Program-made: the position numbers and the translations under genes | Assembly: GCA_902598015.1 (NCBI GenBank) | Contig: CACJZT010000004.1 | Coordinates: 1 to 64,000, forward strand | Length of the DNA: 64,000 nucleotides | Direction: 5' to 3' | Source of the DNA: an uncultured Pelagibacteraceae bacterium | GTDB lineage: Bacteria > Pseudomonadota > Alphaproteobacteria > Pelagibacterales > Pelagibacteraceae | Shown: positions 1-64,000 of the stretch, piece after piece | How the letters are laid out: each line of letters begins with the position of its first letter | Position numbering within the stretch: position 1 is the first letter of the stretch | The notes under the pieces: model-generated | What the model was told of the DNA's origin: nothing | The model's input: the letters and a program-made list of their open reading frames with translations, nothing else | The model's database searches: none

Positions 1-2326
1 TCCATTCGGTAGGCTTCAATTCTTTAGTTAAAGCTATTTTAATTACTTCGTCAGCAGTTTCTACTGGAACTATTTCAATATCATCTTTCACTTTTTTTGG
101 TACATCAATTAAATCTTTTTCATTCTCTTTAGGTATTAAAACTTTTTTAACACCTGCTCTATGAGCTGCTAATAGTTTTTCTTTAAGTCCACCAATTGGT
201 AAAACTTGACCTGTAATTGTTACCTCTCCAGTCATAGCAATTTCTCTCTTAACTGGAACTTTTGTAATTGAAGATACTATTGATGTAACCATAGCTATAC
301 CTGCAGAAGGTCCATCTTTTGGTGTTGCACCCTCTGGAACATGAATATGAAAATCTTTTTTCTCAAATAGTGGTGGTGTTACTCCAAATTCTAAACATTT
401 TGATCTAACATAAGATTTTGCAGCTTTTACAGATTCTTGCATTACATCACCTAACTTACCAGTTATCTGCATTCTACCTTTACCTGGCATATTAACTGTT
501 TCAACTTTTAATATTTCGCCACCAAACTCTGTCCATGCTAAACCTATAACTATTCCCACTTTATCTTTTGCTTCTAGTTCGCCAAATTTGAATTTCTTAA
601 CTCCAAGAAAGTCGGGTATATTTTTTTCACTAACCTCGACACTCTTTTCCTCATTATTTACAACTTTTTTAACAACTTTTCTTGTTACTTTTGATATTTC
701 TCTCTCTAAATTTCTAACACCACTTTCTCTTGTATAGCTTCTTATAATCTCTTTTATTGTATCGTCAGCTAACTTCATTTCACCTTCTTTAACACCGTTA
801 TCTTTGATTTGCTTAGGAAGTAGATATTTGTTTGCAATATTAATCTTCTCATCTTCTGTATATCCAGGAATTCTAATAACTTCCATTCTATCTAAAAGTG
901 GGGGAAGAATATTAAGTGTGTTTGCTGTTGTTACAAACATTACATCTGATAAATCATAATCAACTTCAAGATAATGATCATTAAATGTTGTGTTTTGTTC
1001 TGGATCCAAAGCTTCTAATAAAGCCGATGAAGGATCACCTCTATAATCGTTTCCAACTTTATCAATCTCGTCTAATAAAAATAAAGGATTTTTAGTACCC
1101 GCCTTTTTCATCATCTGAATAATTTTTCCAGGAAGTGAACCAATATAAGTTCTTCTGTGACCTCTGACTTCTGCTTCATCTCTTACTCCACCCAAAGACA
1201 TTCTTACAAATTGTCTGTTAGTTGCCTTAGCTATTGATTTACCTAATGAAGTTTTACCTACCCCTGGAGGTCCCACCAAACAAAGTATTGGACCTTTTAT
1301 TTTATCCATTCTTTTTTGAACTGCTAAAAATTCAATGATTCGCTCCTTAACTTTTTCTAATCCAAAGTGATCTTCTTCTAAAATTTTTAAAGCTTTGTTT
1401 AAATCTATGTCCACTTTATCTTTTTTAAACCATGGTAAATCTATCATCCAATCTAGGTAGTTTCTTACAACAGTTGCCTCAGCTGACATTGGACTCATAT
1501 TTTTTAATTTTTTTAATTCTGACATGCATTTCTTTTCGACATCTTTTGGCATCTTTGCTTTTAATATAGATTTCTTTAAACTTGTTGTTTCATCTTTACC
1601 GTCTTCAATTTCACCTAATTCTTTTTGAATAGCTTTTAGTTGCTCATTTAAATAATATTCTCTCTGAGTCTTCTCCATTTGAGTTTTAACTCTTCCTCTT
1701 ATTCTTTTTTCAACACCTATAATACTTGCCTCATTTTCCATTATTTTAATGACACTATTTAATCTTTTCTTAACATCTAAAGTTTCAAATATTTGTTGTT
1801 TTTCTGAGATGCTAGCATTGATATGAGAAATTATATTATCCGCAATTTTGGATGGGTCTTTTAATTGCTTTATATTGTTAATTGTCTCTGAGGATATCTT
1901 CTTATTAACGCTGGTTAACTTTTCTAATCTTTTTATTGCTGTTAAGCTTAAAGGAAGTAGATCATCTTCTTTTGAAATTATGTCTTTTTGATACTCAAAA
2001 GAACATTTAATAAATTTTTCATCATCTTTGAAGTCTACTATTTTTACTCTTTTGGTACCTTCAACTAATACTTTAACCGTTCCATCTGGAAGTTTGAGTA
2101 GCTGCAATATGTTACTTTCACATCCATAAGTAAAAACATCATTTTTCTTAGGATCATCAACTTCAGAATTTTTTTGTGTAACAAGAACAATTTTTTTATC
2201 ACCTTTCATTACTTCGTTTAATGCAGTGATGGACTTGTCTCTCCCAACAAATAAAGGGATCACCATACTTGGAAAAACTACAATGTCTCTTAATGGTAAT
2301 AATGGTAATGTCACTTTTATATCCAT
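1..2326 (-). CDS. lon: ATP-dependent protease Lon (C-terminus cut by window edge)
   Basis: Reverse-strand translation begins MDIKVTLPLLPLRDIVVFPSMVIPLFVGRDKS at 2326 and stays open to position 1; typical Lon N-terminus; next to clpX/clpP/tig. Absent from ORF track because it is open at the edge. Confidence 0.95.
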   Translation of the reverse strand, partial: MDIKVTLPLLPLRDIVVFPSMVIPLFVGRDKSITALNEVMKGDKKIVLVTQKNSEVDDPKKNDVFTYGCESNILQLLKLPDGTVKVLVEGTKRVKIVDFKDDEKFIKCSFEYQKDIISKEDDLLPLSLTAIKRLEKLTSVNKKISSETINNIKQLKDPSKIADNIISHINASISEKQQIFETLDVKKRLNSVIKIMENEASIIGVEKRIRGRVKTQMEKTQREYYLNEQLKAIQKELGEIEDGKDETTSLKKSILKAKMPKDVEKKCMSELKKLKNMSPMSAEATVVRNYLDWMIDLPWFKKDKVDIDLNKALKILEEDHFGLEKVKERIIEFLAVQKRMDKIKGPILCLVGPPGVGKTSLGKSIAKATNRQFVRMSLGGVRDEAEVRGHRRTYIGSLPGKIIQMMKKAGTKNPLFLLDEIDKVGNDYRGDPSSALLEALDPEQNTTFNDHYLEVDYDLSDVMFVTTANTLNILPPLLDRMEVIRIPGYTEDEKINIANKYLLPKQIKDNGVKEGEMKLADDTIKEIIRSYTRESGVRNLEREISKVTRKVVKKVVNNEEKSVEVSEKNIPDFLGVKKFKFGELEAKDKVGIVIGLAWTEFGGEILKVETVNMPGKGRMQITGKLGDVMQESVKAAKSYVRSKCLEFGVTPPLFEKKDFHIHVPEGATPKDGPSAGIAMVTSIVSSITKVPVKREIAMTGEVTITGQVLPIGGLKEKLLAAHRAGVKKVLIPKENEKDLIDVPKKVKDDIEIVPVETADEVIKIALTKELKPTEW

Positions 2327-2388
2327 CTGAGAAATATGGATATTATATTTTATAATGCAATAGGTAATTATGGTTTATTAACGTGCAA

Positions 2389-3651
2389 TTATGCTGCTGA
2401 AGTCTTGTCAGTTTTAGTTTTGTTCTTCGAATGAACAATAACAGGTGCCGATATACCTTTCGCCGCACCAGAATCAATTATAACTTCTTCTATGTTATCT
2501 TGACTTGGCAAATCAAACATTGTTTTTAATAATATATTTTCGAGAATCGATCTAAGCCCTCTTGCTCCAGTTTTTTTTGATATGGCTTTGTTAGCAATGT
2601 CTTTAACTGATTGATCTTTGAAAGTAAGTTTTACTCCCTCTAATTTAAATAGCTCTTGATATTGTTTAATTAAAGAATTTTTTGGCTCAATTAAAATTTT
2701 AACTAAAGATTTTTCATCAAGATCATCTAAAGTAGCAGTTATCGGTAATCTTCCTATAAATTCTGGTATCAGTCCATATTTTAATAAGTCTTCAGGCTCA
2801 AGATTCTTCATCCACTCACCTACTTTTTTATCTTCAAGACTTTTAACTTCAGCACCAAATCCAATTGATGAACCTTTATCTCTTTGAGAAATAATTTTAT
2901 CTAAACCTGCAAAAGCACCACCACATATAAATAGAATGTTAGTTGTGTCTACTTGTAAAAATTCTTGTTGTGGATGTTTTCTTCCACCTTGAGGAGGTAC
3001 ACTGGCAACAGTTCCTTCCATTATTTTTAATAAAGCTTGTTGAACTCCTTCACCAGAGACATCTCTAGTAATTGATGGATTTTCTGATTTTCTACTTATT
3101 TTATCTACCTCATCAATATAAACAATTCCTCTTTGTGCTTTCTCAACATTATAATCAGCTGCTTGTAATAGTTTTAATATTATATTTTCAACATCTTCAC
3201 CAACATAACCGGCTTCAGTTAATGTAGTTGCATCTGCCATTGTAAATGGCACATCTAAAATTCTTGCTAGTGTTTGAGCTAATAAAGTTTTTCCGCATCC
3301 TGTTGGTCCAACTAATAAAATATTTGATTTTGAAAGTTCGACATTTTTACTAGTTTTATTTTCGTAATTTAATCTTTTGTAATGATTATGAACAGCAACC
3401 GATAAAACTTTTTTTGCATGATCTTGTCCGATTACATAATCATCTAGAACTGCGCAAATCTCTTTTGGTGAGGGTAATCCATCTTGATGTTTTACAAAAG
3501 TATCTTTGCTCTCTTCTTTGATGATGTCCATACATAATTCAACACACTCATCACAAATAAAAACAGTTGGGCCAGCAATTAATTTTCTAACCTCGTGTTG
3601 ACTCTTTCCACAGAAAGAACAGTAAAGAATATTTTTATTATTGTTGCTCAT
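2389..3651 (-). CDS. clpX: ATP-dependent Clp protease ATP-binding subunit ClpX
   Basis: Zinc-finger CSFCGK...CDECVELC, Walker [19 protein letters not shown], ClpX C-terminal [10 protein letters not shown]. Confidence 0.98.
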
Positions 3652-3740
3652 AGTTTTTTATAACGAATCAATTTGAATACTTTATTACAAAGATTACTTC
3701 TTAATCAAGTATAGGTTGTGAATAAACTATATATTGTTGT

Positions 3741-4352
3741 TTAGTCTCTTTTTTCTACTACTTTATCTATCAAACCAAAATCTTTTGCGTTATCTGGAGT
3801 CATAAAATTGTCTCTCTCCAAAGCTTCTTTAATTTGATCAACTGACTTACCTGTATGTTTAGAATAAATTTCGTTCAATCTTTTTTTCAAAGACATAACC
3901 TCATTAGCATGGATTTCTATATCAGTTGCTTGACCTTGAAAACCTGCAGATGGTTGGTGAACCATTATTCTTGAATTGGGCAAAGATAATCTTTTTCCTT
4001 TTGATCCTGCAGCTAACAAAAATGATCCCATACTTGCAGCTTGACCAATGCACAATGTGCTAACTTCAGGTTTGATATATTGCATCGTATCATAAATTCC
4101 TAAACCTGCAGTAACTAATCCACCTGGACTATTAATGTATAAAGAAATTTCTTTTTTAGGATCTTCAGACTCTAAAAATAATAATTGAGCAGTAACTAAA
4201 GACGCAACAGCATCATTAATTGGTCCAACTACAAAAACTATTCTCTCTTTTAATAATCTTGAATAAATATCATAAGCTCTTTCACCGCGGCTTGATTGCT
4301 CAACAACCATTGGTATCAAAGTGCTTAAGTGTTCTGGAATTTTTGTTGTCAT
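3741..4352 (-). CDS. clpP: ATP-dependent Clp protease proteolytic subunit ClpP
   Basis: ClpP motifs [37 protein letters not shown]. Confidence 0.98.
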
Positions 4353-4383
4353 AAGTGATTCGATTTACTTATACAACTTGTGA

Positions 4384-5853
4384 TTACTTTTTGCTAACTT
4401 TTTTTGTCGATTTAGTTTTTTTAGCTACTTTTTTTGGAGCTTTAGATGGTTTCGCTATTTTCTTTTCTTTTTTATCTTCAGACTTAACTTCTTTTTTCTC
4501 TTTTACTTTATCATCAGCTCCCTCAGATAGTTTTGCTAATTTCTCTTGCTCTTTTAAATTTTTTTCATTCTCCTCTTTTAATATTTTTTCAGCTTCTTCT
4601 TTACTAATTTCTTTTTTGTTTACTTTTGCAATTTTTTTAAGTTCACCTATTATTTTTTCTTCATAAATAGAACCTCTTAAACTCTCTATCGCTCCTGGAT
4701 TTTTCTCATAATACTCTTTGACCATCTTTTCTTGTCCAGGCATCATTCTAAACTGCTTTTGTATTTCTGTATTTAGCTCTTCTTGAGAAACTTTAATTTT
4801 ATTTTTTTCACCAAATGCATTCAATATTAAACCAGTTTTAATTCTTTTTTTGGCTTGTTCCTCAAAGTATTTCATATTTTTTTTCTTTTCTTCTTCCTTC
4901 ATACCTTGAGCTAATAAATTTACCTCTTGTTCAATAAGGTTAGCTGGTAGCTGATCTAGTTTTTGTTTTTCAATTTGTTCAAGAATTTGTTTTTTTGATA
5001 TCATTTCCAATGAATTTTTAAATTCATCATTAATTTGTTTAGATATTAATTCTTTTAAATTATTTAAGTCTTTTGCTCCTAAATTTTTCGCAAAGTTATC
5101 ATCAATTTTTGTTTCTTCTGGTTTTTTTACAGCTGTAATTTTACATTCAAACACTGCAGATTTATTAGCTACTTCTTTTTCTGGAAAGTTTTCTGGTAGC
5201 TTAACTTCTACTTTTTTATCTTCTTTATTTTTGACACCTTCTAATTGCTTATCAAACCCTTTAATAAATAAATCTTTTCCAAGTTCTAGTTGAGTATTCT
5301 TTCCTTCATTTCCTTTAAAATCCTTACTATCAACTGTTGCTTTATAATCAAAAACAACCAAATCACCCACTTTAGCTGCATAACTTTCTTCAGCATCTTT
5401 AAAGTTTTTTTGAGTTTTTGCTATTTGATCAATTCTTTTATCTGTTTCTTTTGGATCAATTTTAACAACGTATTCGTCTACTTTTAAATCTTTTAATGAT
5501 CCAACTTCAACATTAGGTAATTCTGTTACTGAAATTGTGTATTCAAGATCTTTTCCTTCTCCAAATGATTTTAAATCAATCTTAGGCTGACCTGCTGGTT
5601 TAATCTTATTATCCTCAAGAGCTTTGGTTGTTGTATCTTTTAATACTTTATCTATTACTTCTCCGTATACAGCTTTTCCAAACTGTCTTTTTAAAATTTC
5701 TGTAGGAACTTTTCCTGGTCTAAATCCTTTTAAAACAACATCTTTTTTTATCTCTTCGTATTTTTCTTCGAGATATCCAGATATAGTTTTTTTATCGATA
5801 AAAACTTTAATATCTTTTTCTAAACCTTTTTTATTTTCTACTGTTACTTTCAT
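4384..5853 (-). CDS. tig: Trigger factor
   Basis: MKVTVENKKGLEKDIKVFI start, GFRPGKVP, FKBP-like domain, Lys-rich tail. The ORF-track start at 5898 would lie inside the tRNA-Leu; internal ATG at 5853 preferred. Confidence 0.95.
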   Translation of the reverse strand: MKVTVENKKGLEKDIKVFIDKKTISGYLEEKYEEIKKDVVLKGFRPGKVPTEILKRQFGKAVYGEVIDKVLKDTTTKALEDNKIKPAGQPKIDLKSFGEGKDLEYTISVTELPNVEVGSLKDLKVDEYVVKIDPKETDKRIDQIAKTQKNFKDAEESYAAKVGDLVVFDYKATVDSKDFKGNEGKNTQLELGKDLFIKGFDKQLEGVKNKEDKKVEVKLPENFPEKEVANKSAVFECKITAVKKPEETKIDDNFAKNLGAKDLNNLKELISKQINDEFKNSLEMISKKQILEQIEKQKLDQLPANLIEQEVNLLAQGMKEEEKKKNMKYFEEQAKKRIKTGLILNAFGEKNKIKVSQEELNTEIQKQFRMMPGQEKMVKEYYEKNPGAIESLRGSIYEEKIIGELKKIAKVNKKEISKEEAEKILKEENEKNLKEQEKLAKLSEGADDKVKEKKEVKSEDKKEKKIAKPSKAPKKVAKKTKSTKKVSKK

Positions 5854-5859
5854 AAAATA

Positions 5860-5944
5860 TGGTAGGCGAGAAAGGACTCGAACCTTCACAGTTTGCACTA
5901 TTGGTTCCTAAGACCAACGCGTCTACCAATTCCGCCACTCGCCC
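5860..5944 (-). tRNA. tRNA-Leu (anticodon TAG), CCA encoded
   Basis: Reverse complement GGGCGAGTGGCGGAATTGGTAGACGCGTTGGTCTTAGGAACCAATAGTGCAAACTGTGAAGGTTCGAGTCCTTTCTCGCCTACCA folds as class II tRNA; TTGGT-CTTAGGA-ACCAA anticodon arm. Confidence 0.95.
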
Positions 5945-6021
5945 AAATTATTGGTGCTTTATATATGATTGTTTATAATTGTCCAATTAGAATAATAGTG
6001 TAAAACATTAGCTTAATTGAT

Positions 6022-6201
6022 ATGAGCAAAACAAATATTGCAATTGTTATTTATCTAGTCGGTCTTGCATTAGGAGCAATCTTTTTAGATATATGGAGTG
6101 CTGAAACTAGTCCAAAAGCTTTATTAGGAATTGGATGGACAACTTTATTTGCGATCGCTTTATTCTTTGCTGAAAAAGAAAAAGAAGAAAAAAAAGATTA
6201 A
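6022..6201 (+). CDS. Small two-segment hydrophobic protein, 59 aa
   Basis: MSKTNIAIVIYLVGLALGAIFLDIWSAETSPKALLGIGWTTLFAIALFFAEKEKEEKKD; two hydrophobic segments and charged tail; too short for the ORF track. Confidence 0.65.
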   Translation: MSKTNIAIVIYLVGLALGAIFLDIWSAETSPKALLGIGWTTLFAIALFFAEKEKEEKKD

Positions 6202-7052
6202 TTTTTTTTTATTAATTCACTTATAAAAAGTTCACCATCGCCATCATCAACTGCTTTTTTATAAAAAGATTTTGATAAATCAGATAATTTTTCAGCATTA
6301 TCCATGCCTTTTAATAAGTCTGATATATAAGTTAAATCTTTTAGTGTATTAGTCGCTGTAAACTTAAAACCTGTGTAATCATCCTCTAGAACCTTGTCAA
6401 AAATTCTCTTTAATGCATTAGAATTACCTGATCCTAATTGTGCTACTTTATAAAGTTTATCTAAATCAATATCTAATTTTTTTGCAGCTTTTATTAATTC
6501 AATTACATAAGTTGCTGTTCCTAAAGATAGAAAATTATTTAATAATTTTGTTTTCGCACCATTTCCAATCCCTCCAAAATGATAATAATTTTTACAAAAA
6601 CATTTTAAAAGTTCTTCTGATCTTTTTAAATTTTCCTCAGATCCACCAACAATTCCACCCAATATTCCTTCTTCTGCTTGAACAGGGCCTCCCATTACAG
6701 GACACTCTAAATAAGGAATATTTTTTGCATTTAATATTTGCTCCATTTCAACAGATCCATTTTGATTATGAGTGGTAATATCTATTACAATCGTTTTATC
6801 AGACAGTAATGAAACTATTTTATTTCCAATTTCGTGTGCTATTGGAGAGTTCGTTACGCATAAAAACAAAGCATCTAATCCACTATTACAAAGTTCTTCA
6901 TAGGATTTAACTTCTTTTGCACCCTCTTTAACAATTCTATCAATTGGCTTTCTGTTCTTATTAGCAATTACAAATAACTCATGATTATTTTTAAGAATGT
7001 TATTTGCGATACCAAATCCCATCCATCCAACACCTATAAATCCAACTTTCAT
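6198..7052 (-). CDS. NAD-binding beta-hydroxyacid dehydrogenase (3-hydroxyisobutyrate dehydrogenase / GarR family)
   Basis: N-terminal GFIGVGWMGFGIANNI Rossmann motif, CPVMGGPVQAEEG, GNGAKTKLLNN. Confidence 0.9.
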   Translation of the reverse strand: MKVGFIGVGWMGFGIANNILKNNHELFVIANKNRKPIDRIVKEGAKEVKSYEELCNSGLDALFLCVTNSPIAHEIGNKIVSLLSDKTIVIDITTHNQNGSVEMEQILNAKNIPYLECPVMGGPVQAEEGILGGIVGGSEENLKRSEELLKCFCKNYYHFGGIGNGAKTKLLNNFLSLGTATYVIELIKAAKKLDIDLDKLYKVAQLGSGNSNALKRIFDKVLEDDYTGFKFTATNTLKDLTYISDLLKGMDNAEKLSDLSKSFYKKAVDDGDGELFISELIKKN

Positions 7053-7080
7053 AATTCAATATAATAATCATGTATAATTA

Positions 7081-7644
7081 CTACATGGTTTCAATACTTC
7101 CTATAAATTTATAATCTTTATCTATAACTACAATTTCACCAGATGATGTGCCATAATTTAACATTTCTGAAATAACTACAAAATGTGTTACTAAAATTAG
7201 ATTTTTATCACTATTCCAGTTAGATATGTAATTTTTTAAATTCTTAATTTGTCCATCTTTATATTTATAAAACTTTTCTTGATAAAAAGAGTTTAACCCT
7301 TTGAAGGTTTCATAATTATTAAACGCAAATCTTGCGGTATCTTTACATCTACACCACTCACTAGATAATACTTTGTCGATTTGAATATTATTTTCCTTAA
7401 ATAATTTTCCAATTTTTTTTGATTGCTCTATGCCCTCTTGATTTAAATTTCTTTGAGTATCACATTTTGTTAAATCAATATTGTTAGGATCTCCATTTCC
7501 AGGTGCAAGTGAATGTCTTATAAATACAATTTTCCCACCCTTCTGCAGTTCGCTTATTACTAAATCATTAGCCTGTGAATAATTTGAATTAAAAATACTT
7601 AGCAAAAATAAAAGAATAAAATTTATATATTTCATAAACGACAA
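7081..7644 (-). CDS. Secreted histidine phosphatase superfamily protein
   Basis: Signal peptide; VFIRHSLAPG (RHG-type motif); VLSSEWCRCKDTA; ILVTHF. Confidence 0.8.
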   Translation of the reverse strand: MSFMKYINFILLFLLSIFNSNYSQANDLVISELQKGGKIVFIRHSLAPGNGDPNNIDLTKCDTQRNLNQEGIEQSKKIGKLFKENNIQIDKVLSSEWCRCKDTARFAFNNYETFKGLNSFYQEKFYKYKDGQIKNLKNYISNWNSDKNLILVTHFVVISEMLNYGTSSGEIVVIDKDYKFIGSIETM

Positions 7645-7665
7645 TTAAATTTTTATCTGTATTTT

Positions 7666-9144
7666 TTATAATAGAGCTTTCTGAACTGATAATTTCCAAC
7701 CATTTATTAAATCGTTCCTAACTTTTCGGTTTATTTTAGGCTTAAAAATTTTATCTTTTTTCCATTTCCTCTTGATTTGATATAATGATTTAAATAATCC
7801 AATTTGATATCCAGCTAGTAAAGCTACTCCTAAACCAGTTGTTTCTAATACCTTTGGTCTTTCTGTATTTATATTTATGATGTCAGATAAAAATTGCGAA
7901 AACCAGTTGTTTTTTACCATGCCTCCATCAATCTTAAGTTTAGTTGGTTTTAAACCATCTTTTTTCATTGCATTAAATAAATCATTACTTTGATAGGCAA
8001 CTGACTCTAATACTGCTCTAACTAAGGTTTTCCAATCACTATTTCTTGTTAAACCTGTTATTACCCCTCTTGCATCAGGCCTCCAATAAGGTGCTCCCAT
8101 TCCACTGAAGGCAGGCACAACGTATACACCCTCATTATTTTTTTTTGATTGAGCAATTGTTTCCGTATCAAAAGCATTGTTAATAAATTTTAATTTATCT
8201 CTTAACCATTGTACACCTGCACCTGCAATAAAAATAGATCCTTCAAGAGCATAAGTATTTTTTCCATTAAATCTGTAACATATTGTTGTTAATAATTTAT
8301 TTTTAGAATAAATTTTTTTTGAACCAGTATTCATTATGACAAAGGCACCAGTTCCATATGTGCTTTTTACTGAACCTCTTTCAAAGCATGACTGTCCTAC
8401 TGCAGCTGCTTGTTGGTCTCCTAGAACTGCTGATATTGGTATTTCACTGCCGACAATTCTCTTACTTGTTAAACCAAAATTATCAGCTGAATTTTTAACT
8501 TTTGGCAAAATATTTTCAGAAATTTTAAGTTTTTTTAAGATTTCTTTATCCCATTTATTATTATTAATGTTAAATAACATGGTCCTACAAGCATTAGTTG
8601 CTTCTGTTAAATGATGTTGCCCATTAGTAAGTTTCCAAATAAGGAAAGTATCAACAGTACCAAATAATAAATTATTTGATTTTAAAAGTTTCTTAACATT
8701 TTTTACGTTTTCTAGTATCCATTTAATTTTAGTTGCAGAAAAATATGGGTCAATAAATAATCCAGTTTTTTTTCTAAAAATTTTTTCATAATTTTTTTTC
8801 TTTAACTCTTCACAATAGTCTTGGGTTCTTCTATCTTGCCAAACAATTGCGTTGTAGACTGGTTTTCCTGTTTTCTTATTCCAAAGAATAGTTGTCTCTC
8901 TCTGATTAGTTATTCCTATACTTAATATTTTTCCTCTTAATAGTGATGCTTTTTTTATTACTTTTTTCAACGCTTTTAGAGTTGTAAGCCAAATTTCGTT
9001 TGGATTATGCTCCACCCATCCATTTTTTGGAAAATATTGATTAAATTCAAACTGGGATGTAAATTTTATATTACCATCTAAATCAAAGAGAATTGCTCTA
9101 GTTGATGTTGTGCCTTGGTCAATAGCAACAAGAAATTTTTTCAC
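7666..9144 (-). CDS. glpK: Glycerol kinase
   Basis: FLVAIDQGTTSTRAILFD, AIVWQDRRT, YGTGAFVIMNTG, AYQSNDL. Confidence 0.97.
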   Translation of the reverse strand: MKKFLVAIDQGTTSTRAILFDLDGNIKFTSQFEFNQYFPKNGWVEHNPNEIWLTTLKALKKVIKKASLLRGKILSIGITNQRETTILWNKKTGKPVYNAIVWQDRRTQDYCEELKKKNYEKIFRKKTGLFIDPYFSATKIKWILENVKNVKKLLKSNNLLFGTVDTFLIWKLTNGQHHLTEATNACRTMLFNINNNKWDKEILKKLKISENILPKVKNSADNFGLTSKRIVGSEIPISAVLGDQQAAAVGQSCFERGSVKSTYGTGAFVIMNTGSKKIYSKNKLLTTICYRFNGKNTYALEGSIFIAGAGVQWLRDKLKFINNAFDTETIAQSKKNNEGVYVVPAFSGMGAPYWRPDARGVITGLTRNSDWKTLVRAVLESVAYQSNDLFNAMKKDGLKPTKLKIDGGMVKNNWFSQFLSDIININTERPKVLETTGLGVALLAGYQIGLFKSLYQIKRKWKKDKIFKPKINRKVRNDLINGWKLSVQKALL

Positions 9145-9186
9145 AATTTAAGTCTATACCTAAATTTTTTTTTCTAAAAGTAAAAA

Positions 9187-9909
9187 CTAATACAAGCTGG
9201 AAGGATTAACACTTTTAAATTCTAACATGTTCTCAAAAGTACACATTTCAGGTTTTGAAAAAGTAATTTTTGGAAATTTTTTACTAAAGTCTAAAAATAG
9301 TTTTTTATTAAATTCAATTAAATTACTTATTTCAATCTCACTAAGCTCTCTTAAGATATATGCCAAAGTAATATGAAAAGTATATCTTTGATGGTTTTCA
9401 AATTTAATTTTTAATAAGCTACTTAGTTCATCTCTACAATTTCTAAGAATTTTTTCATCCTTTTTAGAAAAAGGTTCTAAAATAATACTATAACCACCAA
9501 AAAATGTTTTTAGTTTAAGATTAAATTCTTTTGGAAAATTATAGTTTTTAATTCTTTTATTTAATTCAAAAGCTATATCTTTGTGATCCATATCAAGATC
9601 TATATCTGATGGCCAATTATTTGTATTTTTTGTATTTAAATTACAACAATCAAATAACGTCATATGAAAACTAGATTGAGGTAAATAGAAATAAGTTTTT
9701 TCTGGATTAAAATTTTTTATTTTTTTTTGAAAACTACTAATTTCATCGGATAAATTGGTGTTAAGAGGAATATTACAAATTATTGTACAACCTGGAAAGG
9801 GTAAAGGATTTCCTTTGTCATCAAATTTATTTTCAGCACCTTTTAAAGTATATCCTTCAAGTTTTCCAGCTAAAAACTTTTCCTCATTACTAACTATATT
9901 TAAATCCAT
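9187..9909 (-). CDS. DUF1868-like / 2H phosphoesterase-like protein
   Basis: Two HxT/S-like motifs (SFHMTLFD, TFHITLAY) typical of the 2H superfamily. Confidence 0.7.
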   Translation of the reverse strand: MDLNIVSNEEKFLAGKLEGYTLKGAENKFDDKGNPLPFPGCTIICNIPLNTNLSDEISSFQKKIKNFNPEKTYFYLPQSSFHMTLFDCCNLNTKNTNNWPSDIDLDMDHKDIAFELNKRIKNYNFPKEFNLKLKTFFGGYSIILEPFSKKDEKILRNCRDELSSLLKIKFENHQRYTFHITLAYILRELSEIEISNLIEFNKKLFLDFSKKFPKITFSKPEMCTFENMLEFKSVNPSSLY

Positions 9910-9918
9910 TAAAATAAA

Positions 9919-10842
9919 CTAAAACCAGTTTATATTTTCTTTCTCACAAAGTTCTTTAAGCTTCAATGGATAATCTGTCATGATACCATCTACACCATAC
10001 TCAACCATTTTTAACATGTCGTAATCTTTGTTTACTGTCCAAACGTTCACTGGCAAATTTTCTTGATGAGAAATATCTACTAGTTTTTTTGTAATATCTT
10101 TATGGTATGGATGCCAAGCTTCTCCGCCTTGTGATTTTATAATTTTCGGTAATTCATGATTTTCAAAAAAGGGCATGTAACTCATCCATGGAGATCTATT
10201 ATAAATTGTATTTTTAATTTTAATTCCAGCCTGTTGTTGAAAAGTTAAATAAGCTCTTGAAATTTCAGGGTAAAGTTTTTTCATTTCTGTCAGTGTTCGC
10301 CAATCAAATGATGAAACAATTATTTTATTTTGTAAGGTTGACTTATTTACCTCTTGCATAACTAGTTTAACCATTTCTTCTGGAGTCGGCGTTAGATTTT
10401 CCTCATCAGGTGTAGATTTAATTTCTAAATTTATTAATAGATTTTCAGATATGTTTTTTGAGGATAAATTTAATAATTCAGAAAGTTTCGGTATCTTTTG
10501 ATTTTCTAAAGTTTTTTGATTAACAAATCTTCTTCCATATCTAGATAACTTATTTAAAGATCCAACATCAAATTTTAAAAGTTCTTCATAAGTTAAATCA
10601 TATATTTTTATATTTTCATCCTCTATCCAATTTCCCTCGTTATCTTTTGTAAGACTTGGATCTAATCTAAAGTCGTGAGTAATCACAGGAATAAAATCTT
10701 TTGAAATCAAAATATCAGTTTCGTATGCATTAATATTGTTTTCAAATAAGTATTTAAAACTTTCTAGAGTGTTTTCGGGAAGATCTCCTCTTGCTCCTCG
10801 GTGACCATAAATTTTTATATGATTTGGTTTGCTTAAAATCAA
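9919..10842 (-). CDS. ugpQ: Glycerophosphodiester phosphodiesterase
   Basis: YGHRGARGDLPENTLESF, ETDILISKDFIPVITHD, VNVWTVN, GVDGIMTDYP. Confidence 0.93.
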   Translation of the reverse strand: MILSKPNHIKIYGHRGARGDLPENTLESFKYLFENNINAYETDILISKDFIPVITHDFRLDPSLTKDNEGNWIEDENIKIYDLTYEELLKFDVGSLNKLSRYGRRFVNQKTLENQKIPKLSELLNLSSKNISENLLINLEIKSTPDEENLTPTPEEMVKLVMQEVNKSTLQNKIIVSSFDWRTLTEMKKLYPEISRAYLTFQQQAGIKIKNTIYNRSPWMSYMPFFENHELPKIIKSQGGEAWHPYHKDITKKLVDISHQENLPVNVWTVNKDYDMLKMVEYGVDGIMTDYPLKLKELCEKENINWF

Positions 10843-10844
10843 AA

Positions 10845-11897
10845 TTAATTAACTCTTTTGCCAGTGCTTTTATCAAAAATATAATATTTATTGTTCTCAA
10901 TATTAAGACTTAGATCAGCACCTTTTTCAATAGTTAGATTTCCCGGACACCTATAACAAAAGTCTTTTTTGTCTTTTAATTGACCATAAACAAGATTATC
11001 CGAACCAAGTTGTTCCACTAAGTCTACTTTTAAATTAATTAAACTATTTTCACTTTGACTTAAATGTTCAGGTCTTATTCCTAATTTTACTTCTCCCTCA
11101 AAGTCACTATCAATATCTTTAATTTCAAAACCTTCTGCAGATAATGTTTTATTTTTTATATTACCATCTAAAAAATTCATTTGAGGTGAGCCAATAAAAC
11201 CAGCAACAAATAATGATTTTGGATTATCATATATCTCAATAGGAGTTCCAAGCTGTTCAATAATTCCATTGTTAATAACTGCTAATCTATCAGCAAGTGT
11301 CATGGCCTCTACTTGATCATGCGTAACAAATATGCTTGTTACTCCAACTTTCTGCTGAAGTTTTTTGATTTCAAGTCTCATCTGAATTCTTAATTTTGCA
11401 TCTAAGTTTGAAAGAGGTTCATCAAATAAGAATATTTTAGGATTTCTAACAATTGCTCTACCCATTGCAACTCTTTGTCTTTGACCTCCGGATAACATTG
11501 AAGGTTTTCTCTGTAAATAATCTGAAATTTGTAGCAGCTTAGCTGCATCATTTACTTTTTGCTCAATTGTTTCTTTGTCAATTCCTCTGTTTTTTAGACC
11601 ATAAGCCAAGTTATTATAAACATTCATATGTGGGTATAATGCATAGTTCTGAAACACCATTGCTACATCTCTTTCAGACGGATCTACCTCATTAATTAAT
11701 TTTCCATCAAGATTAATATCACCCTCTGTAATATCCTCTAAGCCTGCAACCATTCTTAATAAAGTTGATTTTCCACATCCACTAGGTCCTACAAAAACCA
11801 TAAACTCACCTTCATCAACACTTAATGAAGTTTCATGAACAGCCTTAGTTCCATTTGGGTAAATCTTAGTCACATTTTTTAAATCTAAAAAGCTCAT
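10845..11897 (-). CDS. ugpC: sn-glycerol-3-phosphate ABC transporter ATPase
   Basis: Walker A GPSGCGKST, LSGGQRQRVAMGRAIVR, TOBE-like C-terminus; ugp context. Confidence 0.93.
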   Translation of the reverse strand: MSFLDLKNVTKIYPNGTKAVHETSLSVDEGEFMVFVGPSGCGKSTLLRMVAGLEDITEGDINLDGKLINEVDPSERDVAMVFQNYALYPHMNVYNNLAYGLKNRGIDKETIEQKVNDAAKLLQISDYLQRKPSMLSGGQRQRVAMGRAIVRNPKIFLFDEPLSNLDAKLRIQMRLEIKKLQQKVGVTSIFVTHDQVEAMTLADRLAVINNGIIEQLGTPIEIYDNPKSLFVAGFIGSPQMNFLDGNIKNKTLSAEGFEIKDIDSDFEGEVKLGIRPEHLSQSENSLINLKVDLVEQLGSDNLVYGQLKDKKDFCYRCPGNLTIEKGADLSLNIENNKYYIFDKSTGKRVN

Positions 11898-12749
11898 TTA
11901 TTTCTCCGTTTGAATTAATCCTTTTATGAACCATTTTTGTAAAAATACTACCACTAAAACTGGTGGGATCATTGACAAAATGATATACGCAAATCTTTCT
12001 GCAGTTCTTGGCAGAGCAACTCCTTCATAGCTTTCTGTGTAAATAATCTTCATTCCCATTACAACAGTCCAGTATTCTTCTGCAGTTGTCATTATTAGTG
12101 GCCATAAATATTGGCTGTATCCATATACAAACATAAAGATAAACATTGCTGCTATCATGGTTTTAGATAATGGAACCAAGAAATCTATGAAAAAACTCCA
12201 AGCATTTGCTCCGTCTAATTTTGCTGACTCCAAGAGTTCATCTGGAATTGTTTTATAAAATTGTCTGAAGAAAAATGTTGCTGTAGCTGAAGCAACTAAT
12301 GGAAGGATAAGGCCTGTATATGAATTTGTTAAACCTAAATCAGATACAATTTTATAGCTTGGAAAAATCCTTACCTCCAAAGGAACAAGTAGAGTAATAA
12401 AGATTAACCAAAAAATTGGTACAGCTAATTTAAATCTATAATAAACCAAAGCATATGCTGACATTGCTGAAATAACTACCTTAAGTGTTGCAATTCCTAA
12501 TGCCATTATAAAACTATTAATAAACATTTTTGCAGCAGTCACTTCTTCTGACCAACCACCTTTTTCATTTAAAACTTCGTTATAGTTTCTTGCTAGCTGA
12601 TCACCTATATGAAACTTCATACCTTCGGTTAATATAGTTACAGAGTCATGCGAAGAACTTGCAAAAGATATCCAAATAGGAACTACCATTAACAAGACTC
12701 CTAGTATTAAAATAATATGAGCAATTATTTGAAGTGGTTTAATTTTCAT
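11898..12749 (-). CDS. ugpE: sn-glycerol-3-phosphate ABC transporter permease, UgpE type, copy 1
   Basis: Binding-protein-dependent permease with ELLESAKLDGANAWSFFIDFLVPL EAA-type loop; ugp context. Confidence 0.9.
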   Translation of the reverse strand: MKIKPLQIIAHIILILGVLLMVVPIWISFASSSHDSVTILTEGMKFHIGDQLARNYNEVLNEKGGWSEEVTAAKMFINSFIMALGIATLKVVISAMSAYALVYYRFKLAVPIFWLIFITLLVPLEVRIFPSYKIVSDLGLTNSYTGLILPLVASATATFFFRQFYKTIPDELLESAKLDGANAWSFFIDFLVPLSKTMIAAMFIFMFVYGYSQYLWPLIMTTAEEYWTVVMGMKIIYTESYEGVALPRTAERFAYIILSMIPPVLVVVFLQKWFIKGLIQTEK

Positions 12750-13567
12750 TTATCTTGAAAAACCCCCTTAATAAAATATTTCTGCAACACAATTATAATT
12801 AAAATTGGTGGCACCATAGACATCATCACGAAAGCAAAACGATGAACAATTGAACCCGACATCATTTTTAATCCCATAACCACTGTCCAATATTGTTCTG
12901 AAGTTGTTACCAATAATGGCCATAGATACTGATTGTAGCCAAAAACAAACATAAATATTAACATCGCTACAATCATTGTTTTTGACAAAGGAATTAAAAA
13001 ATCAACAAAAAATCTCCAGGTATTTGCTCCATCAAGTTTTGCGGATTCAAGTAATTCATCTGGAACGGTTTTATAAAATTGTCGAAAGAATAATGTTGCT
13101 ATAGCTGATGCTGAAATAGGAACTATTAATCCAAAGTAAGAATTCACTAGATTAAGCTCAGCCATTACTGAATAAGTAGGGAAAATTCTTAACTCTAATG
13201 GTACTAAAATTGTAATAAATATAATCCAAAACAATAATGTTGCATATTTTATTCTGTAATAAACCAACGCGTAAGCAGCCATTAAAGATGTAACAACGGA
13301 TAATATTGCAACTCCAGTAGCCATGATAAAACTATTAAAAAACATTTTTAATGCTGTTATCTCTTTAAAAAAACCACCCTGATATAATAAAACTCGTAAG
13401 TAATTTTCATAAAAGCTATCTCCTAAAAACATTTGGAGACCATTCATATTAATCATTGAACTCGTGTGCGTCGAGCTAGCAAAAATCATCCATACAGGAA
13501 CTAACATGATTAGTATTCCAATGAGTAAAATTAAATGTGAAAAACTTGATGTGATAAATCTAGTCAT
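12746..13567 (-). CDS. ugpE: sn-glycerol-3-phosphate ABC transporter permease, UgpE type, copy 2
   Basis: Paralogous to the adjacent ORF along its length (FFRQFYKTVPDELLESAKLDGANTWRFFVDFLIPLSKTMI). Confidence 0.9.
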   Translation of the reverse strand: MTRFITSSFSHLILLIGILIMLVPVWMIFASSTHTSSMINMNGLQMFLGDSFYENYLRVLLYQGGFFKEITALKMFFNSFIMATGVAILSVVTSLMAAYALVYYRIKYATLLFWIIFITILVPLELRIFPTYSVMAELNLVNSYFGLIVPISASAIATLFFRQFYKTVPDELLESAKLDGANTWRFFVDFLIPLSKTMIVAMLIFMFVFGYNQYLWPLLVTTSEQYWTVVMGLKMMSGSIVHRFAFVMMSMVPPILIIIVLQKYFIKGVFQDK

Positions 13568-14445
13568 TAATTATAATGTATTTTCCCTTCGATATATCTA
13601 AATTGAAAAATCGTAATTACTAATACAATCAACATCATCATTATTGATTGAGCTCCTGCACTTCCTAAATCCAGTCCTCTAAATCCATCCATGTAAGCTT
13701 TATAAACTAGAGTTCTTGTTTCACCGGAAGGAGCACCTATTGTTGTGGTATCAATAATTCCAAATGTATCAAAGAAAGCATACGTTATATTAATAATTAT
13801 TAAAAAGAATGTAGTTGGCATTAATAATGGGAATGTAATTGTCCAAAATCTTCTAAAACTATTTTTACAGTCAATCATTGATGCTTCAATTACAGATTTT
13901 TGTATAGCTTGAAGTCCAGCCAAGAAGAAAATAAAATTAGCACTGATTTGCTTCCAAGAACCAGCTATGATTACGTAAATATAAGAGTCGAACACACTTT
14001 CGTACCAATTAAATCCCCACAGTTCGTGAAATAAATGATAAAGAAGACCAAATCTTTCACTAAAAAAATAATTTGCCATTACACCGACTACCGCAGGCGC
14101 AATTGCATAAGGCCAAATTAAAAGTGTTTTGTAAGTGCTTTTACCATGCATTACATTATTAGCCTGAACGGCAAGTAATAATCCAATTGAGCCTGTAATT
14201 AACGTAATAACAAAACTATAAATAATAGTAAATTTGAAAGCTATGAAATAAGCTGGATCATCAAAAATAAATAAAAAATTGTCAAACCATACAAACTTCG
14301 ATCCAAATCCAAAAGCATCTTGCATTGTAAATGCATCTCTAAAGGTTTGTATGATTGGCCAATATAAAAAAATTAACAATATACCTAGCTGCGGAGCTAA
14401 GAAAAGATATTGTGAATAGCTAGATTTGAATTGGACTTTTTTCAT
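13567..14445 (-). CDS. ugpA: sn-glycerol-3-phosphate ABC transporter permease UgpA
   Basis: MalF-type permease, IEASMIDCKNSFRRFWTITFPLL, ugp operon position. Confidence 0.92.
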   Translation of the reverse strand: MKKVQFKSSYSQYLFLAPQLGILLIFLYWPIIQTFRDAFTMQDAFGFGSKFVWFDNFLFIFDDPAYFIAFKFTIIYSFVITLITGSIGLLLAVQANNVMHGKSTYKTLLIWPYAIAPAVVGVMANYFFSERFGLLYHLFHELWGFNWYESVFDSYIYVIIAGSWKQISANFIFFLAGLQAIQKSVIEASMIDCKNSFRRFWTITFPLLMPTTFFLIIINITYAFFDTFGIIDTTTIGAPSGETRTLVYKAYMDGFRGLDLGSAGAQSIMMMLIVLVITIFQFRYIEGKIHYN

Positions 14446-14460
14446 ACTTTTGTAAAAATA

Positions 14461-14492
14461 AATAAGGAGGGTAAATTAATACCCTCCTTATT
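14461..14492 (-). terminator. Perfect 13-bp stem-loop between ugpB and ugpA (attenuator / mRNA stabiliser)
   Basis: AATAAGGAGGGTA-AATTAA-TACCCTCCTTATT read directly; lies just after the ugpB stop. Confidence 0.75.
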
Positions 14493-14505
14493 GTTTTAAT
14501 TATTC

Positions 14506-15813
14506 TTACAAAGTTTTAGCAAATTGCTTTAACAATTTAGCTGCACCTTTGTCCATATTCTGCAATCCTTTTTCGATTGATATTTTGCCGTTTAACATTG
14601 GCTCAATATTTTCGTAAATTACTTCACGAATTTGGGGCCAGTTACCAGCTCTATATCCACCAGGAATAGTTGAACCTTCTAAGCTTAATTGTTCACCAAC
14701 TGCTTTATGATATGGAGAAGCTCTATAGAAATTTATAGTTTCAGCTAACTCTATACCACCTTTAGTCACTGCAGAGTAACCAGTCATATTGTGATAATAC
14801 AGATCCATTTCTGGAGAACCCATAAATTCTATAAATTTAGCAAGTCCTTTGTACTCTTCCTCAGTATGACCATTTAAGATCCAGTTAGCAGCACCACCTA
14901 TAAAAGTTGGATACTCTTTTCCTTTGGTTACTGAATCCCAGTAAGGAATATGATTAACTGTAAAGTTTGGAACAACACCTTTCATTCCACCAAATGATGC
15001 AGCAGAACCAAACCAAAATGCAGCTTCACCTGCTATAAATGGTGCTTGATTGTCTCCCCACGCTCTTCCTTTATAGCCATATAAACCTTTATCATACCAT
15101 TCTTTAACTTTCTTCCAATGATAGACAAATGCATCAGTTTCAGCGAATAAAGTTTTTGTAGGAACAGCATCGTAACCATTATTTCCATCTAACATTAATA
15201 AATTATGTCTAGAAAAGAAATTTTCAGTCCAAATCCATGGACTATGACTTTGAACTAAAGGAATGTATCCAGCAGCTTTGATTTTTGGAGCCATGGCCTC
15301 AAATTCTTCATAAGTTTTTGGCACAGATTCAATTCCAACCTCTTTCAAAATGTCCATGTTTGCATACATCAAACAAGTTGAACTATTGAAAGGTACACCA
15401 ATCATTTTTCCATCAGAGTCGGCATAGAAATTTTTAATGCCTGGAATATAGTTGTCAGCATCTACATCAATGCCATATTTCTTAGCCATTTCTTCAAAAC
15501 CGATAACAACACCATTTTTTACTTGAGCTACCATGATTGCAGCACCAGCATCATAAACCTGTGAATAGTGTGGTTGGTCGCCTGCTCTAAATGCAGCAAT
15601 AGTTGCCGCCATGTTATCTTCATAACTTCCTTTTCCTGTAGGAATGACCGTATATTGATCTTGTGAAGCGTTAAATCTATTTGCAATTTCAATAATTACA
15701 TCACCAAGAAAACCACTGTTTCCGTACCACCAATGAATTTCTGTTTTTGAATAACTGTGTGATGTAAAAGAGAAAGTAAATAGAATTGTTAAAACACTAA
15801 GTATTTTTTTCAT
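14506..15813 (-). CDS. ugpB: sn-glycerol-3-phosphate ABC transporter substrate-binding protein
   Basis: Signal peptide; EIHWWYGNSGFLGD; HSPWIWTENFFSRHN; ugp operon. Confidence 0.93.
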   Translation of the reverse strand: MKKILSVLTILFTFSFTSHSYSKTEIHWWYGNSGFLGDVIIEIANRFNASQDQYTVIPTGKGSYEDNMAATIAAFRAGDQPHYSQVYDAGAAIMVAQVKNGVVIGFEEMAKKYGIDVDADNYIPGIKNFYADSDGKMIGVPFNSSTCLMYANMDILKEVGIESVPKTYEEFEAMAPKIKAAGYIPLVQSHSPWIWTENFFSRHNLLMLDGNNGYDAVPTKTLFAETDAFVYHWKKVKEWYDKGLYGYKGRAWGDNQAPFIAGEAAFWFGSAASFGGMKGVVPNFTVNHIPYWDSVTKGKEYPTFIGGAANWILNGHTEEEYKGLAKFIEFMGSPEMDLYYHNMTGYSAVTKGGIELAETINFYRASPYHKAVGEQLSLEGSTIPGGYRAGNWPQIREVIYENIEPMLNGKISIEKGLQNMDKGAAKLLKQFAKTL

Positions 15814-15953
15814 ATCTATCCTTCTGTTAAGTTTATTTAATTTTTTATTAATACTTTATTAATGTTAAGATATTATGAAATTGTAAATAATTGCATTTAA
15901 AAATTTTTAATTTCTAAGAGAGGTTGTATATTTTAAAACAAATCATAATTTAA

Positions 15954-17105
15954 ATGTCTAAAAAATTTGATTTATTCATAATAGGTGGCGGTATAAACGG
16001 TGCAGGTATTGCAAGAGATGCTGCAGGTAGAGGTTTATCAGTTTGTTTAGCTGACAAAGGTGAGATTGGAGGAGCAACCTCATCTTGGTCGACAAAATTA
16101 GTACATGGTGGTCTTCGTTATTTAGAAAATTATGAATTCAAACTAGTTAGAGAATCTCTGAAAGAAAGAGAAATAGTTTATAAAATTGCCAGACATATTT
16201 CCAAACCGATTCCTTTTATAATTCCTTATGCAGATAAAATTCGACCAGCCTGGTTAATTAAAATTGGTTTATTTTTGTATGATAATTTAGGTGGCAAAAG
16301 CAATATACCAAAATCAAAAACGTTTGATCTTACAAAAAAATTTTCAAATATTCTTAAGCAAAAATACAAAACTGGTTTTCAATATTTTGACATACAAATT
16401 GACGATAAAAAATTAACGAAACTAAATGCTAAAGATGCAAAAAGAAATAAAGCTAAAATACTAGAATATAACAAAGTTAAAAAAGCTGAAATTATTGGCA
16501 ATGAATGGATTATTAGTCTTGAAAAAGGTGAAAAAGTAAAATCAAAAATTTTAATTAATGCATCTGGACCATGGATAAACGAAACCTTAAATAAAAATAT
16601 AAAAATTAAATCTAAGAAAAAAATAAGATTAGTTAAAGGAAGTCATATTATTACAAAAAAATTGTACAAAGAAAATGTTGCATTCACATTTCAAAATACT
16701 GATAAAAGAATAATATTTGTGATACCTTATAAAGGGAAGTTTTCTTTAATTGGAACTACAGAAGTTGAGGTTAAATCACCAGAAAATAAAGGAATATCAA
16801 AAAAAGAAATTACATATTTAATTCGTTCAGTAAATAATTACTTAAAAAAACAAATCAGAACAAAGGACATTGTAGATACTTATTCAGGGATAAGACCTCT
16901 AATTGAAGATTTTAATACAGCTTCAAAAGTCACAAGAGATTATGTTTTTGATTTAAAAATTATAAAAAAATTACCTTTATTGAATATATATGGAGGAAAA
17001 CTAACCACCTACAGAAAATTGTCTGAAAAAGTCCTTTTTGACCTTAGAAAGTTTTTACCTAAAACAAAAAAAGGTCCATGGACACACAAAAAGAAGCTTC
17101 TCTAA
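15954..17105 (+). CDS. glpD: Glycerol-3-phosphate dehydrogenase, FAD domain only (383 aa)
   Basis: DLFIIGGGINGAGIARDAAGRGLSVCLADKGEIGGATSSWSTKLVHGGLRYLENYEF; GIRPLIED; GGKLTTYRKLSE; ends near the start of the usual C-terminal cap domain. Confidence 0.93.
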   Translation: MSKKFDLFIIGGGINGAGIARDAAGRGLSVCLADKGEIGGATSSWSTKLVHGGLRYLENYEFKLVRESLKEREIVYKIARHISKPIPFIIPYADKIRPAWLIKIGLFLYDNLGGKSNIPKSKTFDLTKKFSNILKQKYKTGFQYFDIQIDDKKLTKLNAKDAKRNKAKILEYNKVKKAEIIGNEWIISLEKGEKVKSKILINASGPWINETLNKNIKIKSKKKIRLVKGSHIITKKLYKENVAFTFQNTDKRIIFVIPYKGKFSLIGTTEVEVKSPENKGISKKEITYLIRSVNNYLKKQIRTKDIVDTYSGIRPLIEDFNTASKVTRDYVFDLKIIKKLPLLNIYGGKLTTYRKLSEKVLFDLRKFLPKTKKGPWTHKKKLL

Positions 17106-17785
17106 ACTTAATGACCGTTAAATTTGAAAAATTAAAAAAAACAATAATTAAATGTAATAAATGCCCTAGACTTGTGAGGTTTAGAAAAAAAATATCTACG
17201 GAAAAAAGAAAACAATATATGGACCAAACTTATTGGGGAAAACCAGTTACAGGTTTTGGAGATATAAATGGAAAAATAATGATTGTTGGTCTAGCACCAG
17301 CTGCTCATGGTGGAACAAGAACAGGCAGAGTATTTACAGGCGATAAATCCTCAGATTTTTTATATAAATGTTTACACAATGTAAAAATTGCCAATCAAAG
17401 TAATTCAGATCATATAAATGATGGATTGAAAATAAAAAATACTTTCATAACTCCAGCTTTAAAGTGTGTTCCTCCAGGAGATAAGCCGTTAAATGATGAG
17501 TTAAAAAATTGTTTTGGTTATTTTAAATCTGAATTTGAAATACTTAAAAATCTTAAAATAATTGTGGCTTTAGGAAAAATTGCCTTTGATACTTGTGTAA
17601 AATTTTATAGAGAAAATTTTGATTACACTGAGAGAGTAAAATTTGGTCATGGATCATATTTTAAATTACCTAACAATGTATTGTTGATGGGATGTTATCA
17701 TCCAAGTCCAAGAAATGTAAATACTGGACGAATAAATGAAAAACAAATGACTAAACTATTTAAAAAAGTAAAAGAACTAGTTTAA
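17078..17785 (+). CDS. Uracil-DNA glycosylase family protein (type 5-like)
   Basis: CNKCPRLVRFR, MIVGLAPAAHGGTRTGRVFTGD, GCYHPSPRNVNTGR. Confidence 0.85.
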   Translation: MDTQKEASLNLMTVKFEKLKKTIIKCNKCPRLVRFRKKISTEKRKQYMDQTYWGKPVTGFGDINGKIMIVGLAPAAHGGTRTGRVFTGDKSSDFLYKCLHNVKIANQSNSDHINDGLKIKNTFITPALKCVPPGDKPLNDELKNCFGYFKSEFEILKNLKIIVALGKIAFDTCVKFYRENFDYTERVKFGHGSYFKLPNNVLLMGCYHPSPRNVNTGRINEKQMTKLFKKVKELV

Positions 17786-18172
17786 TTTGTTAATAAGTGC
17801 TACTGGAAGTTTTACTGGTTTTCCCAACTTATTTAGAGATACTAATTTAATCTCTGCATCACATAAAGTATCTGATTTTCTTTTAATTACTTGTGACATT
17901 GTAATTGTAGTCAAAGTATTAGATTTTATTTTTGTGAAAACGGTAATTTTATCCTCAAATTTAGCTGGTTTTTTAAAATCTACGTTGCAAGTTTTTACTG
18001 CTATTAAAACATTATGTTTATCTAATAACTTTTTATTCGAATATCCCAGGGAATAAATAAGCTCAGATCTTGCTCTTTCAAAGTACTTTAAATAATTTGC
18101 GTGGTAAACAATTCCACCAAAATCAGTATCCTCATAGTATACTTTTAAATTATACTTAAATACTTTCATCAA
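17777..18172 (-). CDS. YbgC-type acyl-CoA thioesterase (hotdog fold)
   Basis: VYYEDTDFGGIVYHANYLKYFERARSEL. Confidence 0.92.
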   Translation of the reverse strand: MMKVFKYNLKVYYEDTDFGGIVYHANYLKYFERARSELIYSLGYSNKKLLDKHNVLIAVKTCNVDFKKPAKFEDKITVFTKIKSNTLTTITMSQVIKRKSDTLCDAEIKLVSLNKLGKPVKLPVALINKLN

Positions 18173-18188
18173 TTGATATTAATAAAAT

Positions 18189-18842
18189 TTATTGAGAAGA
18201 AAAATAGATATTTTGATAGTAAGTAATTGATTTTTTCTTTGAATTATCTGTATCTGACATTATCGCTATACCATCTAGCTCATTAACATCTAAATTATGG
18301 AATTTCTTGAAATCTTCTTTAACGTTTGCTTTGACAGTTACCCATTCATTTAAATTTGTTTTGGTAGTAGCAAGGACATTATCTATGGACTTTTTAGTAT
18401 ATGGGCTTGGAAAGTTGCTTCCAACTTCTTGATTACTCGAAAAAACGTAATTTATTGCTCTATTGGATAAAGGTGTTGCCCCAGTTTTTTTGATGACGAA
18501 TACTCTTCCTGCAAAGTCATGACCTTTTTTAGTTGTTTCATCTATCCCAGGTATATCTTTCTCAATTTTCCAGGTAATATTTATGAAAGGTGTTTTATTT
18601 AGATCAATTTTAATCTCCTTACCTAGGCCAGAAGCAGCATTATCAGCAATAGCTTTAAGGTAATTACCATTTTCATCAGAGCCGACAGAATAAGCAGTTT
18701 TGTTATCTGCCCCTCTTACTTTTCTAACTGTCAATTCTGATAGTTCTTTCTCTGTAAACTCAAATACTTTTACTTCCTCGGAATACAAAGTAGTTTGAAA
18801 CAACGCTGTAACCAAAATCAATTTAAATAAAAATCTGAACAT
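18189..18842 (-). CDS. Secreted DUF3047-like protein
   Basis: Signal peptide; ITWKIEKD...DFAGRVFVI...RAINYVFSS. Confidence 0.7.
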   Translation of the reverse strand: MFRFLFKLILVTALFQTTLYSEEVKVFEFTEKELSELTVRKVRGADNKTAYSVGSDENGNYLKAIADNAASGLGKEIKIDLNKTPFINITWKIEKDIPGIDETTKKGHDFAGRVFVIKKTGATPLSNRAINYVFSSNQEVGSNFPSPYTKKSIDNVLATTKTNLNEWVTVKANVKEDFKKFHNLDVNELDGIAIMSDTDNSKKKSITYYQNIYFSSQ

Positions 18843-18937
18843 GTCCTCTCTATATAAAAGATAAAATAATTTTCAAATTCAAAATTTTGACATTATTTAA
18901 ACATGCATAAATCATTATTATTCTCTATTTAAATAAT

Positions 18938-19069
18938 ATGAAATTAGCAGTTCTTTTTGGTTTGATGATTTATTGGTCTATAATTATAACTGCACCTGTA
19001 ATTTCAAAAAATTCAGAAAAATTTGGAGAAAAAAAGGTATTAGTACCTCTTAAAAAACCAAGAATTTAA
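18938..19069 (+). CDS. Small single-TM hypothetical protein, 43 aa
   Basis: MKLAVLFGLMIYWSIIITAPVISKNSEKFGEKKVLVPLKKPRI; short ORF not in track. Confidence 0.4.
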   Translation: MKLAVLFGLMIYWSIIITAPVISKNSEKFGEKKVLVPLKKPRI

Positions 19070-20073
19070 GGCAGAAGTACTATCTTTGGGGCCGAACAGG
19101 TTCCATCATGAATTTCTTTAAAAGCACCCCACCCATCTTTAAGATTTCTGTACTCAATCCACTCTATCTTGCCTAGCTTGTTATTAGTTAAAATATCAAT
19201 AGTTTCTCCAAATTCTTTGTTTGTATAACAATAAGTTCCAATAAAAGTAACTTCTTGTAGAGTTGCTTTCCTAAAATTAAAAGATCCTGCGGGCTGAGTT
19301 AGTCCGATATGAACTATTATTCCACCCGGTTTTACTACACTGATTGCCTGTTGTCGTGAAACTTCAAGTCCAACAGTATCAAAAACTAAATCAAAGCTGC
19401 TCTCTTTAATATCTTTATGATCTGGTGATACTGTTTTTGCATCTACATATTTAGAGCATTCATTTAGTCTTTTTTGATTAGGATCAGAAATTGTCAAATT
19501 AGTATTTCCCTGGATTTTGGATAAAATTAATGCACATAATAGCCCAATTGCTCCACCACCCTGAACAAGAGTTCTACATTCATTTAATGGTTTTTTTGAT
19601 GCTTCTACTGCTAATAATACTGCATGATATGAGACTGCTGTTGGTTCTGCAACTGCAGCCTCTTTTACATCAAGCTTTTCAGGAACTTTGAAAATATTAT
19701 GATCTGGAACTGTAATGAGTTCAGCAAACGCACCTTGTCTTTCATAAGGTCTGTTCATTCCTAGAAGCACTCTATCTGGACATAAATGTTCTCTTCCGCT
19801 TTTGCAGTATTCACAATTTCTACAAGTTATTAATGGATTAAGAACTGAAATTTGATCTTTAAGCTTACCATTAATTATTTGACCACTAACTTCATGACCT
19901 AAAATTAACGGTGGAATTCTTCTCTCATCTTTTCCGTGGTAAGCATGCATATCTGAGCCACAGATACCTGACGCATGTACTTTAAGAATACTTTCTCCAG
20001 GTTTTTCAGAAGGTTCTTTTTCCTCCCTAAATTCCATTTCCTCAACACCAGTGTAGACAAGGGCTTTCATCAT
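19066..20073 (-). CDS. Zinc-dependent alcohol dehydrogenase (MDR family)
   Basis: GICGSDMHAYHG, GHEVSGQI, C-x2-C-x2-C zinc motif CRNCEYCKSGREHLC. Confidence 0.9.
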   Translation of the reverse strand: MMKALVYTGVEEMEFREEKEPSEKPGESILKVHASGICGSDMHAYHGKDERRIPPLILGHEVSGQIINGKLKDQISVLNPLITCRNCEYCKSGREHLCPDRVLLGMNRPYERQGAFAELITVPDHNIFKVPEKLDVKEAAVAEPTAVSYHAVLLAVEASKKPLNECRTLVQGGGAIGLLCALILSKIQGNTNLTISDPNQKRLNECSKYVDAKTVSPDHKDIKESSFDLVFDTVGLEVSRQQAISVVKPGGIIVHIGLTQPAGSFNFRKATLQEVTFIGTYCYTNKEFGETIDILTNNKLGKIEWIEYRNLKDGWGAFKEIHDGTCSAPKIVLLP

Positions 20074-21527
20074 TACTTATTATTTAATAAATAATATACT
20101 AAATAAGATGCGAATGCTCCAATAATCCATCCAAAAGATTGATATTGTATTAAATTTTCATTTAGCAAAGATGATAAAGAAAATATTGATCCAATTAAAA
20201 GAGCATACAATGCTTTGAGGTTCCAACCGTTACTGTAAATATATTCTGTATGTTCTTTAGGATAAAAAAGCTCTTTGTGATTAATTTGTTGTTTTTTAAA
20301 TAAATAATAGTCTGCTACCAATACACCAAAAATTGGCCCAAAAGTCGTAGCTACAGCTTCAACAAATATTAGAACATTAGCTTTACTGAAAATTGAAAGC
20401 CAAAATGTTGAAATAATTAATCCAATAATTGAAATTACAATTCCTGTTTTTTTTAATGTTAAAGAGTTCGGGAAAAAATTTATCAATGTATTCTGTGAAG
20501 GAATATAATTGGCTATCAAATTAGTTGATAAAGAAGAGATAATAATAAATATCAAGCAAAAGAAAGTTAAAAAATTATTATTAAATTTACCAATTATATC
20601 ATTTGGATTAGTAAGTAGACTTGAAGCATTTAAACCTTTACTGGTAAGAATGATATCTGAACCTAATGTGATCAAAACAGAGAAAAAAGAAAAGAATATT
20701 AAATTTAATATTATACTTAGGTTTCCTTTGGTCATTTCTTTGTAATTCATTGAGTATCTAGAAAAGTCTCCAAAAGTTAGAAGAACTATTGCAAAATAAG
20801 CAAATAAAGTTCCTGTGATTGATATTATTGGAGCTATATTCGACTGAATTGCAAAATTGCTAAAGACTAAGCTTAATCTTATTCCATTTATGAGTTCATT
20901 GTAATACTCGGATAAAATAACAATTAATAATACAGAAAGTCCTAAATATATCGAAAGACCTGAAAAATTAATAAATGATTTTAGAAAATTCTGTCCTTTT
21001 GTAAAAAGGATGTATTGAAATATTAAAGTTAAAAATAAACAAATCCAATCAATTAAATTTAAACCAAAAAAGAATAATAGAAATATTTCATTCTGTAAGA
21101 GTTGATTATCAATTTTAAATATAATGATCCTTGCAATATAACCTAGTGACTTTGATATAAAAAATGTTTGGACACCAAACATGAACAAACCAACTAATCC
21201 TCTGATCATCCCCACATATCTGGCACCAGTAAAACCCATCGAAAGTCTGAGAATTGTTGGAAAACTTAATCCACTACTTTGAGAAATTTTTCCAATTATA
21301 TTAGCAAAAAAGAATACTAATAATCCTGCTAGTAATGATCCTATTAAGACAACAAAAAAATTCAGATCATAGAATAAATATAAAGCTGATATTAAAGAGA
21401 ACCCAACTATTGTTTGAATATTTATAGCCCAAAAGTTAAAATAATTCTTCCAACTCCAGTCTCGATTATTTGGATTTATTGAAACTAATTCCCAATTCCT
21501 TAATTGAAATTTTTCGCTTTGATTCAC
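20073..21527 (-). CDS. NCS1-family permease (nucleobase / pyrimidine type)
   Basis: NYFNFWAINIQT, SSGLSFPTILRLSMGFTGARYVG, FGPIFGVLVADYYL. Confidence 0.8.
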   Translation of the reverse strand: MNQSEKFQLRNWELVSINPNNRDWSWKNYFNFWAINIQTIVGFSLISALYLFYDLNFFVVLIGSLLAGLLVFFFANIIGKISQSSGLSFPTILRLSMGFTGARYVGMIRGLVGLFMFGVQTFFISKSLGYIARIIIFKIDNQLLQNEIFLLFFFGLNLIDWICLFLTLIFQYILFTKGQNFLKSFINFSGLSIYLGLSVLLIVILSEYYNELINGIRLSLVFSNFAIQSNIAPIISITGTLFAYFAIVLLTFGDFSRYSMNYKEMTKGNLSIILNLIFFSFFSVLITLGSDIILTSKGLNASSLLTNPNDIIGKFNNNFLTFFCLIFIIISSLSTNLIANYIPSQNTLINFFPNSLTLKKTGIVISIIGLIISTFWLSIFSKANVLIFVEAVATTFGPIFGVLVADYYLFKKQQINHKELFYPKEHTEYIYSNGWNLKALYALLIGSIFSLSSLLNENLIQYQSFGWIIGAFASYLVYYLLNNK

Positions 21528-21549
21528 TTAAATGATATTAATCAATTAT

Positions 21550-22887
21550 TTACTGCTGTCCATATAAGAGAGTTGGCAACCATAGTACTATTTTTGGATA
21601 CGCTATGATTATAATTAATCCAATTATCTGCAATACCATGAACTGCATCATTCCAAGATAAATATCTTTTAAATCCCAACTTGGAACTACTCCTTTTAAA
21701 AAATAAGCAGATAACGCTACGGGGGGTGAGAGCCAGGCGGTTTGCAAATTAACAGCAACAAGAATTGCAAACCAAGTTAAATTAAATCCTAATGCTTCAA
21801 CTAATGGTAAAATAATAGGAACAACTATCATAACAATAGGTACCCACTCTAGTGGCCATCCTAAAAGAAAAATCATAATCATGATTATTCCTAAGATTAA
21901 ATATTTATTCATCTCAAGTGATAATAGAAAATCTGTTAAAACCATTGGGGTTCCTAATCTTGCAAACACTGCTCCGAAGAAATTAGAAGCAGCAACTAAA
22001 ACCATAATTAATGCAGAAATCTCTAGAGTTTTAACTAAAGCATCTTGTAATTTTTTTAATGTTAATTTTCTGTAAGCTAAAGAAAGCAATAATGCACCAC
22101 CTGCTCCACATCCTGCAGCCTCTGTTGGTGTAGCAAATCCAAATAGAATACTACCTAATGCAGCAAATACTAAAGCAGCAGGTGGCACTAATCCTAAGAA
22201 AAATTCTAGCCATAATTTTTTTAAATCTGTTGTTCTTAATTCTTCTGGTATGGGTGGACCTAGTTTTGGGTTCATCATACATCTGAATGTTGTGTATGCA
22301 GCATATAAGCATGCCAACAATATTCCTGGAACTATTGCAGCTGCGAATAAATCAGTTACAGGAATTTCCATAATTGGACCCATAACTACAAGCATAATGC
22401 TCGGTGGAATTAGAATACCTAAAGTTCCTCCAGCGGTAATCGTACCAGCAGCTAATTTTACATCATAATTAGACCTGTTCATTGATTTAGCAGCCATAAT
22501 TCCAAGTATTGTAACTGATGCACCAACTATTCCAGTTGCAGCAGCAAATATTACAGAAACAAATAAAACTGCATAATATAAAGAGCCTCTAACTCTTGCC
22601 AACATCATTTGGAAAGCTGAGAATAATCTCTCCATTAAACCTGCTTGTTCCATCATTATTCCCATAAATACAAATAAGGGGACGGCGGCGAGAGTTTGTT
22701 CGGTCATCACCATTGAAAATTGTAGTGTCATTAAATAGAAAACTAATTTTCCAAAACCTAAATAACCGAAAACGAAACCTAAAAAAATAAGAGTAAATGA
22801 AATTGGAAATCCTATAAATATTGCAAACAACATCACACCAATAAGTATGAAACCTAAAATTGCTGGGTCTATTAAATGTGAAAGCAT
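21550..22887 (-). CDS. TRAP transporter large permease DctM
   Basis: FPISFTLIFLG, GTLGILIPPSIMLV, PTEAAGCGAGGALLL. Confidence 0.93.
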   Translation of the reverse strand: MLSHLIDPAILGFILIGVMLFAIFIGFPISFTLIFLGFVFGYLGFGKLVFYLMTLQFSMVMTEQTLAAVPLFVFMGIMMEQAGLMERLFSAFQMMLARVRGSLYYAVLFVSVIFAAATGIVGASVTILGIMAAKSMNRSNYDVKLAAGTITAGGTLGILIPPSIMLVVMGPIMEIPVTDLFAAAIVPGILLACLYAAYTTFRCMMNPKLGPPIPEELRTTDLKKLWLEFFLGLVPPAALVFAALGSILFGFATPTEAAGCGAGGALLLSLAYRKLTLKKLQDALVKTLEISALIMVLVAASNFFGAVFARLGTPMVLTDFLLSLEMNKYLILGIIMIMIFLLGWPLEWVPIVMIVVPIILPLVEALGFNLTWFAILVAVNLQTAWLSPPVALSAYFLKGVVPSWDLKDIYLGMMQFMVLQIIGLIIIIAYPKIVLWLPTLLYGQQ

Positions 22888-23492
22888 TAACTACCCGGCC
22901 ATTTACCTTTAACAGCTGCGTAATAACTTTTAAAAAGTTCTGAAATACCTTGGATTAAAAGGAAGACAATACCAATCCACAGACAAGATTTTATCGGCCA
23001 CATATATGGCATCCATGTTGTATCCATCCCTCTTTCGTTTCTCATTATACTTTCTTGGACAAAGCCTGTTGTCATATACAAAAAGACTATTAATCCTGGA
23101 AAATAAAATAATAAGTAAAGCCAAAAATCTATTCTGCCTTGAGTTTTAACTTTAAAATTTCTATATAAAAAATCTGCTCTAATATGAACACCTTTTGAAA
23201 GAGCGTATCCTGCTCCCAACATAAATAATGCTCCATAAAAAAATCTGCTCATATCATAAGCCCAGATTGTAGGAGCTAAAAATAATTTTCTTGCTAAAAC
23301 TTCATAAACCATCCCAAGCATTAGTGGGATCGTAATCCAGCAAACAATGTTTCCTATTAATTTACTAAATTTGTCTATGTTAACTATAGTTTTAGCCATC
23401 CAAGTTGGCATATCATCAGGCATCTTTCCTGATCCAGATCGCCTTTCGGCTATCATTTCATCTGAAATATCTAACTTTGGATTATCCGACAT
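22887..23492 (-). CDS. TRAP transporter small permease DctQ
   Basis: Four TM segments, MLGMVYEVLARKLF, GAGYALSKGVHIRADF; overlaps dctM start. Confidence 0.9.
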   Translation of the reverse strand: MSDNPKLDISDEMIAERRSGSGKMPDDMPTWMAKTIVNIDKFSKLIGNIVCWITIPLMLGMVYEVLARKLFLAPTIWAYDMSRFFYGALFMLGAGYALSKGVHIRADFLYRNFKVKTQGRIDFWLYLLFYFPGLIVFLYMTTGFVQESIMRNERGMDTTWMPYMWPIKSCLWIGIVFLLIQGISELFKSYYAAVKGKWPGS

Positions 23493-23510
23493 ATAAATTT
23501 TAGAAAAAGA

Positions 23511-23534
23511 AAGCGGGCTTATAAAAGCCCGCTT
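23511..23534 (-). terminator. Perfect 10-bp stem-loop between dctP and dctQ with following U-tract
   Basis: AAGCGGGCTT-ATAA-AAGCCCGCTT; on the minus strand followed by TCTTTTTCT. Confidence 0.8.
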
Positions 23535-23545
23535 AATAACTTTAT

Positions 23546-24643
23546 TTATTTTTTCAACGAATTAGCATAAGCCATTCCTAGCTTAGCATTCGATGTTTGT
23601 GCACCAGACCAGAATGGTACAGCAGTATTAGCAAAGCTTATCATTGAGTCATAAACTTCTTTAAAGAATGCGTTTTCTTTTGCATTTTTCTCTAAAGTTG
23701 CTTTCGCTGCAGCCATATAAGCTGGGAAATAATCTGCTGGTGTATCTTCAAGAATCACACCATGATTTTCAGTTAGATCTTTAAGTGCTAATCCATTAGT
23801 GTTGATTCTGTAAGCTAAAGCTCTCATCAACGATGCATCGGCAGCCATCTTCATTGAAAATTTCTCATGGTCAGTGAACTTATCGTAAGTGCTTTTGTTT
23901 AAGTAAAAGTCTGCATTTACGACTACTTGGTGTAAACCTTGTAGATAGTAGTGTTTTAATACTTTATGAATACCAAACACTTTATCTGGTTGAGGACAAC
24001 ACCACTCAGCAGCATCAATAGTTCCTGCTTCCAATGCTGGAAGAATATCTCCACCACCCATTGCAACTGAAGCTATTCCAATGTCTTTATAAGTTTGACC
24101 TGGAATTCCTGGAGGAGTTCTAAACTTAAATGTTCTGAAATCATCCATATCTTTGATTTTTCTTGGGAACCATCCTAAAGCTTCTGGACCAACTGGTTGA
24201 AGCATGAAACCTTTAATGTCTCTTTTCATTTCTCCCCAAAGTCTGTCATATAGTTGTTCTCCACCACCATATAAAAACCATGATAAGAATGCGATGTTAT
24301 CAATTCCTACACCACCACCTGCTACTGGCGAACCAAATAACATAGCAGCTGGATGTTCTCCAGACCAATAGTGTGTCCAAGCAAATCCACAATCAATCAA
24401 ACCTTTATCAACAGCATCAAGAGTTTCTTTAACTCCAACTACTGTTCCTGCTGGCATAATTTCAAATTTTAGAGATCCACCTGTTAGTTTTGTTACGTTG
24501 TCAGTAAAGTCTTTTAACATTACCGCCTCATCACCTTTAGCGCTAATAACCGTCTGACACTTTAACGTTTTTGCAGCATTCGCATTTGAAATAAATCCAA
24601 ATACTAAGAACGCAGCAAACAACGCTGAAACGATTTTTTTCAT
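23546..24643 (-). CDS. TRAP transporter substrate-binding protein DctP
   Basis: Signal peptide; FKFRTPPGIPGQTYKDIG; GGGDILPALEAGTIDAAEWCCP; operon with DctQM. Confidence 0.92.
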   Translation of the reverse strand: MKKIVSALFAAFLVFGFISNANAAKTLKCQTVISAKGDEAVMLKDFTDNVTKLTGGSLKFEIMPAGTVVGVKETLDAVDKGLIDCGFAWTHYWSGEHPAAMLFGSPVAGGGVGIDNIAFLSWFLYGGGEQLYDRLWGEMKRDIKGFMLQPVGPEALGWFPRKIKDMDDFRTFKFRTPPGIPGQTYKDIGIASVAMGGGDILPALEAGTIDAAEWCCPQPDKVFGIHKVLKHYYLQGLHQVVVNADFYLNKSTYDKFTDHEKFSMKMAADASLMRALAYRINTNGLALKDLTENHGVILEDTPADYFPAYMAAAKATLEKNAKENAFFKEVYDSMISFANTAVPFWSGAQTSNAKLGMAYANSLKK

Positions 24644-24778
24644 TATATCCCTCTCTTTTTATTTATAATGTGAAGATCCTCTCAAAAATCAAAGCTACAT
24701 ACAAGTGTCATTTCGACGTTTTTATGAGAAAAATGTTTAAAATCATTAAATATTCATTAAAGATTATTTATAAAAAAT

Positions 24779-26383
24779 ATGGATAAATTTGATTACATAA
24801 TTATTGGTGCAGGATCCGCAGGCTGTGTCTTGGCTAATAGATTAACAACAAATCCTGATACTAAAGTTCTTTTACTTGAGGCCGGCGGCAAAGATACCAA
24901 TCCTTGGATCCATATCCCAGGGGGTTATTTTAAAACGATGCACAATCCAGATACCGACTGGTGTTTTAACACAGAAAAAGAGCCAAACTGCGATAACAGA
25001 CAAATGGTTTACCCTAGGGGCAAAACACTAGGTGGAAGCTCTTCGATTAATGGAATGCTTTATATTAGAGGTCAATCAAATGATTATAATTATTGGAGAC
25101 AATTAGGTAATGTTGGTTGGTCATGGGATGATGTTCTTCCTTATTTTAAAAAGTCTGAAGATTTTCAATTTGGAGAAAATGAATTTCATGGTTCTGGGGG
25201 ACCTATTGCAGTTGAGAAAATTAGAGCAACATTCAAAGTTCTCGATCTATTTTTAGAAGCCGCTGAAGAGCATGGTTATAAAAGAACTGATGATTTTAAT
25301 AACGGTGATAATGAGGGAATGGGATATTTTCCATTTACAATTAAAAATGGCTTTAGATGCAGTACAGCAGTTGGTTATTTAAATCCAGTTAAGAGCAGAA
25401 AAAATTTAAAAATCATAACCAAAGCACATATTAAAAATATAGAATTTGAAAATAATAAAGCAAAAAAAGTAAATTATTGGATAAATGGAAAAGAATTTTC
25501 TGTTGAAACTAATAAAGAAATTATATTAAGCGCAGGTACAATTGGTTCACCTCATATATTACAAGCATCAGGTATTGGTCCAGGAGAACTTCTAAAAGAA
25601 AATAATATTAATGTATTAAAAGATCATCAAGGAGTTGGAAGAAATCTAACTGATCATTTAATGCTAAGACCTGTTTACAAAATTAAAAATTTAGAAACTT
25701 TAAATGATATTTACTACAGTTTTACTAAAAAAATGTTATCTGGTTTGAAGTTTCTTCTCTTAAGAAAAGGACCTTTAACAGTTGGTGCTAGTTATGTTTG
25801 TGGTTTTGTTAAGAGTGATGAACATTTAGAAACGCCAAATCTTCAATTTCATATTTCACCAGCAAGTACTGATCTTTTAGGAAAATCAGCTTTACATAAA
25901 TTTCCGGCGTTCACTCCAACAATTACAAATGTAAGACCAACAAGCAGAGGGTCTATTGAATTAAAATCTCCAGACACCAGAGTTTCACCAAAAATAAAAA
26001 TGAATTATTTATCAACCGATGAAGATCGTGAGATTGCTGGAAAAGCATTAAAGATTGTAAGAAAAATTGTTATGGAATCTAAAGCTTATAAAGATTATCA
26101 ACCTGAAGAGCTTAGACCGGGAATCAATATTACAGACAATGAGGAATTAGCAACAGAAGCTGGGAAGTTTGCGAATACTATATTCCATCCAGTGAGCACA
26201 TGTAGAATGGGTAAAGATGAAAATGCTGTTGTTAATGATCGATTAGTCGCTCACGGATTAGAAAATTTAAGGGTTGTAGATGCCTCTGTTATGCCTCATA
26301 TCACATCAGGAAATACAAATGCACCGACAATAATGATTGCGGAAAAAGCAGCTGATATGATAATTGAGGATAGTAGAAGATGA
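24779..26383 (+). CDS. GMC-family oxidoreductase (choline-dehydrogenase-like)
   Basis: YIIIGAGSAGCVLANRLT, PRGKTLGGSSSINGMLYIRG, HPVSTCRMG, SGNTNAPTIMIAEKAADMI. Confidence 0.95.
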   Translation: MDKFDYIIIGAGSAGCVLANRLTTNPDTKVLLLEAGGKDTNPWIHIPGGYFKTMHNPDTDWCFNTEKEPNCDNRQMVYPRGKTLGGSSSINGMLYIRGQSNDYNYWRQLGNVGWSWDDVLPYFKKSEDFQFGENEFHGSGGPIAVEKIRATFKVLDLFLEAAEEHGYKRTDDFNNGDNEGMGYFPFTIKNGFRCSTAVGYLNPVKSRKNLKIITKAHIKNIEFENNKAKKVNYWINGKEFSVETNKEIILSAGTIGSPHILQASGIGPGELLKENNINVLKDHQGVGRNLTDHLMLRPVYKIKNLETLNDIYYSFTKKMLSGLKFLLLRKGPLTVGASYVCGFVKSDEHLETPNLQFHISPASTDLLGKSALHKFPAFTPTITNVRPTSRGSIELKSPDTRVSPKIKMNYLSTDEDREIAGKALKIVRKIVMESKAYKDYQPEELRPGINITDNEELATEAGKFANTIFHPVSTCRMGKDENAVVNDRLVAHGLENLRVVDASVMPHITSGNTNAPTIMIAEKAADMIIEDSRR

Positions 26384-26958
26384 CCGAACAAATAGTAATT
26401 TTTTTTCAAATAGTTTTTATTGATTTAGTTTTAGCAGGAGACAACGCAATTATAATTGGAATGGTTGCTTCTCAATTTCCAACCGAGCAAAGAAAAAAAA
26501 TTATTTTTTGGGGAATTGGAGCAGCGGTAGTTTTAAGAATTATATTTACACTAATAACTGCTTATCTATTACAAATCACAGGACTTAGACTTATAGGTGG
26601 AATATTACTTCTTTATATATGTTACAGACTTTACGTGGATGTAATTAAAATGAATGGTAATGCAGAAGAAAATGTAAAAAAAGTAGATAACAGTTCATTC
26701 ATGAAGGCAATAACAACTGTAATTCTAGCAGATGTAACAATGAGTTTAGATAATGTACTTGGAGTAGCGGGAGCGGCTAGAGATCATTACATGTTATTGA
26801 TATTTGGTTTAGTTTTATCAATAGTTTTAATGGCTACTGCAGCAACATTGATATCTGGCTGGATTAAAAAGTATAAATGGATAGGATGGGTTGGATTATT
26901 AGCAATATTATTTGTTGCAATAGAGCTAATATATACAGACGTAAAACTATTTTTATAA
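26380..26958 (+). CDS. TerC family integral membrane protein
   Basis: IDLVLAGDNAIIIGM and VTMSLDNVLGVAGA TerC motifs. Confidence 0.92.
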   Translation: MTEQIVIFFQIVFIDLVLAGDNAIIIGMVASQFPTEQRKKIIFWGIGAAVVLRIIFTLITAYLLQITGLRLIGGILLLYICYRLYVDVIKMNGNAEENVKKVDNSSFMKAITTVILADVTMSLDNVLGVAGAARDHYMLLIFGLVLSIVLMATAATLISGWIKKYKWIGWVGLLAILFVAIELIYTDVKLFL

Positions 26959-27717
26959 ATGTATTTAAAAAAGATAAATTTAAAAAATAAAGTTGCTTTA
27001 GTAACAGGCGCCGGAAAAGGTATAGGTAGAGCTTGTTCAATTGCTCTTGCAGAAGCTGGTGCAACTATAATTGGAGTAAGTAGAACTACTTCTGATCTTG
27101 ATAAACTTCAAAAAGATATAAAAAAAGTTAAAGGAAAATTAGTTAAAATATCTTGTGATATTATGGATTACGAAGATCTTTCTTCAAAATTAAAAAAAAT
27201 TAAGAAGATCGATATACTTGTAAATAATGCAGGTACAAATATTCCTGAGCCTTTCGAAAAAATCAAACAAAAAAGTATGAATTATCTTGTAGATTTAAAT
27301 ATGAAAGCAGCATTTAATGTTGCGCAATTAGTAGTCCTAAAAATGTTAAAAAATAAAAAAAAAGGTGGATCTATAATTAATATGTCCTCACAATTAGGGC
27401 ATGTTGGTATGTCAGGTAGAAATATTTATAATATGACAAAATTTGGAATTGAGGGATTAACAAAGGGAATGGGTGTTGAACTTGCAACAAAAAATATTAG
27501 AGTAAATACAGTTGCACCTACATTTGTTGAAACTCCAATGGTTAAAAAATTCTTTAAAAATAAAAAATTTAAACAGCTAGCTTTAAGTAATATTCCAATG
27601 GGAAAAGTTGCAACAGAGTCTGATGTAGCTACAGCGGTATGTTTTTTAGCTTCAGATGCAGCAAGCATGATAACAGGGACATCAATAGTAATTGATGGGG
27701 GTTGGACAGCAAAATAA
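26959..27717 (+). CDS. Short-chain dehydrogenase/reductase
   Basis: ALVTGAGKGIGRACS, NNAG, YNMTKFG, ITGTSIVIDGGWT. Confidence 0.95.
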   Translation: MYLKKINLKNKVALVTGAGKGIGRACSIALAEAGATIIGVSRTTSDLDKLQKDIKKVKGKLVKISCDIMDYEDLSSKLKKIKKIDILVNNAGTNIPEPFEKIKQKSMNYLVDLNMKAAFNVAQLVVLKMLKNKKKGGSIINMSSQLGHVGMSGRNIYNMTKFGIEGLTKGMGVELATKNIRVNTVAPTFVETPMVKKFFKNKKFKQLALSNIPMGKVATESDVATAVCFLASDAASMITGTSIVIDGGWTAK

Positions 27718-28505
27718 TGAAAAAATTGTTGCTTATTTTAGCAATTATATTTTCTACACACTCTCATGCTTTAGAGTTTCAAGGTAAATTTTTACAAGGA
27801 CATTTTATTTTAGGTAAAGCAGAAGCTGGATCAAAAGTATTTGTAGATAAAATACAAGTTAAAGTATCTGAGGACGGATATTTTGTATTCGGTATTGATA
27901 GAGATCGAAAATTCGATGTAGCCATTACTGAAATAAGAAATGGTAAAAAAAACAAAATTATAAAAAAAGTTTTTAAAAGAAAATATAATATTCAAAGAAT
28001 AGATGGTCTGCCTGAAAATAAAGTTACACCACCAGAGTCTGTTTATAAAAGGATTAAAGAAGAAAATGGGAGAATTGGAAAAGCAAGAGCCATCAATTCA
28101 GATTTAACTTTCTTTACTGAACAATTTATTATGCCAGTTAAAGGAATAATTAGTGGAGTTTACGGTAGCCAAAGAATTCTTAATGGTAAACCAAAATGGC
28201 CTCACTATGGAATTGATATTGCAGCTAAACAAGGGACTAAAATTAAATCATCTGGAACTGGAATAGTGACTATGGCAGAAGATGATCTTTATTATACAGG
28301 TGGTACTGTAATAATGGATCACGGACACGGAATTTCAACAATATATTCACATCTAGAAAATGTAATGGTTAAAGTTGGTGATGAAGTTAAACAAGGACAA
28401 ATTATTGGAACTGTTGGATCTACTGGTAGATCAACTGGGCCTCATTTAGATTTTAGGATAAATTGGTTTCAAACTAGACTTGATCCTATGAGCATTCTTC
28501 AATAA
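27717..28505 (+). CDS. Secreted M23-family peptidase
   Basis: ATG overlapping the SDR stop followed by signal peptide MKKLLLILAIIFSTHSHA; HYGIDIAAKQGT; STGPHLDFRI. Confidence 0.9.
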   Translation: MKKLLLILAIIFSTHSHALEFQGKFLQGHFILGKAEAGSKVFVDKIQVKVSEDGYFVFGIDRDRKFDVAITEIRNGKKNKIIKKVFKRKYNIQRIDGLPENKVTPPESVYKRIKEENGRIGKARAINSDLTFFTEQFIMPVKGIISGVYGSQRILNGKPKWPHYGIDIAAKQGTKIKSSGTGIVTMAEDDLYYTGGTVIMDHGHGISTIYSHLENVMVKVGDEVKQGQIIGTVGSTGRSTGPHLDFRINWFQTRLDPMSILQ

Positions 28506-28514
28506 GTTCTGGCT

Positions 28515-29288
28515 ATGAAAAATGAAATTAATCATATTGCTGGAAGACTTGTAAAAGCTTTCAACACAAATACAGTCATCAACCCTATCCCAGTAAAATA
28601 TTGTAAAAATATTAATTTAGCTAACAAACTTAGAAAATTGTGTGAAGATCAAATTAAAGATGAAACAATTGGAATAAAAGCTGGTGGAACTGGAATTCAA
28701 GCTTTAAAAAAATTAAAAGAAAAAGAACCTTTTACAGCAAAAGTATTTAAAAAAAGATTAGTTAAATCCGGTCAAAAAGTAAAAATAAACCAACACACTA
28801 AAGGTATAGAGGTTGAAGTTTATTATTTTATTAAGAAATCTTTCTTTGATTTTAAAGGAAAAGTCACAAAATCAAATGTCACTAAATTTATTAAATTTAT
28901 GGGGCCTTGTTTTGAAATAGTTGGATTTAGACAAAGAAATAAAAAATTTACGTATTTAGGAGACATTTGTGGGGATTTTGGATTTAACATCAAATTTGTT
29001 GTTGGAAGAAAAACAAAATTTAAAAAATTAAACTTAAATAATTTAAAAACATCATTAGTCAGCAAAAAGAATGGAATAAAGGTAAATGGTAATACAAATA
29101 TTGTTTATATTAACCCGTTAAATTCTTTAAGATTTGTTTTAAATAAAGTTAAGAAAGAAAAGATAAAATTAAATAAAGATTTTTATGTTTTCACAGGCTC
29201 AACTGTGGGAGTAGTTCCATTTAAAGGAAAAGGATTATACAAAGGAACAGTTGATAAAATCGGTTCTGTTAGTGTTAACATTCGTTAA
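28515..29288 (+). CDS. Fumarylacetoacetate hydrolase / 2-keto-4-pentenoate hydratase family protein
   Basis: IGIKAGGTG, GIEVEVYYFI, PCFEIVGFRQ, FTGSTVGVVPFKG. Confidence 0.65.
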   Translation: MKNEINHIAGRLVKAFNTNTVINPIPVKYCKNINLANKLRKLCEDQIKDETIGIKAGGTGIQALKKLKEKEPFTAKVFKKRLVKSGQKVKINQHTKGIEVEVYYFIKKSFFDFKGKVTKSNVTKFIKFMGPCFEIVGFRQRNKKFTYLGDICGDFGFNIKFVVGRKTKFKKLNLNNLKTSLVSKKNGIKVNGNTNIVYINPLNSLRFVLNKVKKEKIKLNKDFYVFTGSTVGVVPFKGKGLYKGTVDKIGSVSVNIR

Positions 29289-30439
29289 TGGGTCTTCATT
29301 TTAGTAAAGAAGAATTCTCAAATAGAAAAGAAAAGACACTGAACTCTATGAAAAATGAGGGTGTAGATGCTCTTATTATGTTTAGACAAGAGTCTATGTA
29401 TTGGCTCACTGGTTACGACACTTTCGGATATGTTTTTTTTCAAGCATTAGTTTTAGATCAAAAAGGTAATGTAATATTATTAACTAGAGCCCCTGATTTA
29501 AGGCAAGCTCAAAACACGTCCAATATTAGTGATATAAGAATTTGGATTGATAAGGATGGTTCTAATCCAGCTGATGATCTCAAAATTATTTTAGATGAAC
29601 TTAACTTAAAAGGAAAAAAAATTGGAGTTGAATATGAAGCATACGGTCTTACAGGAAGAAATGCATTAAGACTTAATACAGTTTTAAAAAACTATTGCTC
29701 AATTGAAGATAAGTCAGAATTAATTACAAAACTAAGGGTAATAAAATCTGATGAAGAAATTAGTTATGTAAAAAAAGCAGCAAATTTAGCTGACAAGGCT
29801 TTGGATGAAGTATGGAAACATGCAAAAGCAGGAGTAAGTGAATCTAAAATTCTAGCTGAAATGAATAGAGTTATATTTGAGGGAGGTGGAGATTATCCTG
29901 CTAATGAATTTATTATAGGGTCAGGAAAGAATGCCCTACTCTGTCGATATCAAGCAGAAAAACAAATACTTAATAATCAAGATCAGTTGACCATTGAATG
30001 GGCTGGAACCTACAGGCACTATCATTCAGCGATGTTTAGAACAATACCAATAGGAAAAGCAGATCCAAAACATCTTAAAATGCATGAAGCATGTGTTGAG
30101 GCGCTTACAAATTGTGAAAATAAATTAAAGCCTGGAAATAAAATTGGAGAGGTTTTCGATGTCCATGCAAAAACCTTTGATGATCATGGCTTTAAAAATT
30201 CAAGAATGAATGCATGTGGTTACTCTTTAGGTGCAACTTTTTCACCAAACTGGATGGATTGGCCAATGCTTTATACTGGCAACCCTTACGTTATAGAACC
30301 AGGCAACATCTTCTTCATGCACATGATATTGATGAATTCTGAAAGTCAATTAGCGATGAATTTAGGTGAAACTTATCTAGTTACTGATAAAGGAAATGAA
30401 AGGTTGGGTAATCAAAAATTAGATTTGGTAACTTTATAA
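29288..30439 (+). CDS. M24 family aminopeptidase/creatinase-like protein
   Basis: ESMYWLTGYDTFGYVFFQALVLD, KLRVIKSDEEI, EPGNIFFMHMI; ectoine-hydrolase/Xaa-Pro-peptidase-like. Confidence 0.85.
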   Translation: MGLHFSKEEFSNRKEKTLNSMKNEGVDALIMFRQESMYWLTGYDTFGYVFFQALVLDQKGNVILLTRAPDLRQAQNTSNISDIRIWIDKDGSNPADDLKIILDELNLKGKKIGVEYEAYGLTGRNALRLNTVLKNYCSIEDKSELITKLRVIKSDEEISYVKKAANLADKALDEVWKHAKAGVSESKILAEMNRVIFEGGGDYPANEFIIGSGKNALLCRYQAEKQILNNQDQLTIEWAGTYRHYHSAMFRTIPIGKADPKHLKMHEACVEALTNCENKLKPGNKIGEVFDVHAKTFDDHGFKNSRMNACGYSLGATFSPNWMDWPMLYTGNPYVIEPGNIFFMHMILMNSESQLAMNLGETYLVTDKGNERLGNQKLDLVTL

Positions 30440-30447
30440 TTACTGAA

Positions 30448-30885
30448 TTAAGAATTTTTTAATTCCAATAAGACCATTGTTCTCCAGCCATTTTTCTCTC
30501 TTAAAACTTTTTTTGATATAATTCGATATCCAGATACTGTTGCATTTTCTAGTTTATTTTCAGCTGTCATTTCATAATCTTTTTCAACACCATAATTATT
30601 TTCTGAATGCGAAATTTTTTCCGATTTTACAATTAAGTGTTGTGAAATATCAGCTATTTTTAATTTGGCATCCATTATAGCTTTTTTTTCAGATATATTT
30701 AAATCTTTAGACCAACCTTGTCCGCACATTTTAACTATTTTTTCTGAAAATTTATTTTTTTCACACCATAAATTTGTAAATTTCATTAAATCATTTGATG
30801 ATTTAATTGAATTTTTATTCTTTACATATGACTTGTTGCAATTTGTTAATAATAAGCCAAAAATTATAATTAATATTAATCTCAT
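30448..30885 (-). CDS. Hypothetical lipoprotein
   Basis: Lipobox LLLTNC after hydrophobic N-terminus. Confidence 0.6.
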   Translation of the reverse strand: MRLILIIIFGLLLTNCNKSYVKNKNSIKSSNDLMKFTNLWCEKNKFSEKIVKMCGQGWSKDLNISEKKAIMDAKLKIADISQHLIVKSEKISHSENNYGVEKDYEMTAENKLENATVSGYRIISKKVLREKNGWRTMVLLELKNS

Positions 30886-30893
30886 TTAAGCTC

Positions 30894-31121
30894 CTATAAG
30901 TTTTCTAATATAAATAAAAATGACATGGTCAAAGCTTGATGGTACTTTTCATCCGTAAGAAAAGTTACAAAAAAGTTATCTTTTTCTTTACAAATGTATT
31001 GTTCTTTTTTGTTGATTATTTTGTCATTTATGACATCTGCTTCAGCATAATATTTACAATCACTCTTTGCCAAGACAGAACTTGTTAATAGAAAGAAAAT
31101 TATTACAAATCTTTTGACCAT
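30894..31121 (-). CDS. Hypothetical secreted small protein
   Basis: 75-aa ORF with signal-peptide-like N-terminus MVKRFVIIFFLLTSSVLAKS. Confidence 0.45.
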   Translation of the reverse strand: MVKRFVIIFFLLTSSVLAKSDCKYYAEADVINDKIINKKEQYICKEKDNFFVTFLTDEKYHQALTMSFLFILENL

Positions 31122-31423
31122 AACTTCTCTTTCTTTTGTTGTGATAACTCAAATTGTATTTGATTAAGAATGGCATCCATTAAATCAAAAAATGCTGATT
31201 GAACTTCTTGTTCAAATACTTTTTTTTGACATTCACTATTACATTGTGTCAAATTATGGGTAAGTGTTTGTTTGTAATACTCATTACTCTTGCCAAATGA
31301 GTGGGTAGTAAAGGTAATTAAAAACAAAAATAAAATTGTTTTAATTATTTTCATAATTATCCTCCTTAGTATATTTTTCAATTGTTTTTTTATAATCGTA
31401 AAAATCCAAGGTATCAGCTTCAA
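31103..31423 (-). CDS. Hypothetical secreted small protein
   Basis: Signal peptide MKIIKTILFLFLITFTTHSFG from an internal ATG is a likelier start than the track start. Confidence 0.45.
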   Translation of the reverse strand: MKLIPWIFTIIKKQLKNILRRIIMKIIKTILFLFLITFTTHSFGKSNEYYKQTLTHNLTQCNSECQKKVFEQEVQSAFFDLMDAILNQIQFELSQQKKEKLWSKDL

Positions 31424-31544
31424 GTTTACATAATTTTTTAATAATTATATTTTGAAGTCTCTCTAATTTTTCATCACTTAGTTTAGACATTTTATATTCA
31501 AACTTATTTCTAAACTTAGAAATGGGAATTTCTTTCTGTTTCAC
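31341..31544 (-). CDS. Hypothetical 67-aa protein
   Basis: Highly charged small ORF upstream of the secreted small ORFs. Confidence 0.35.
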   Translation of the reverse strand: MKQKEIPISKFRNKFEYKMSKLSDEKLERLQNIIIKKLCKLEADTLDFYDYKKTIEKYTKEDNYENN

Positions 31545-31660
31545 ATCTATTATGTAGTTATTTTATCCTGTAACACCTAGTGTAAAATAAATTAATATTT
31601 TTCACTTAGTAAATTAAAGCTTTTTAAGCTTATGATTATAAATTAAGATAACAAATTATT

Positions 31661-32116
31661 ATGACTAAAATAAGAGAACCATTATCAATTGAAAAAATTT
31701 TGACAGATTTGATCGGTAAATTAAAAGAAAATGAAATTAAAGAATTTACGGGAAAATCAATTTCTCATTTTAGAAAATGCAGTGATCCTGATGATAAAGA
31801 TCATAACCTTCACTTAGCTGATGCTATTAAACTTGATATTCTCTCGTTAAGATCACAAAATGGTAGTCCTTTTTTAGACAATATTGAATTAATTATTGAC
31901 CAAGAATTTAATGAATTAGAAAAATTAAAAGATGTATCCAGAATATTAAATAATATTGGTGGCAGAATTGGAAATTTAATGGATGTAACAGAGCAAGCAA
32001 CAAGTCCTGAAAGTCAAAAAGGTGCTGAAATATCTAGTAAAGAAAAAGATAACATATTTAAAGCAATATCTGAAGTAGAAGAAAAAATTGCTAAATTGAA
32101 ACTTTCAGTAAAATAA
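31661..32116 (+). CDS. Hypothetical; possible phage CII-like regulator
   Basis: TGKSISHFRKCSDPDDKDHNLHLADAIKLDILSL resembles HTH-containing CII-type proteins; weak. Confidence 0.45.
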   Translation: MTKIREPLSIEKILTDLIGKLKENEIKEFTGKSISHFRKCSDPDDKDHNLHLADAIKLDILSLRSQNGSPFLDNIELIIDQEFNELEKLKDVSRILNNIGGRIGNLMDVTEQATSPESQKGAEISSKEKDNIFKAISEVEEKIAKLKLSVK

Positions 32117-32130
32117 ATTAAATTTTAAAA

Positions 32131-32826
32131 ATGAAAATAGATATTTATGGAAATGGTGCTGAAATTGTAATTGGTAAGTTGTCCCAAAAACAAACTGAAA
32201 AAATTTTTCCACTTCTCTCTAAAAAAGATGATGGAATAGATGAAACGGAGTTTGAAAGAATTATGGAAAAACCATGGAATGAAATTGATAATATTTTTCA
32301 TTGGAGTGGAGCTTTTGGAGGAAATTATGGATTTTATCTTACAAATGAAAAAGAGGAAGAAATTAAACCTGAAGGTACATTAAGTTTTAACTTTGATGAT
32401 GATGATTGCTTTACAAATAATAATAAAAATGGAATAGACAATTATCAAGTAGGAATAAATAAATTTAATCCTTACATAGATAAAATGTTTCTGTCTGGAC
32501 GCAGTAAAGATGTCACTGACGAAATGAAAAAATTTGCAGAAAACAGTGGGGTTATTTTTATGTGCGTTAGTCAAGAAAAGGGGCATTGGGGAAGTTTTGA
32601 ACTGAAAGATAATTTTGATGTAAAAAAATTAGTACCAAAAATAGCTTGTCCTGAAGTTGGTTTATATCATGAATGTCTTTATGGTTTTTTATACGATGGT
32701 AAAGAAGTTGAAGTTGAATTTACTGGAGATACTATAGGTAAAACAAGAACTTTTTATTTAATAGAACCAACCTATACTGATGATGGTCAAATTTCTTATG
32801 ATATAGCTGATGAATGGTATATGTAA
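32131..32826 (+). CDS. Hypothetical protein sharing a domain with the C-terminus of the DUF4116-type protein
   Basis: AEIVIGKLSQKQTEKIF vs AGKVVFGKLDKKQEESFY, with similar downstream layout. Confidence 0.6.
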   Translation: MKIDIYGNGAEIVIGKLSQKQTEKIFPLLSKKDDGIDETEFERIMEKPWNEIDNIFHWSGAFGGNYGFYLTNEKEEEIKPEGTLSFNFDDDDCFTNNNKNGIDNYQVGINKFNPYIDKMFLSGRSKDVTDEMKKFAENSGVIFMCVSQEKGHWGSFELKDNFDVKKLVPKIACPEVGLYHECLYGFLYDGKEVEVEFTGDTIGKTRTFYLIEPTYTDDGQISYDIADEWYM

Positions 32827-32832
32827 TTTGAT

Positions 32833-34872
32833 ATGAATTTTAATTCTTTAGTTTGGTATTCTTCATTAGCAATAGGTGATGAAAAAAATAGTTATGTAGC
32901 TGATTTTCTTAATAAAAGTTGCGAACTTATTAATGAAGAAATTAATGAAGAGATAAAAGAAAAAAAACTTCCTATTAATTTTAAAATTGATTTTCTACAC
33001 ATACCAAAGGGTGAAGATGGAGTTAATTTATTAAATAATAAATTAACTAGTTATACAAATCCTATATTTACAAACGGTCACTCAATTCCAAAATACAACC
33101 CTTCTATTATTGAGAATATAAAAGATAAAAGTTTCTTTTATTTTCCTCAAAATATAACTCATGCAAGTTACAATAAATTTGAAGAAAATATTAAAAAAAG
33201 GATTTTCAAAGTAGGTAGAGCTGACCAACCAGCAAAGTTAGCGTTTATAGATAATGAAATAAAAAAACATTCTTCATCTAAAGTTTATTTTTTTCATCAA
33301 GAATTAAGATTATCTGAAAAAATGTTAGCTAATCACAAAGATAATGTAAATTTTACTAGCATTTCATTAAAAGATATTGATGAAAAAGATTTAGATCAAA
33401 AAATTAAATCTTACCTTGATGAAATAAAACCTAAAGATTTAATTATACTTGATTTGAATTTAAAGGTTTTCAGACCAATATTTAATTACTTAAACAACAA
33501 TAGTCTTTCAAACAAAGTTATTAATACATTTGGAACCATTGAAAATAGGTTTGAAAAAATAAGTTTTAACTTAATTCAATTAATAGGAAATCATGGGATT
33601 CCTTCAGTTTCTATTGAGGATTTAATGTCTAAGATCTATGGTGAAAATGTAACACCAACAGATAAAGCTTTACTATTAGAGAGCACATTTAGATTAGAAA
33701 TTCCTATTTTAGCATTTCAGACTTTAAAGAAATGTATCAATTCAGGATTAACAAATATTGAAGATCAAAATATTTTAGAAACTTTATTATCTTTTAATAA
33801 TGATAGTGATGTATTTGTTGGAAAACGTATTCAATATGGATTTAATCAATCTAATGAAAATATTTTAAAGGAAAATTATGCTTATACTTTTCCAAATTCT
33901 CTTCAAAACGAAAAATATAAAATTCCAAAAATTCTACACCCATCTCAGTTTTCAACAGTAAATGGTAAGATTCAACAATTTAATACTGTATATAATTATA
34001 TAGATGTACTTAGAATAACTAATATAGATATAAAAGAAAAAACATGGACTGCAGAATTTTATTTAGACCTTGTATCTCAGTCAGATGATCCTCTAAATCA
34101 AGTTATCTTTAATAATTTATCTTCAACAAACGATAAATTTACGTCTAAGGAAATTTGGAGAAGAAAAGATGAAGACGATTATAATACAGTTAGATATTAT
34201 ATAGTTGCTAACTTTGATTTTTTAGCAATTGCAGATAATTATCCTTTTGATTGGCAAAGTGTTTATATTTCGATGACACTAAAGGATAATTCGAGACATA
34301 TCCTGCAACCAATTCCATTAGAATTAGTAGATGATGAATTTGATATTAATGAGTGGCATATCGAAAATGCTTTCTCTGGTATAAAATATAAGAAAAACTT
34401 TTTATACAAAGATACTGATCTTAAAAAGACAGTTACTGTATCAAGTGAAAATAGATTAGGTTGGACTTTAAGAAGAAAAAATACTGCAACTTTATTTAAA
34501 ATTGGAATTCCAATGTTCTTCTTAACGTTTTTGGTCTATTACTCTGTATTTTTAGGTTTTGATAAATCAGGAGAAAGTATAGGAATTTTAACAACAACAT
34601 TCTTATCGGCAATTGCTTTATATTTTTCAGTAGAGAAGCCTGAACCAAAAAAATTAACAATTATTGATATTATATTTATTTGGTTTTATATTGTGAATGG
34701 TTTTACCATCACCGCATTCAGTTTATCTTCATTAATTACTGAAAAAATTCATTATTATACGAGTGGATTTTTAAAATTTGTTATTCCTATATCATTAATT
34801 AGTATAGCAATTTATTTATATAAAAGAGTTCAAAATAACAGAAAAGATATAATCTTAGATAGAGATCTATAA
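32833..34872 (+). CDS. Predicted periplasmic-binding-protein-like / pentameric ligand-gated ion channel (Cys-loop superfamily) fusion
   Basis: C-terminus: NYIDVLRITNIDI...YYIVANFDFLAIADNYPFDWQSVYISM...EWHI...LRRKN + four TM segments (IGIPMFFLTFLVYYSVFL / SIGILTTTFLSAIALYFSV / LTIIDIIFIWFYIVNGFTITAF / FLKFVIPISLISIAIYLYK) in pLGIC order. N-terminus resembles type I periplasmic-binding fold (FKVGRADQPAKLAFIDNEIKKHSSSKVYFFHQE). Confidence 0.8.
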   Translation: MNFNSLVWYSSLAIGDEKNSYVADFLNKSCELINEEINEEIKEKKLPINFKIDFLHIPKGEDGVNLLNNKLTSYTNPIFTNGHSIPKYNPSIIENIKDKSFFYFPQNITHASYNKFEENIKKRIFKVGRADQPAKLAFIDNEIKKHSSSKVYFFHQELRLSEKMLANHKDNVNFTSISLKDIDEKDLDQKIKSYLDEIKPKDLIILDLNLKVFRPIFNYLNNNSLSNKVINTFGTIENRFEKISFNLIQLIGNHGIPSVSIEDLMSKIYGENVTPTDKALLLESTFRLEIPILAFQTLKKCINSGLTNIEDQNILETLLSFNNDSDVFVGKRIQYGFNQSNENILKENYAYTFPNSLQNEKYKIPKILHPSQFSTVNGKIQQFNTVYNYIDVLRITNIDIKEKTWTAEFYLDLVSQSDDPLNQVIFNNLSSTNDKFTSKEIWRRKDEDDYNTVRYYIVANFDFLAIADNYPFDWQSVYISMTLKDNSRHILQPIPLELVDDEFDINEWHIENAFSGIKYKKNFLYKDTDLKKTVTVSSENRLGWTLRRKNTATLFKIGIPMFFLTFLVYYSVFLGFDKSGESIGILTTTFLSAIALYFSVEKPEPKKLTIIDIIFIWFYIVNGFTITAFSLSSLITEKIHYYTSGFLKFVIPISLISIAIYLYKRVQNNRKDIILDRDL

Positions 34873-34948
34873 ATAATTTTTTGCTCAATTTAAAAATAGT
34901 TTCACTTATGGTAATCTGAAAGAAAAAATTATAAATGAAGGAGAATAT

Positions 34949-35287
34949 ATGGGATTTAGATCATTATTTACAAAAGGAGTTGCACTAACTTCAGCAGGAC
35001 GTACAAGTCAACACTCTAGAAAAGCATCTTCTTATGCCAAACAAGCAATTAATTGTTTTAGACAGGCAAAATCACTTAAAGCTGAAAAAAAAATAGATAA
35101 AATGTTAGATGGTTTAAATCATCTTTCAAACTCTGTCTTGGAAGTATCTGATAGTGTTACACCAATTTCTATGATGAATGCAACTAGCGCTCTTCTAGCA
35201 GACAATATTCAAAAAATGATAAATCAAAGTCAATTAAATATCATCAATACTCTTGGAAATAAAAAAATAAAGAAAAAAAGTAAATGA
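34949..35287 (+). CDS. Hypothetical protein, 112 aa
   Basis: ORF preceded by AAGGAG-type ribosome-binding sequence; no family recognised. Confidence 0.5.
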   Translation: MGFRSLFTKGVALTSAGRTSQHSRKASSYAKQAINCFRQAKSLKAEKKIDKMLDGLNHLSNSVLEVSDSVTPISMMNATSALLADNIQKMINQSQLNIINTLGNKKIKKKSK

Positions 35288-35333
35288 CTTTCACAGAGTG
35301 GGACAATGCTTTTGCTGATTTATCAAATGTAAC

Positions 35334-35984
35334 TTAATTTTTAGATAAATATTTTCTATTTATAAAATTATAATTTAAATGTTCAGGATTAATCTTATTT
35401 TTCATAAAATCATTAAAAAGTTGGTTATCTTCAGGATAAAGCAACCATAAAAAATTTTTACCGTATTTTTCTTCGATCTTTTTTTCATATAAATGGAATG
35501 AATAGATAACTTGTGAGGTTAAGCTAATTGGAGCTGATTTTAAATCATTGATAAAGCGTTTAATTCCTAAACTGGTGAAATTAGCAGGTGTAAAGGGTGA
35601 TCCATGTAAACCTGGTGCAAGTATTTCACTTTCTTTAGAAGATCCATACACAGTTTGAATAGCCTTTTGATATTTATTTTCAGAAAAATTTTTTTTAAAA
35701 ATATATTTAGCAACATCTTTCGTGAGTTGGAAATAATAAGGCCAACGAACTAATTTAATTTTCTCTTTTAAACATAATTCGTTTTTCCTTAAATCGCGCT
35801 CATGATTTGCAACTTTATCATAATGATCTGGACCATCATATTCAAAAGCAATTTTATCATCAGGAAAATATATATCTAAACTAAATCTAGCAAGCTTATG
35901 TTCTGATACATTATTTTTTTCTAAAAAAAGTTGAGATATGAATTTTAAATTTTTTGCAGTCATTTCTGCATTTTTTTTTTTCAT
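35334..35984 (-). CDS. DUF559/Vsr-like restriction-endonuclease-fold protein
   Basis: FSLDIYFPDDKIAFEYDGPDHY...HERDLRKNELCLKEKIKLVRWPYY. Confidence 0.65.
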   Translation of the reverse strand: MKKKNAEMTAKNLKFISQLFLEKNNVSEHKLARFSLDIYFPDDKIAFEYDGPDHYDKVANHERDLRKNELCLKEKIKLVRWPYYFQLTKDVAKYIFKKNFSENKYQKAIQTVYGSSKESEILAPGLHGSPFTPANFTSLGIKRFINDLKSAPISLTSQVIYSFHLYEKKIEEKYGKNFLWLLYPEDNQLFNDFMKNKINPEHLNYNFINRKYLSKN

Positions 35985-36002
35985 AAGAATTTAATTAAGT
36001 AT

Positions 36003-37595
36003 TTAAAAATATTTCCCTTCACCATTATAACTAGAATATAATTTTTTCATTTCTCCATTTTTTACTTCAATAACTGTTATTAGATCATCATAACCTCGAT
36101 CAACCAATTCAGCATCTAAGAACTCTTGTAAAGATTCTCCTTTGTAAACGCAATCAATTATAATATTAAAATCGTGATTTCCGTATCTTTCGTGCTCAAT
36201 CATCCCTGGAAGTCTAACAGGTACTGATATCTCTTGAAATTGTTCAGTGTCAAATTCTTCTTTATCTTTAAGTTCAAATTCAAATTGAATGGATGCTTTT
36301 GATAAACTTAATAAAGTTAAATATAAACCATCCTCATATTTATCATTTTGTTTTGGAATTTGTATTTTATCATCGTCAAAAACAATTATACCCTCATTAC
36401 CTTTATCACCGTTTTCACCATAATTAAATACACCTTCATATTCTTTTGCAGCAAGACCTCCATAGGCTAAATTTTGTAGATCTTCACCCATATCTTCTTT
36501 GTTTGAATATTTTTTATAAAATGACTCTTCCTGCTTTTTGTCTAACTTACCAAAAACAACTTTACCTGCAGGCTCTGTTTTGATGTATATTTCTTTGTTT
36601 ACTTTTAAATCCTTCTTAAACGATTTGTCAGCAAATTGAATTGCACTTTCATCTTGTGCTATTGCAGCATCGACAATCTCTTTGTCTTTTTTTAAACTTT
36701 CATGTGCAAATTTTAAATTTTGACCACTAATTTTCACTAATTCTAAAATAAACTCTTTATCTTTAATTAAATTTTCATCAACGATATATTCAAGGGCATC
36801 AGTATGATATTGTCTTACAGCTTCAATAATAATATCTTTATCATATTTTAAATTATCATCTGCATAATTAAATGCATTACCAGCTTTTTTTACTGCCTCT
36901 AAAACAATCTCTTTATTTTTTTTGAATTTATCATCTACGTATTCTAGGGCAGAACCGTATTGTTTTACTGCTTCAAAAACAATTTCTTCATCTTTTTTAA
37001 AACTATCATCAGCAAATTGAATAGCCGAACCCTCACATTTTACTGCAATTAAAACAATCTCTTTATTTTTTTTAAAACTATCATCTACGTATTCAAGAGC
37101 ATAACCATCTTTTTTTACAGCTTCTGAAACTATCTGATTATCTTTTCTAAACTCCTCATCTGCATATTGTATAGCTGAACCATATTGTTTCACAGCCTCT
37201 AAAACTATTTCTCTATCCCTTTTGAACGCATCATCCGCATACTGTAGTGCAGCGCCATGTCCTTTAACCGCTTCTAAAATAACCTCTCTATCCTTGGTTA
37301 AACTTTTATCTGCATATGAAATAAGTGTTCCATCAGTTTTAATTGCCTCAAGAACTATTTTTTTGTCTTTTTTAAAAATTTGATCTGCATATTCAAGTGC
37401 ATAACCGTTGTTTTTGATAGCTTCTAGGACTATTTCTTCATCTTTTTTTAAACTATCATCTGCAAACTGAATTATTGTCCCATTTTGTTTTACAGCTTCT
37501 AAAACTATTTCTTTATCTTTTTTAAATTCATCAGATAAATTCTCTAATTCATAACTAGACGATTTGACTATTTCTAATGCTTCTTCTTTTTTCAT
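36003..37595 (-). CDS. DUF4116-type repeat protein (12 x 25 aa) with distinct C-terminal domain
   Basis: Repeat consensus KKDKEIVLEAVKQxGxALQYADDSF repeated 12 times in register plus degenerate N-terminal copy. Confidence 0.85.
   Translation of the reverse strand: MKKEEALEIVKSSSYELENLSDEFKKDKEIVLEAVKQNGTIIQFADDSLKKDEEIVLEAIKNNGYALEYADQIFKKDKKIVLEAIKTDGTLISYADKSLTKDREVILEAVKGHGAALQYADDAFKRDREIVLEAVKQYGSAIQYADEEFRKDNQIVSEAVKKDGYALEYVDDSFKKNKEIVLIAVKCEGSAIQFADDSFKKDEEIVFEAVKQYGSALEYVDDKFKKNKEIVLEAVKKAGNAFNYADDNLKYDKDIIIEAVRQYHTDALEYIVDENLIKDKEFILELVKISGQNLKFAHESLKKDKEIVDAAIAQDESAIQFADKSFKKDLKVNKEIYIKTEPAGKVVFGKLDKKQEESFYKKYSNKEDMGEDLQNLAYGGLAAKEYEGVFNYGENGDKGNEGIIVFDDDKIQIPKQNDKYEDGLYLTLLSLSKASIQFEFELKDKEEFDTEQFQEISVPVRLPGMIEHERYGNHDFNIIIDCVYKGESLQEFLDAELVDRGYDDLITVIEVKNGEMKKLYSSYNGEGKYF
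36620..37535 (-). repeat. Tandem 75-bp (25-aa) coding repeats, about 12 units
   Basis: Counted from the translated ORF; boundaries approximate. Confidence 0.8.
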
Positions 37596-37625
37596 AATTT
37601 TTATTCTTGAACCATATTTTTTTTT

Positions 37626-37871
37626 CTATTTATCTTCCCAAACAATTTTATTATTTTCATCCATAATCCTTATTTCATCTCTTTCGGTTGCCAAACAATC
37701 ACTTTTTGCATTAAAATTTATTACAATTTCATCATCATAATCCTCATTTTCAAGGGTACTCCATAATTCATCAAGATTTTTTGCCTCATATTCAAGTGTA
37801 TGTTCTACAATTTTGTTTTCATTTTCATTTTCATAAGATGAACTGTATTTAAAAGTCACGAAAAATTTCAT
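37626..37871 (-). CDS. Hypothetical acidic protein, 81 aa
   Basis: ORF in tight same-strand cluster; no family recognised. Confidence 0.55.
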   Translation of the reverse strand: MKFFVTFKYSSSYENENENKIVEHTLEYEAKNLDELWSTLENEDYDDEIVINFNAKSDCLATERDEIRIMDENNKIVWEDK

Positions 37872-37872
37872 T

Positions 37873-38577
37873 TTAATTTTTTTTTAACTCAATATTACTT
37901 AATCTAAGAATTAATTGATATTGGTTTTTATTTATTCTGCCATCTAAAAATCCTCTATATGGACTTCCATTTGTTTGAAAAATTAATGGTTCCTTGCCTG
38001 ATTTACCACCTCCTAAAAACATTAAACTTTTTTTATTATCCAATGTTTTTGCCATGTCATACAAAAATTCAAAAGTTAAACCGTCAGTGTGTCTTAGTTG
38101 AATACTTTTATTGATTACAAATTTTTTTAATATTTCTTCTCTTTTAAAAAACTTACCAGTCCATTTAAGGGGAGGAGTATCATCTCTTACATTTGGTACT
38201 TTTTCTTTAGGATCCTGTTTTTTTATCTCTTTTCCATCTTTATTGAATAAAACTTCTTTAATCTTTGGAGGTGAATAGAGAATTTCATTATTTGAGTTAA
38301 ATAAAATTCTATCTGCATCTCCTATAAATTTACCTGCATATTCAATGTCAACATCAACATCATTTTTTAAAATATTTTCTGCTAGTTTAGATTTGTATTT
38401 TTTAATTAAACTTTCTTCAGAAGTTTCATCTGAGCTAATAAGTAATCTAGAATTCTTTATAGATTTACCTTTGTAAGCAAGCTTTGGATCATTTTCTTTT
38501 ATCAAAGATACAAATCTAACATTTGCATCTCTCTTTTTTTCGTTTGATATATGTATTTCTTTTAAAGCTACTGTCAT
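37873..38577 (-). CDS. Hypothetical protein, 234 aa
   Basis: Same-strand cluster; start overlaps stop of 38577-39176; C-terminal EPLIFQTNGSPYRGFLDGR segment. Confidence 0.65.
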   Translation of the reverse strand: MTVALKEIHISNEKKRDANVRFVSLIKENDPKLAYKGKSIKNSRLLISSDETSEESLIKKYKSKLAENILKNDVDVDIEYAGKFIGDADRILFNSNNEILYSPPKIKEVLFNKDGKEIKKQDPKEKVPNVRDDTPPLKWTGKFFKREEILKKFVINKSIQLRHTDGLTFEFLYDMAKTLDNKKSLMFLGGGKSGKEPLIFQTNGSPYRGFLDGRINKNQYQLILRLSNIELKKN

Positions 38578-39176
38578 TAAATCATCTCAAAATCTAAATC
38601 GTTATCTTCAAATTCTTCTACTTCTTCAGGAAGATCCTCACTTTTTTCCCCTACCCAATTACAAGTAGTTTTCCGCCCAATTAAAGCAAAATAATCTTTT
38701 TCACCTTTTAAGATAATTCCATCCTCAAGTTTAAAATCAGCATAATAATTGAATGGAAAACTAAAAACATCTCCTTTGTCTAACTTTAATTTTAAATCTT
38801 CATCAAAATCTTTTGGTTCTAGATGATATACAGAATTAACCTTTAAGTTTAATGCTTCTTCAATAGATGTCGAGGTTAAGTCTACTTCTTTACCAAGTGT
38901 AGATTCTTCTTTTTTAACTTTTTTGCCATCATCATTAATTGCCTCTAATTCTTTTTTTTCAACAAAATTACCTTTATGATCTAAATAGCTGCTACTTATA
39001 TCACTACTAACAAATACAATACCTGTTTCTTCCTCTAAATTAGCTTTTGAGCACTCTTTTCCTTTCTCATCTAAAAATAATCTTTTTTTAAATCCATAAA
39101 GTTTTTTTCTATCAATTTTAGATATTCCAAAAGTAGATTTGTTTTTATTAAGATTAAGAATTAATTCACGCGCCAT
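38577..39176 (-). CDS. Hypothetical protein, 199 aa
   Basis: Same-strand cluster; LDEKGKEC, YLDHKGNFVE, FSFPFNYYADF segments; overlaps the ligase-like gene by 11 bp. Confidence 0.65.
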   Translation of the reverse strand: MARELILNLNKNKSTFGISKIDRKKLYGFKKRLFLDEKGKECSKANLEEETGIVFVSSDISSSYLDHKGNFVEKKELEAINDDGKKVKKEESTLGKEVDLTSTSIEEALNLKVNSVYHLEPKDFDEDLKLKLDKGDVFSFPFNYYADFKLEDGIILKGEKDYFALIGRKTTCNWVGEKSEDLPEEVEEFEDNDLDFEMI

Positions 39177-40518
39177 TTTTTTCCCAACCTTTTTTTATAT
39201 TTTCTAAAATAAGATTTTTAAAATGATTTAAACCAAGTTTTTCATCTTCAAAAGGATACAATTTTCTTTTTATTGGATCACTTCTTCCTTCTGAATAATC
39301 TAAGTAATAACAAAGATATGATGGGTAATCTGATAATTTTTCTTTATTTGATTTCCAGAACAAAAATTTTCTAATTGCAGTTCCTTTTTTACTTTCTTTT
39401 TTATAAGTTTCTTTTTTTATTATTTTACTTTTAGGAAGATCTTTATTGTTTACTTCTTTAAATTCACTTTTGGGAATACCACTTACTTTTATGATTTGAT
39501 CTATTCCACAATCTTCAAAATTTGCTTTTTTGTCAGATCTAATATTAACAACATTACAATTTAATATTGATACCGATCTTGATCTTCCTGTAGCATTTAA
39601 AGATTTATTTGAGTATTCATATTTTAAATGTCTTATCGGTTCATCATTTGATTTATCTCCCTGAAATTCTAATAATTTAATTTCACAAACTATCTCAGGT
39701 TTTATAAAATTATATGCAGAACCATTTGAAGCTATTTTTTGAAAGTTAGAATTAACTTTTAATTTAACTAATTTTTTATAAAGATCTTTCCTTAAAATAG
39801 TTGGTATATTACCACATGAACCTACGTGTAAAATTTCATTTTCATTTAAAAAAACGCCAAGCGAAATTGATCTAATTTGATTAGGTGTATTACCTATTGT
39901 ATATCCAGTTATTAATAGGTCTACAGTTTCTTCATTTTTAATTTTATAAACAGCACTATCATTTCTAACAATTAAACCTTCGGCATTATTTTTAATTACT
40001 ATTTCTTTAAAATATTTATCTACCTCTGAATGTTTTATTTGTTTATGTTCTAATACATGAGACAAATCTTTGGAATTTTCACCTAAATTTTTTTTTAAAA
40101 AATTATATTTTTCCCCAAAACTACTTAAAAGTTTATCAGATATAACTACATCAAAGAGACCTAATCTAAGGTTTTTTCTTTTTAATTTATCTCCTAGTCC
40201 AGAAATAGTGTCTCCGTAACGCTCTCTTTCTTTTGTTAAATAATATAATTCACCTGCTAGAATAATATTCTTTGTTTTTGATAACTTTTTATCTAATTCT
40301 TTTTTAATATCACTTAATAATTTTGAAATATCATTTTCATTAGAATTAATTATTTTTGAGTTTTTATTCGATTTACAATAAAACCATATTTGTCCATCGT
40401 ACTTTCTGGAAAACCAATATTTTCCTTTTACAATTATGTCTAAATCATCATTAGATAAAAAAATATATTTCCTAGTAACTGAATTTTTATATTTTTTAAT
40501 CGAACTAATTATTTCCAT
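39166..40518 (-). CDS. ATP-dependent DNA/RNA ligase-like nucleotidyltransferase
   Basis: Covalent nucleotidyltransferase motifs in order: I RKYDG (K39), GELYY, LGLFDVV (III), EGLIVR (IV), VYKIKNEETVDLLITGY (V), then OB-like KPEIVCEIKLLEF...IRHLKYEY. Confidence 0.8.
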   Translation of the reverse strand: MEIISSIKKYKNSVTRKYIFLSNDDLDIIVKGKYWFSRKYDGQIWFYCKSNKNSKIINSNENDISKLLSDIKKELDKKLSKTKNIILAGELYYLTKERERYGDTISGLGDKLKRKNLRLGLFDVVISDKLLSSFGEKYNFLKKNLGENSKDLSHVLEHKQIKHSEVDKYFKEIVIKNNAEGLIVRNDSAVYKIKNEETVDLLITGYTIGNTPNQIRSISLGVFLNENEILHVGSCGNIPTILRKDLYKKLVKLKVNSNFQKIASNGSAYNFIKPEIVCEIKLLEFQGDKSNDEPIRHLKYEYSNKSLNATGRSRSVSILNCNVVNIRSDKKANFEDCGIDQIIKVSGIPKSEFKEVNNKDLPKSKIIKKETYKKESKKGTAIRKFLFWKSNKEKLSDYPSYLCYYLDYSEGRSDPIKRKLYPFEDEKLGLNHFKNLILENIKKGWEKNGA

Positions 40519-40532
40519 TAAACCTAATAGAA

Positions 40533-41186
40533 TTAAAAATTATTTTTTTTCAAATTACAAATACTACAATTTTCATCAAAACTTGGTTTTGGGTTTTCAA
40601 GAAAATCTATTATATCTGTAATAAAGCTAAACAAATAATCATCATCTCTTTGGATAGGATAATATTTTGTTTTCATGTTGAAAGATGGATTATTATTAAC
40701 TGATTGAATTTTTTCTGGTTCAAAACAAAATATTCCTAAATTTTTAATGGGATTAAGTTTAAGACATTTCTCATTAGGTTTCTCAAACATTAACGCATAA
40801 CTTAACAATTGAGTTTTATATAATTCGATTTTCTTTTCATTAATATCAGTAACCTTGAAATCTATAATTGAATAAAAAGACTCATGATCAATATATGCAT
40901 CTATTTTCCCTCTAAGAATAAATTTTCTACCTTTTTTATCTTTTAATATCTCTGATTTTTGAAGTTTTTCATAATCTGTTTTTATTTCACCAGGTTCAAT
41001 ATTTGCATTTAAAATATCAGTTTTTTTGTTGTGATAAAATTCTTTTTGAAGTTTATCTAGTTTTGAAAATATTGAGGGAAATGTTGTTGAAACTCTTAAA
41101 TTATCTTTCTTTAAATCATAATAGCATCTCTTACAACCAGAATAACCAAAAGCAAATTCACTTGGAGAAAATATTATCTCTTTCAT
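40533..41186 (-). CDS. PD-(D/E)XK nuclease, RecB/Cas4-like, with four-Cys arrangement
   Basis: GCKRCYYDL; GKIDAYIDHESFYSIIDFKVT (D...DFK); QLLSYA (QxxxY); C-terminal CSIC. Confidence 0.8.
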   Translation of the reverse strand: MKEIIFSPSEFAFGYSGCKRCYYDLKKDNLRVSTTFPSIFSKLDKLQKEFYHNKKTDILNANIEPGEIKTDYEKLQKSEILKDKKGRKFILRGKIDAYIDHESFYSIIDFKVTDINEKKIELYKTQLLSYALMFEKPNEKCLKLNPIKNLGIFCFEPEKIQSVNNNPSFNMKTKYYPIQRDDDYLFSFITDIIDFLENPKPSFDENCSICNLKKNNF

Positions 41187-41205
41187 ATATTTTGTTTAAA
41201 AATTA

Positions 41206-41664
41206 TTATAATTCTTTAGTGCAACCAAAGAAAGAAATATATTTTTCATTATCTTTAGTATTCATATTTTTAGTGACTTCATGAATTAATTCACCAGTTG
41301 ATCTATTTAAAAAGACTGACTCTGAGTATTTTTTTTCTTTATCTATATTTTTAAATAAAATGGTATCGTTTTTAGCAATTCTAACATCATCTTTACTAAT
41401 ATCTGAATAAGTATCTATAAATTCTGATAAACCATTAATAGTAAGTTTACTTGGTTGTGCTGCTACAACTTTTAATACTTTGCTTTTATCAACTTCAATA
41501 TTGTCTGCGGTAAAAGTTTGATAATTAAAATCTTTATTTTTGATCATTATTTTTTCTAATTTACAATCAAATGTAATTTTAAAATCATGAATGATATCAG
41601 TATTTTTGGAATAACTAACCGATGTAGAAAACATTAAAATTATTAATGAAACTATAATTTTCAT
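41206..41664 (-). CDS. Hypothetical secreted protein
   Basis: Signal peptide MKIIVSLIILMFSTSVSYS. Confidence 0.5.
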   Translation of the reverse strand: MKIIVSLIILMFSTSVSYSKNTDIIHDFKITFDCKLEKIMIKNKDFNYQTFTADNIEVDKSKVLKVVAAQPSKLTINGLSEFIDTYSDISKDDVRIAKNDTILFKNIDKEKKYSESVFLNRSTGELIHEVTKNMNTKDNEKYISFFGCTKEL

Positions 41665-41677
41665 TTGTTTAAATTAA

Positions 41678-42220
41678 TTACCTCAAATCTAGACTAAATT
41701 TTGTACATTTAACTACTTCTCCATCACAACCACATAGCACACAGTCACTTGCAGAATTACATACATAATCATTATAACCCTCTGCTTTAGTTTTATGAGA
41801 ATTCATCCAACTCTCTGTAAGTCCATGTCCTATACCCATATTACCATTAACTTTAACACCAAATGGATTTCTCGAACCAACTTGATGATACCAATACTTC
41901 CAAATATTATTTGTATGTGATGTATATCTACCATTAAAAATGTCTGAACAAGATGTTTGTATTGGGCTAAAATTTGTAAAACCTCCGTTACCATCAGATT
42001 TTCCACCTTGTGCTAGTTCAATTTTATCTGTTTGGTCAATTGCACATTTCATATAAGTGGTATTTACCCACTTAATAAATTTAGCATGATTTGACCACAC
42101 AACTTTTTTTTTAGCTGCTGCTGTGTATCCACTATAAGCAACAACACCTACTGCAGCTAATATTCCTATGATTGCTACCACAACTAGTAGTTCGATTAAT
42201 GTGAAACCATTATGTTTCAT
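41678..42220 (-). CDS. Type IV pilin-like protein (orphan copy)
   Basis: Prepilin motif MKHNG|FTLIELLVVVAIIGILAAVGVVAYSGYT, same N-terminus as the 59.9-62.4 kb array. Confidence 0.92.
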   Translation of the reverse strand: MKHNGFTLIELLVVVAIIGILAAVGVVAYSGYTAAAKKKVVWSNHAKFIKWVNTTYMKCAIDQTDKIELAQGGKSDGNGGFTNFSPIQTSCSDIFNGRYTSHTNNIWKYWYHQVGSRNPFGVKVNGNMGIGHGLTESWMNSHKTKAEGYNDYVCNSASDCVLCGCDGEVVKCTKFSLDLR

Positions 42221-42296
42221 AAAGTTATCTTATAATATTTTTTTAAATAAGTCTTGCACCCCAAATTTACACAACTAATACTGAAAATTTTATATT

Positions 42297-43172
42297 TTAA
42301 GATTTAGATGAAACTGTAAATTTTACTTTTTTATCTTTAAAATCTCTGCCTGTTCCCGTTACACCACCATCTCGTATCCACTCTAACACACCTGCGGCAC
42401 CCATATTATTTGTACATGATATTTGCCAAGTTCCTTTTCCATTTTGTTGTAATGAATAAGAGCCATCACAAGTTCCATCATTATTAGGTAAAGGTAAATT
42501 TATTTTACCTCTGTAATCAGCTTCATCAAAACTGACCGTTCCTGCAATTAAATCAGAATATCCATCCCAGCTTAATGCTATAGATCTTTCACCAGATAGT
42601 TCATATTTACTAGCAGTCTCATTTGAAGATGATTTCTCTTTTTTTGTACTTGTATCAATTTTTTTATTTAAATCTGCTTGCCCTGTTTCTAAATTTATCC
42701 CTGCGAGCAATCTTATATCTCCATCATAAAAACCTGCTTCTTGAATTTTCTTAGCAACTAAAAAAGGGTCTTTGAGATCAGATTTTTTAATGCTTACTTT
42801 TTTATTGCCGTTTTTCCAAACAATTCTTCTTTTTTTTGCAAATGTAAAACATGGAACGCCATTTGAGTATTTTTCACACGCTATTCTAGCTCTAGCAGCT
42901 GTATTGTTGTCCATACATCCATGTGCTCTATATTCTGCAGGACAATAGAAATATTCAAAAGCTTGACCATCTTTCGATAAAGCAAAAATAGTTGGGTCAT
43001 TTTTTGTTATTCTGTCAGCCGAATAATTTGTATTACCCGCACCATACATATACATAATAAGATATTCCATGGTTTCTTTAGATAATTTTACATCACCTTT
43101 ACCGGTTTTTGAATAAGATGCTGAAGGAAAAATTAATAATAAAAAGATAAGTAATAATTTTAAATATTTCAT
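42297..43172 (-). CDS. Hypothetical secreted protein with CxxFAKKxxIVWKNG domain
   Basis: Signal peptide; FTFAKKRRIVWKNGNKKVSIKKSDLKDPF segment shared with next ORF. Confidence 0.6.
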   Translation of the reverse strand: MKYLKLLLIFLLLIFPSASYSKTGKGDVKLSKETMEYLIMYMYGAGNTNYSADRITKNDPTIFALSKDGQAFEYFYCPAEYRAHGCMDNNTAARARIACEKYSNGVPCFTFAKKRRIVWKNGNKKVSIKKSDLKDPFLVAKKIQEAGFYDGDIRLLAGINLETGQADLNKKIDTSTKKEKSSSNETASKYELSGERSIALSWDGYSDLIAGTVSFDEADYRGKINLPLPNNDGTCDGSYSLQQNGKGTWQISCTNNMGAAGVLEWIRDGGVTGTGRDFKDKKVKFTVSSKS

Positions 43173-43612
43173 TTGTAAAATCCTAATTCTTTCATTAATG
43201 ATTTTAATTCATCAAAGGAAATTTTTCTAGAAATTTTTTTCTTCGCACCTTTCCAAACTATTTTATTTTTCTTTGCAAAAATTTTACAATTTGGACTGCT
43301 GCATCTACCTTTTTCTGGACCCAAATTAACTGATTTTGAATCCCACTGAAATATATTTTTATAATTTCCATTTATAACGAAGTAGTTAGCATAAAAAGGT
43401 TGCATACTATTGAAAGAAAATCCCTCAACTTCGAGATCTTCCATAATAAATTTATCTAATTTTTTTGTAATATAAACATGAAAATCTTTTAATTCTTTGT
43501 CATTGAAAGTAATTGGTCCAGAACCTGGTTTGGCTTTACCTGCGTGAGCATTTATTGTTATTAAACTACTCAAGATTATGCTTAATAAAACCTTTATTAA
43601 GTTTAATTTCAT
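43169..43612 (-). CDS. Hypothetical secreted protein paralogous to part of 42297-43172
   Basis: Signal peptide; KIFAKKNKIVWKGAKKKISRKISFDELKSLMKELGFY. Confidence 0.6.
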   Translation of the reverse strand: MKLNLIKVLLSIILSSLITINAHAGKAKPGSGPITFNDKELKDFHVYITKKLDKFIMEDLEVEGFSFNSMQPFYANYFVINGNYKNIFQWDSKSVNLGPEKGRCSSPNCKIFAKKNKIVWKGAKKKISRKISFDELKSLMKELGFYK

Positions 43613-43614
43613 AT

Positions 43615-44589
43615 TTAAATCTTATCAATTTTACCAAATAAATCTACAGCACTTTGCCACCCATTTTCTAATCTTGGTCCTCCAAAATAATCACCACACA
43701 GACCAAATTTTAAAGACTTATTCCATAAAGATAATTGTTTAAGTGGCTTTGAATTAGATGAATACATCCAGCCATGAATTCTTGAGTGATGAATTTTTTT
43801 AATTTTTAACTTTGTTAATTTTTCAAATTTTTTAACGAGTTGATTTGTATAGTATTTTCTTTTGTTTCTATAATCTTTCGTAAATTTATTACCGTATTTG
43901 TATGTGCTTTGAAGTGTCCATAAATCATACTTATAATTAAATCTTTTCTTGCTATTTTCATAAGCAGCCCAACCAAGCATATCATCATTAAAAAAGTAAC
44001 TACTATTTGATTGTTTAAGTTTATTGGTAACAATCATGACTGTTAAATTAGCATCCATTTTAACTTTTTGATTTAAATAGGATTTATTTAAGTATTTTTT
44101 TCCTAATTTCTTACTTTGAGGAAATGGGCAAGTCAAAATAAGATTTTTACATTTTTGTTTTACATCATTTTTGAATGTTAATTCCCAATAGTTGTTTAAT
44201 CTCTTTATATTTATAAGCTCATATTCAAAATTACATTTAATTTTCTTTAATAAATGTTTGCTAATAGAGTTGTTTCCTTTTGTTCCAATTAATTTTAAAT
44301 GATTTTTAATTTCTTTAACTGTTTTGTGAAGAAAAAGGTGGTTACCACCCCATTTTTTTAAAACTTTTTTCTTAATAAGTTGATTAGTAAATGATTTAAA
44401 TTTTGTAGATTTTGGAGAGATATATTGAAGTCCATGATCAAATCCGACTTTATCTTTATATTTTTTAAATGAACTTCTTCCACCATAACCTCTTGCTTTA
44501 TCATAAACTGCAATGGAGTATTTTTTATTTAATAATTTTGCGATTGTTGATCCAGAAATTCCTGATCCTATGATGCAAAAATCAAGCAT
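43615..44589 (-). CDS. FAD/NAD(P)-binding oxidoreductase (renalase-like)
   Basis: DFCIIGSGISGSTIAKLL; KARGYGGRSSF; LCGDYFGGPRLENGWQSA. Confidence 0.85.
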   Translation of the reverse strand: MLDFCIIGSGISGSTIAKLLNKKYSIAVYDKARGYGGRSSFKKYKDKVGFDHGLQYISPKSTKFKSFTNQLIKKKVLKKWGGNHLFLHKTVKEIKNHLKLIGTKGNNSISKHLLKKIKCNFEYELINIKRLNNYWELTFKNDVKQKCKNLILTCPFPQSKKLGKKYLNKSYLNQKVKMDANLTVMIVTNKLKQSNSSYFFNDDMLGWAAYENSKKRFNYKYDLWTLQSTYKYGNKFTKDYRNKRKYYTNQLVKKFEKLTKLKIKKIHHSRIHGWMYSSNSKPLKQLSLWNKSLKFGLCGDYFGGPRLENGWQSAVDLFGKIDKI

Positions 44590-44607
44590 GATTTGTAACT
44601 TGACTGA

Positions 44608-45780
44608 TTAACAAAGATACTCAAGTGCCTTAAGTATTCCACCTTTTTTATAAGGTATTTTAGATTTCATTAAACCCATTTCAACACCTGCTAATGTTCC
44701 AGCTAACATCAGTTCATTAAAATCACCTAGATGACCAATTCTAAAAATTTTACCAGCAACTTTTGCAAGTCCAGTTCCCAAAGACATGTTATAATGATCT
44801 AAAATAGTTTTTCTTAAAAAATCTGCATCATGACCATCTGGAACCATTACTGCTGTTAATGAATCTGAGTATTCTTCTGGATTTTTACAAAGTATTTCTA
44901 ATCCCCAAGAGTTAACTGCAACTCTTGTAGCTTCTGCAAATCTTTTGTGTCTTTTGAAAACATTATCTAAACCTTCTTCTGTAAGCATATTGATTGCTTC
45001 ATCCAAACCATAAAATAAATTTGTGGCTGGTGTGTAAGGAAAGTAACCTTTTTTATTGTTTTCTAACATCGGTCCCCAATCCCAGTAAGATTTTGGTAAT
45101 TCAGATGTTTTATATGCCTCTAAAGCTTTAGAACTTATTGCATTAAAAGAAAGTCCTGGTGGTAATAGTAATCCTTTTTGAGAACCACCAACAGTTACAT
45201 CCACTTTCCACTCTTCATGTCTATAATCAATAGAGCCTAATGAAGATATCGTATCAACAAATAATAAAGCTGGATGTTCCGCATTATCCATAGCTTTTCT
45301 AATTTCTCCAATTCTACTTGTAACACCTGTAGAAGTTTCATTATGTACAGCACAAACTGCTTTAATTTTTTTATCTTTGTCTTCTTTTAGTTTTTGTTCA
45401 ACGATGTTTGGATCAACACCTGTTCTCCAATCACCTTCAACAAAGTCAACTTTAATTTTAAATTTTTGAGCAATATCCCACCAAAGAGTTGAGAAATGTC
45501 CAGTTTCAAACATCAAGATTTTATCTCCAGCACTTAAAGTGTTTACAAGCGCGGCTTCCCAAGCTCCCGTTCCTGAAGCTGGAAAAATTATTACAGGTTC
45601 AGAGGTTTTGAAAATTAATTTTATTCGATCTAAAACTCTTAATCCTAATTCAGCAAAGTCAGGTCCTCTATGATCTATAGTTGGATAATCCATAGCTCTT
45701 AGAACTCTATCTGGAACGTTTGTTGGTCCTGGAATTTGTAAAAAATGTCGACCAGGTCTTATATTATTTGAAATTGCCAT
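44608..45780 (-). CDS. Serine-glyoxylate-type aminotransferase (class V, PLP)
   Basis: RPGRHFLQIPGPTNVPDRVLRAMD, DTISSLGSIDYRHEEWKVDVTVGGSQKGLLLPPGLSF. Confidence 0.93.
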   Translation of the reverse strand: MAISNNIRPGRHFLQIPGPTNVPDRVLRAMDYPTIDHRGPDFAELGLRVLDRIKLIFKTSEPVIIFPASGTGAWEAALVNTLSAGDKILMFETGHFSTLWWDIAQKFKIKVDFVEGDWRTGVDPNIVEQKLKEDKDKKIKAVCAVHNETSTGVTSRIGEIRKAMDNAEHPALLFVDTISSLGSIDYRHEEWKVDVTVGGSQKGLLLPPGLSFNAISSKALEAYKTSELPKSYWDWGPMLENNKKGYFPYTPATNLFYGLDEAINMLTEEGLDNVFKRHKRFAEATRVAVNSWGLEILCKNPEEYSDSLTAVMVPDGHDADFLRKTILDHYNMSLGTGLAKVAGKIFRIGHLGDFNELMLAGTLAGVEMGLMKSKIPYKKGGILKALEYLC

Positions 45781-45825
45781 ACCGCTGTATATGCTAAAGA
45801 AATTATATAAGCAAATTTATAATGT

Positions 45826-46980
45826 ATGACAAATAGTAGTAATTTAATTGATAGCATAGAAGTTTACGTTCTTAATAATCCAGATGAAGTAAAACCACAT
45901 TGGGTTAGTCACTTTATTGTACCAACAGCTAATGAACTCTTAATTAAAATTAAAACTAAAGATGGTAATTCAGGATTTGGATTAGCAACAAGCTACACTG
46001 ATATTGCTCCTATCATCAAACCATTTTCAAATGGCTTACAAAATTTAATAATTGGAGAAGATCCATTTTGCCCAGAAAAAATTTATGAAAAAATTTTCAA
46101 ATTAACTGATACTCGAGTCAGTAGCGAAAAAGGTTGGAGTAGAGAAGCATTAATCAGAATTTCAGCAGCTTTAGATATTGCTTGTTGGGATTTGATAGGA
46201 AAAGCTTCAAACATCCCATTGTACAAATTATTTGGTGGATACAGAAATAAAATTCCTGTTTATGTTACATGTGCTTACTACAGAGATGGTAAAGATGAAA
46301 AAGAGCTAAGAGATGAAATAAAAAAATTATTAAATGTTAATCATCAAAGTTTTAAAGTTAAGGTTGGGGGACTTAGTATCAAAGAAGACGCTAAGAGACT
46401 AGAGATTATTAGAGATGAAATTGGAGATCAAAAAGAATTAATGATTGATGTTAATAGAGCATGGGATCTAAAAACTGCAATTGAAGGTGTAAAAGAATTT
46501 GAGAGATTTAATCCTACATGGATTGAAGAACCTGTTAGATGGGAAGATGATAGAAGAACTTTAAAACTTTTATCAAAACAAACTAAAATTCCATTATCAG
46601 GTGGTGAAAGTGAAATAACTATTTATGGGTGTAGGTCTATGATTGAAGAAGAGGCAATACAAATTTTACAATTTGATTGCACGATGTTTGGTGGTTTCAC
46701 TAATGGAAAAAAACTTTCAGCTTTATGTGAATTAAATCATATAGATGTAGCACCACATCATGATTGTTATATTCACGCTCCATTAGTAGCGTCAACTCCA
46801 GCTGGAAGAATAGTTGAGTCATTTGATGATGAGAGAGATCCTCTTCAAGGACAATTATTTGAAAATCCACATAAAATGAGTGATGGATGGATACATTTAA
46901 ATGAAAAACCTGGTTTAGGTTTAGAGATTTCAGAAGCCGCGTTAAAAAAGTTCGGTAAACTGGTTTACAAAAATAAATAA
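45826..46980 (+). CDS. Mandelate racemase / muconate lactonizing enzyme-family protein
   Basis: FKVKVGGLSIKEDAKRLEIIRDEIGDQKELMIDVNRAWDL; WIEEPVRWEDD; GGES. Confidence 0.9.
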   Translation: MTNSSNLIDSIEVYVLNNPDEVKPHWVSHFIVPTANELLIKIKTKDGNSGFGLATSYTDIAPIIKPFSNGLQNLIIGEDPFCPEKIYEKIFKLTDTRVSSEKGWSREALIRISAALDIACWDLIGKASNIPLYKLFGGYRNKIPVYVTCAYYRDGKDEKELRDEIKKLLNVNHQSFKVKVGGLSIKEDAKRLEIIRDEIGDQKELMIDVNRAWDLKTAIEGVKEFERFNPTWIEEPVRWEDDRRTLKLLSKQTKIPLSGGESEITIYGCRSMIEEEAIQILQFDCTMFGGFTNGKKLSALCELNHIDVAPHHDCYIHAPLVASTPAGRIVESFDDERDPLQGQLFENPHKMSDGWIHLNEKPGLGLEISEAALKKFGKLVYKNK

Positions 46981-46997
46981 ACCTTTAATTAAGTTTT

Positions 46998-49901
46998 ATG
47001 CGGTTTAATTCAGATCAAATACAAAAGATTGGTAAAGAAATTAGCAGTAAAGTTAATGGTAAAACTTTATTCGATGAATTCTCACGAGGAAGATACAGTA
47101 CAGATGCTTCTGTATATCAAATTAAACCCCTTGGTGTAGTTCTTCCAAAAGATACCAATGATGTTTTAAGTTTAATGGAATATTCACAAAAGAATTCTGT
47201 TCCCCTATTAGCTAGAGGTGGTGGAAGTTCTCAATGTGGTCAGACTGTTGGAGAAAGTGTTGTATTAGATTACAGCAAACATCAAAATAAAATTTTAGAA
47301 CTCAATGTTGAAGAAAAATATGTGTGGGTTCAACCAGGTGTCGTATTAGATCATCTAAATGCTTATTTGAGACCTCATGGACTTTGGTTTCCAGTAGACG
47401 TTTCAACAAGCAGTAGAGCAACTATAGGAGGAATGTCAGCTAACAATTCCTGTGGATCTAGATCTTTATATTATGGCAACATGGTTCATAATGTATTAGC
47501 TATTGAAGCAATATTAGATGATGGCTCTATATTTAATTTTGATCAAATAAATAAGAATTATTTAGCTACAAAGAACAATCAAGATAGACTCTATAAAATC
47601 ATAGATAAATTCATAGATGTGAGACAACAGGTTGGAGGCGAAATTGATGCTAATTGGCCAACAACACAAAGAAGAGTTGGAGGATATAACATTGATTTAA
47701 TTGATCCAGAAGGATTTAATTCGTCAAATCTTCTTGTTGGCTCTGAAGGAACATTGTCTTTATTCAATAAAATAAAATTAAAGTTATCCGAAATACCACA
47801 GAATAAAATTTTAGGTGTCTGCTACTTTGATAATTTTCATCAAGCAATGGAATTATCAAAAGAGATTGTAAAATTAAAACCAACTTGTGTTGAGTTGATG
47901 GACCAAAATTTATTAAATTTGGCAAAAGAAATACCAATATATGCTGGAGGTATAAAAAAATACATCAAAGGAAATCCTGAAGCAGTTTTGATGGTTGAGT
48001 TTATTGATACAGAGAAAAGTGTATATGAAAAGAAAATAAAGGATCTAGAATACTTAGTTTTAAACCAAAACAAAAAAAATGAGTTTGCATATTATTCAGA
48101 TCTATCAGAGCAGAAAGAAGTTTTTGAAATAAGAAAAGCTGGATTAAATATTTTGATGTCAATGAAAGGTGATAGAAAACCAGTTGCATTCATTGAAGAT
48201 TGTGCAGTTTCTCTTGAACACTTAGCTGACTATACAGCTAGATTAAAAGAAATATTCAAAAAATATGGAACAAGTGGAATGTTTTATGCGCACGCATCTG
48301 TTGGAACTCTTCACGTAAGACCAGTTTTAAATATGAAATCTGACAAGGATATACAAAATATGAGATCTATATCTGAAGAAGCCTTTGAAATGGTTAAAGA
48401 TTATAAAGGTTCTCATTCTGGTGAACATGGAGATGGAATTGTTAGATCAGAATTCCATGAAATGATGTTTGGTAAAAAAATCACAAATGCATTTGAAGAA
48501 ATAAAAGATTCATTCGATAGTAAAAACCTTTTAAATCCTGGAAAAATTGTTCGGCCATTTAAATCAAATGATAGATCTTTAATGAGATACAAATCAGGTT
48601 ATCAAACAGAAAATATAGATACACATTACGATTGGTCTAATTGGGGTCAATTCTCTGATGCAGTTGAGATGTGTAATAACAATGGTGCTTGTAGAAAGTT
48701 AGATTCTGGTGTGATGTGTCCATCGTACAGAGTAACTAAAGAAGAAAAAGATTTAGTCCGAGGCAGAGCAAATACTTTAAGATTAGCTTTATCTAATCAA
48801 CTTCCAGAAGGTTCATTTGCATCAAAAGAAATGTATGAAACTATGGAGTTATGTGTCAGCTGTAAAGCTTGTCAAAGAGAATGTCCTATGTCGGTTGATA
48901 TGGCTAAGATGAAATCTGAGTTTCTTTCTCATTACTATAAAAAATTTAGTATGCGTATTAAAGATAAAGTTATCTCAGATATGCCAAGACTTATTTGGTT
49001 ATTAAAGATTGTTGCTCCTATATTCAATAAAATCAAAAACATACCACTAATCTCAACAATTGTTGAAAAGTTTGGTTTTGCAACAGCAAGGACTATGCCT
49101 GAAGTTCAAAACCAGAACGCATTACGAGAGATTTACGATAGTCAGATAGTATCCGAAAATAAAGTAATTCTGTTTGCAGATACTTTTAATATTAACTTTG
49201 AAAATGAAAATTTAGTTTATGCAATTAAAGTACTAAATAAATTTGGTTATCAGGCAATTATACCAAGTTTTGGTAAAGATAAATTAAAGAGACCACTTTG
49301 TTGTGGAAGAACTTATATTTCTTACGGTCAATTAGACAAAGCCTCTGAGGAGCTAAATAGATTTAATGATTACGTTATCCAAAATAATTATATTGATTTA
49401 CCAGTTGTTGGTATCGAACCATCTTGTTTATTAACTTTTAACGATGAATATCAGACTTTAAAAAATGTGAATAATAGAGAACAAATTAAAAATAAATTTT
49501 ATCTGCTTGAGGAATTTATTTTAGAACAAATAAGAAATAATAATAACATTAAAGCTAATAAGTTCGATCAAAATGTATTAATCCACGGGCACTGTCATCA
49601 AAAATCACAAGATAGAATGAAGGGTCTAACTAATCTTTTATCAGAATTAAATATTAATAATAAAATGATAGAGTCTAGTTGTTGTGGAATGGCTGGTTCA
49701 TTTGGGTATGACAGTAAGACTTATGAAGTCTCTAAAAAAATGGCTAATCTTTCTTTAATACCTGCAATCAATAATAGTGGTGAAAAAGATTTTATTATTG
49801 CAAATGGAACAAGCTGTAGACATCAAATATCTGATTTATCTCAGAAAAAAGGTAAACATGTCTCAGAATTATTATTTAAAATTTTTGAAACAGTTAATTA
49901 A
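46998..49901 (+). CDS. Fused FAD-linked oxidase / Fe-S oxidoreductase, 967 aa
   Basis: FAD-binding PLLARGGGSSQCGQTVG; Fe-S CVSCKACQRECP; C-terminal Cys-rich CCGMAGSFGY domain. Confidence 0.88.
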   Translation: MRFNSDQIQKIGKEISSKVNGKTLFDEFSRGRYSTDASVYQIKPLGVVLPKDTNDVLSLMEYSQKNSVPLLARGGGSSQCGQTVGESVVLDYSKHQNKILELNVEEKYVWVQPGVVLDHLNAYLRPHGLWFPVDVSTSSRATIGGMSANNSCGSRSLYYGNMVHNVLAIEAILDDGSIFNFDQINKNYLATKNNQDRLYKIIDKFIDVRQQVGGEIDANWPTTQRRVGGYNIDLIDPEGFNSSNLLVGSEGTLSLFNKIKLKLSEIPQNKILGVCYFDNFHQAMELSKEIVKLKPTCVELMDQNLLNLAKEIPIYAGGIKKYIKGNPEAVLMVEFIDTEKSVYEKKIKDLEYLVLNQNKKNEFAYYSDLSEQKEVFEIRKAGLNILMSMKGDRKPVAFIEDCAVSLEHLADYTARLKEIFKKYGTSGMFYAHASVGTLHVRPVLNMKSDKDIQNMRSISEEAFEMVKDYKGSHSGEHGDGIVRSEFHEMMFGKKITNAFEEIKDSFDSKNLLNPGKIVRPFKSNDRSLMRYKSGYQTENIDTHYDWSNWGQFSDAVEMCNNNGACRKLDSGVMCPSYRVTKEEKDLVRGRANTLRLALSNQLPEGSFASKEMYETMELCVSCKACQRECPMSVDMAKMKSEFLSHYYKKFSMRIKDKVISDMPRLIWLLKIVAPIFNKIKNIPLISTIVEKFGFATARTMPEVQNQNALREIYDSQIVSENKVILFADTFNINFENENLVYAIKVLNKFGYQAIIPSFGKDKLKRPLCCGRTYISYGQLDKASEELNRFNDYVIQNNYIDLPVVGIEPSCLLTFNDEYQTLKNVNNREQIKNKFYLLEEFILEQIRNNNNIKANKFDQNVLIHGHCHQKSQDRMKGLTNLLSELNINNKMIESSCCGMAGSFGYDSKTYEVSKKMANLSLIPAINNSGEKDFIIANGTSCRHQISDLSQKKGKHVSELLFKIFETVN

Positions 49902-50683
49902 ACCAAACTAGGTATAATTTTTCTTAAATCCATAGAAAGCTTAGGGTTAATTTTTGAATATATCACTCCTTTGCCTATTTTTTTTAATGCTAATATTTTT
50001 CCGTCTGGTGAAATAATTGCTGTATGGCCAAATGTTTCTCTTTTAGGGGTATTTTTACCAGTTTGAGCTGGTGCAAAAATATAACAAAAATTTTCAATCG
50101 CCCTTGCTCTTAAAAGTGTTAACCAATGTTTTTGTCCCGTAAACTTTGTAAAAGCTGATGGAACAGCTATAAAACTTAATTTTTTTTTTGATAAATTTCT
50201 ATAAAGTTCAGGAAATCTTAGATCAAAACAGATTGTAAAACCTATTTTGCCCCAAGGTAAGTTAGCTGTGACTAATTTATTTCCTGCTTTAAAAGTTTTA
50301 CTTTCTTTATGTTGCTCTTTATTTGGAATTTTAACATCAAACATATTAATTTTGTCGTAATATTTGACAATTTTTCCATTCGGTCCAACTAGTATCGATC
50401 TATTTCTGAGCTTATTTTTAACCTTAATACAAATTGAGCCAAGTAAAATCCATTTCTTATATTTTTTTGAAACTTCTTTAATTTTTTTCAAAATTGGATC
50501 TTTATTCATTTCAAATGAATATCTAAAAAGTATTTCCCTACTACTGGACATCAAGGAAGAGGTTTCGGGTGTAATAATTAAATCAGATTTGTTTTTTATA
50601 GCTTGATTTATGTATTTAATAATATCTTTAAAATTACTTTGATAATTTTCTCCACTAGATAATTGTATACAAGCTATTTTCAT
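49898..50683 (-). CDS. Carbon-nitrogen hydrolase (nitrilase superfamily)
   Basis: LIITPETSSL, FTICFDLRFPELYRNLS, RARAIENFCYIFAPAQTG. Confidence 0.92.
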   Translation of the reverse strand: MKIACIQLSSGENYQSNFKDIIKYINQAIKNKSDLIITPETSSLMSSSREILFRYSFEMNKDPILKKIKEVSKKYKKWILLGSICIKVKNKLRNRSILVGPNGKIVKYYDKINMFDVKIPNKEQHKESKTFKAGNKLVTANLPWGKIGFTICFDLRFPELYRNLSKKKLSFIAVPSAFTKFTGQKHWLTLLRARAIENFCYIFAPAQTGKNTPKRETFGHTAIISPDGKILALKKIGKGVIYSKINPKLSMDLRKIIPSLV

Positions 50684-51357
50684 GTTTGAAATCCATATTT
50701 TTTTTCTAAATATTTAATTACATTATGAATTATAAAAGTCATAAACAAGTAAATACCTCCTGCCACAATAAATACCTCAACAGGCTTAAATGTTGTTGAA
50801 ATTATATATTTAGCAACACCAGTTAAGTCCATAAGTGTGACTGTACTTGCCAAGGATGTACCTTTAAGCATTAAAATAATTTCATTACCATAAGCTGGTA
50901 AAGATTGTTTAATTGCAATAGGAATTTGTATTTTTGTAAAAATAATCTTAGAGGGGATACCTAAACTTCTTCCAGCTTCTAAATATCCAGGTTTTATAGT
51001 TTGAAAAGCTGATCTCAATATTTCTGATGTATAAGCACCAGTATTTAATGAAAATGCTATTATCGCACACCAATATGGTTCTTTTAAAACTACCCACAAA
51101 AAGGTTGTTCTTAAATATTCAATTTGACCTAATCCAAAATATATTATGAAGATTTGAACCAATAAAGGAGTTCCTCTAAAAATATATGAATATCCGTAAG
51201 CAAATTTATTAATCAACTTATTATTATTCATTCTCAAGATTGCAAAACCTAATCCAATAAAAAGACCAAAAATTAAAGATACAGATAGCAGTTTAAGAGT
51301 AATCAAAGTTGCATTCAGCAACTTAGGAAAACTATTAATCATTAATTCAATATCCAT
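50680..51357 (-). CDS. Polar amino-acid ABC transporter permease (HisM type)
   Basis: YIFRGTPLLVQIFIIYFGLG; LEAGRSLGIPSKIIFTKIQIPIAIKQSLPAYGNE. Confidence 0.9.
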   Translation of the reverse strand: MDIELMINSFPKLLNATLITLKLLSVSLIFGLFIGLGFAILRMNNNKLINKFAYGYSYIFRGTPLLVQIFIIYFGLGQIEYLRTTFLWVVLKEPYWCAIIAFSLNTGAYTSEILRSAFQTIKPGYLEAGRSLGIPSKIIFTKIQIPIAIKQSLPAYGNEIILMLKGTSLASTVTLMDLTGVAKYIISTTFKPVEVFIVAGGIYLFMTFIIHNVIKYLEKKYGFQT

Positions 51358-52049
51358 TAATAACCTTTGCTATATTTTGTTTCTAATCTATTTAATAATT
51401 GCATACTTAAAAATGTAAGCATTAAGTATAGAACTGCTGCGAATGAGTAAAAAAATAATGGATCTCTAGTTGAACCAGCTGCAATATAGGATTGTCTCAT
51501 TATTTCAACTAAACCAGTTACAGATATAAGTGAAGTATCTTTTAATGTAATTTGCCAAACATTACTTAAGTTTGGAAATGCTAATCTTAGCATTTGAGGC
51601 AAAATAATTTTAAAGAAGTAAATATATTTATTAAAACCTAAAACTTTTGCAGCTTCAAATTGACCTTTATCAATTGATTGTAGGGCTCCTCTAAATACTT
51701 CGGTTGAATATGCTCCCGATATTATCCCTATTGAAAATGAACCAGTTAAAAAAGCATTAATTTCGATGTAATCATTATAACCAAATATTGAAGCAACAAA
51801 CATAATTGCTCCACTTCCACCGAAGAAAAATAAATAAATTACAAGAAGCTCTGGTACACCTCTAATAACTGTGGTGTATGCATTGGCAATTGAGTTTAGA
51901 ATTTTGTTATTAGATAACTTTAATGGAGTAAATAAAGCAGCAAATATAAAGCCAATTATCATTGCGGTTATTGAGACCGCAATTGTCATTAAGGTTGCAA
52001 AGAATAACTCGTCTCCCCAACCTTTATCACCAAAATATAGAAGTTCCAT
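51357..52049 (-). CDS. Polar amino-acid ABC transporter permease (HisQ type)
   Basis: TVIRGVPELLVIYLFFFGG; FEAAKVLGFNKYIYFFKIILPQMLRLAFPNLSN. Confidence 0.9.
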   Translation of the reverse strand: MELLYFGDKGWGDELFFATLMTIAVSITAMIIGFIFAALFTPLKLSNNKILNSIANAYTTVIRGVPELLVIYLFFFGGSGAIMFVASIFGYNDYIEINAFLTGSFSIGIISGAYSTEVFRGALQSIDKGQFEAAKVLGFNKYIYFFKIILPQMLRLAFPNLSNVWQITLKDTSLISVTGLVEIMRQSYIAAGSTRDPLFFYSFAAVLYLMLTFLSMQLLNRLETKYSKGY

Positions 52050-52055
52050 AATATA

Positions 52056-52075
52056 GGTGGCTAATTATAGCCACC
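52056..52075 (-). terminator. Perfect 8-bp stem-loop between amino-acid-binding-protein gene and permease genes
   Basis: GGTGGCTA-ATTA-TAGCCACC. Confidence 0.65.
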
Positions 52076-52088
52076 CATAAATAATTTA

Positions 52089-52916
52089 TTACATAGAAGC
52101 GTCAAAACCAAAATGTTTTATAGCAAGCTTACTGATAATGCCATCATCTCTAGCTTTATCAATTGCTGCATTAAAATCATTTAAAAGTTTAGAGTCACCT
52201 TTTCTAATACCTACACCAACACCATTACCAAAATCTCCGCCTGCAAATGTTGGTCCAGTTAATACTACTCCTTTACCAGATTTTTCTGCATAATCTGTAA
52301 AAGCAACTGCTGCAGCTAGTGCAGCATCTATTCTACCAGCAGATAAATCTAAGTTTACTTCATCTTGAGTTTTGTAAGTTCTTATCTTTACATTACCCAT
52401 TAAACCAGACTCTAAGAAGTTCTGGTGAATTGTTGCTGTTTGTACACCAATAGTTTTACCTTTAAATGCTTTGGTCAAAACATCTAGTGTTGCTTGTTCA
52501 TCAGCACTTACGTCAGATAAATTTATAGCTGACATTGTTTTAAGACCCTCGTTTTTCGATCCTTTCATAACAGCTAATGATGCAACTTCATCAGCATAAC
52601 CTTGAGAAAAGTTTATTGTTTTCATTCTCTCACCAGTTATTGACATTCCAGCCATAATAGCATCAAATTTTCTTGAAACTAAAGCTGGTATCATTCCATC
52701 CCAGTCTTGCTCCACAATTGTACAATCATGATTCATTATTTTGCATAATTCATTTGCTAATTCGACTTCAAAGCCAATCAAATTTCCTGCTGAATCTTTA
52801 GAATTCCAAGGCGGATATGCACCTTCGGTTCCTATTTTAATTTGATCTGCAATAGAAGAAATTGTTAGAAATGATGATATTAAAATACCAAGTCCTAATA
52901 CTTTTAATTTTTTCAT
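52089..52916 (-). CDS. Polar amino-acid ABC transporter substrate-binding protein (HisJ type)
   Basis: Signal peptide; IKIGTEGAYPPWNSKDSAGNLIGFEVELANELC. Confidence 0.92.
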   Translation of the reverse strand: MKKLKVLGLGILISSFLTISSIADQIKIGTEGAYPPWNSKDSAGNLIGFEVELANELCKIMNHDCTIVEQDWDGMIPALVSRKFDAIMAGMSITGERMKTINFSQGYADEVASLAVMKGSKNEGLKTMSAINLSDVSADEQATLDVLTKAFKGKTIGVQTATIHQNFLESGLMGNVKIRTYKTQDEVNLDLSAGRIDAALAAAVAFTDYAEKSGKGVVLTGPTFAGGDFGNGVGVGIRKGDSKLLNDFNAAIDKARDDGIISKLAIKHFGFDASM

Positions 52917-52974
52917 TTTTTTCCTCCAAAATTTTGAAGATTATTTCATAAAATTATTGTTTTAAAAAGTAAAA

Positions 52975-54021
52975 TTAATGATTTATTGACGAGGAAAAAT
53001 TCCAAGAACAATCGAAACTAGGTATATAAACTCTTGAAAGTTTTGTATTTCCAAAATTTTTGTTAAAAACATTTAACCAATTTTCAACTTGTTTTGGTTT
53101 TTTGTCTTGGCTTCCAACTTGAGCAGTAATTACACCTTTAGGTTTTAATATTCTTTCTAGAGATGACATATTTTTTGCAGCCAAATCTATGCAAAATTGA
53201 TCATCGTTAAGATCAACAAAAATTTGATCATAGGTATTATCTTTGACTGATTTAATGCTCTCAAATGCATCGCCCCAAACACATTTAACTGAATTTTTTT
53301 CTGTAGCCTTTTCTCCTATTTTACTTAAATGTTTATCGCATACATCAACAACTTCAGGATCTAATTCATACCAATCTATAAATCCAAAATTTTGTGAAAT
53401 ACATTCTCTTGCTACCCCACCGTCACCTCCACCAATAATTGCAGCTTTTTCTTTATTTGAATTCAAATTAAGACCAGAATTTACAAAGGTTGAGCTATAT
53501 AAATGTTCATCGCTCTCAGCAACTTGTATTTCATTATCAATAAATAAAGCTTTTCCAAATTGTTCTAAATCAAGTATTTCAATGTATTGACCAACCTTAG
53601 ATTTAAAATTTTCTAATACTTTGTTTACAACATAAGATTTTTTTAATCCTGGTGAACTGTAATTATCATGATATAGATCAATTGTATCTCTGTTAAATTC
53701 CTTAATAATGATTTGTTTGTGTTCTATTTCTTCTTTAATTACTTTAAGAGCAACTGATGGTGAAACTTTACCGCAAGTAAAAAAATCAAAACTTATAATT
53801 TCATTTTCTGGAAAAGTGTGAAAACTAATGTGACTTTCAGCAAGTAATGCAACTAATGTAAAGCCTTGAGGTTCAAATTTATATTTTGAAATCTTTAAAA
53901 CTGTTACTTTTGCTAATTTCGCAATTTTATAAACTAACTTTTCATAAAAAGATGGATCATATTCTTTTTTAGTTCCAATGATATCTAGAGTTATATGTTC
54001 TCCGACCTTTGTCATATTCAA
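52975..54021 (-). CDS. S-adenosylmethionine decarboxylase-spermidine synthase fusion
   Basis: N-terminal SpeD motif LLAESHISFHTFPE and FFTCG; C-terminal spermidine synthase AAIIGGGDGGVARECI and QIFVDLNDD. Confidence 0.92.
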   Translation of the reverse strand: MNMTKVGEHITLDIIGTKKEYDPSFYEKLVYKIAKLAKVTVLKISKYKFEPQGFTLVALLAESHISFHTFPENEIISFDFFTCGKVSPSVALKVIKEEIEHKQIIIKEFNRDTIDLYHDNYSSPGLKKSYVVNKVLENFKSKVGQYIEILDLEQFGKALFIDNEIQVAESDEHLYSSTFVNSGLNLNSNKEKAAIIGGGDGGVARECISQNFGFIDWYELDPEVVDVCDKHLSKIGEKATEKNSVKCVWGDAFESIKSVKDNTYDQIFVDLNDDQFCIDLAAKNMSSLERILKPKGVITAQVGSQDKKPKQVENWLNVFNKNFGNTKLSRVYIPSFDCSWNFSSSINH

Positions 54022-54662
54022 TCTCTTTTATAATTTTTAGCTTTTTTTATAACTTTATTCATTTCTTTTAAGGAAAGTATTTTTGGCTTTCCAAGCTTAA
54101 GAGCTGTTATATACTGTAAACTCAAATTTTCAACTTCTTGTGCCAATTCAAAAGCATCAGGTAAATTTTTATCAAAAACAATCTGACCGTGATTTGCAAT
54201 CAAGCAGGCTTTTCTATTATTCAAAGCTTTTAAAATGTTTTTTGAAAGCTCTCTTGTTCCATAAGTTGCGTATTTCGCACATTTAATATCATTACCTCCC
54301 GCGAGTGCAACCATGTAATGAAAAGCTGGAATAGGTTTTTTGTGAACAGATAGAGCTGTTGCATTAGTTGAATGTGTATGAACTATTGCTTGAGCATCTT
54401 TCTTTTTGATATAAATATCTTGATGAAATCTCCATTCTGACGAAGGTTTATATTTTTTTTCATATTTTCCATCTAGACTTACAAACACTATATCTTTTAC
54501 TTTTAGTGATGAGTATTTTTTTCCTGAAGGGGTAATAAGAAAACCATTGTTATGTCTGACTGATATATTGCCGGATCTTAAAGCTGATAATTTTTTGTCA
54601 TTAAGCATTTTTGAAAACTTAATAACATCATTTTTCTTTTTATTAGTTTTTGAAGAGACCAT
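54018..54662 (-). CDS. Class II aldolase/adducin family protein (MtnB- or Ald2-like)
   Basis: RSGNISVRHNNGFLITPSGKKY, PSSEWRFHQDIY, IVHTHSTNA, CLIANHG. Confidence 0.9.
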   Translation of the reverse strand: MVSSKTNKKKNDVIKFSKMLNDKKLSALRSGNISVRHNNGFLITPSGKKYSSLKVKDIVFVSLDGKYEKKYKPSSEWRFHQDIYIKKKDAQAIVHTHSTNATALSVHKKPIPAFHYMVALAGGNDIKCAKYATYGTRELSKNILKALNNRKACLIANHGQIVFDKNLPDAFELAQEVENLSLQYITALKLGKPKILSLKEMNKVIKKAKNYKRD

Positions 54663-55722
54663 TTAAACCTTCAGTAGAGGCTTCGCATATTCCTTTTTCT
54701 GTTATTAATGCTGTAACATATTTAGCTGGAGTTACATCAAAAGCCAAATTTAATGATTTACTTTTCTCTGGATAAATTAAAACTTTATCAACTTTATTAT
54801 CTTTGTTAATTCCATCCACATGAGAAAGTTCTTTTGGATCTCTTTCTTCAATTGGAATATCTTTGGAGTTTTTTAAATTCCAATCTATCGTTGAACTTGG
54901 TAAAGCAACATAAAAAGGAACATTATTATCATGAGCTGCAAGAGCTTTTAAATATGTACCAATTTTATTGCACACATCTCCGTTAGATAATGTTCTATCT
55001 GTTCCAACAATACACATATCAACCTGTCCTCTTTGCATTAATATTCCACCTGTATTATCTGCTATAATTGTATTCGGAATTTCTTCTTCATTAAGTTCAT
55101 ATGATGTAAGGTTTGCTCCTTGATTTCTTGGTCTAGTTTCATCTACCCAAACATGTATTGGTATTCCTTTTTTATGTGCATGATAAATAGGAGAAGTTGC
55201 TGTTCCCCAATCTATTGTAGCTAACCAACCTGCATTACAATGTGTGAGAATATTTACAGTATCTTTCTTTTTATTATATATATCCTCAATAATATTTAAT
55301 CCATTTTTACCAATACTTTCACAAAATGCCTCATCTTCTTTACAAATTTCTTTAGCTTCATTGAGTGCAACATTAAATAAATTTCCAGGTTCAACAAATG
55401 ATAATTTGTTATTCATTCTATGAACTGCCCACTGAAGATTTATAGCTGTCGGTCTGGAAGCAACTAATTCCTCTGAACTTTTTTTTATAAAATCTAAACT
55501 GTTATTTTCTTTTATAGCTAATACTAAGCCAAATGCAGCAGTGCCTCCGATTAATGGTGCCCCCCTAACTTCCATTGTTTTGATAGCATTTATCGAGTCT
55601 TTAACTGAACTTAATTCTTTTATTATAAATTTATGTGGAAGCTTTGTTTGATCTATTATTTTTACAACTTGTTTTTCTTCATCAAACCAAATTGTTTTAT
55701 ATTCAACATCATTAATTTTCAT
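54643..55722 (-). CDS. mtnA: S-methyl-5-thioribose-1-phosphate isomerase
   Basis: MEVRGAPLIGGTAAFGL, ILTHCNAGWLATIDWGTA, VDETRPRNQGANLTSYEL, IVGTDR. Confidence 0.95.
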   Translation of the reverse strand: MKINDVEYKTIWFDEEKQVVKIIDQTKLPHKFIIKELSSVKDSINAIKTMEVRGAPLIGGTAAFGLVLAIKENNSLDFIKKSSEELVASRPTAINLQWAVHRMNNKLSFVEPGNLFNVALNEAKEICKEDEAFCESIGKNGLNIIEDIYNKKKDTVNILTHCNAGWLATIDWGTATSPIYHAHKKGIPIHVWVDETRPRNQGANLTSYELNEEEIPNTIIADNTGGILMQRGQVDMCIVGTDRTLSNGDVCNKIGTYLKALAAHDNNVPFYVALPSSTIDWNLKNSKDIPIEERDPKELSHVDGINKDNKVDKVLIYPEKSKSLNLAFDVTPAKYVTALITEKGICEASTEGLNGLFKN

Positions 55723-56591
55723 TTATTAAGAACTCTTCCTGCAATTGTTTTTAATTTATCTTTAGTTTTTTGAGTTCTTTTTTCTGGAGCTGTAATTATT
55801 GCTACATCTAAACAATTATTAGTTGGATCATTTGGATCAATGTGATTTTCAAAGTTCTCTATCAAATTTTTAATCATATTTTTAGCTTTTGCTGCATTAT
55901 CTAAAAGTACTTTAATAACTTGTTGAACATCAACATTTTCCTGATCTGGATGCCAGCAATCATAATCTGTTACCATCGATACTGAAGCATATCTAATTTC
56001 AGCTTCTCTTGCCAGCTTAGCTTCTGGCATATTTGTCATTCCAATAACATCTGCTTTCCAAGATCTATATAGATTTGACTCTGCTAATGTGGAGAATTGT
56101 GGGCCTTCCATTACAACATAAGTTCCACCTCTTTGATAAGGTATATTTTCTTTTTTAATGGCATCTTCGCAAGCATTCATCAGCCCACTTGAAGTTGGAT
56201 GCGCCATTGATACATGCGCAACAATTTCATCATCAAAAAAAGATTTGTTTCTTGCAAAAGTTCTATCAATGAACTGATCAACGATAACAAATTTGCCTGG
56301 GGGCAAATCTTCTTTTAAAGATCCAACGGCTGAAACAGAAACTATGTCTGTGATACCTAGTTGTTTAAGAGCATCAATATTTGCTCTAAAATTTATTTTT
56401 GATGGAGAAATAAAATGACCTTTTCCATGTCTTGGTAGAAAATAAATTTCTTTATTATTATATTTGGCCTTTAATATTAAGTCTGAGGGTTTTCCCCATG
56501 GAGTATTTATATCGAGTGTCTCTCTATCTTTAAACTCCTCAACATCATATAGCCCACTTCCACCAATAATTGCTAATTTATTATTTGCCAT
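55719..56591 (-). CDS. mtnP: S-methyl-5'-thioadenosine phosphorylase
   Basis: LAIIGGSGLYDVEEF, FLPRHGKGH, VVMEGPQFSTLAESNLYRSW, DVIGMTNMPEAKLAREAE. Confidence 0.96.
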   Translation of the reverse strand: MANNKLAIIGGSGLYDVEEFKDRETLDINTPWGKPSDLILKAKYNNKEIYFLPRHGKGHFISPSKINFRANIDALKQLGITDIVSVSAVGSLKEDLPPGKFVIVDQFIDRTFARNKSFFDDEIVAHVSMAHPTSSGLMNACEDAIKKENIPYQRGGTYVVMEGPQFSTLAESNLYRSWKADVIGMTNMPEAKLAREAEIRYASVSMVTDYDCWHPDQENVDVQQVIKVLLDNAAKAKNMIKNLIENFENHIDPNDPTNNCLDVAIITAPEKRTQKTKDKLKTIAGRVLNK

Positions 56592-56619
56592 AATACATTT
56601 TAGATTATAATTAAGTTTT

Positions 56620-57147
56620 ATGGATTTAAAAGAACATATTAGATCAATTCAAGATTATCCAAAAAAAGGAATTCTGTTTAGAGATATTACAACCCTTATA
56701 AAAAATGAAAAAGCTTTCAAGGAATGTATAAATCAAATAGTAGAGAGATCAAAAAAATTTAAATTTGATAAAATAGCTGCTGTTGAATCAAGAGGTTTTG
56801 TTTTTGCTTCAGCTATTTCATATATTTTAGATAAACCATTTATAATGCTCAGAAAAAAAAATAAACTCCCTGCAGAAGTTCATTCAGTAGACTTTGAACT
56901 TGAGTATGGAACTGCGACAATAGAAGTACATAAAGATTCATTCGATGAAAGTGATAAAGTTTTAATAATTGATGATTTAATTGCTACTGGAGGCACAGCA
57001 GAAGCTGCTGCTAAATTAATAGAAATTTCAAAAAGTAAAGTGGCTGGATTTATATTTGTAATAAATCTTTTTGATTTAGGTGGAACTGATAGTTTGCTAA
57101 AAAAAGGATATAAAGTTGAAAATTTATTAGATTTTCCTGGTCACTGA
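56620..57147 (+). CDS. apt: Adenine phosphoribosyltransferase
   Basis: IRSIQDYPKKGILFRDITTLI, VESRGFVFASAISY, VLIIDDLIATGGTAEAAAKL. Confidence 0.96.
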   Translation: MDLKEHIRSIQDYPKKGILFRDITTLIKNEKAFKECINQIVERSKKFKFDKIAAVESRGFVFASAISYILDKPFIMLRKKNKLPAEVHSVDFELEYGTATIEVHKDSFDESDKVLIIDDLIATGGTAEAAAKLIEISKSKVAGFIFVINLFDLGGTDSLLKKGYKVENLLDFPGH

Positions 57148-57224
57148 TGGTAGCGGGAAGTGGGATCGAACCACTGACCTCGGGCTTATGAGTCCCGCGC
57201 TCTAACCAACTGAGCTACCCCGCC
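57148..57224 (-). tRNA. tRNA-Met (anticodon CAT), CCA encoded
   Basis: Reverse complement GGCGGGGTAGCTCAGTTGGTTAGAGCGCGGGACTCATAAGCCCGAGGTCAGTGGTTCGATCCCACTTCCCGCTACCA. Confidence 0.95.
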
Positions 57225-57255
57225 AAGTTTAAATGAAATTTATACAACTTTGATT

Positions 57256-57957
57256 TTATCTTGCAAGTTTAATGAATATATCTCCCATGCCTGACTGAAG
57301 CTGATCTAATGGAGTATTGTTTCGAAGGGTGCAATATCTACCAGTCACTTGGTGTCTATCTATGGCATTAACATTATATTGAGTGCAGGTTTTGGCTTTG
57401 TGTAATAGACCAATGACCAGTTTTCCATCTACTACTGAAACTTGTTTCGTATCTAATTCATTGCCATTACAAAAATATTTTTTATTTACCCTTTCAGGAA
57501 AATCTGTTTTCCCACATGGATTTTCAATTGTGAAAACATAAAATTCTTTTTCTATGCCTTTAAATTTATGTTTCATTTTAGTTGTTTTTGAATATTTCAT
57601 TAAATCACAGGAGCATGGAATGCAGCATCTATAATATTCACCACATATCTTTTTGCCTGTATTGTTTTCAGTTAAATAAACATATTCTGGAACAGCATTT
57701 GGACTTATTAAAGAACCTGACACTGCACAGTATAGTTTGTTATATTCTACAAAATCCTCATAAGAGATATCTTTATCTATTATATATTTAAAAAATTTAG
57801 GACCTGCTGCATTTCTATTTCTATCAGGGAAAATTTTATTCCAATCATTAACAATATCTTGATAATAGTTTTTTTCTTGAGAATTTGCTGAATTTATAGG
57901 AATTGAAGAAAAAATTACAAATATAATAAGACTAATTATATTTTTAATACTGTACAT
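57256..57957 (-). CDS. Hypothetical secreted Cys-rich protein
   Basis: Signal-peptide-like N-terminus; CGEYYRCCIPCSCDLMKY. Confidence 0.6.
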   Translation of the reverse strand: MYSIKNIISLIIFVIFSSIPINSANSQEKNYYQDIVNDWNKIFPDRNRNAAGPKFFKYIIDKDISYEDFVEYNKLYCAVSGSLISPNAVPEYVYLTENNTGKKICGEYYRCCIPCSCDLMKYSKTTKMKHKFKGIEKEFYVFTIENPCGKTDFPERVNKKYFCNGNELDTKQVSVVDGKLVIGLLHKAKTCTQYNVNAIDRHQVTGRYCTLRNNTPLDQLQSGMGDIFIKLAR

Positions 57958-57968
57958 TTATTAATGAT

Positions 57969-58121
57969 TTAAAAACCCATATTTGACCAGTTACTTTGGT
58001 CTTGAGTTTTACTATTGAATTTTTTTATTTCTTCCTCAGATGGTTCTCTAAAAAGATACATTACAATTCCTGAAACAAATAATGCTAATAATGATAAAGA
58101 ACAAATAGTCATGTGTTTCAT
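57969..58121 (-). CDS. Small single-TM hypothetical protein, 50 aa
   Basis: MKHMTICSLSLLALFVSGIVMYLFREPSEEEIKKFNSKTQDQSNWSNMGF; too short for the ORF track. Confidence 0.5.
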   Translation of the reverse strand: MKHMTICSLSLLALFVSGIVMYLFREPSEEEIKKFNSKTQDQSNWSNMGF

Positions 58122-58170
58122 ATATAAAAGCTTTATAATTTTTCAACACTATATAATGAGTAGTATTGTC

Positions 58171-59598
58171 CTATAATTTTTGTCTAAATTCGTAAGTTTT
58201 ATTTAATTCATCAATATCAAATGTTTCTATTGAACCATCAGTCCATTTAATTTCAACTTTAAAATCTTTTTCACCTTGTCTTATTCCATAATGAGCAACA
58301 GGCTCCATCTGACAAAGATATCCTGAACCTGCATCTATTGTTTTAGAGTGAACTCTTTTATTAGATTTTAATGTTACTGTTGCACCTCTTGCAGGAGCTC
58401 CAAATTGATTAAGTGGTTTAATACGTAGATAATTAAACTTTTTAATATCTGCTTTATATAAAGTTAATGGTTGAAACCCTGACTCACCATGTGAAACTAA
58501 TAGCTCTAAAATTCCATCGTCATCAATATCTGCAACAGCTGCTCCAGTTCCAAGACCTACAGTCTCTAAACCATTTTCTATTTTAATTTCTTTAAATACT
58601 CCGCCCTCTAAAACTTTGAAGAGTTTATTTGGTTCTCCAATATTATTCATAAAAATTTCATCATATCCGTCATTATCAAAGTCAGCTGAAATAACTGTTC
58701 TTATTTTGGTTGGATCGTTGTACGGAGAGGTTGATATATCTTTAAATTTATCTCCATCTAAAACATATGCTCTATGCATTCCATCCCAGTTAGAGGATAA
58801 GATATCTAATCTTCCTCTATATAAAAGATCACTTAGAGCTGTTCCTCTGCCATTTTCAAATCTATCTTGAACTTCATACTCTTTAGCTAAATCTTGGAAT
58901 GAACCTTTAGAATTATAATATAGAAAGTTATCTCCTCTTTCATTTGCAGCAAAAATATCAGATCTATCTGAAAGAATGTGTCCTGATACAATGGCTCTCC
59001 CACCAGTAATTTTATCGATCGATAATAATTTAGCCTGGTCTTTTATTCGATCTCTAATTAATTCATAAAAACGAGTCGGACCTCCATAATTTGCAACATA
59101 AATACCATATGCACCATCACCTTTTCTATCTACACAAACAACAGATCTACCAGCTGTTAAGTTTAATTCACTTTGATTAATTTCTTTTTCAAATAAATCC
59201 TCAAATTTATTGTTATTTAAATCTATTAGTCGATCAGAGTAAATTTTTGATCCACTATATGTATCGGTATTTAAAAAATATATTTCTTCATAACCATCTT
59301 GATCGATATCACATGCGGCAACACCAATTGTTCTTCTTTCTTCGTCTGTAAATATTTTTTCATTTATAATATTTATTAATTTTCCATCTTTATAAGAAAG
59401 AGCTAGATTTTTGAAACCAAAGCCAGTTACTACAAAATCATATTTATTATCTTGGTTAACATCAGTTACCGAAACTCCATAACTTAGTCTAAATTCGTTT
59501 TCTGCTATTTGATCAGTAATATTTAAAAAAAAATCTTTTGCGTTAGCATAACTAAATACAGATAAAATACTGAGAAAAACGAAGATAATTTTTTTCAT
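58171..59598 (-). CDS. Secreted FG-GAP/VCBS-repeat protein with ASPIC/UnbV-like C-terminus
   Basis: Signal peptide; repeated DxDxDGxxE motifs (ACDIDQDGYEEIYF, SADFDNDGYDEIFM, VADIDDDGILELLV); GAPARGATVTLKS...EIKWTDGSIETFD. Confidence 0.85.
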   Translation of the reverse strand: MKKIIFVFLSILSVFSYANAKDFFLNITDQIAENEFRLSYGVSVTDVNQDNKYDFVVTGFGFKNLALSYKDGKLINIINEKIFTDEERRTIGVAACDIDQDGYEEIYFLNTDTYSGSKIYSDRLIDLNNNKFEDLFEKEINQSELNLTAGRSVVCVDRKGDGAYGIYVANYGGPTRFYELIRDRIKDQAKLLSIDKITGGRAIVSGHILSDRSDIFAANERGDNFLYYNSKGSFQDLAKEYEVQDRFENGRGTALSDLLYRGRLDILSSNWDGMHRAYVLDGDKFKDISTSPYNDPTKIRTVISADFDNDGYDEIFMNNIGEPNKLFKVLEGGVFKEIKIENGLETVGLGTGAAVADIDDDGILELLVSHGESGFQPLTLYKADIKKFNYLRIKPLNQFGAPARGATVTLKSNKRVHSKTIDAGSGYLCQMEPVAHYGIRQGEKDFKVEIKWTDGSIETFDIDELNKTYEFRQKL

Positions 59599-59648
59599 AA
59601 TTAAGCTCTTTATTGGAATTTTAAAATTATAATATGAGATAAATTAGC

Positions 59649-59846
59649 TTACTCGAGTAAGCCTAATATTGAATAAATAACTAACCCTATAATTGCTGCA
59701 AAGAAAATTAAAAATGAAATTTGACTAAAAATATTATTCTTTGATCTAATTTCTCCCTTTTTGTACTTTCTAATCTGAATGATACCAAACCTAATTACTA
59801 TTAAACCAAGAATTAGAAGTGATACTTTAAATAAAAATTCAATCAT
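59649..59846 (-). CDS. Small two-TM protein, 65 aa
   Basis: Two hydrophobic helices flanking a basic loop. Confidence 0.5.
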   Translation of the reverse strand: MIEFLFKVSLLILGLIVIRFGIIQIRKYKKGEIRSKNNIFSQISFLIFFAAIIGLVIYSILGLLE

Positions 59847-59882
59847 ATTAAAATTCTAAAGACTTAAAACTACTTTATTAAA

Positions 59883-60413
59883 TTAGGGTTTACATATTTC
59901 TGTTTCTAAATATTCTTTATCAGCTATTTCAGAAATAACTACTACTGACCAACAATTAGACCCGAAAGCGTTAAATGCATAAGAAATTTTAGTAGTACCA
60001 GTCATTGTTGGTTTTGATCCGCCACTGGAATAATTTCCACCATCAAGAATAGCTGGTTCACAAAATTTTCCCCTTTTTTGACCATAAGGAGAACACCAAG
60101 TTGATCCACCATATTGAAAATGTGTTACCATTGCTGCTCTAAAATTTGCTAAATTACTTTGGTATAACTTTGAACATTGGTTTGATGTCTTGCCTCCAGC
60201 CCCATTTAGAATTAAATCTGATCCAGTTTCACATAGCATCATAGAATTTTTAATAAATTTAACTATTTTATTATGATTTGCTTTCGTTGCATTTTTTTTT
60301 GCTCCACTAGTATACCCGCTATAAGCAACTACACCTACTGCAGCTAATATTCCTATAATAGCTACAACAACTAGGAGTTCTATTAATGTGAAACCTTTTT
60401 TATTCATAATCAT
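59883..60413 (-). CDS. Type IV pilin-like protein (array copy)
   Basis: MNKKG|FTLIELLVVVAIIGILAAVGVVAYSGYTSGAKKNATKANH. Confidence 0.93.
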   Translation of the reverse strand: MIMNKKGFTLIELLVVVAIIGILAAVGVVAYSGYTSGAKKNATKANHNKIVKFIKNSMMLCETGSDLILNGAGGKTSNQCSKLYQSNLANFRAAMVTHFQYGGSTWCSPYGQKRGKFCEPAILDGGNYSSGGSKPTMTGTTKISYAFNAFGSNCWSVVVISEIADKEYLETEICKP

Positions 60414-60416
60414 TAA

Positions 60417-60929
60417 TTAATCTAACGGAATATTTGTAATAAGAGGAGAGCCAGTGTCCTCTAAGCAAGTATAAACATATACAAAAGTTTTACCTTTTGA
60501 GTGATCATATCCCTGTGCAATAGAAATTTGACCTTGTGCCTCAAATTTATTGCTACCACTAGGTTTACAATTATAAAAAGTGCCTACTTGTAGATCTGTG
60601 TTTCCATAAACATCTTTGAATTTAGTTTTCATTACTTTATGAGCTGCAACTGCTACATTTGCGTTAATTTTTCCTGAACTACAGGTTAATTGATTTACTC
60701 CATTTAGTGGCATCACCGCTGTTTCTCCAATTTCACATCTTGTCCATTCATTTATAATGTAATTTACAATTAATTTGTTATTTGCCTTTGTGGTATTTTT
60801 TTTTGCACCAGCGGTGTAACCACTATAAGCAACTACACCCACTGCAGCTAAAATCCCAATTATTGCTACAACAACCAATAGTTCAATTAGGGTGAAACCA
60901 TTTTTATTCAAATGATATTTCATTCTCAA
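60417..60929 (-). CDS. Type IV pilin-like protein (array copy)
   Basis: NKNG|FTLIELLVVVAIIGILAAVGVVAYSGYTAGAKKNTTKAN. Confidence 0.93.
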   Translation of the reverse strand: MRMKYHLNKNGFTLIELLVVVAIIGILAAVGVVAYSGYTAGAKKNTTKANNKLIVNYIINEWTRCEIGETAVMPLNGVNQLTCSSGKINANVAVAAHKVMKTKFKDVYGNTDLQVGTFYNCKPSGSNKFEAQGQISIAQGYDHSKGKTFVYVYTCLEDTGSPLITNIPLD

Positions 60930-61425
60930 TATACTCAGTTTTACCAGTGCTATCTCCTAAATTTGAGCAAATTTTTATTGTGTTAGAATTTAATTTAAAT
61001 ATTGAAAGAAAGCCACTCTGTTGACGATGTGAAGGACATCCTGTCATATAACCTGGTGGATTACAGTTTGTGACATTTAATTTACACCAAGAACCGTAAG
61101 GTGGATTACTTCCATAAAAAGGACTTGTCCAGTTCATTCCATAAACTGTTTGGTTCATATAACTAATAAAATTATCAATATTCATAGGACAGTTTGCTGT
61201 CTTCTCATTACCACTTATGTCATTATATTTTATTGGTTCACCAACACTACATAATGCAGATTTAGCTGCTACCATTTTAAATATAGTTGCATGATTTGAC
61301 TTAGTTGCTGCAATTTTTGCACCAATTGTATAACCGTTATATGCAATTACACCTACTGCAGCTAATATCCCGATGATTGCTACAACAACTAGGAGTTCTA
61401 TTAATGTGAAGCCTTTATTTTGCAA
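60904..61425 (-). CDS. Type IV pilin-like protein (array copy)
   Basis: MQNKG|FTLIELLVVVAIIGILAAVGVIAYNGYTIGAKIAATKSNH. Confidence 0.93.
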   Translation of the reverse strand: MQNKGFTLIELLVVVAIIGILAAVGVIAYNGYTIGAKIAATKSNHATIFKMVAAKSALCSVGEPIKYNDISGNEKTANCPMNIDNFISYMNQTVYGMNWTSPFYGSNPPYGSWCKLNVTNCNPPGYMTGCPSHRQQSGFLSIFKLNSNTIKICSNLGDSTGKTEYIENEISFE

Positions 61426-61888
61426 TTGTATTTTCTATTACCTTTCCATCACAAAGCGTTCTGACTCTAAAAGTGTTACGTACAGGATCATGATAATAAC
61501 TAACACCTTCAGTTGTTGGTGAGCTACTGTTTCCAGCCCAATCATAACCCCAATGATTATTAGGTGTATATGGATTTCTCAAAGTATTTGTAAGATGCCA
61601 GCCAACATGTTGACCTAATTCAAAAAATGGTCTTGAGCAATTGAAATCAAATTCTGCGCCTTTTTGAAATCCAGAATAATACTTTCTTAATTTGATAGTT
61701 TCATTAAATTCACAGAAGGTTTTTTTTTCAACTATTGTTTTTACAATCTTTTTATGATTATCCCTACAAACGCTGTGCTTTGCACTACTCGTATAACCAC
61801 TGTAAGCAACTACACCTACAGCAGCTAATATTCCAATAATAGCTACTACGACTAATAGTTCTATTAATGTAAAGCCTTTATTTTTCAT
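61415..61888 (-). CDS. Type IV pilin-like protein (array copy)
   Basis: MKNKG|FTLIELLVVVAIIGILAAVGVVAYSGYTSSAKHSVCRDNH. Confidence 0.93.
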   Translation of the reverse strand: MKNKGFTLIELLVVVAIIGILAAVGVVAYSGYTSSAKHSVCRDNHKKIVKTIVEKKTFCEFNETIKLRKYYSGFQKGAEFDFNCSRPFFELGQHVGWHLTNTLRNPYTPNNHWGYDWAGNSSSPTTEGVSYYHDPVRNTFRVRTLCDGKVIENTIAK

Positions 61889-61896
61889 AAATAATA

Positions 61897-62424
61897 TTAA
61901 TTTAAAGTAACACTACTAGTAAGTGTTTTGCCTTGTTTACAAGTTTCAGTCAATGGTGCTGGATCACATGTGTATTTGGTATCTATGTAAAGAATATTTG
62001 AACTAGTGCTCTTGGTTAATAATTTTATTGCTCCTGGAGTACCTTCTCCTACCGTTCCACCTACTTCTACTGCTTCTGCACAAGTACTTCCTCCCATCCA
62101 ACCAAATTGATTACACCATTTTAAAGTCCTGAAATGATTAGCAAAATCTGTAGCTAGTTGACTTGCATTACCACTGGAAACATAGCCACACAAATCAGCT
62201 GTATTTGTGGAAGAATTTTTTTTTAAGATAAGTTCTTCCCCTATACTGCATTTGGTAACACTATTGATTATAAAATTTGAAATTGTTTTGTGACTTGCTT
62301 TTACAGCATTTTCTTTAGCTCCTTTTGTATATCCACTATAAGCAACTACACCGACTGCAGCTAATATTCCTATAATAGCTACTACGACTAAAAGTTCTAT
62401 TAAGGTGAAACCTTTATTTTTCAT
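61897..62424 (-). CDS. Type IV pilin-like protein (array copy)
   Basis: MKNKG|FTLIELLVVVAIIGILAAVGVVAYSGYTKGAKENAVKASH. Confidence 0.93.
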   Translation of the reverse strand: MKNKGFTLIELLVVVAIIGILAAVGVVAYSGYTKGAKENAVKASHKTISNFIINSVTKCSIGEELILKKNSSTNTADLCGYVSSGNASQLATDFANHFRTLKWCNQFGWMGGSTCAEAVEVGGTVGEGTPGAIKLLTKSTSSNILYIDTKYTCDPAPLTETCKQGKTLTSSVTLN

Positions 62425-62963
62425 TTTTTATTTGCTTTGTAATTTTCCATCCATTTTGTAAAAACTACTATAGCATCATTCATATCTTTTGTTTTATTTG
62501 GATGATTTTTAGCTCTACCTAGCATAGTTGCAATAACATTTACTTGATATTTTATTGGTCTCTTTTTTATGGCTGAAACTGTAAATAATGCTTTTTCTTT
62601 GTCTTTAAAACCTAAGCCTTTTAAGGTTGTCTCTGGCTTATAATCTGAAAACAAAGAAAGATTTAATGGTTTAAATTTTTTATCTTTGATTAGTTTATTC
62701 ATTGGCATTTTATCGACTATTTCAAAGATTTTTTTTGTATATATTTTTTCTAACTCAATTTTTATCGTGCCATCAAAACCAATTAAAGTAACTTTAAATT
62801 TTTTTGATTTATCTAATTTTGTAACTAATTTTATATATCTTTTGTGAAAGCCTTTAATTTCTTTTTGATACAAATCTTTTGATCTTTTATATTCTGGATG
62901 ACTGTAATTAGGCGTAATGAGGACTAGCAATCTACATTTCCATAGATATTTTTTAAAACTCAT
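62421..62963 (-). CDS. DUF4174-like hypothetical protein
   Basis: CRLLVLITPNYSHPEYKRSKDLYQKEIKGFHKRYIKLVTKLDKSKKFKVTLIGFDGTIKI; weak family recognition. Confidence 0.5.
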   Translation of the reverse strand: MSFKKYLWKCRLLVLITPNYSHPEYKRSKDLYQKEIKGFHKRYIKLVTKLDKSKKFKVTLIGFDGTIKIELEKIYTKKIFEIVDKMPMNKLIKDKKFKPLNLSLFSDYKPETTLKGLGFKDKEKALFTVSAIKKRPIKYQVNVIATMLGRAKNHPNKTKDMNDAIVVFTKWMENYKANKK

Positions 62964-62971
62964 TAAAAATA

Positions 62972-64000
62972 TTAATTGTAAATTTTGTCTCTTACAAGCT
63001 TACTTAATAAACTATATCCAAGTTCATTCATATGTAGTGGATCTTCATCATAAAACTTATCATAACCTGCATTAATCATTGGTGTTGTAATATCTACATA
63101 ATCCCACATTTTTAAATTGGTTAAGTGTTTTTTTATCTTTGAATTAGCATCTAAAATTGTTGTCATAAGATCCCTTCTAAAAGGACTAGGCTTAATTGAA
63201 ATAAAAAAACATTTTGCTCTTGGTAGTTTTTCTTCAACTTGGTTGGAAAATAATAAAAATTCTTTTAACAATTCGTCACTATCCATTCCATAACCAATAT
63301 CATTATCTCCAGCATAAAAGAAAAGGTTGGAAGGGTTTAAAGGAGCAACCAATCTATCAAAATATCTTCTACAAGATACTAAAGTTGAACCCCCGAAGCC
63401 TAAATTATAAAGATTATTTATTGATAAATCATTTTTGGCATTATCCCACAATTTAAAAGTTGAACTACCATACAAGGCAACACTGTTATTTGTATTTTTT
63501 TGTTGAAAAGAATTATGTTCCAATTCTCTAACATCTAATTCAAACTCTTCTTCAACTGGACTGACTAAATTTACGTTAGTTTTCAAATTCTCTATTTTAT
63601 CTATGTTGTCTTGAACATTTTTAGCTAAATCAATGGCTTCTTCTACATAAGATCTAAATTTAGTTCTGTAATTATCTAAAAAACTTTTCATCTCTTCTTG
63701 ATTTTCTGGATCTTTGATATGATCACTTATAGTTATTGGCTCCTTAATAACTGCAGAATATATTGTTTTAGAAACTGGATAATCAAAATTAGCAAGAGCA
63801 ATTGGAATAAGTTTTGGTTTTGGGTTAAGCTTAAATGCAAGATTAAATGCACCAGCTTTAAATGGTCCTGGAGATGTTATTGTTTTATTATCTTCTGTTT
63901 CTGATGTTCCTTCGGGCGCAATTACAATCGGTTGTTTTTGATTAAATACCTTTTGAGCTTCGTCAAAAAGCTTTTGTTTTCTTAATTTCTTTTCTTCATC
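62972..64000 (-). CDS. PlsC-like acyltransferase fused to SGNH/GDSL hydrolase-like domain (N-terminus cut by window edge)
   Basis: Frame is open from 64000 into the track ORF: ...IVIAPEGTSETEDNKTITSPGPFKAGAFNLAFKLNPKPKLIPIALANFDYP...EEMKSFLDNYRTKFRSY... then VALYGSSTFKLWDN, LGFGGST, GDNDIGYG, DPLHMNELGY. Confidence 0.85.
   Translation of the reverse strand, partial: DEEKKLRKQKLFDEAQKVFNQKQPIVIAPEGTSETEDNKTITSPGPFKAGAFNLAFKLNPKPKLIPIALANFDYPVSKTIYSAVIKEPITISDHIKDPENQEEMKSFLDNYRTKFRSYVEEAIDLAKNVQDNIDKIENLKTNVNLVSPVEEEFELDVRELEHNSFQQKNTNNSVALYGSSTFKLWDNAKNDLSINNLYNLGFGGSTLVSCRRYFDRLVAPLNPSNLFFYAGDNDIGYGMDSDELLKEFLLFSNQVEEKLPRAKCFFISIKPSPFRRDLMTTILDANSKIKKHLTNLKMWDYVDITTPMINAGYDKFYDEDPLHMNELGYSLLSKLVRDKIYN

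Follow-up and report, generated by a model that had tools for sequence, protein, structure and literature searches.

A rare ligase-centred gene trio in a variable SAR11 genome island, a possible break-sealing module

Ku-LigD end joining, the WGR break sensors (PARP2 and the phage and bacterial WGR proteins), the Cas4/AddB-type RecB nucleases and the Mza, HerA and Hhe-like neighbourhoods of other SAR11 genomes are the described systems with which the gene cluster reported here is best compared. The cluster lies in a 64,000-nucleotide stretch of DNA from an uncultured Pelagibacteraceae bacterium (the window, taken at its full length), and its features, with those of the island around it, are as follows; the ligase, p199 and p234 genes together are referred to as the trio.

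40533..41186, minus strand: RecB/Cas4-like PD-(D/E)XK nuclease, 217 aa, CxxC...CxxC, accessory (PDDEXK_1, 9.6e-6)
39166..40518, minus strand: predicted ATP-dependent DNA ligase, 450 aa, module core (Pfam DNA_ligase_A_M, 5.1e-14; Foldseek)
39169..39441, minus strand: ligase C-terminal domain, ~90 aa, with a fold predicted to be WGR-like, a break-binding type (AF2 and Foldseek)
38577..39176, minus strand: p199, 199-aa orphan, second core gene (in all eight loci where the position is assembled)
37873..38577, minus strand: p234, 234-aa orphan, third core gene (in eight genomes)
37626..37871, minus strand: 81-aa orphan, accessory (homologue only in genome G021)
36003..37595, minus strand: DUF4116 repeat protein, 530 aa, accessory (Pfam PF13475, 1.4e-144; 75-bp repeat unit)
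35334..35984, minus strand: Vsr-like PD-(D/E)xK endonuclease, 216 aa, accessory (motif D37 ... FEYDGPDHY; PHROG 559)
30440..41205, no strand: whole variable island holding the cluster (comparison with three relatives)
30448-31423: small genes of the island
31661-32116: 151-aa gene of the island
32131-32826: gene of the island
32833-34872: channel-like protein of the island, 679 aa
34949-35287: gene of the island

Although the window ligase resembles LigD in its predicted nucleotidyltransferase and OB-fold core, with the NHEJ ligase domain TIGR02779 as its best curated model match (6.7e-17) and LigD and Lig IV among its best Foldseek matches, all of which are DNA ligases, it scores well under the TIGR02779 cut-off (61.7 bits against 227.75) and has no polymerase or phosphoesterase domain match. 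It departs from Ku-LigD further in having two unrelated orphan partners and a predicted WGR-like C terminus. No Ku gene (PF02735) was found in this genome, which is 80% complete, and the data lend no support to canonical Ku-LigD end joining. The likeness to WGR break sensors lies in the predicted fold of ligase residues 363-450; in contrast to those sensors, the domain has no Pfam WGR match and is joined to a ligase instead of an ADP-ribosyltransferase. The 217-aa nuclease shares the PD-(D/E)XK core and conserved cysteines at both ends with Cas4/AddB-type RecB proteins, but it scores under the Cas4 cut-off (22.1 bits against 65 for TIGR00372), has no CRISPR-type repeats nearby and adjoins a ligase, while its homologues adjoin other defence genes. 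The same accessory nuclease family occurs in the Mza, HerA and Hhe-like neighbourhoods, whereas the window cluster contains none of their core proteins.

That the cluster is an unnamed DNA-processing combination, as a sequence-only reading of the window had put it, agrees with our searches: PADLOC, Pfam, NCBIfam and PHROG contain no model for p199 or p234, none assigns the ligase to a named system, and no description of this gene set was found in the open-licence literature. PADLOC-DB 2023 gave no match for the ligase, p199, p234 or the 81-aa protein, and weak matches for the nucleases and the DUF4116 protein only.

All seven open reading frames that this reading had listed at 35334-41186 are present at the coordinates it gave, on one strand and with intergenic gaps of at most 30 bp. 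Its account of their spacing is also correct, the ligase and p199 genes overlapping by 11 bp, p199 and p234 having one base in common and p234 lying 1 bp from the 81-aa gene. Its limits for the cluster, however, are too narrow, as the seven genes make up the right-hand half of an island of ~10.8 kb (30440-41205). In three relatives with flanks 91-96% identical to those of the window, unrelated segments of 0.65, 0.88 and 3.9 kb, all without the trio, replace the island, which shows that the cluster sits in an exchangeable island. No integrase-like gene was seen in the island, and a repeat check within each boundary segment found no short, attachment-type repeats inside either. Neither terminators on the cluster's own strand inside the cluster nor structured RNAs were found, and, apart from one two-copy pair, the direct repeats at 29000-45000 all belong to the DUF4116 coding sequence, with no CRISPR-like array among them.

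The conserved unit is the ligase with p199 and p234, not the nuclease with the ligase. These three central genes are found together as a block in eight genomes, seven from SAR11 and one from a divergent alphaproteobacterium, and the arrangement is in this respect not a random one; a ninth genome has the ligase alone. Within SAR11 the three proteins are 65-96% identical. The copies in the divergent alphaproteobacterium have 46% (p234) and 36% (ligase) identity to those in the window, and there the gene order is rearranged with gene overlaps still present. The trio is under strong purifying selection, with pN/pS values within SAR11 of 0.05-0.24 for p199 and 0.06-0.19 for p234. It is also rare: four of 397 Pelagibacterales genomes (~1%) carry it, no further trio was found in 385 genomes of the class, and its loci lie at five or more different chromosomal sites, in a sample that is small and drawn mostly from incomplete genomes. 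At least six other genomes hold four or more of the cluster genes within ~10 kb, some across contig breaks, so that the lack of co-occurrence named beforehand as the outcome that would refute the cluster was not what we saw. A KAP NTPase of the PifA/QatA type adjoins the trio in G840.

A viral or plasmid origin of the trio was considered and rejected for want of matches in the sets searched. Viral contigs gave none to the ligase, p199 or p234 (by short exact peptide patterns, which distant relatives could escape), phages none to the ligase or p234, and plasmids none to any of the three, the G840 ligase having only weak LigD-type matches there.

Judged by its sequence, the product of 39166-40518 is a member of the ATP-dependent DNA ligase superfamily, as had been read from the window; the DNA_ligase_A_M match is above cut-off, and Pfam, NCBIfam, PHROG, a PDB profile and Foldseek all match the protein to DNA ligases. 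A Pfam match to the OB domain (DNA_ligase_A_C) is present below cut-off. Motifs assigned by eye on the alignment are I (K39-x-D-G), III (E90), IIIa (F122-D123), IV (E180-G181), V (K192/K194) and VI (R327-x-D-K), and their residues are invariant in seven homologues, including a 37%-identical copy. The motif Ia arginine that usually follows motif I is apparently missing in the SAR11 copies, and their ligase activity may therefore be altered. Although the AF2 model of the ligase is poor overall (mean pLDDT 49), pLDDT is ~70-89 across much of residues 363-450, and for the final ~90 residues the prediction is a fold similar to that of PARP2's break-binding WGR domain. Structure matches from two libraries point to this fold, with Foldseek probabilities of 0.98 for PARP2 WGR (TMt 0.49-0.50) and 1.00 for a phage WGR protein (TMt 0.50); despite these high probabilities the E-values are weak (0.1-0.4), the alignment behind the model is shallow, and comparison of the domain by itself with the Pfam WGR profile gave no match up to E 10.

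The 199-, 234- and 81-aa proteins are orphans as first described, family scans having returned no match to any of them, nor a PDB match to p199. On this sequence evidence p199 and p234 appear to define two new protein families. Identity of p234 across its eight genomes is 46-96%, and in G840 p199 is a C-terminal fragment at a contig end. No fold could be assigned to either protein, the AF2 model of p234 having a pLDDT of 36. A by-eye resemblance of both proteins to Ku was rejected on hhalign comparison with 14 Ku domains (probability at most 0.1%).

The reading that we favour, with middling confidence, is that the trio is a rare, horizontally moving module that acts as a break-sensing and break-sealing complex in defence-type islands of SAR11. 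Most likely, the ligase would recognise a DNA nick or end through its WGR-like C-terminal domain and would then seal it by ATP-dependent ligation, a chemistry suggested by its motifs. p199 and p234 would most likely be stoichiometric partners, putatively in one complex, that hold or select DNA ends, and the module would probably repair breaks in cell DNA that arise from conflict with phage or foreign DNA or from the island's own nucleases. Gene conservation and overlaps, mosaic companions, island exchange and the family and motifs of the ligase are observed for this module, and it is the gene neighbourhood that suggests a role in defence. One tentative possibility, on the doubtful side, is a wholly new category of bacterial conflict system in which the WGR-armed ligase and the two orphans would detect and seal or mark breaks that arise as phages attack, and in which they would work alongside interchangeable nucleases.

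The nucleases bear on the original proposal of a seven-gene cut-process-seal defence, in which two nucleases would cut foreign DNA and the ligase and its partners process the products. The Cas4/RecB-like label of the 217-aa protein agrees with its PDDEXK_1 match and weak matches to Cas4 models; D96, D109-x-K111, Q126, C18, C21, C207 and C210 are invariant in four copies. For the 216-aa protein the motifs fit the DUF559/Vsr label, but no Pfam DUF559 or Vsr match was obtained, and its best matches are PHROG 559 'HNH endonuclease' (4.7e-13) and weak PvuRts1I/mREase models. The seven co-directional, closely spaced genes favour the proposal, as do the over-representation of both nucleases in SAR11 genomes with the trio (559-type, 4/7 against 2/149 others; RecB-type, 4/7 against 9/149) and the known defence neighbourhoods of the RecB-type family, which elsewhere in SAR11 adjoins MzaB/C/E, HerA, Hhe/PDC-S37 helicase and C5 (cytosine) methylases. 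Both nucleases are nevertheless optional and polyphyletic. As far as the loci are assembled, neither is constant beside the trio: the RecB-type adjoins it in four of eight loci, is absent from G834, G836 and G838 and occurs also in genomes without a detected trio, while the 559-type is absent from G103 and G838 and is found in six of the nine trio- or ligase-bearing genomes, where the other copies are 29-37% identical to that of the window. Where nucleases are seen at all, they are 22-38% identical between loci, against the much closer identity of the trio. The partial linkage may reflect a shared island gene pool, since the channel-like 679-aa protein is linked more strongly still (6/7 against 1/149). 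The nucleases, being optional and polyphyletic, are thus exchangeable accessories from that pool, as is the DUF4116 protein, and we regard the cut-process-seal proposal as unlikely.

It is improbable that the ligase with p199 and p234 replaces a missing Ku-LigD in general DNA repair, against environmental damage rather than phage. The closeness of the ligase to the LigD/NHEJ model, the lack of Ku in the 80%-complete genome and the UmuDC genes that adjoin the trio in G836 would fit such a role, but the orphans have no profile similarity to Ku, and a patchy, island-borne occurrence is unlike that of housekeeping repair. A role in island mobility or maintenance, with a break-joining complex helping to repair or incorporate incoming island DNA, is quite improbable. 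It is favoured by the clean exchange site of the island, where no integrase was recognised, by the several chromosomal sites of the trio and by the frequent companions of the trio (the 679-aa, 112-aa and 151-aa genes); however, the site exchanges without the trio, because the alternative segments lack it, nearly all other Pelagibacterales genomes do without it as well, and homology of the flanks is enough for exchange. That the ligase acts on RNA or adenylates ends without sealing DNA is very improbable, as, apart from a weak RNA_ligase match of the G840 copy (6e-5) and the apparently unusual motif Ia, all stronger matches are to DNA ligases, with the DNA_ligase_A_C match and motif VI present.

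If the favoured break-sealing module is real, a mobile unit built around a break-sealing rather than a break-making enzyme would stand out from the defence genes known so far, and p199 and p234 would be new families with an obvious partner in the ligase. The ligase, p199, p234, the 559-type nuclease and the 679-aa channel-like protein also offer a marker set for island exchange in SAR11. Among the accessories, the DUF4116-type call is secured by its strong PF13475 match, the C-terminal part of the protein being without family assignment; DUF4116 genes lie close to the trio in five genomes, and the homologue of the 81-aa protein adjoins a 559-type nuclease.

The window belongs to a SAR11 (Pelagibacterales) genome, lying on contig 4 of an assembly of 25 contigs that is 80% complete, and its named homologues are those of Pelagibacteraceae. 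All seven minus-strand ORFs that the sequence-only reading had grouped into a cluster (35334-41186) were found just as described, separated by overlaps or gaps of no more than 30 bp, and the RecB-like nuclease, the ligase, the DUF4116 repeat protein and a second nuclease are each recognisable. The description of the 199-, 234- and 81-aa proteins as orphans also holds, with no family match in Pfam, NCBIfam, PHROGs or PADLOC. The DUF559/Vsr-like label of the 216-aa nuclease survives by half, as the protein is Vsr-like by motif only and has no Pfam DUF559 match. The observation is confirmed, and its interpretation is supported in part.

The conserved unit is a trio, comprising the ATP-dependent DNA ligase (39166-40518) and the orphans p199 (38577-39176) and p234 (37873-38577), rather than nuclease plus ligase, because it is the trio that recurs across genomes under purifying selection. 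Searching with p234, one genome per species, returned seven loci; adding whole-genome searches brought the count to eight trio genomes, and in a ninth (G854) the ligase is truncated by the contig end. The order ligase-p199-p234 is found in seven SAR11 genomes, divided between two contigs in G839, and the alphaproteobacterium G840 carries p199-p234-ligase, the genes again overlapping, at identities of 46% for p234 and 36% for the ligase. Among SAR11 copies, pN/pS is 0.05-0.24 for p199 and p234, indicating strong purifying selection, and values of 0.16-0.32 place the ligase under strong purifying selection as well.

Profiles and Foldseek group the ligase with DNA ligases, LigD and ligase IV included. 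Conservation of the motif I, III, IIIa, IV, V and VI residues extends even to the 37%-identical copy; the motif Ia arginine is apparently missing. Residues 363-450, the best-predicted stretch of an otherwise poor structure model, matched the PARP2 WGR domain on a nicked nucleosome (Foldseek probability 0.98, TMt 0.49-0.50) and a phage WGR protein (probability 1.00, TMt 0.50). Since the Foldseek E-values are weak and Pfam WGR does not match the C-terminal domain, a WGR-like C-terminus is only a prediction. PARP WGR domains bind DNA breaks, which suggests that the ligase may be break-sensing. In the mechanism we propose, the predicted C-terminal domain would recognise a break, p199 and p234, given their gene overlap and co-conservation, would hold the ends, and the ligase, judging by its motifs, would seal them; the breaks could come from phage nucleases, companion nucleases or DNA exchange. 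Pure end joining by the ligase module is a rival reading that lacks Ku: the 80% complete genome gave no Ku match, and p199 and p234 are not Ku-like by profile.

The trio lies on an island of about 10.8 kb (30440-41205). Three close relatives with flanks 91-96% identical align to the window until about 30429-30455 and resume at about 41196-41222, and the unrelated 3.9, 0.88 or 0.65 kb that they hold in between delimits the island. No integrase-like gene was seen among the island genes, and checks inside each boundary segment found no repeats; exchange via flanking homology would be the simplest reading. In one close relative three other genes (L088, 13428-17276) take the island's place at this insertion site; one of them encodes a protein of 729 aa whose sequence motif indicates a trypsin-like protease region. 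The window also has several pilin-like genes of type IV, at 41678-42220 and 59883-62424, the latter a tandem run of diverged pilins. Elsewhere the trio neighbours rlmB/tuf, recA-umuDC, purL and coaD/gyrA (names from sequence; UmuDC from Pfam), and so has moved. In G836 a UmuD-UmuC pair (L007, 3669-5322) has recA/tolC-like genes on one side and the trio on the other. The trio is an undescribed mobile three-gene ligase module of SAR11 islands, with a putative break-sealing function.

The companion genes have a mosaic history. In the window, G835, G839 and G103, the RecB-like nuclease stands next to the ligase. The copy in G103, at only 29% identity, falls in a separate part of the tree and clusters with the nuclease of a genome where the trio was not detected; in G834 a DUF2779/Cas4-like protein takes its place. 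Six of the genomes with the trio or the ligase carry the 559-type nuclease (matching PHROG 559), which in G835 lies on a different, short contig; the other copies are 29-37% identical to that of the window. Comparing the window with G835 gives a synonymous divergence of 0.86 in the RecB-like gene against 0.30-0.39 in the trio, so the pieces differ in history. The cut-and-seal pathway suggested earlier is therefore weakened, its cutting part varying between loci. Two further island proteins are:

32833-34872, plus strand: 679-aa channel-like protein that has a YPFDWQ motif and, in its C-terminal part, hydrophobic segments
31661-32116, plus strand: 151-aa protein, from a family that recurs close to the RecB-like nuclease both in islands with the trio and in islands without it

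Of 151 Pelagibacter genomes, only three have the 679-aa protein, which weakly matches pentameric ligand-gated ion channels (4x5t, E 0.009). It occurs in 6/7 SAR11 trio genomes versus 1/149 others (Fisher p = 2.7e-9; such linkage tests involve small counts and incomplete genomes treated as independent), and linkage between companion genes is therefore partly due to a common island gene pool. The 151-aa family spans nine genomes at 32-81% identity; the protein has no Pfam match and may be a regulator.

Gene neighbourhood, and only that, suggests that the islands are of the defence type. A KAP NTPase of the PifA/QatA type adjoins the trio in G840, and in G836 the trio's neighbour is a kinase-like protein that weakly matches PD-T4-6/Mko. 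In other SAR11 genomes the RecB-like family adjoins MzaB/C/E homologues, a HerA homologue, an Hhe/PDC-S37-like helicase and C5 methylases. One SAR11 genome, G1125, carries an Mza-like defence operon (L076, 3-9615) with MzaB, MzaC and MzaE homologues; the operon opens with the RecB-like nuclease and closes with a C5 methylase.
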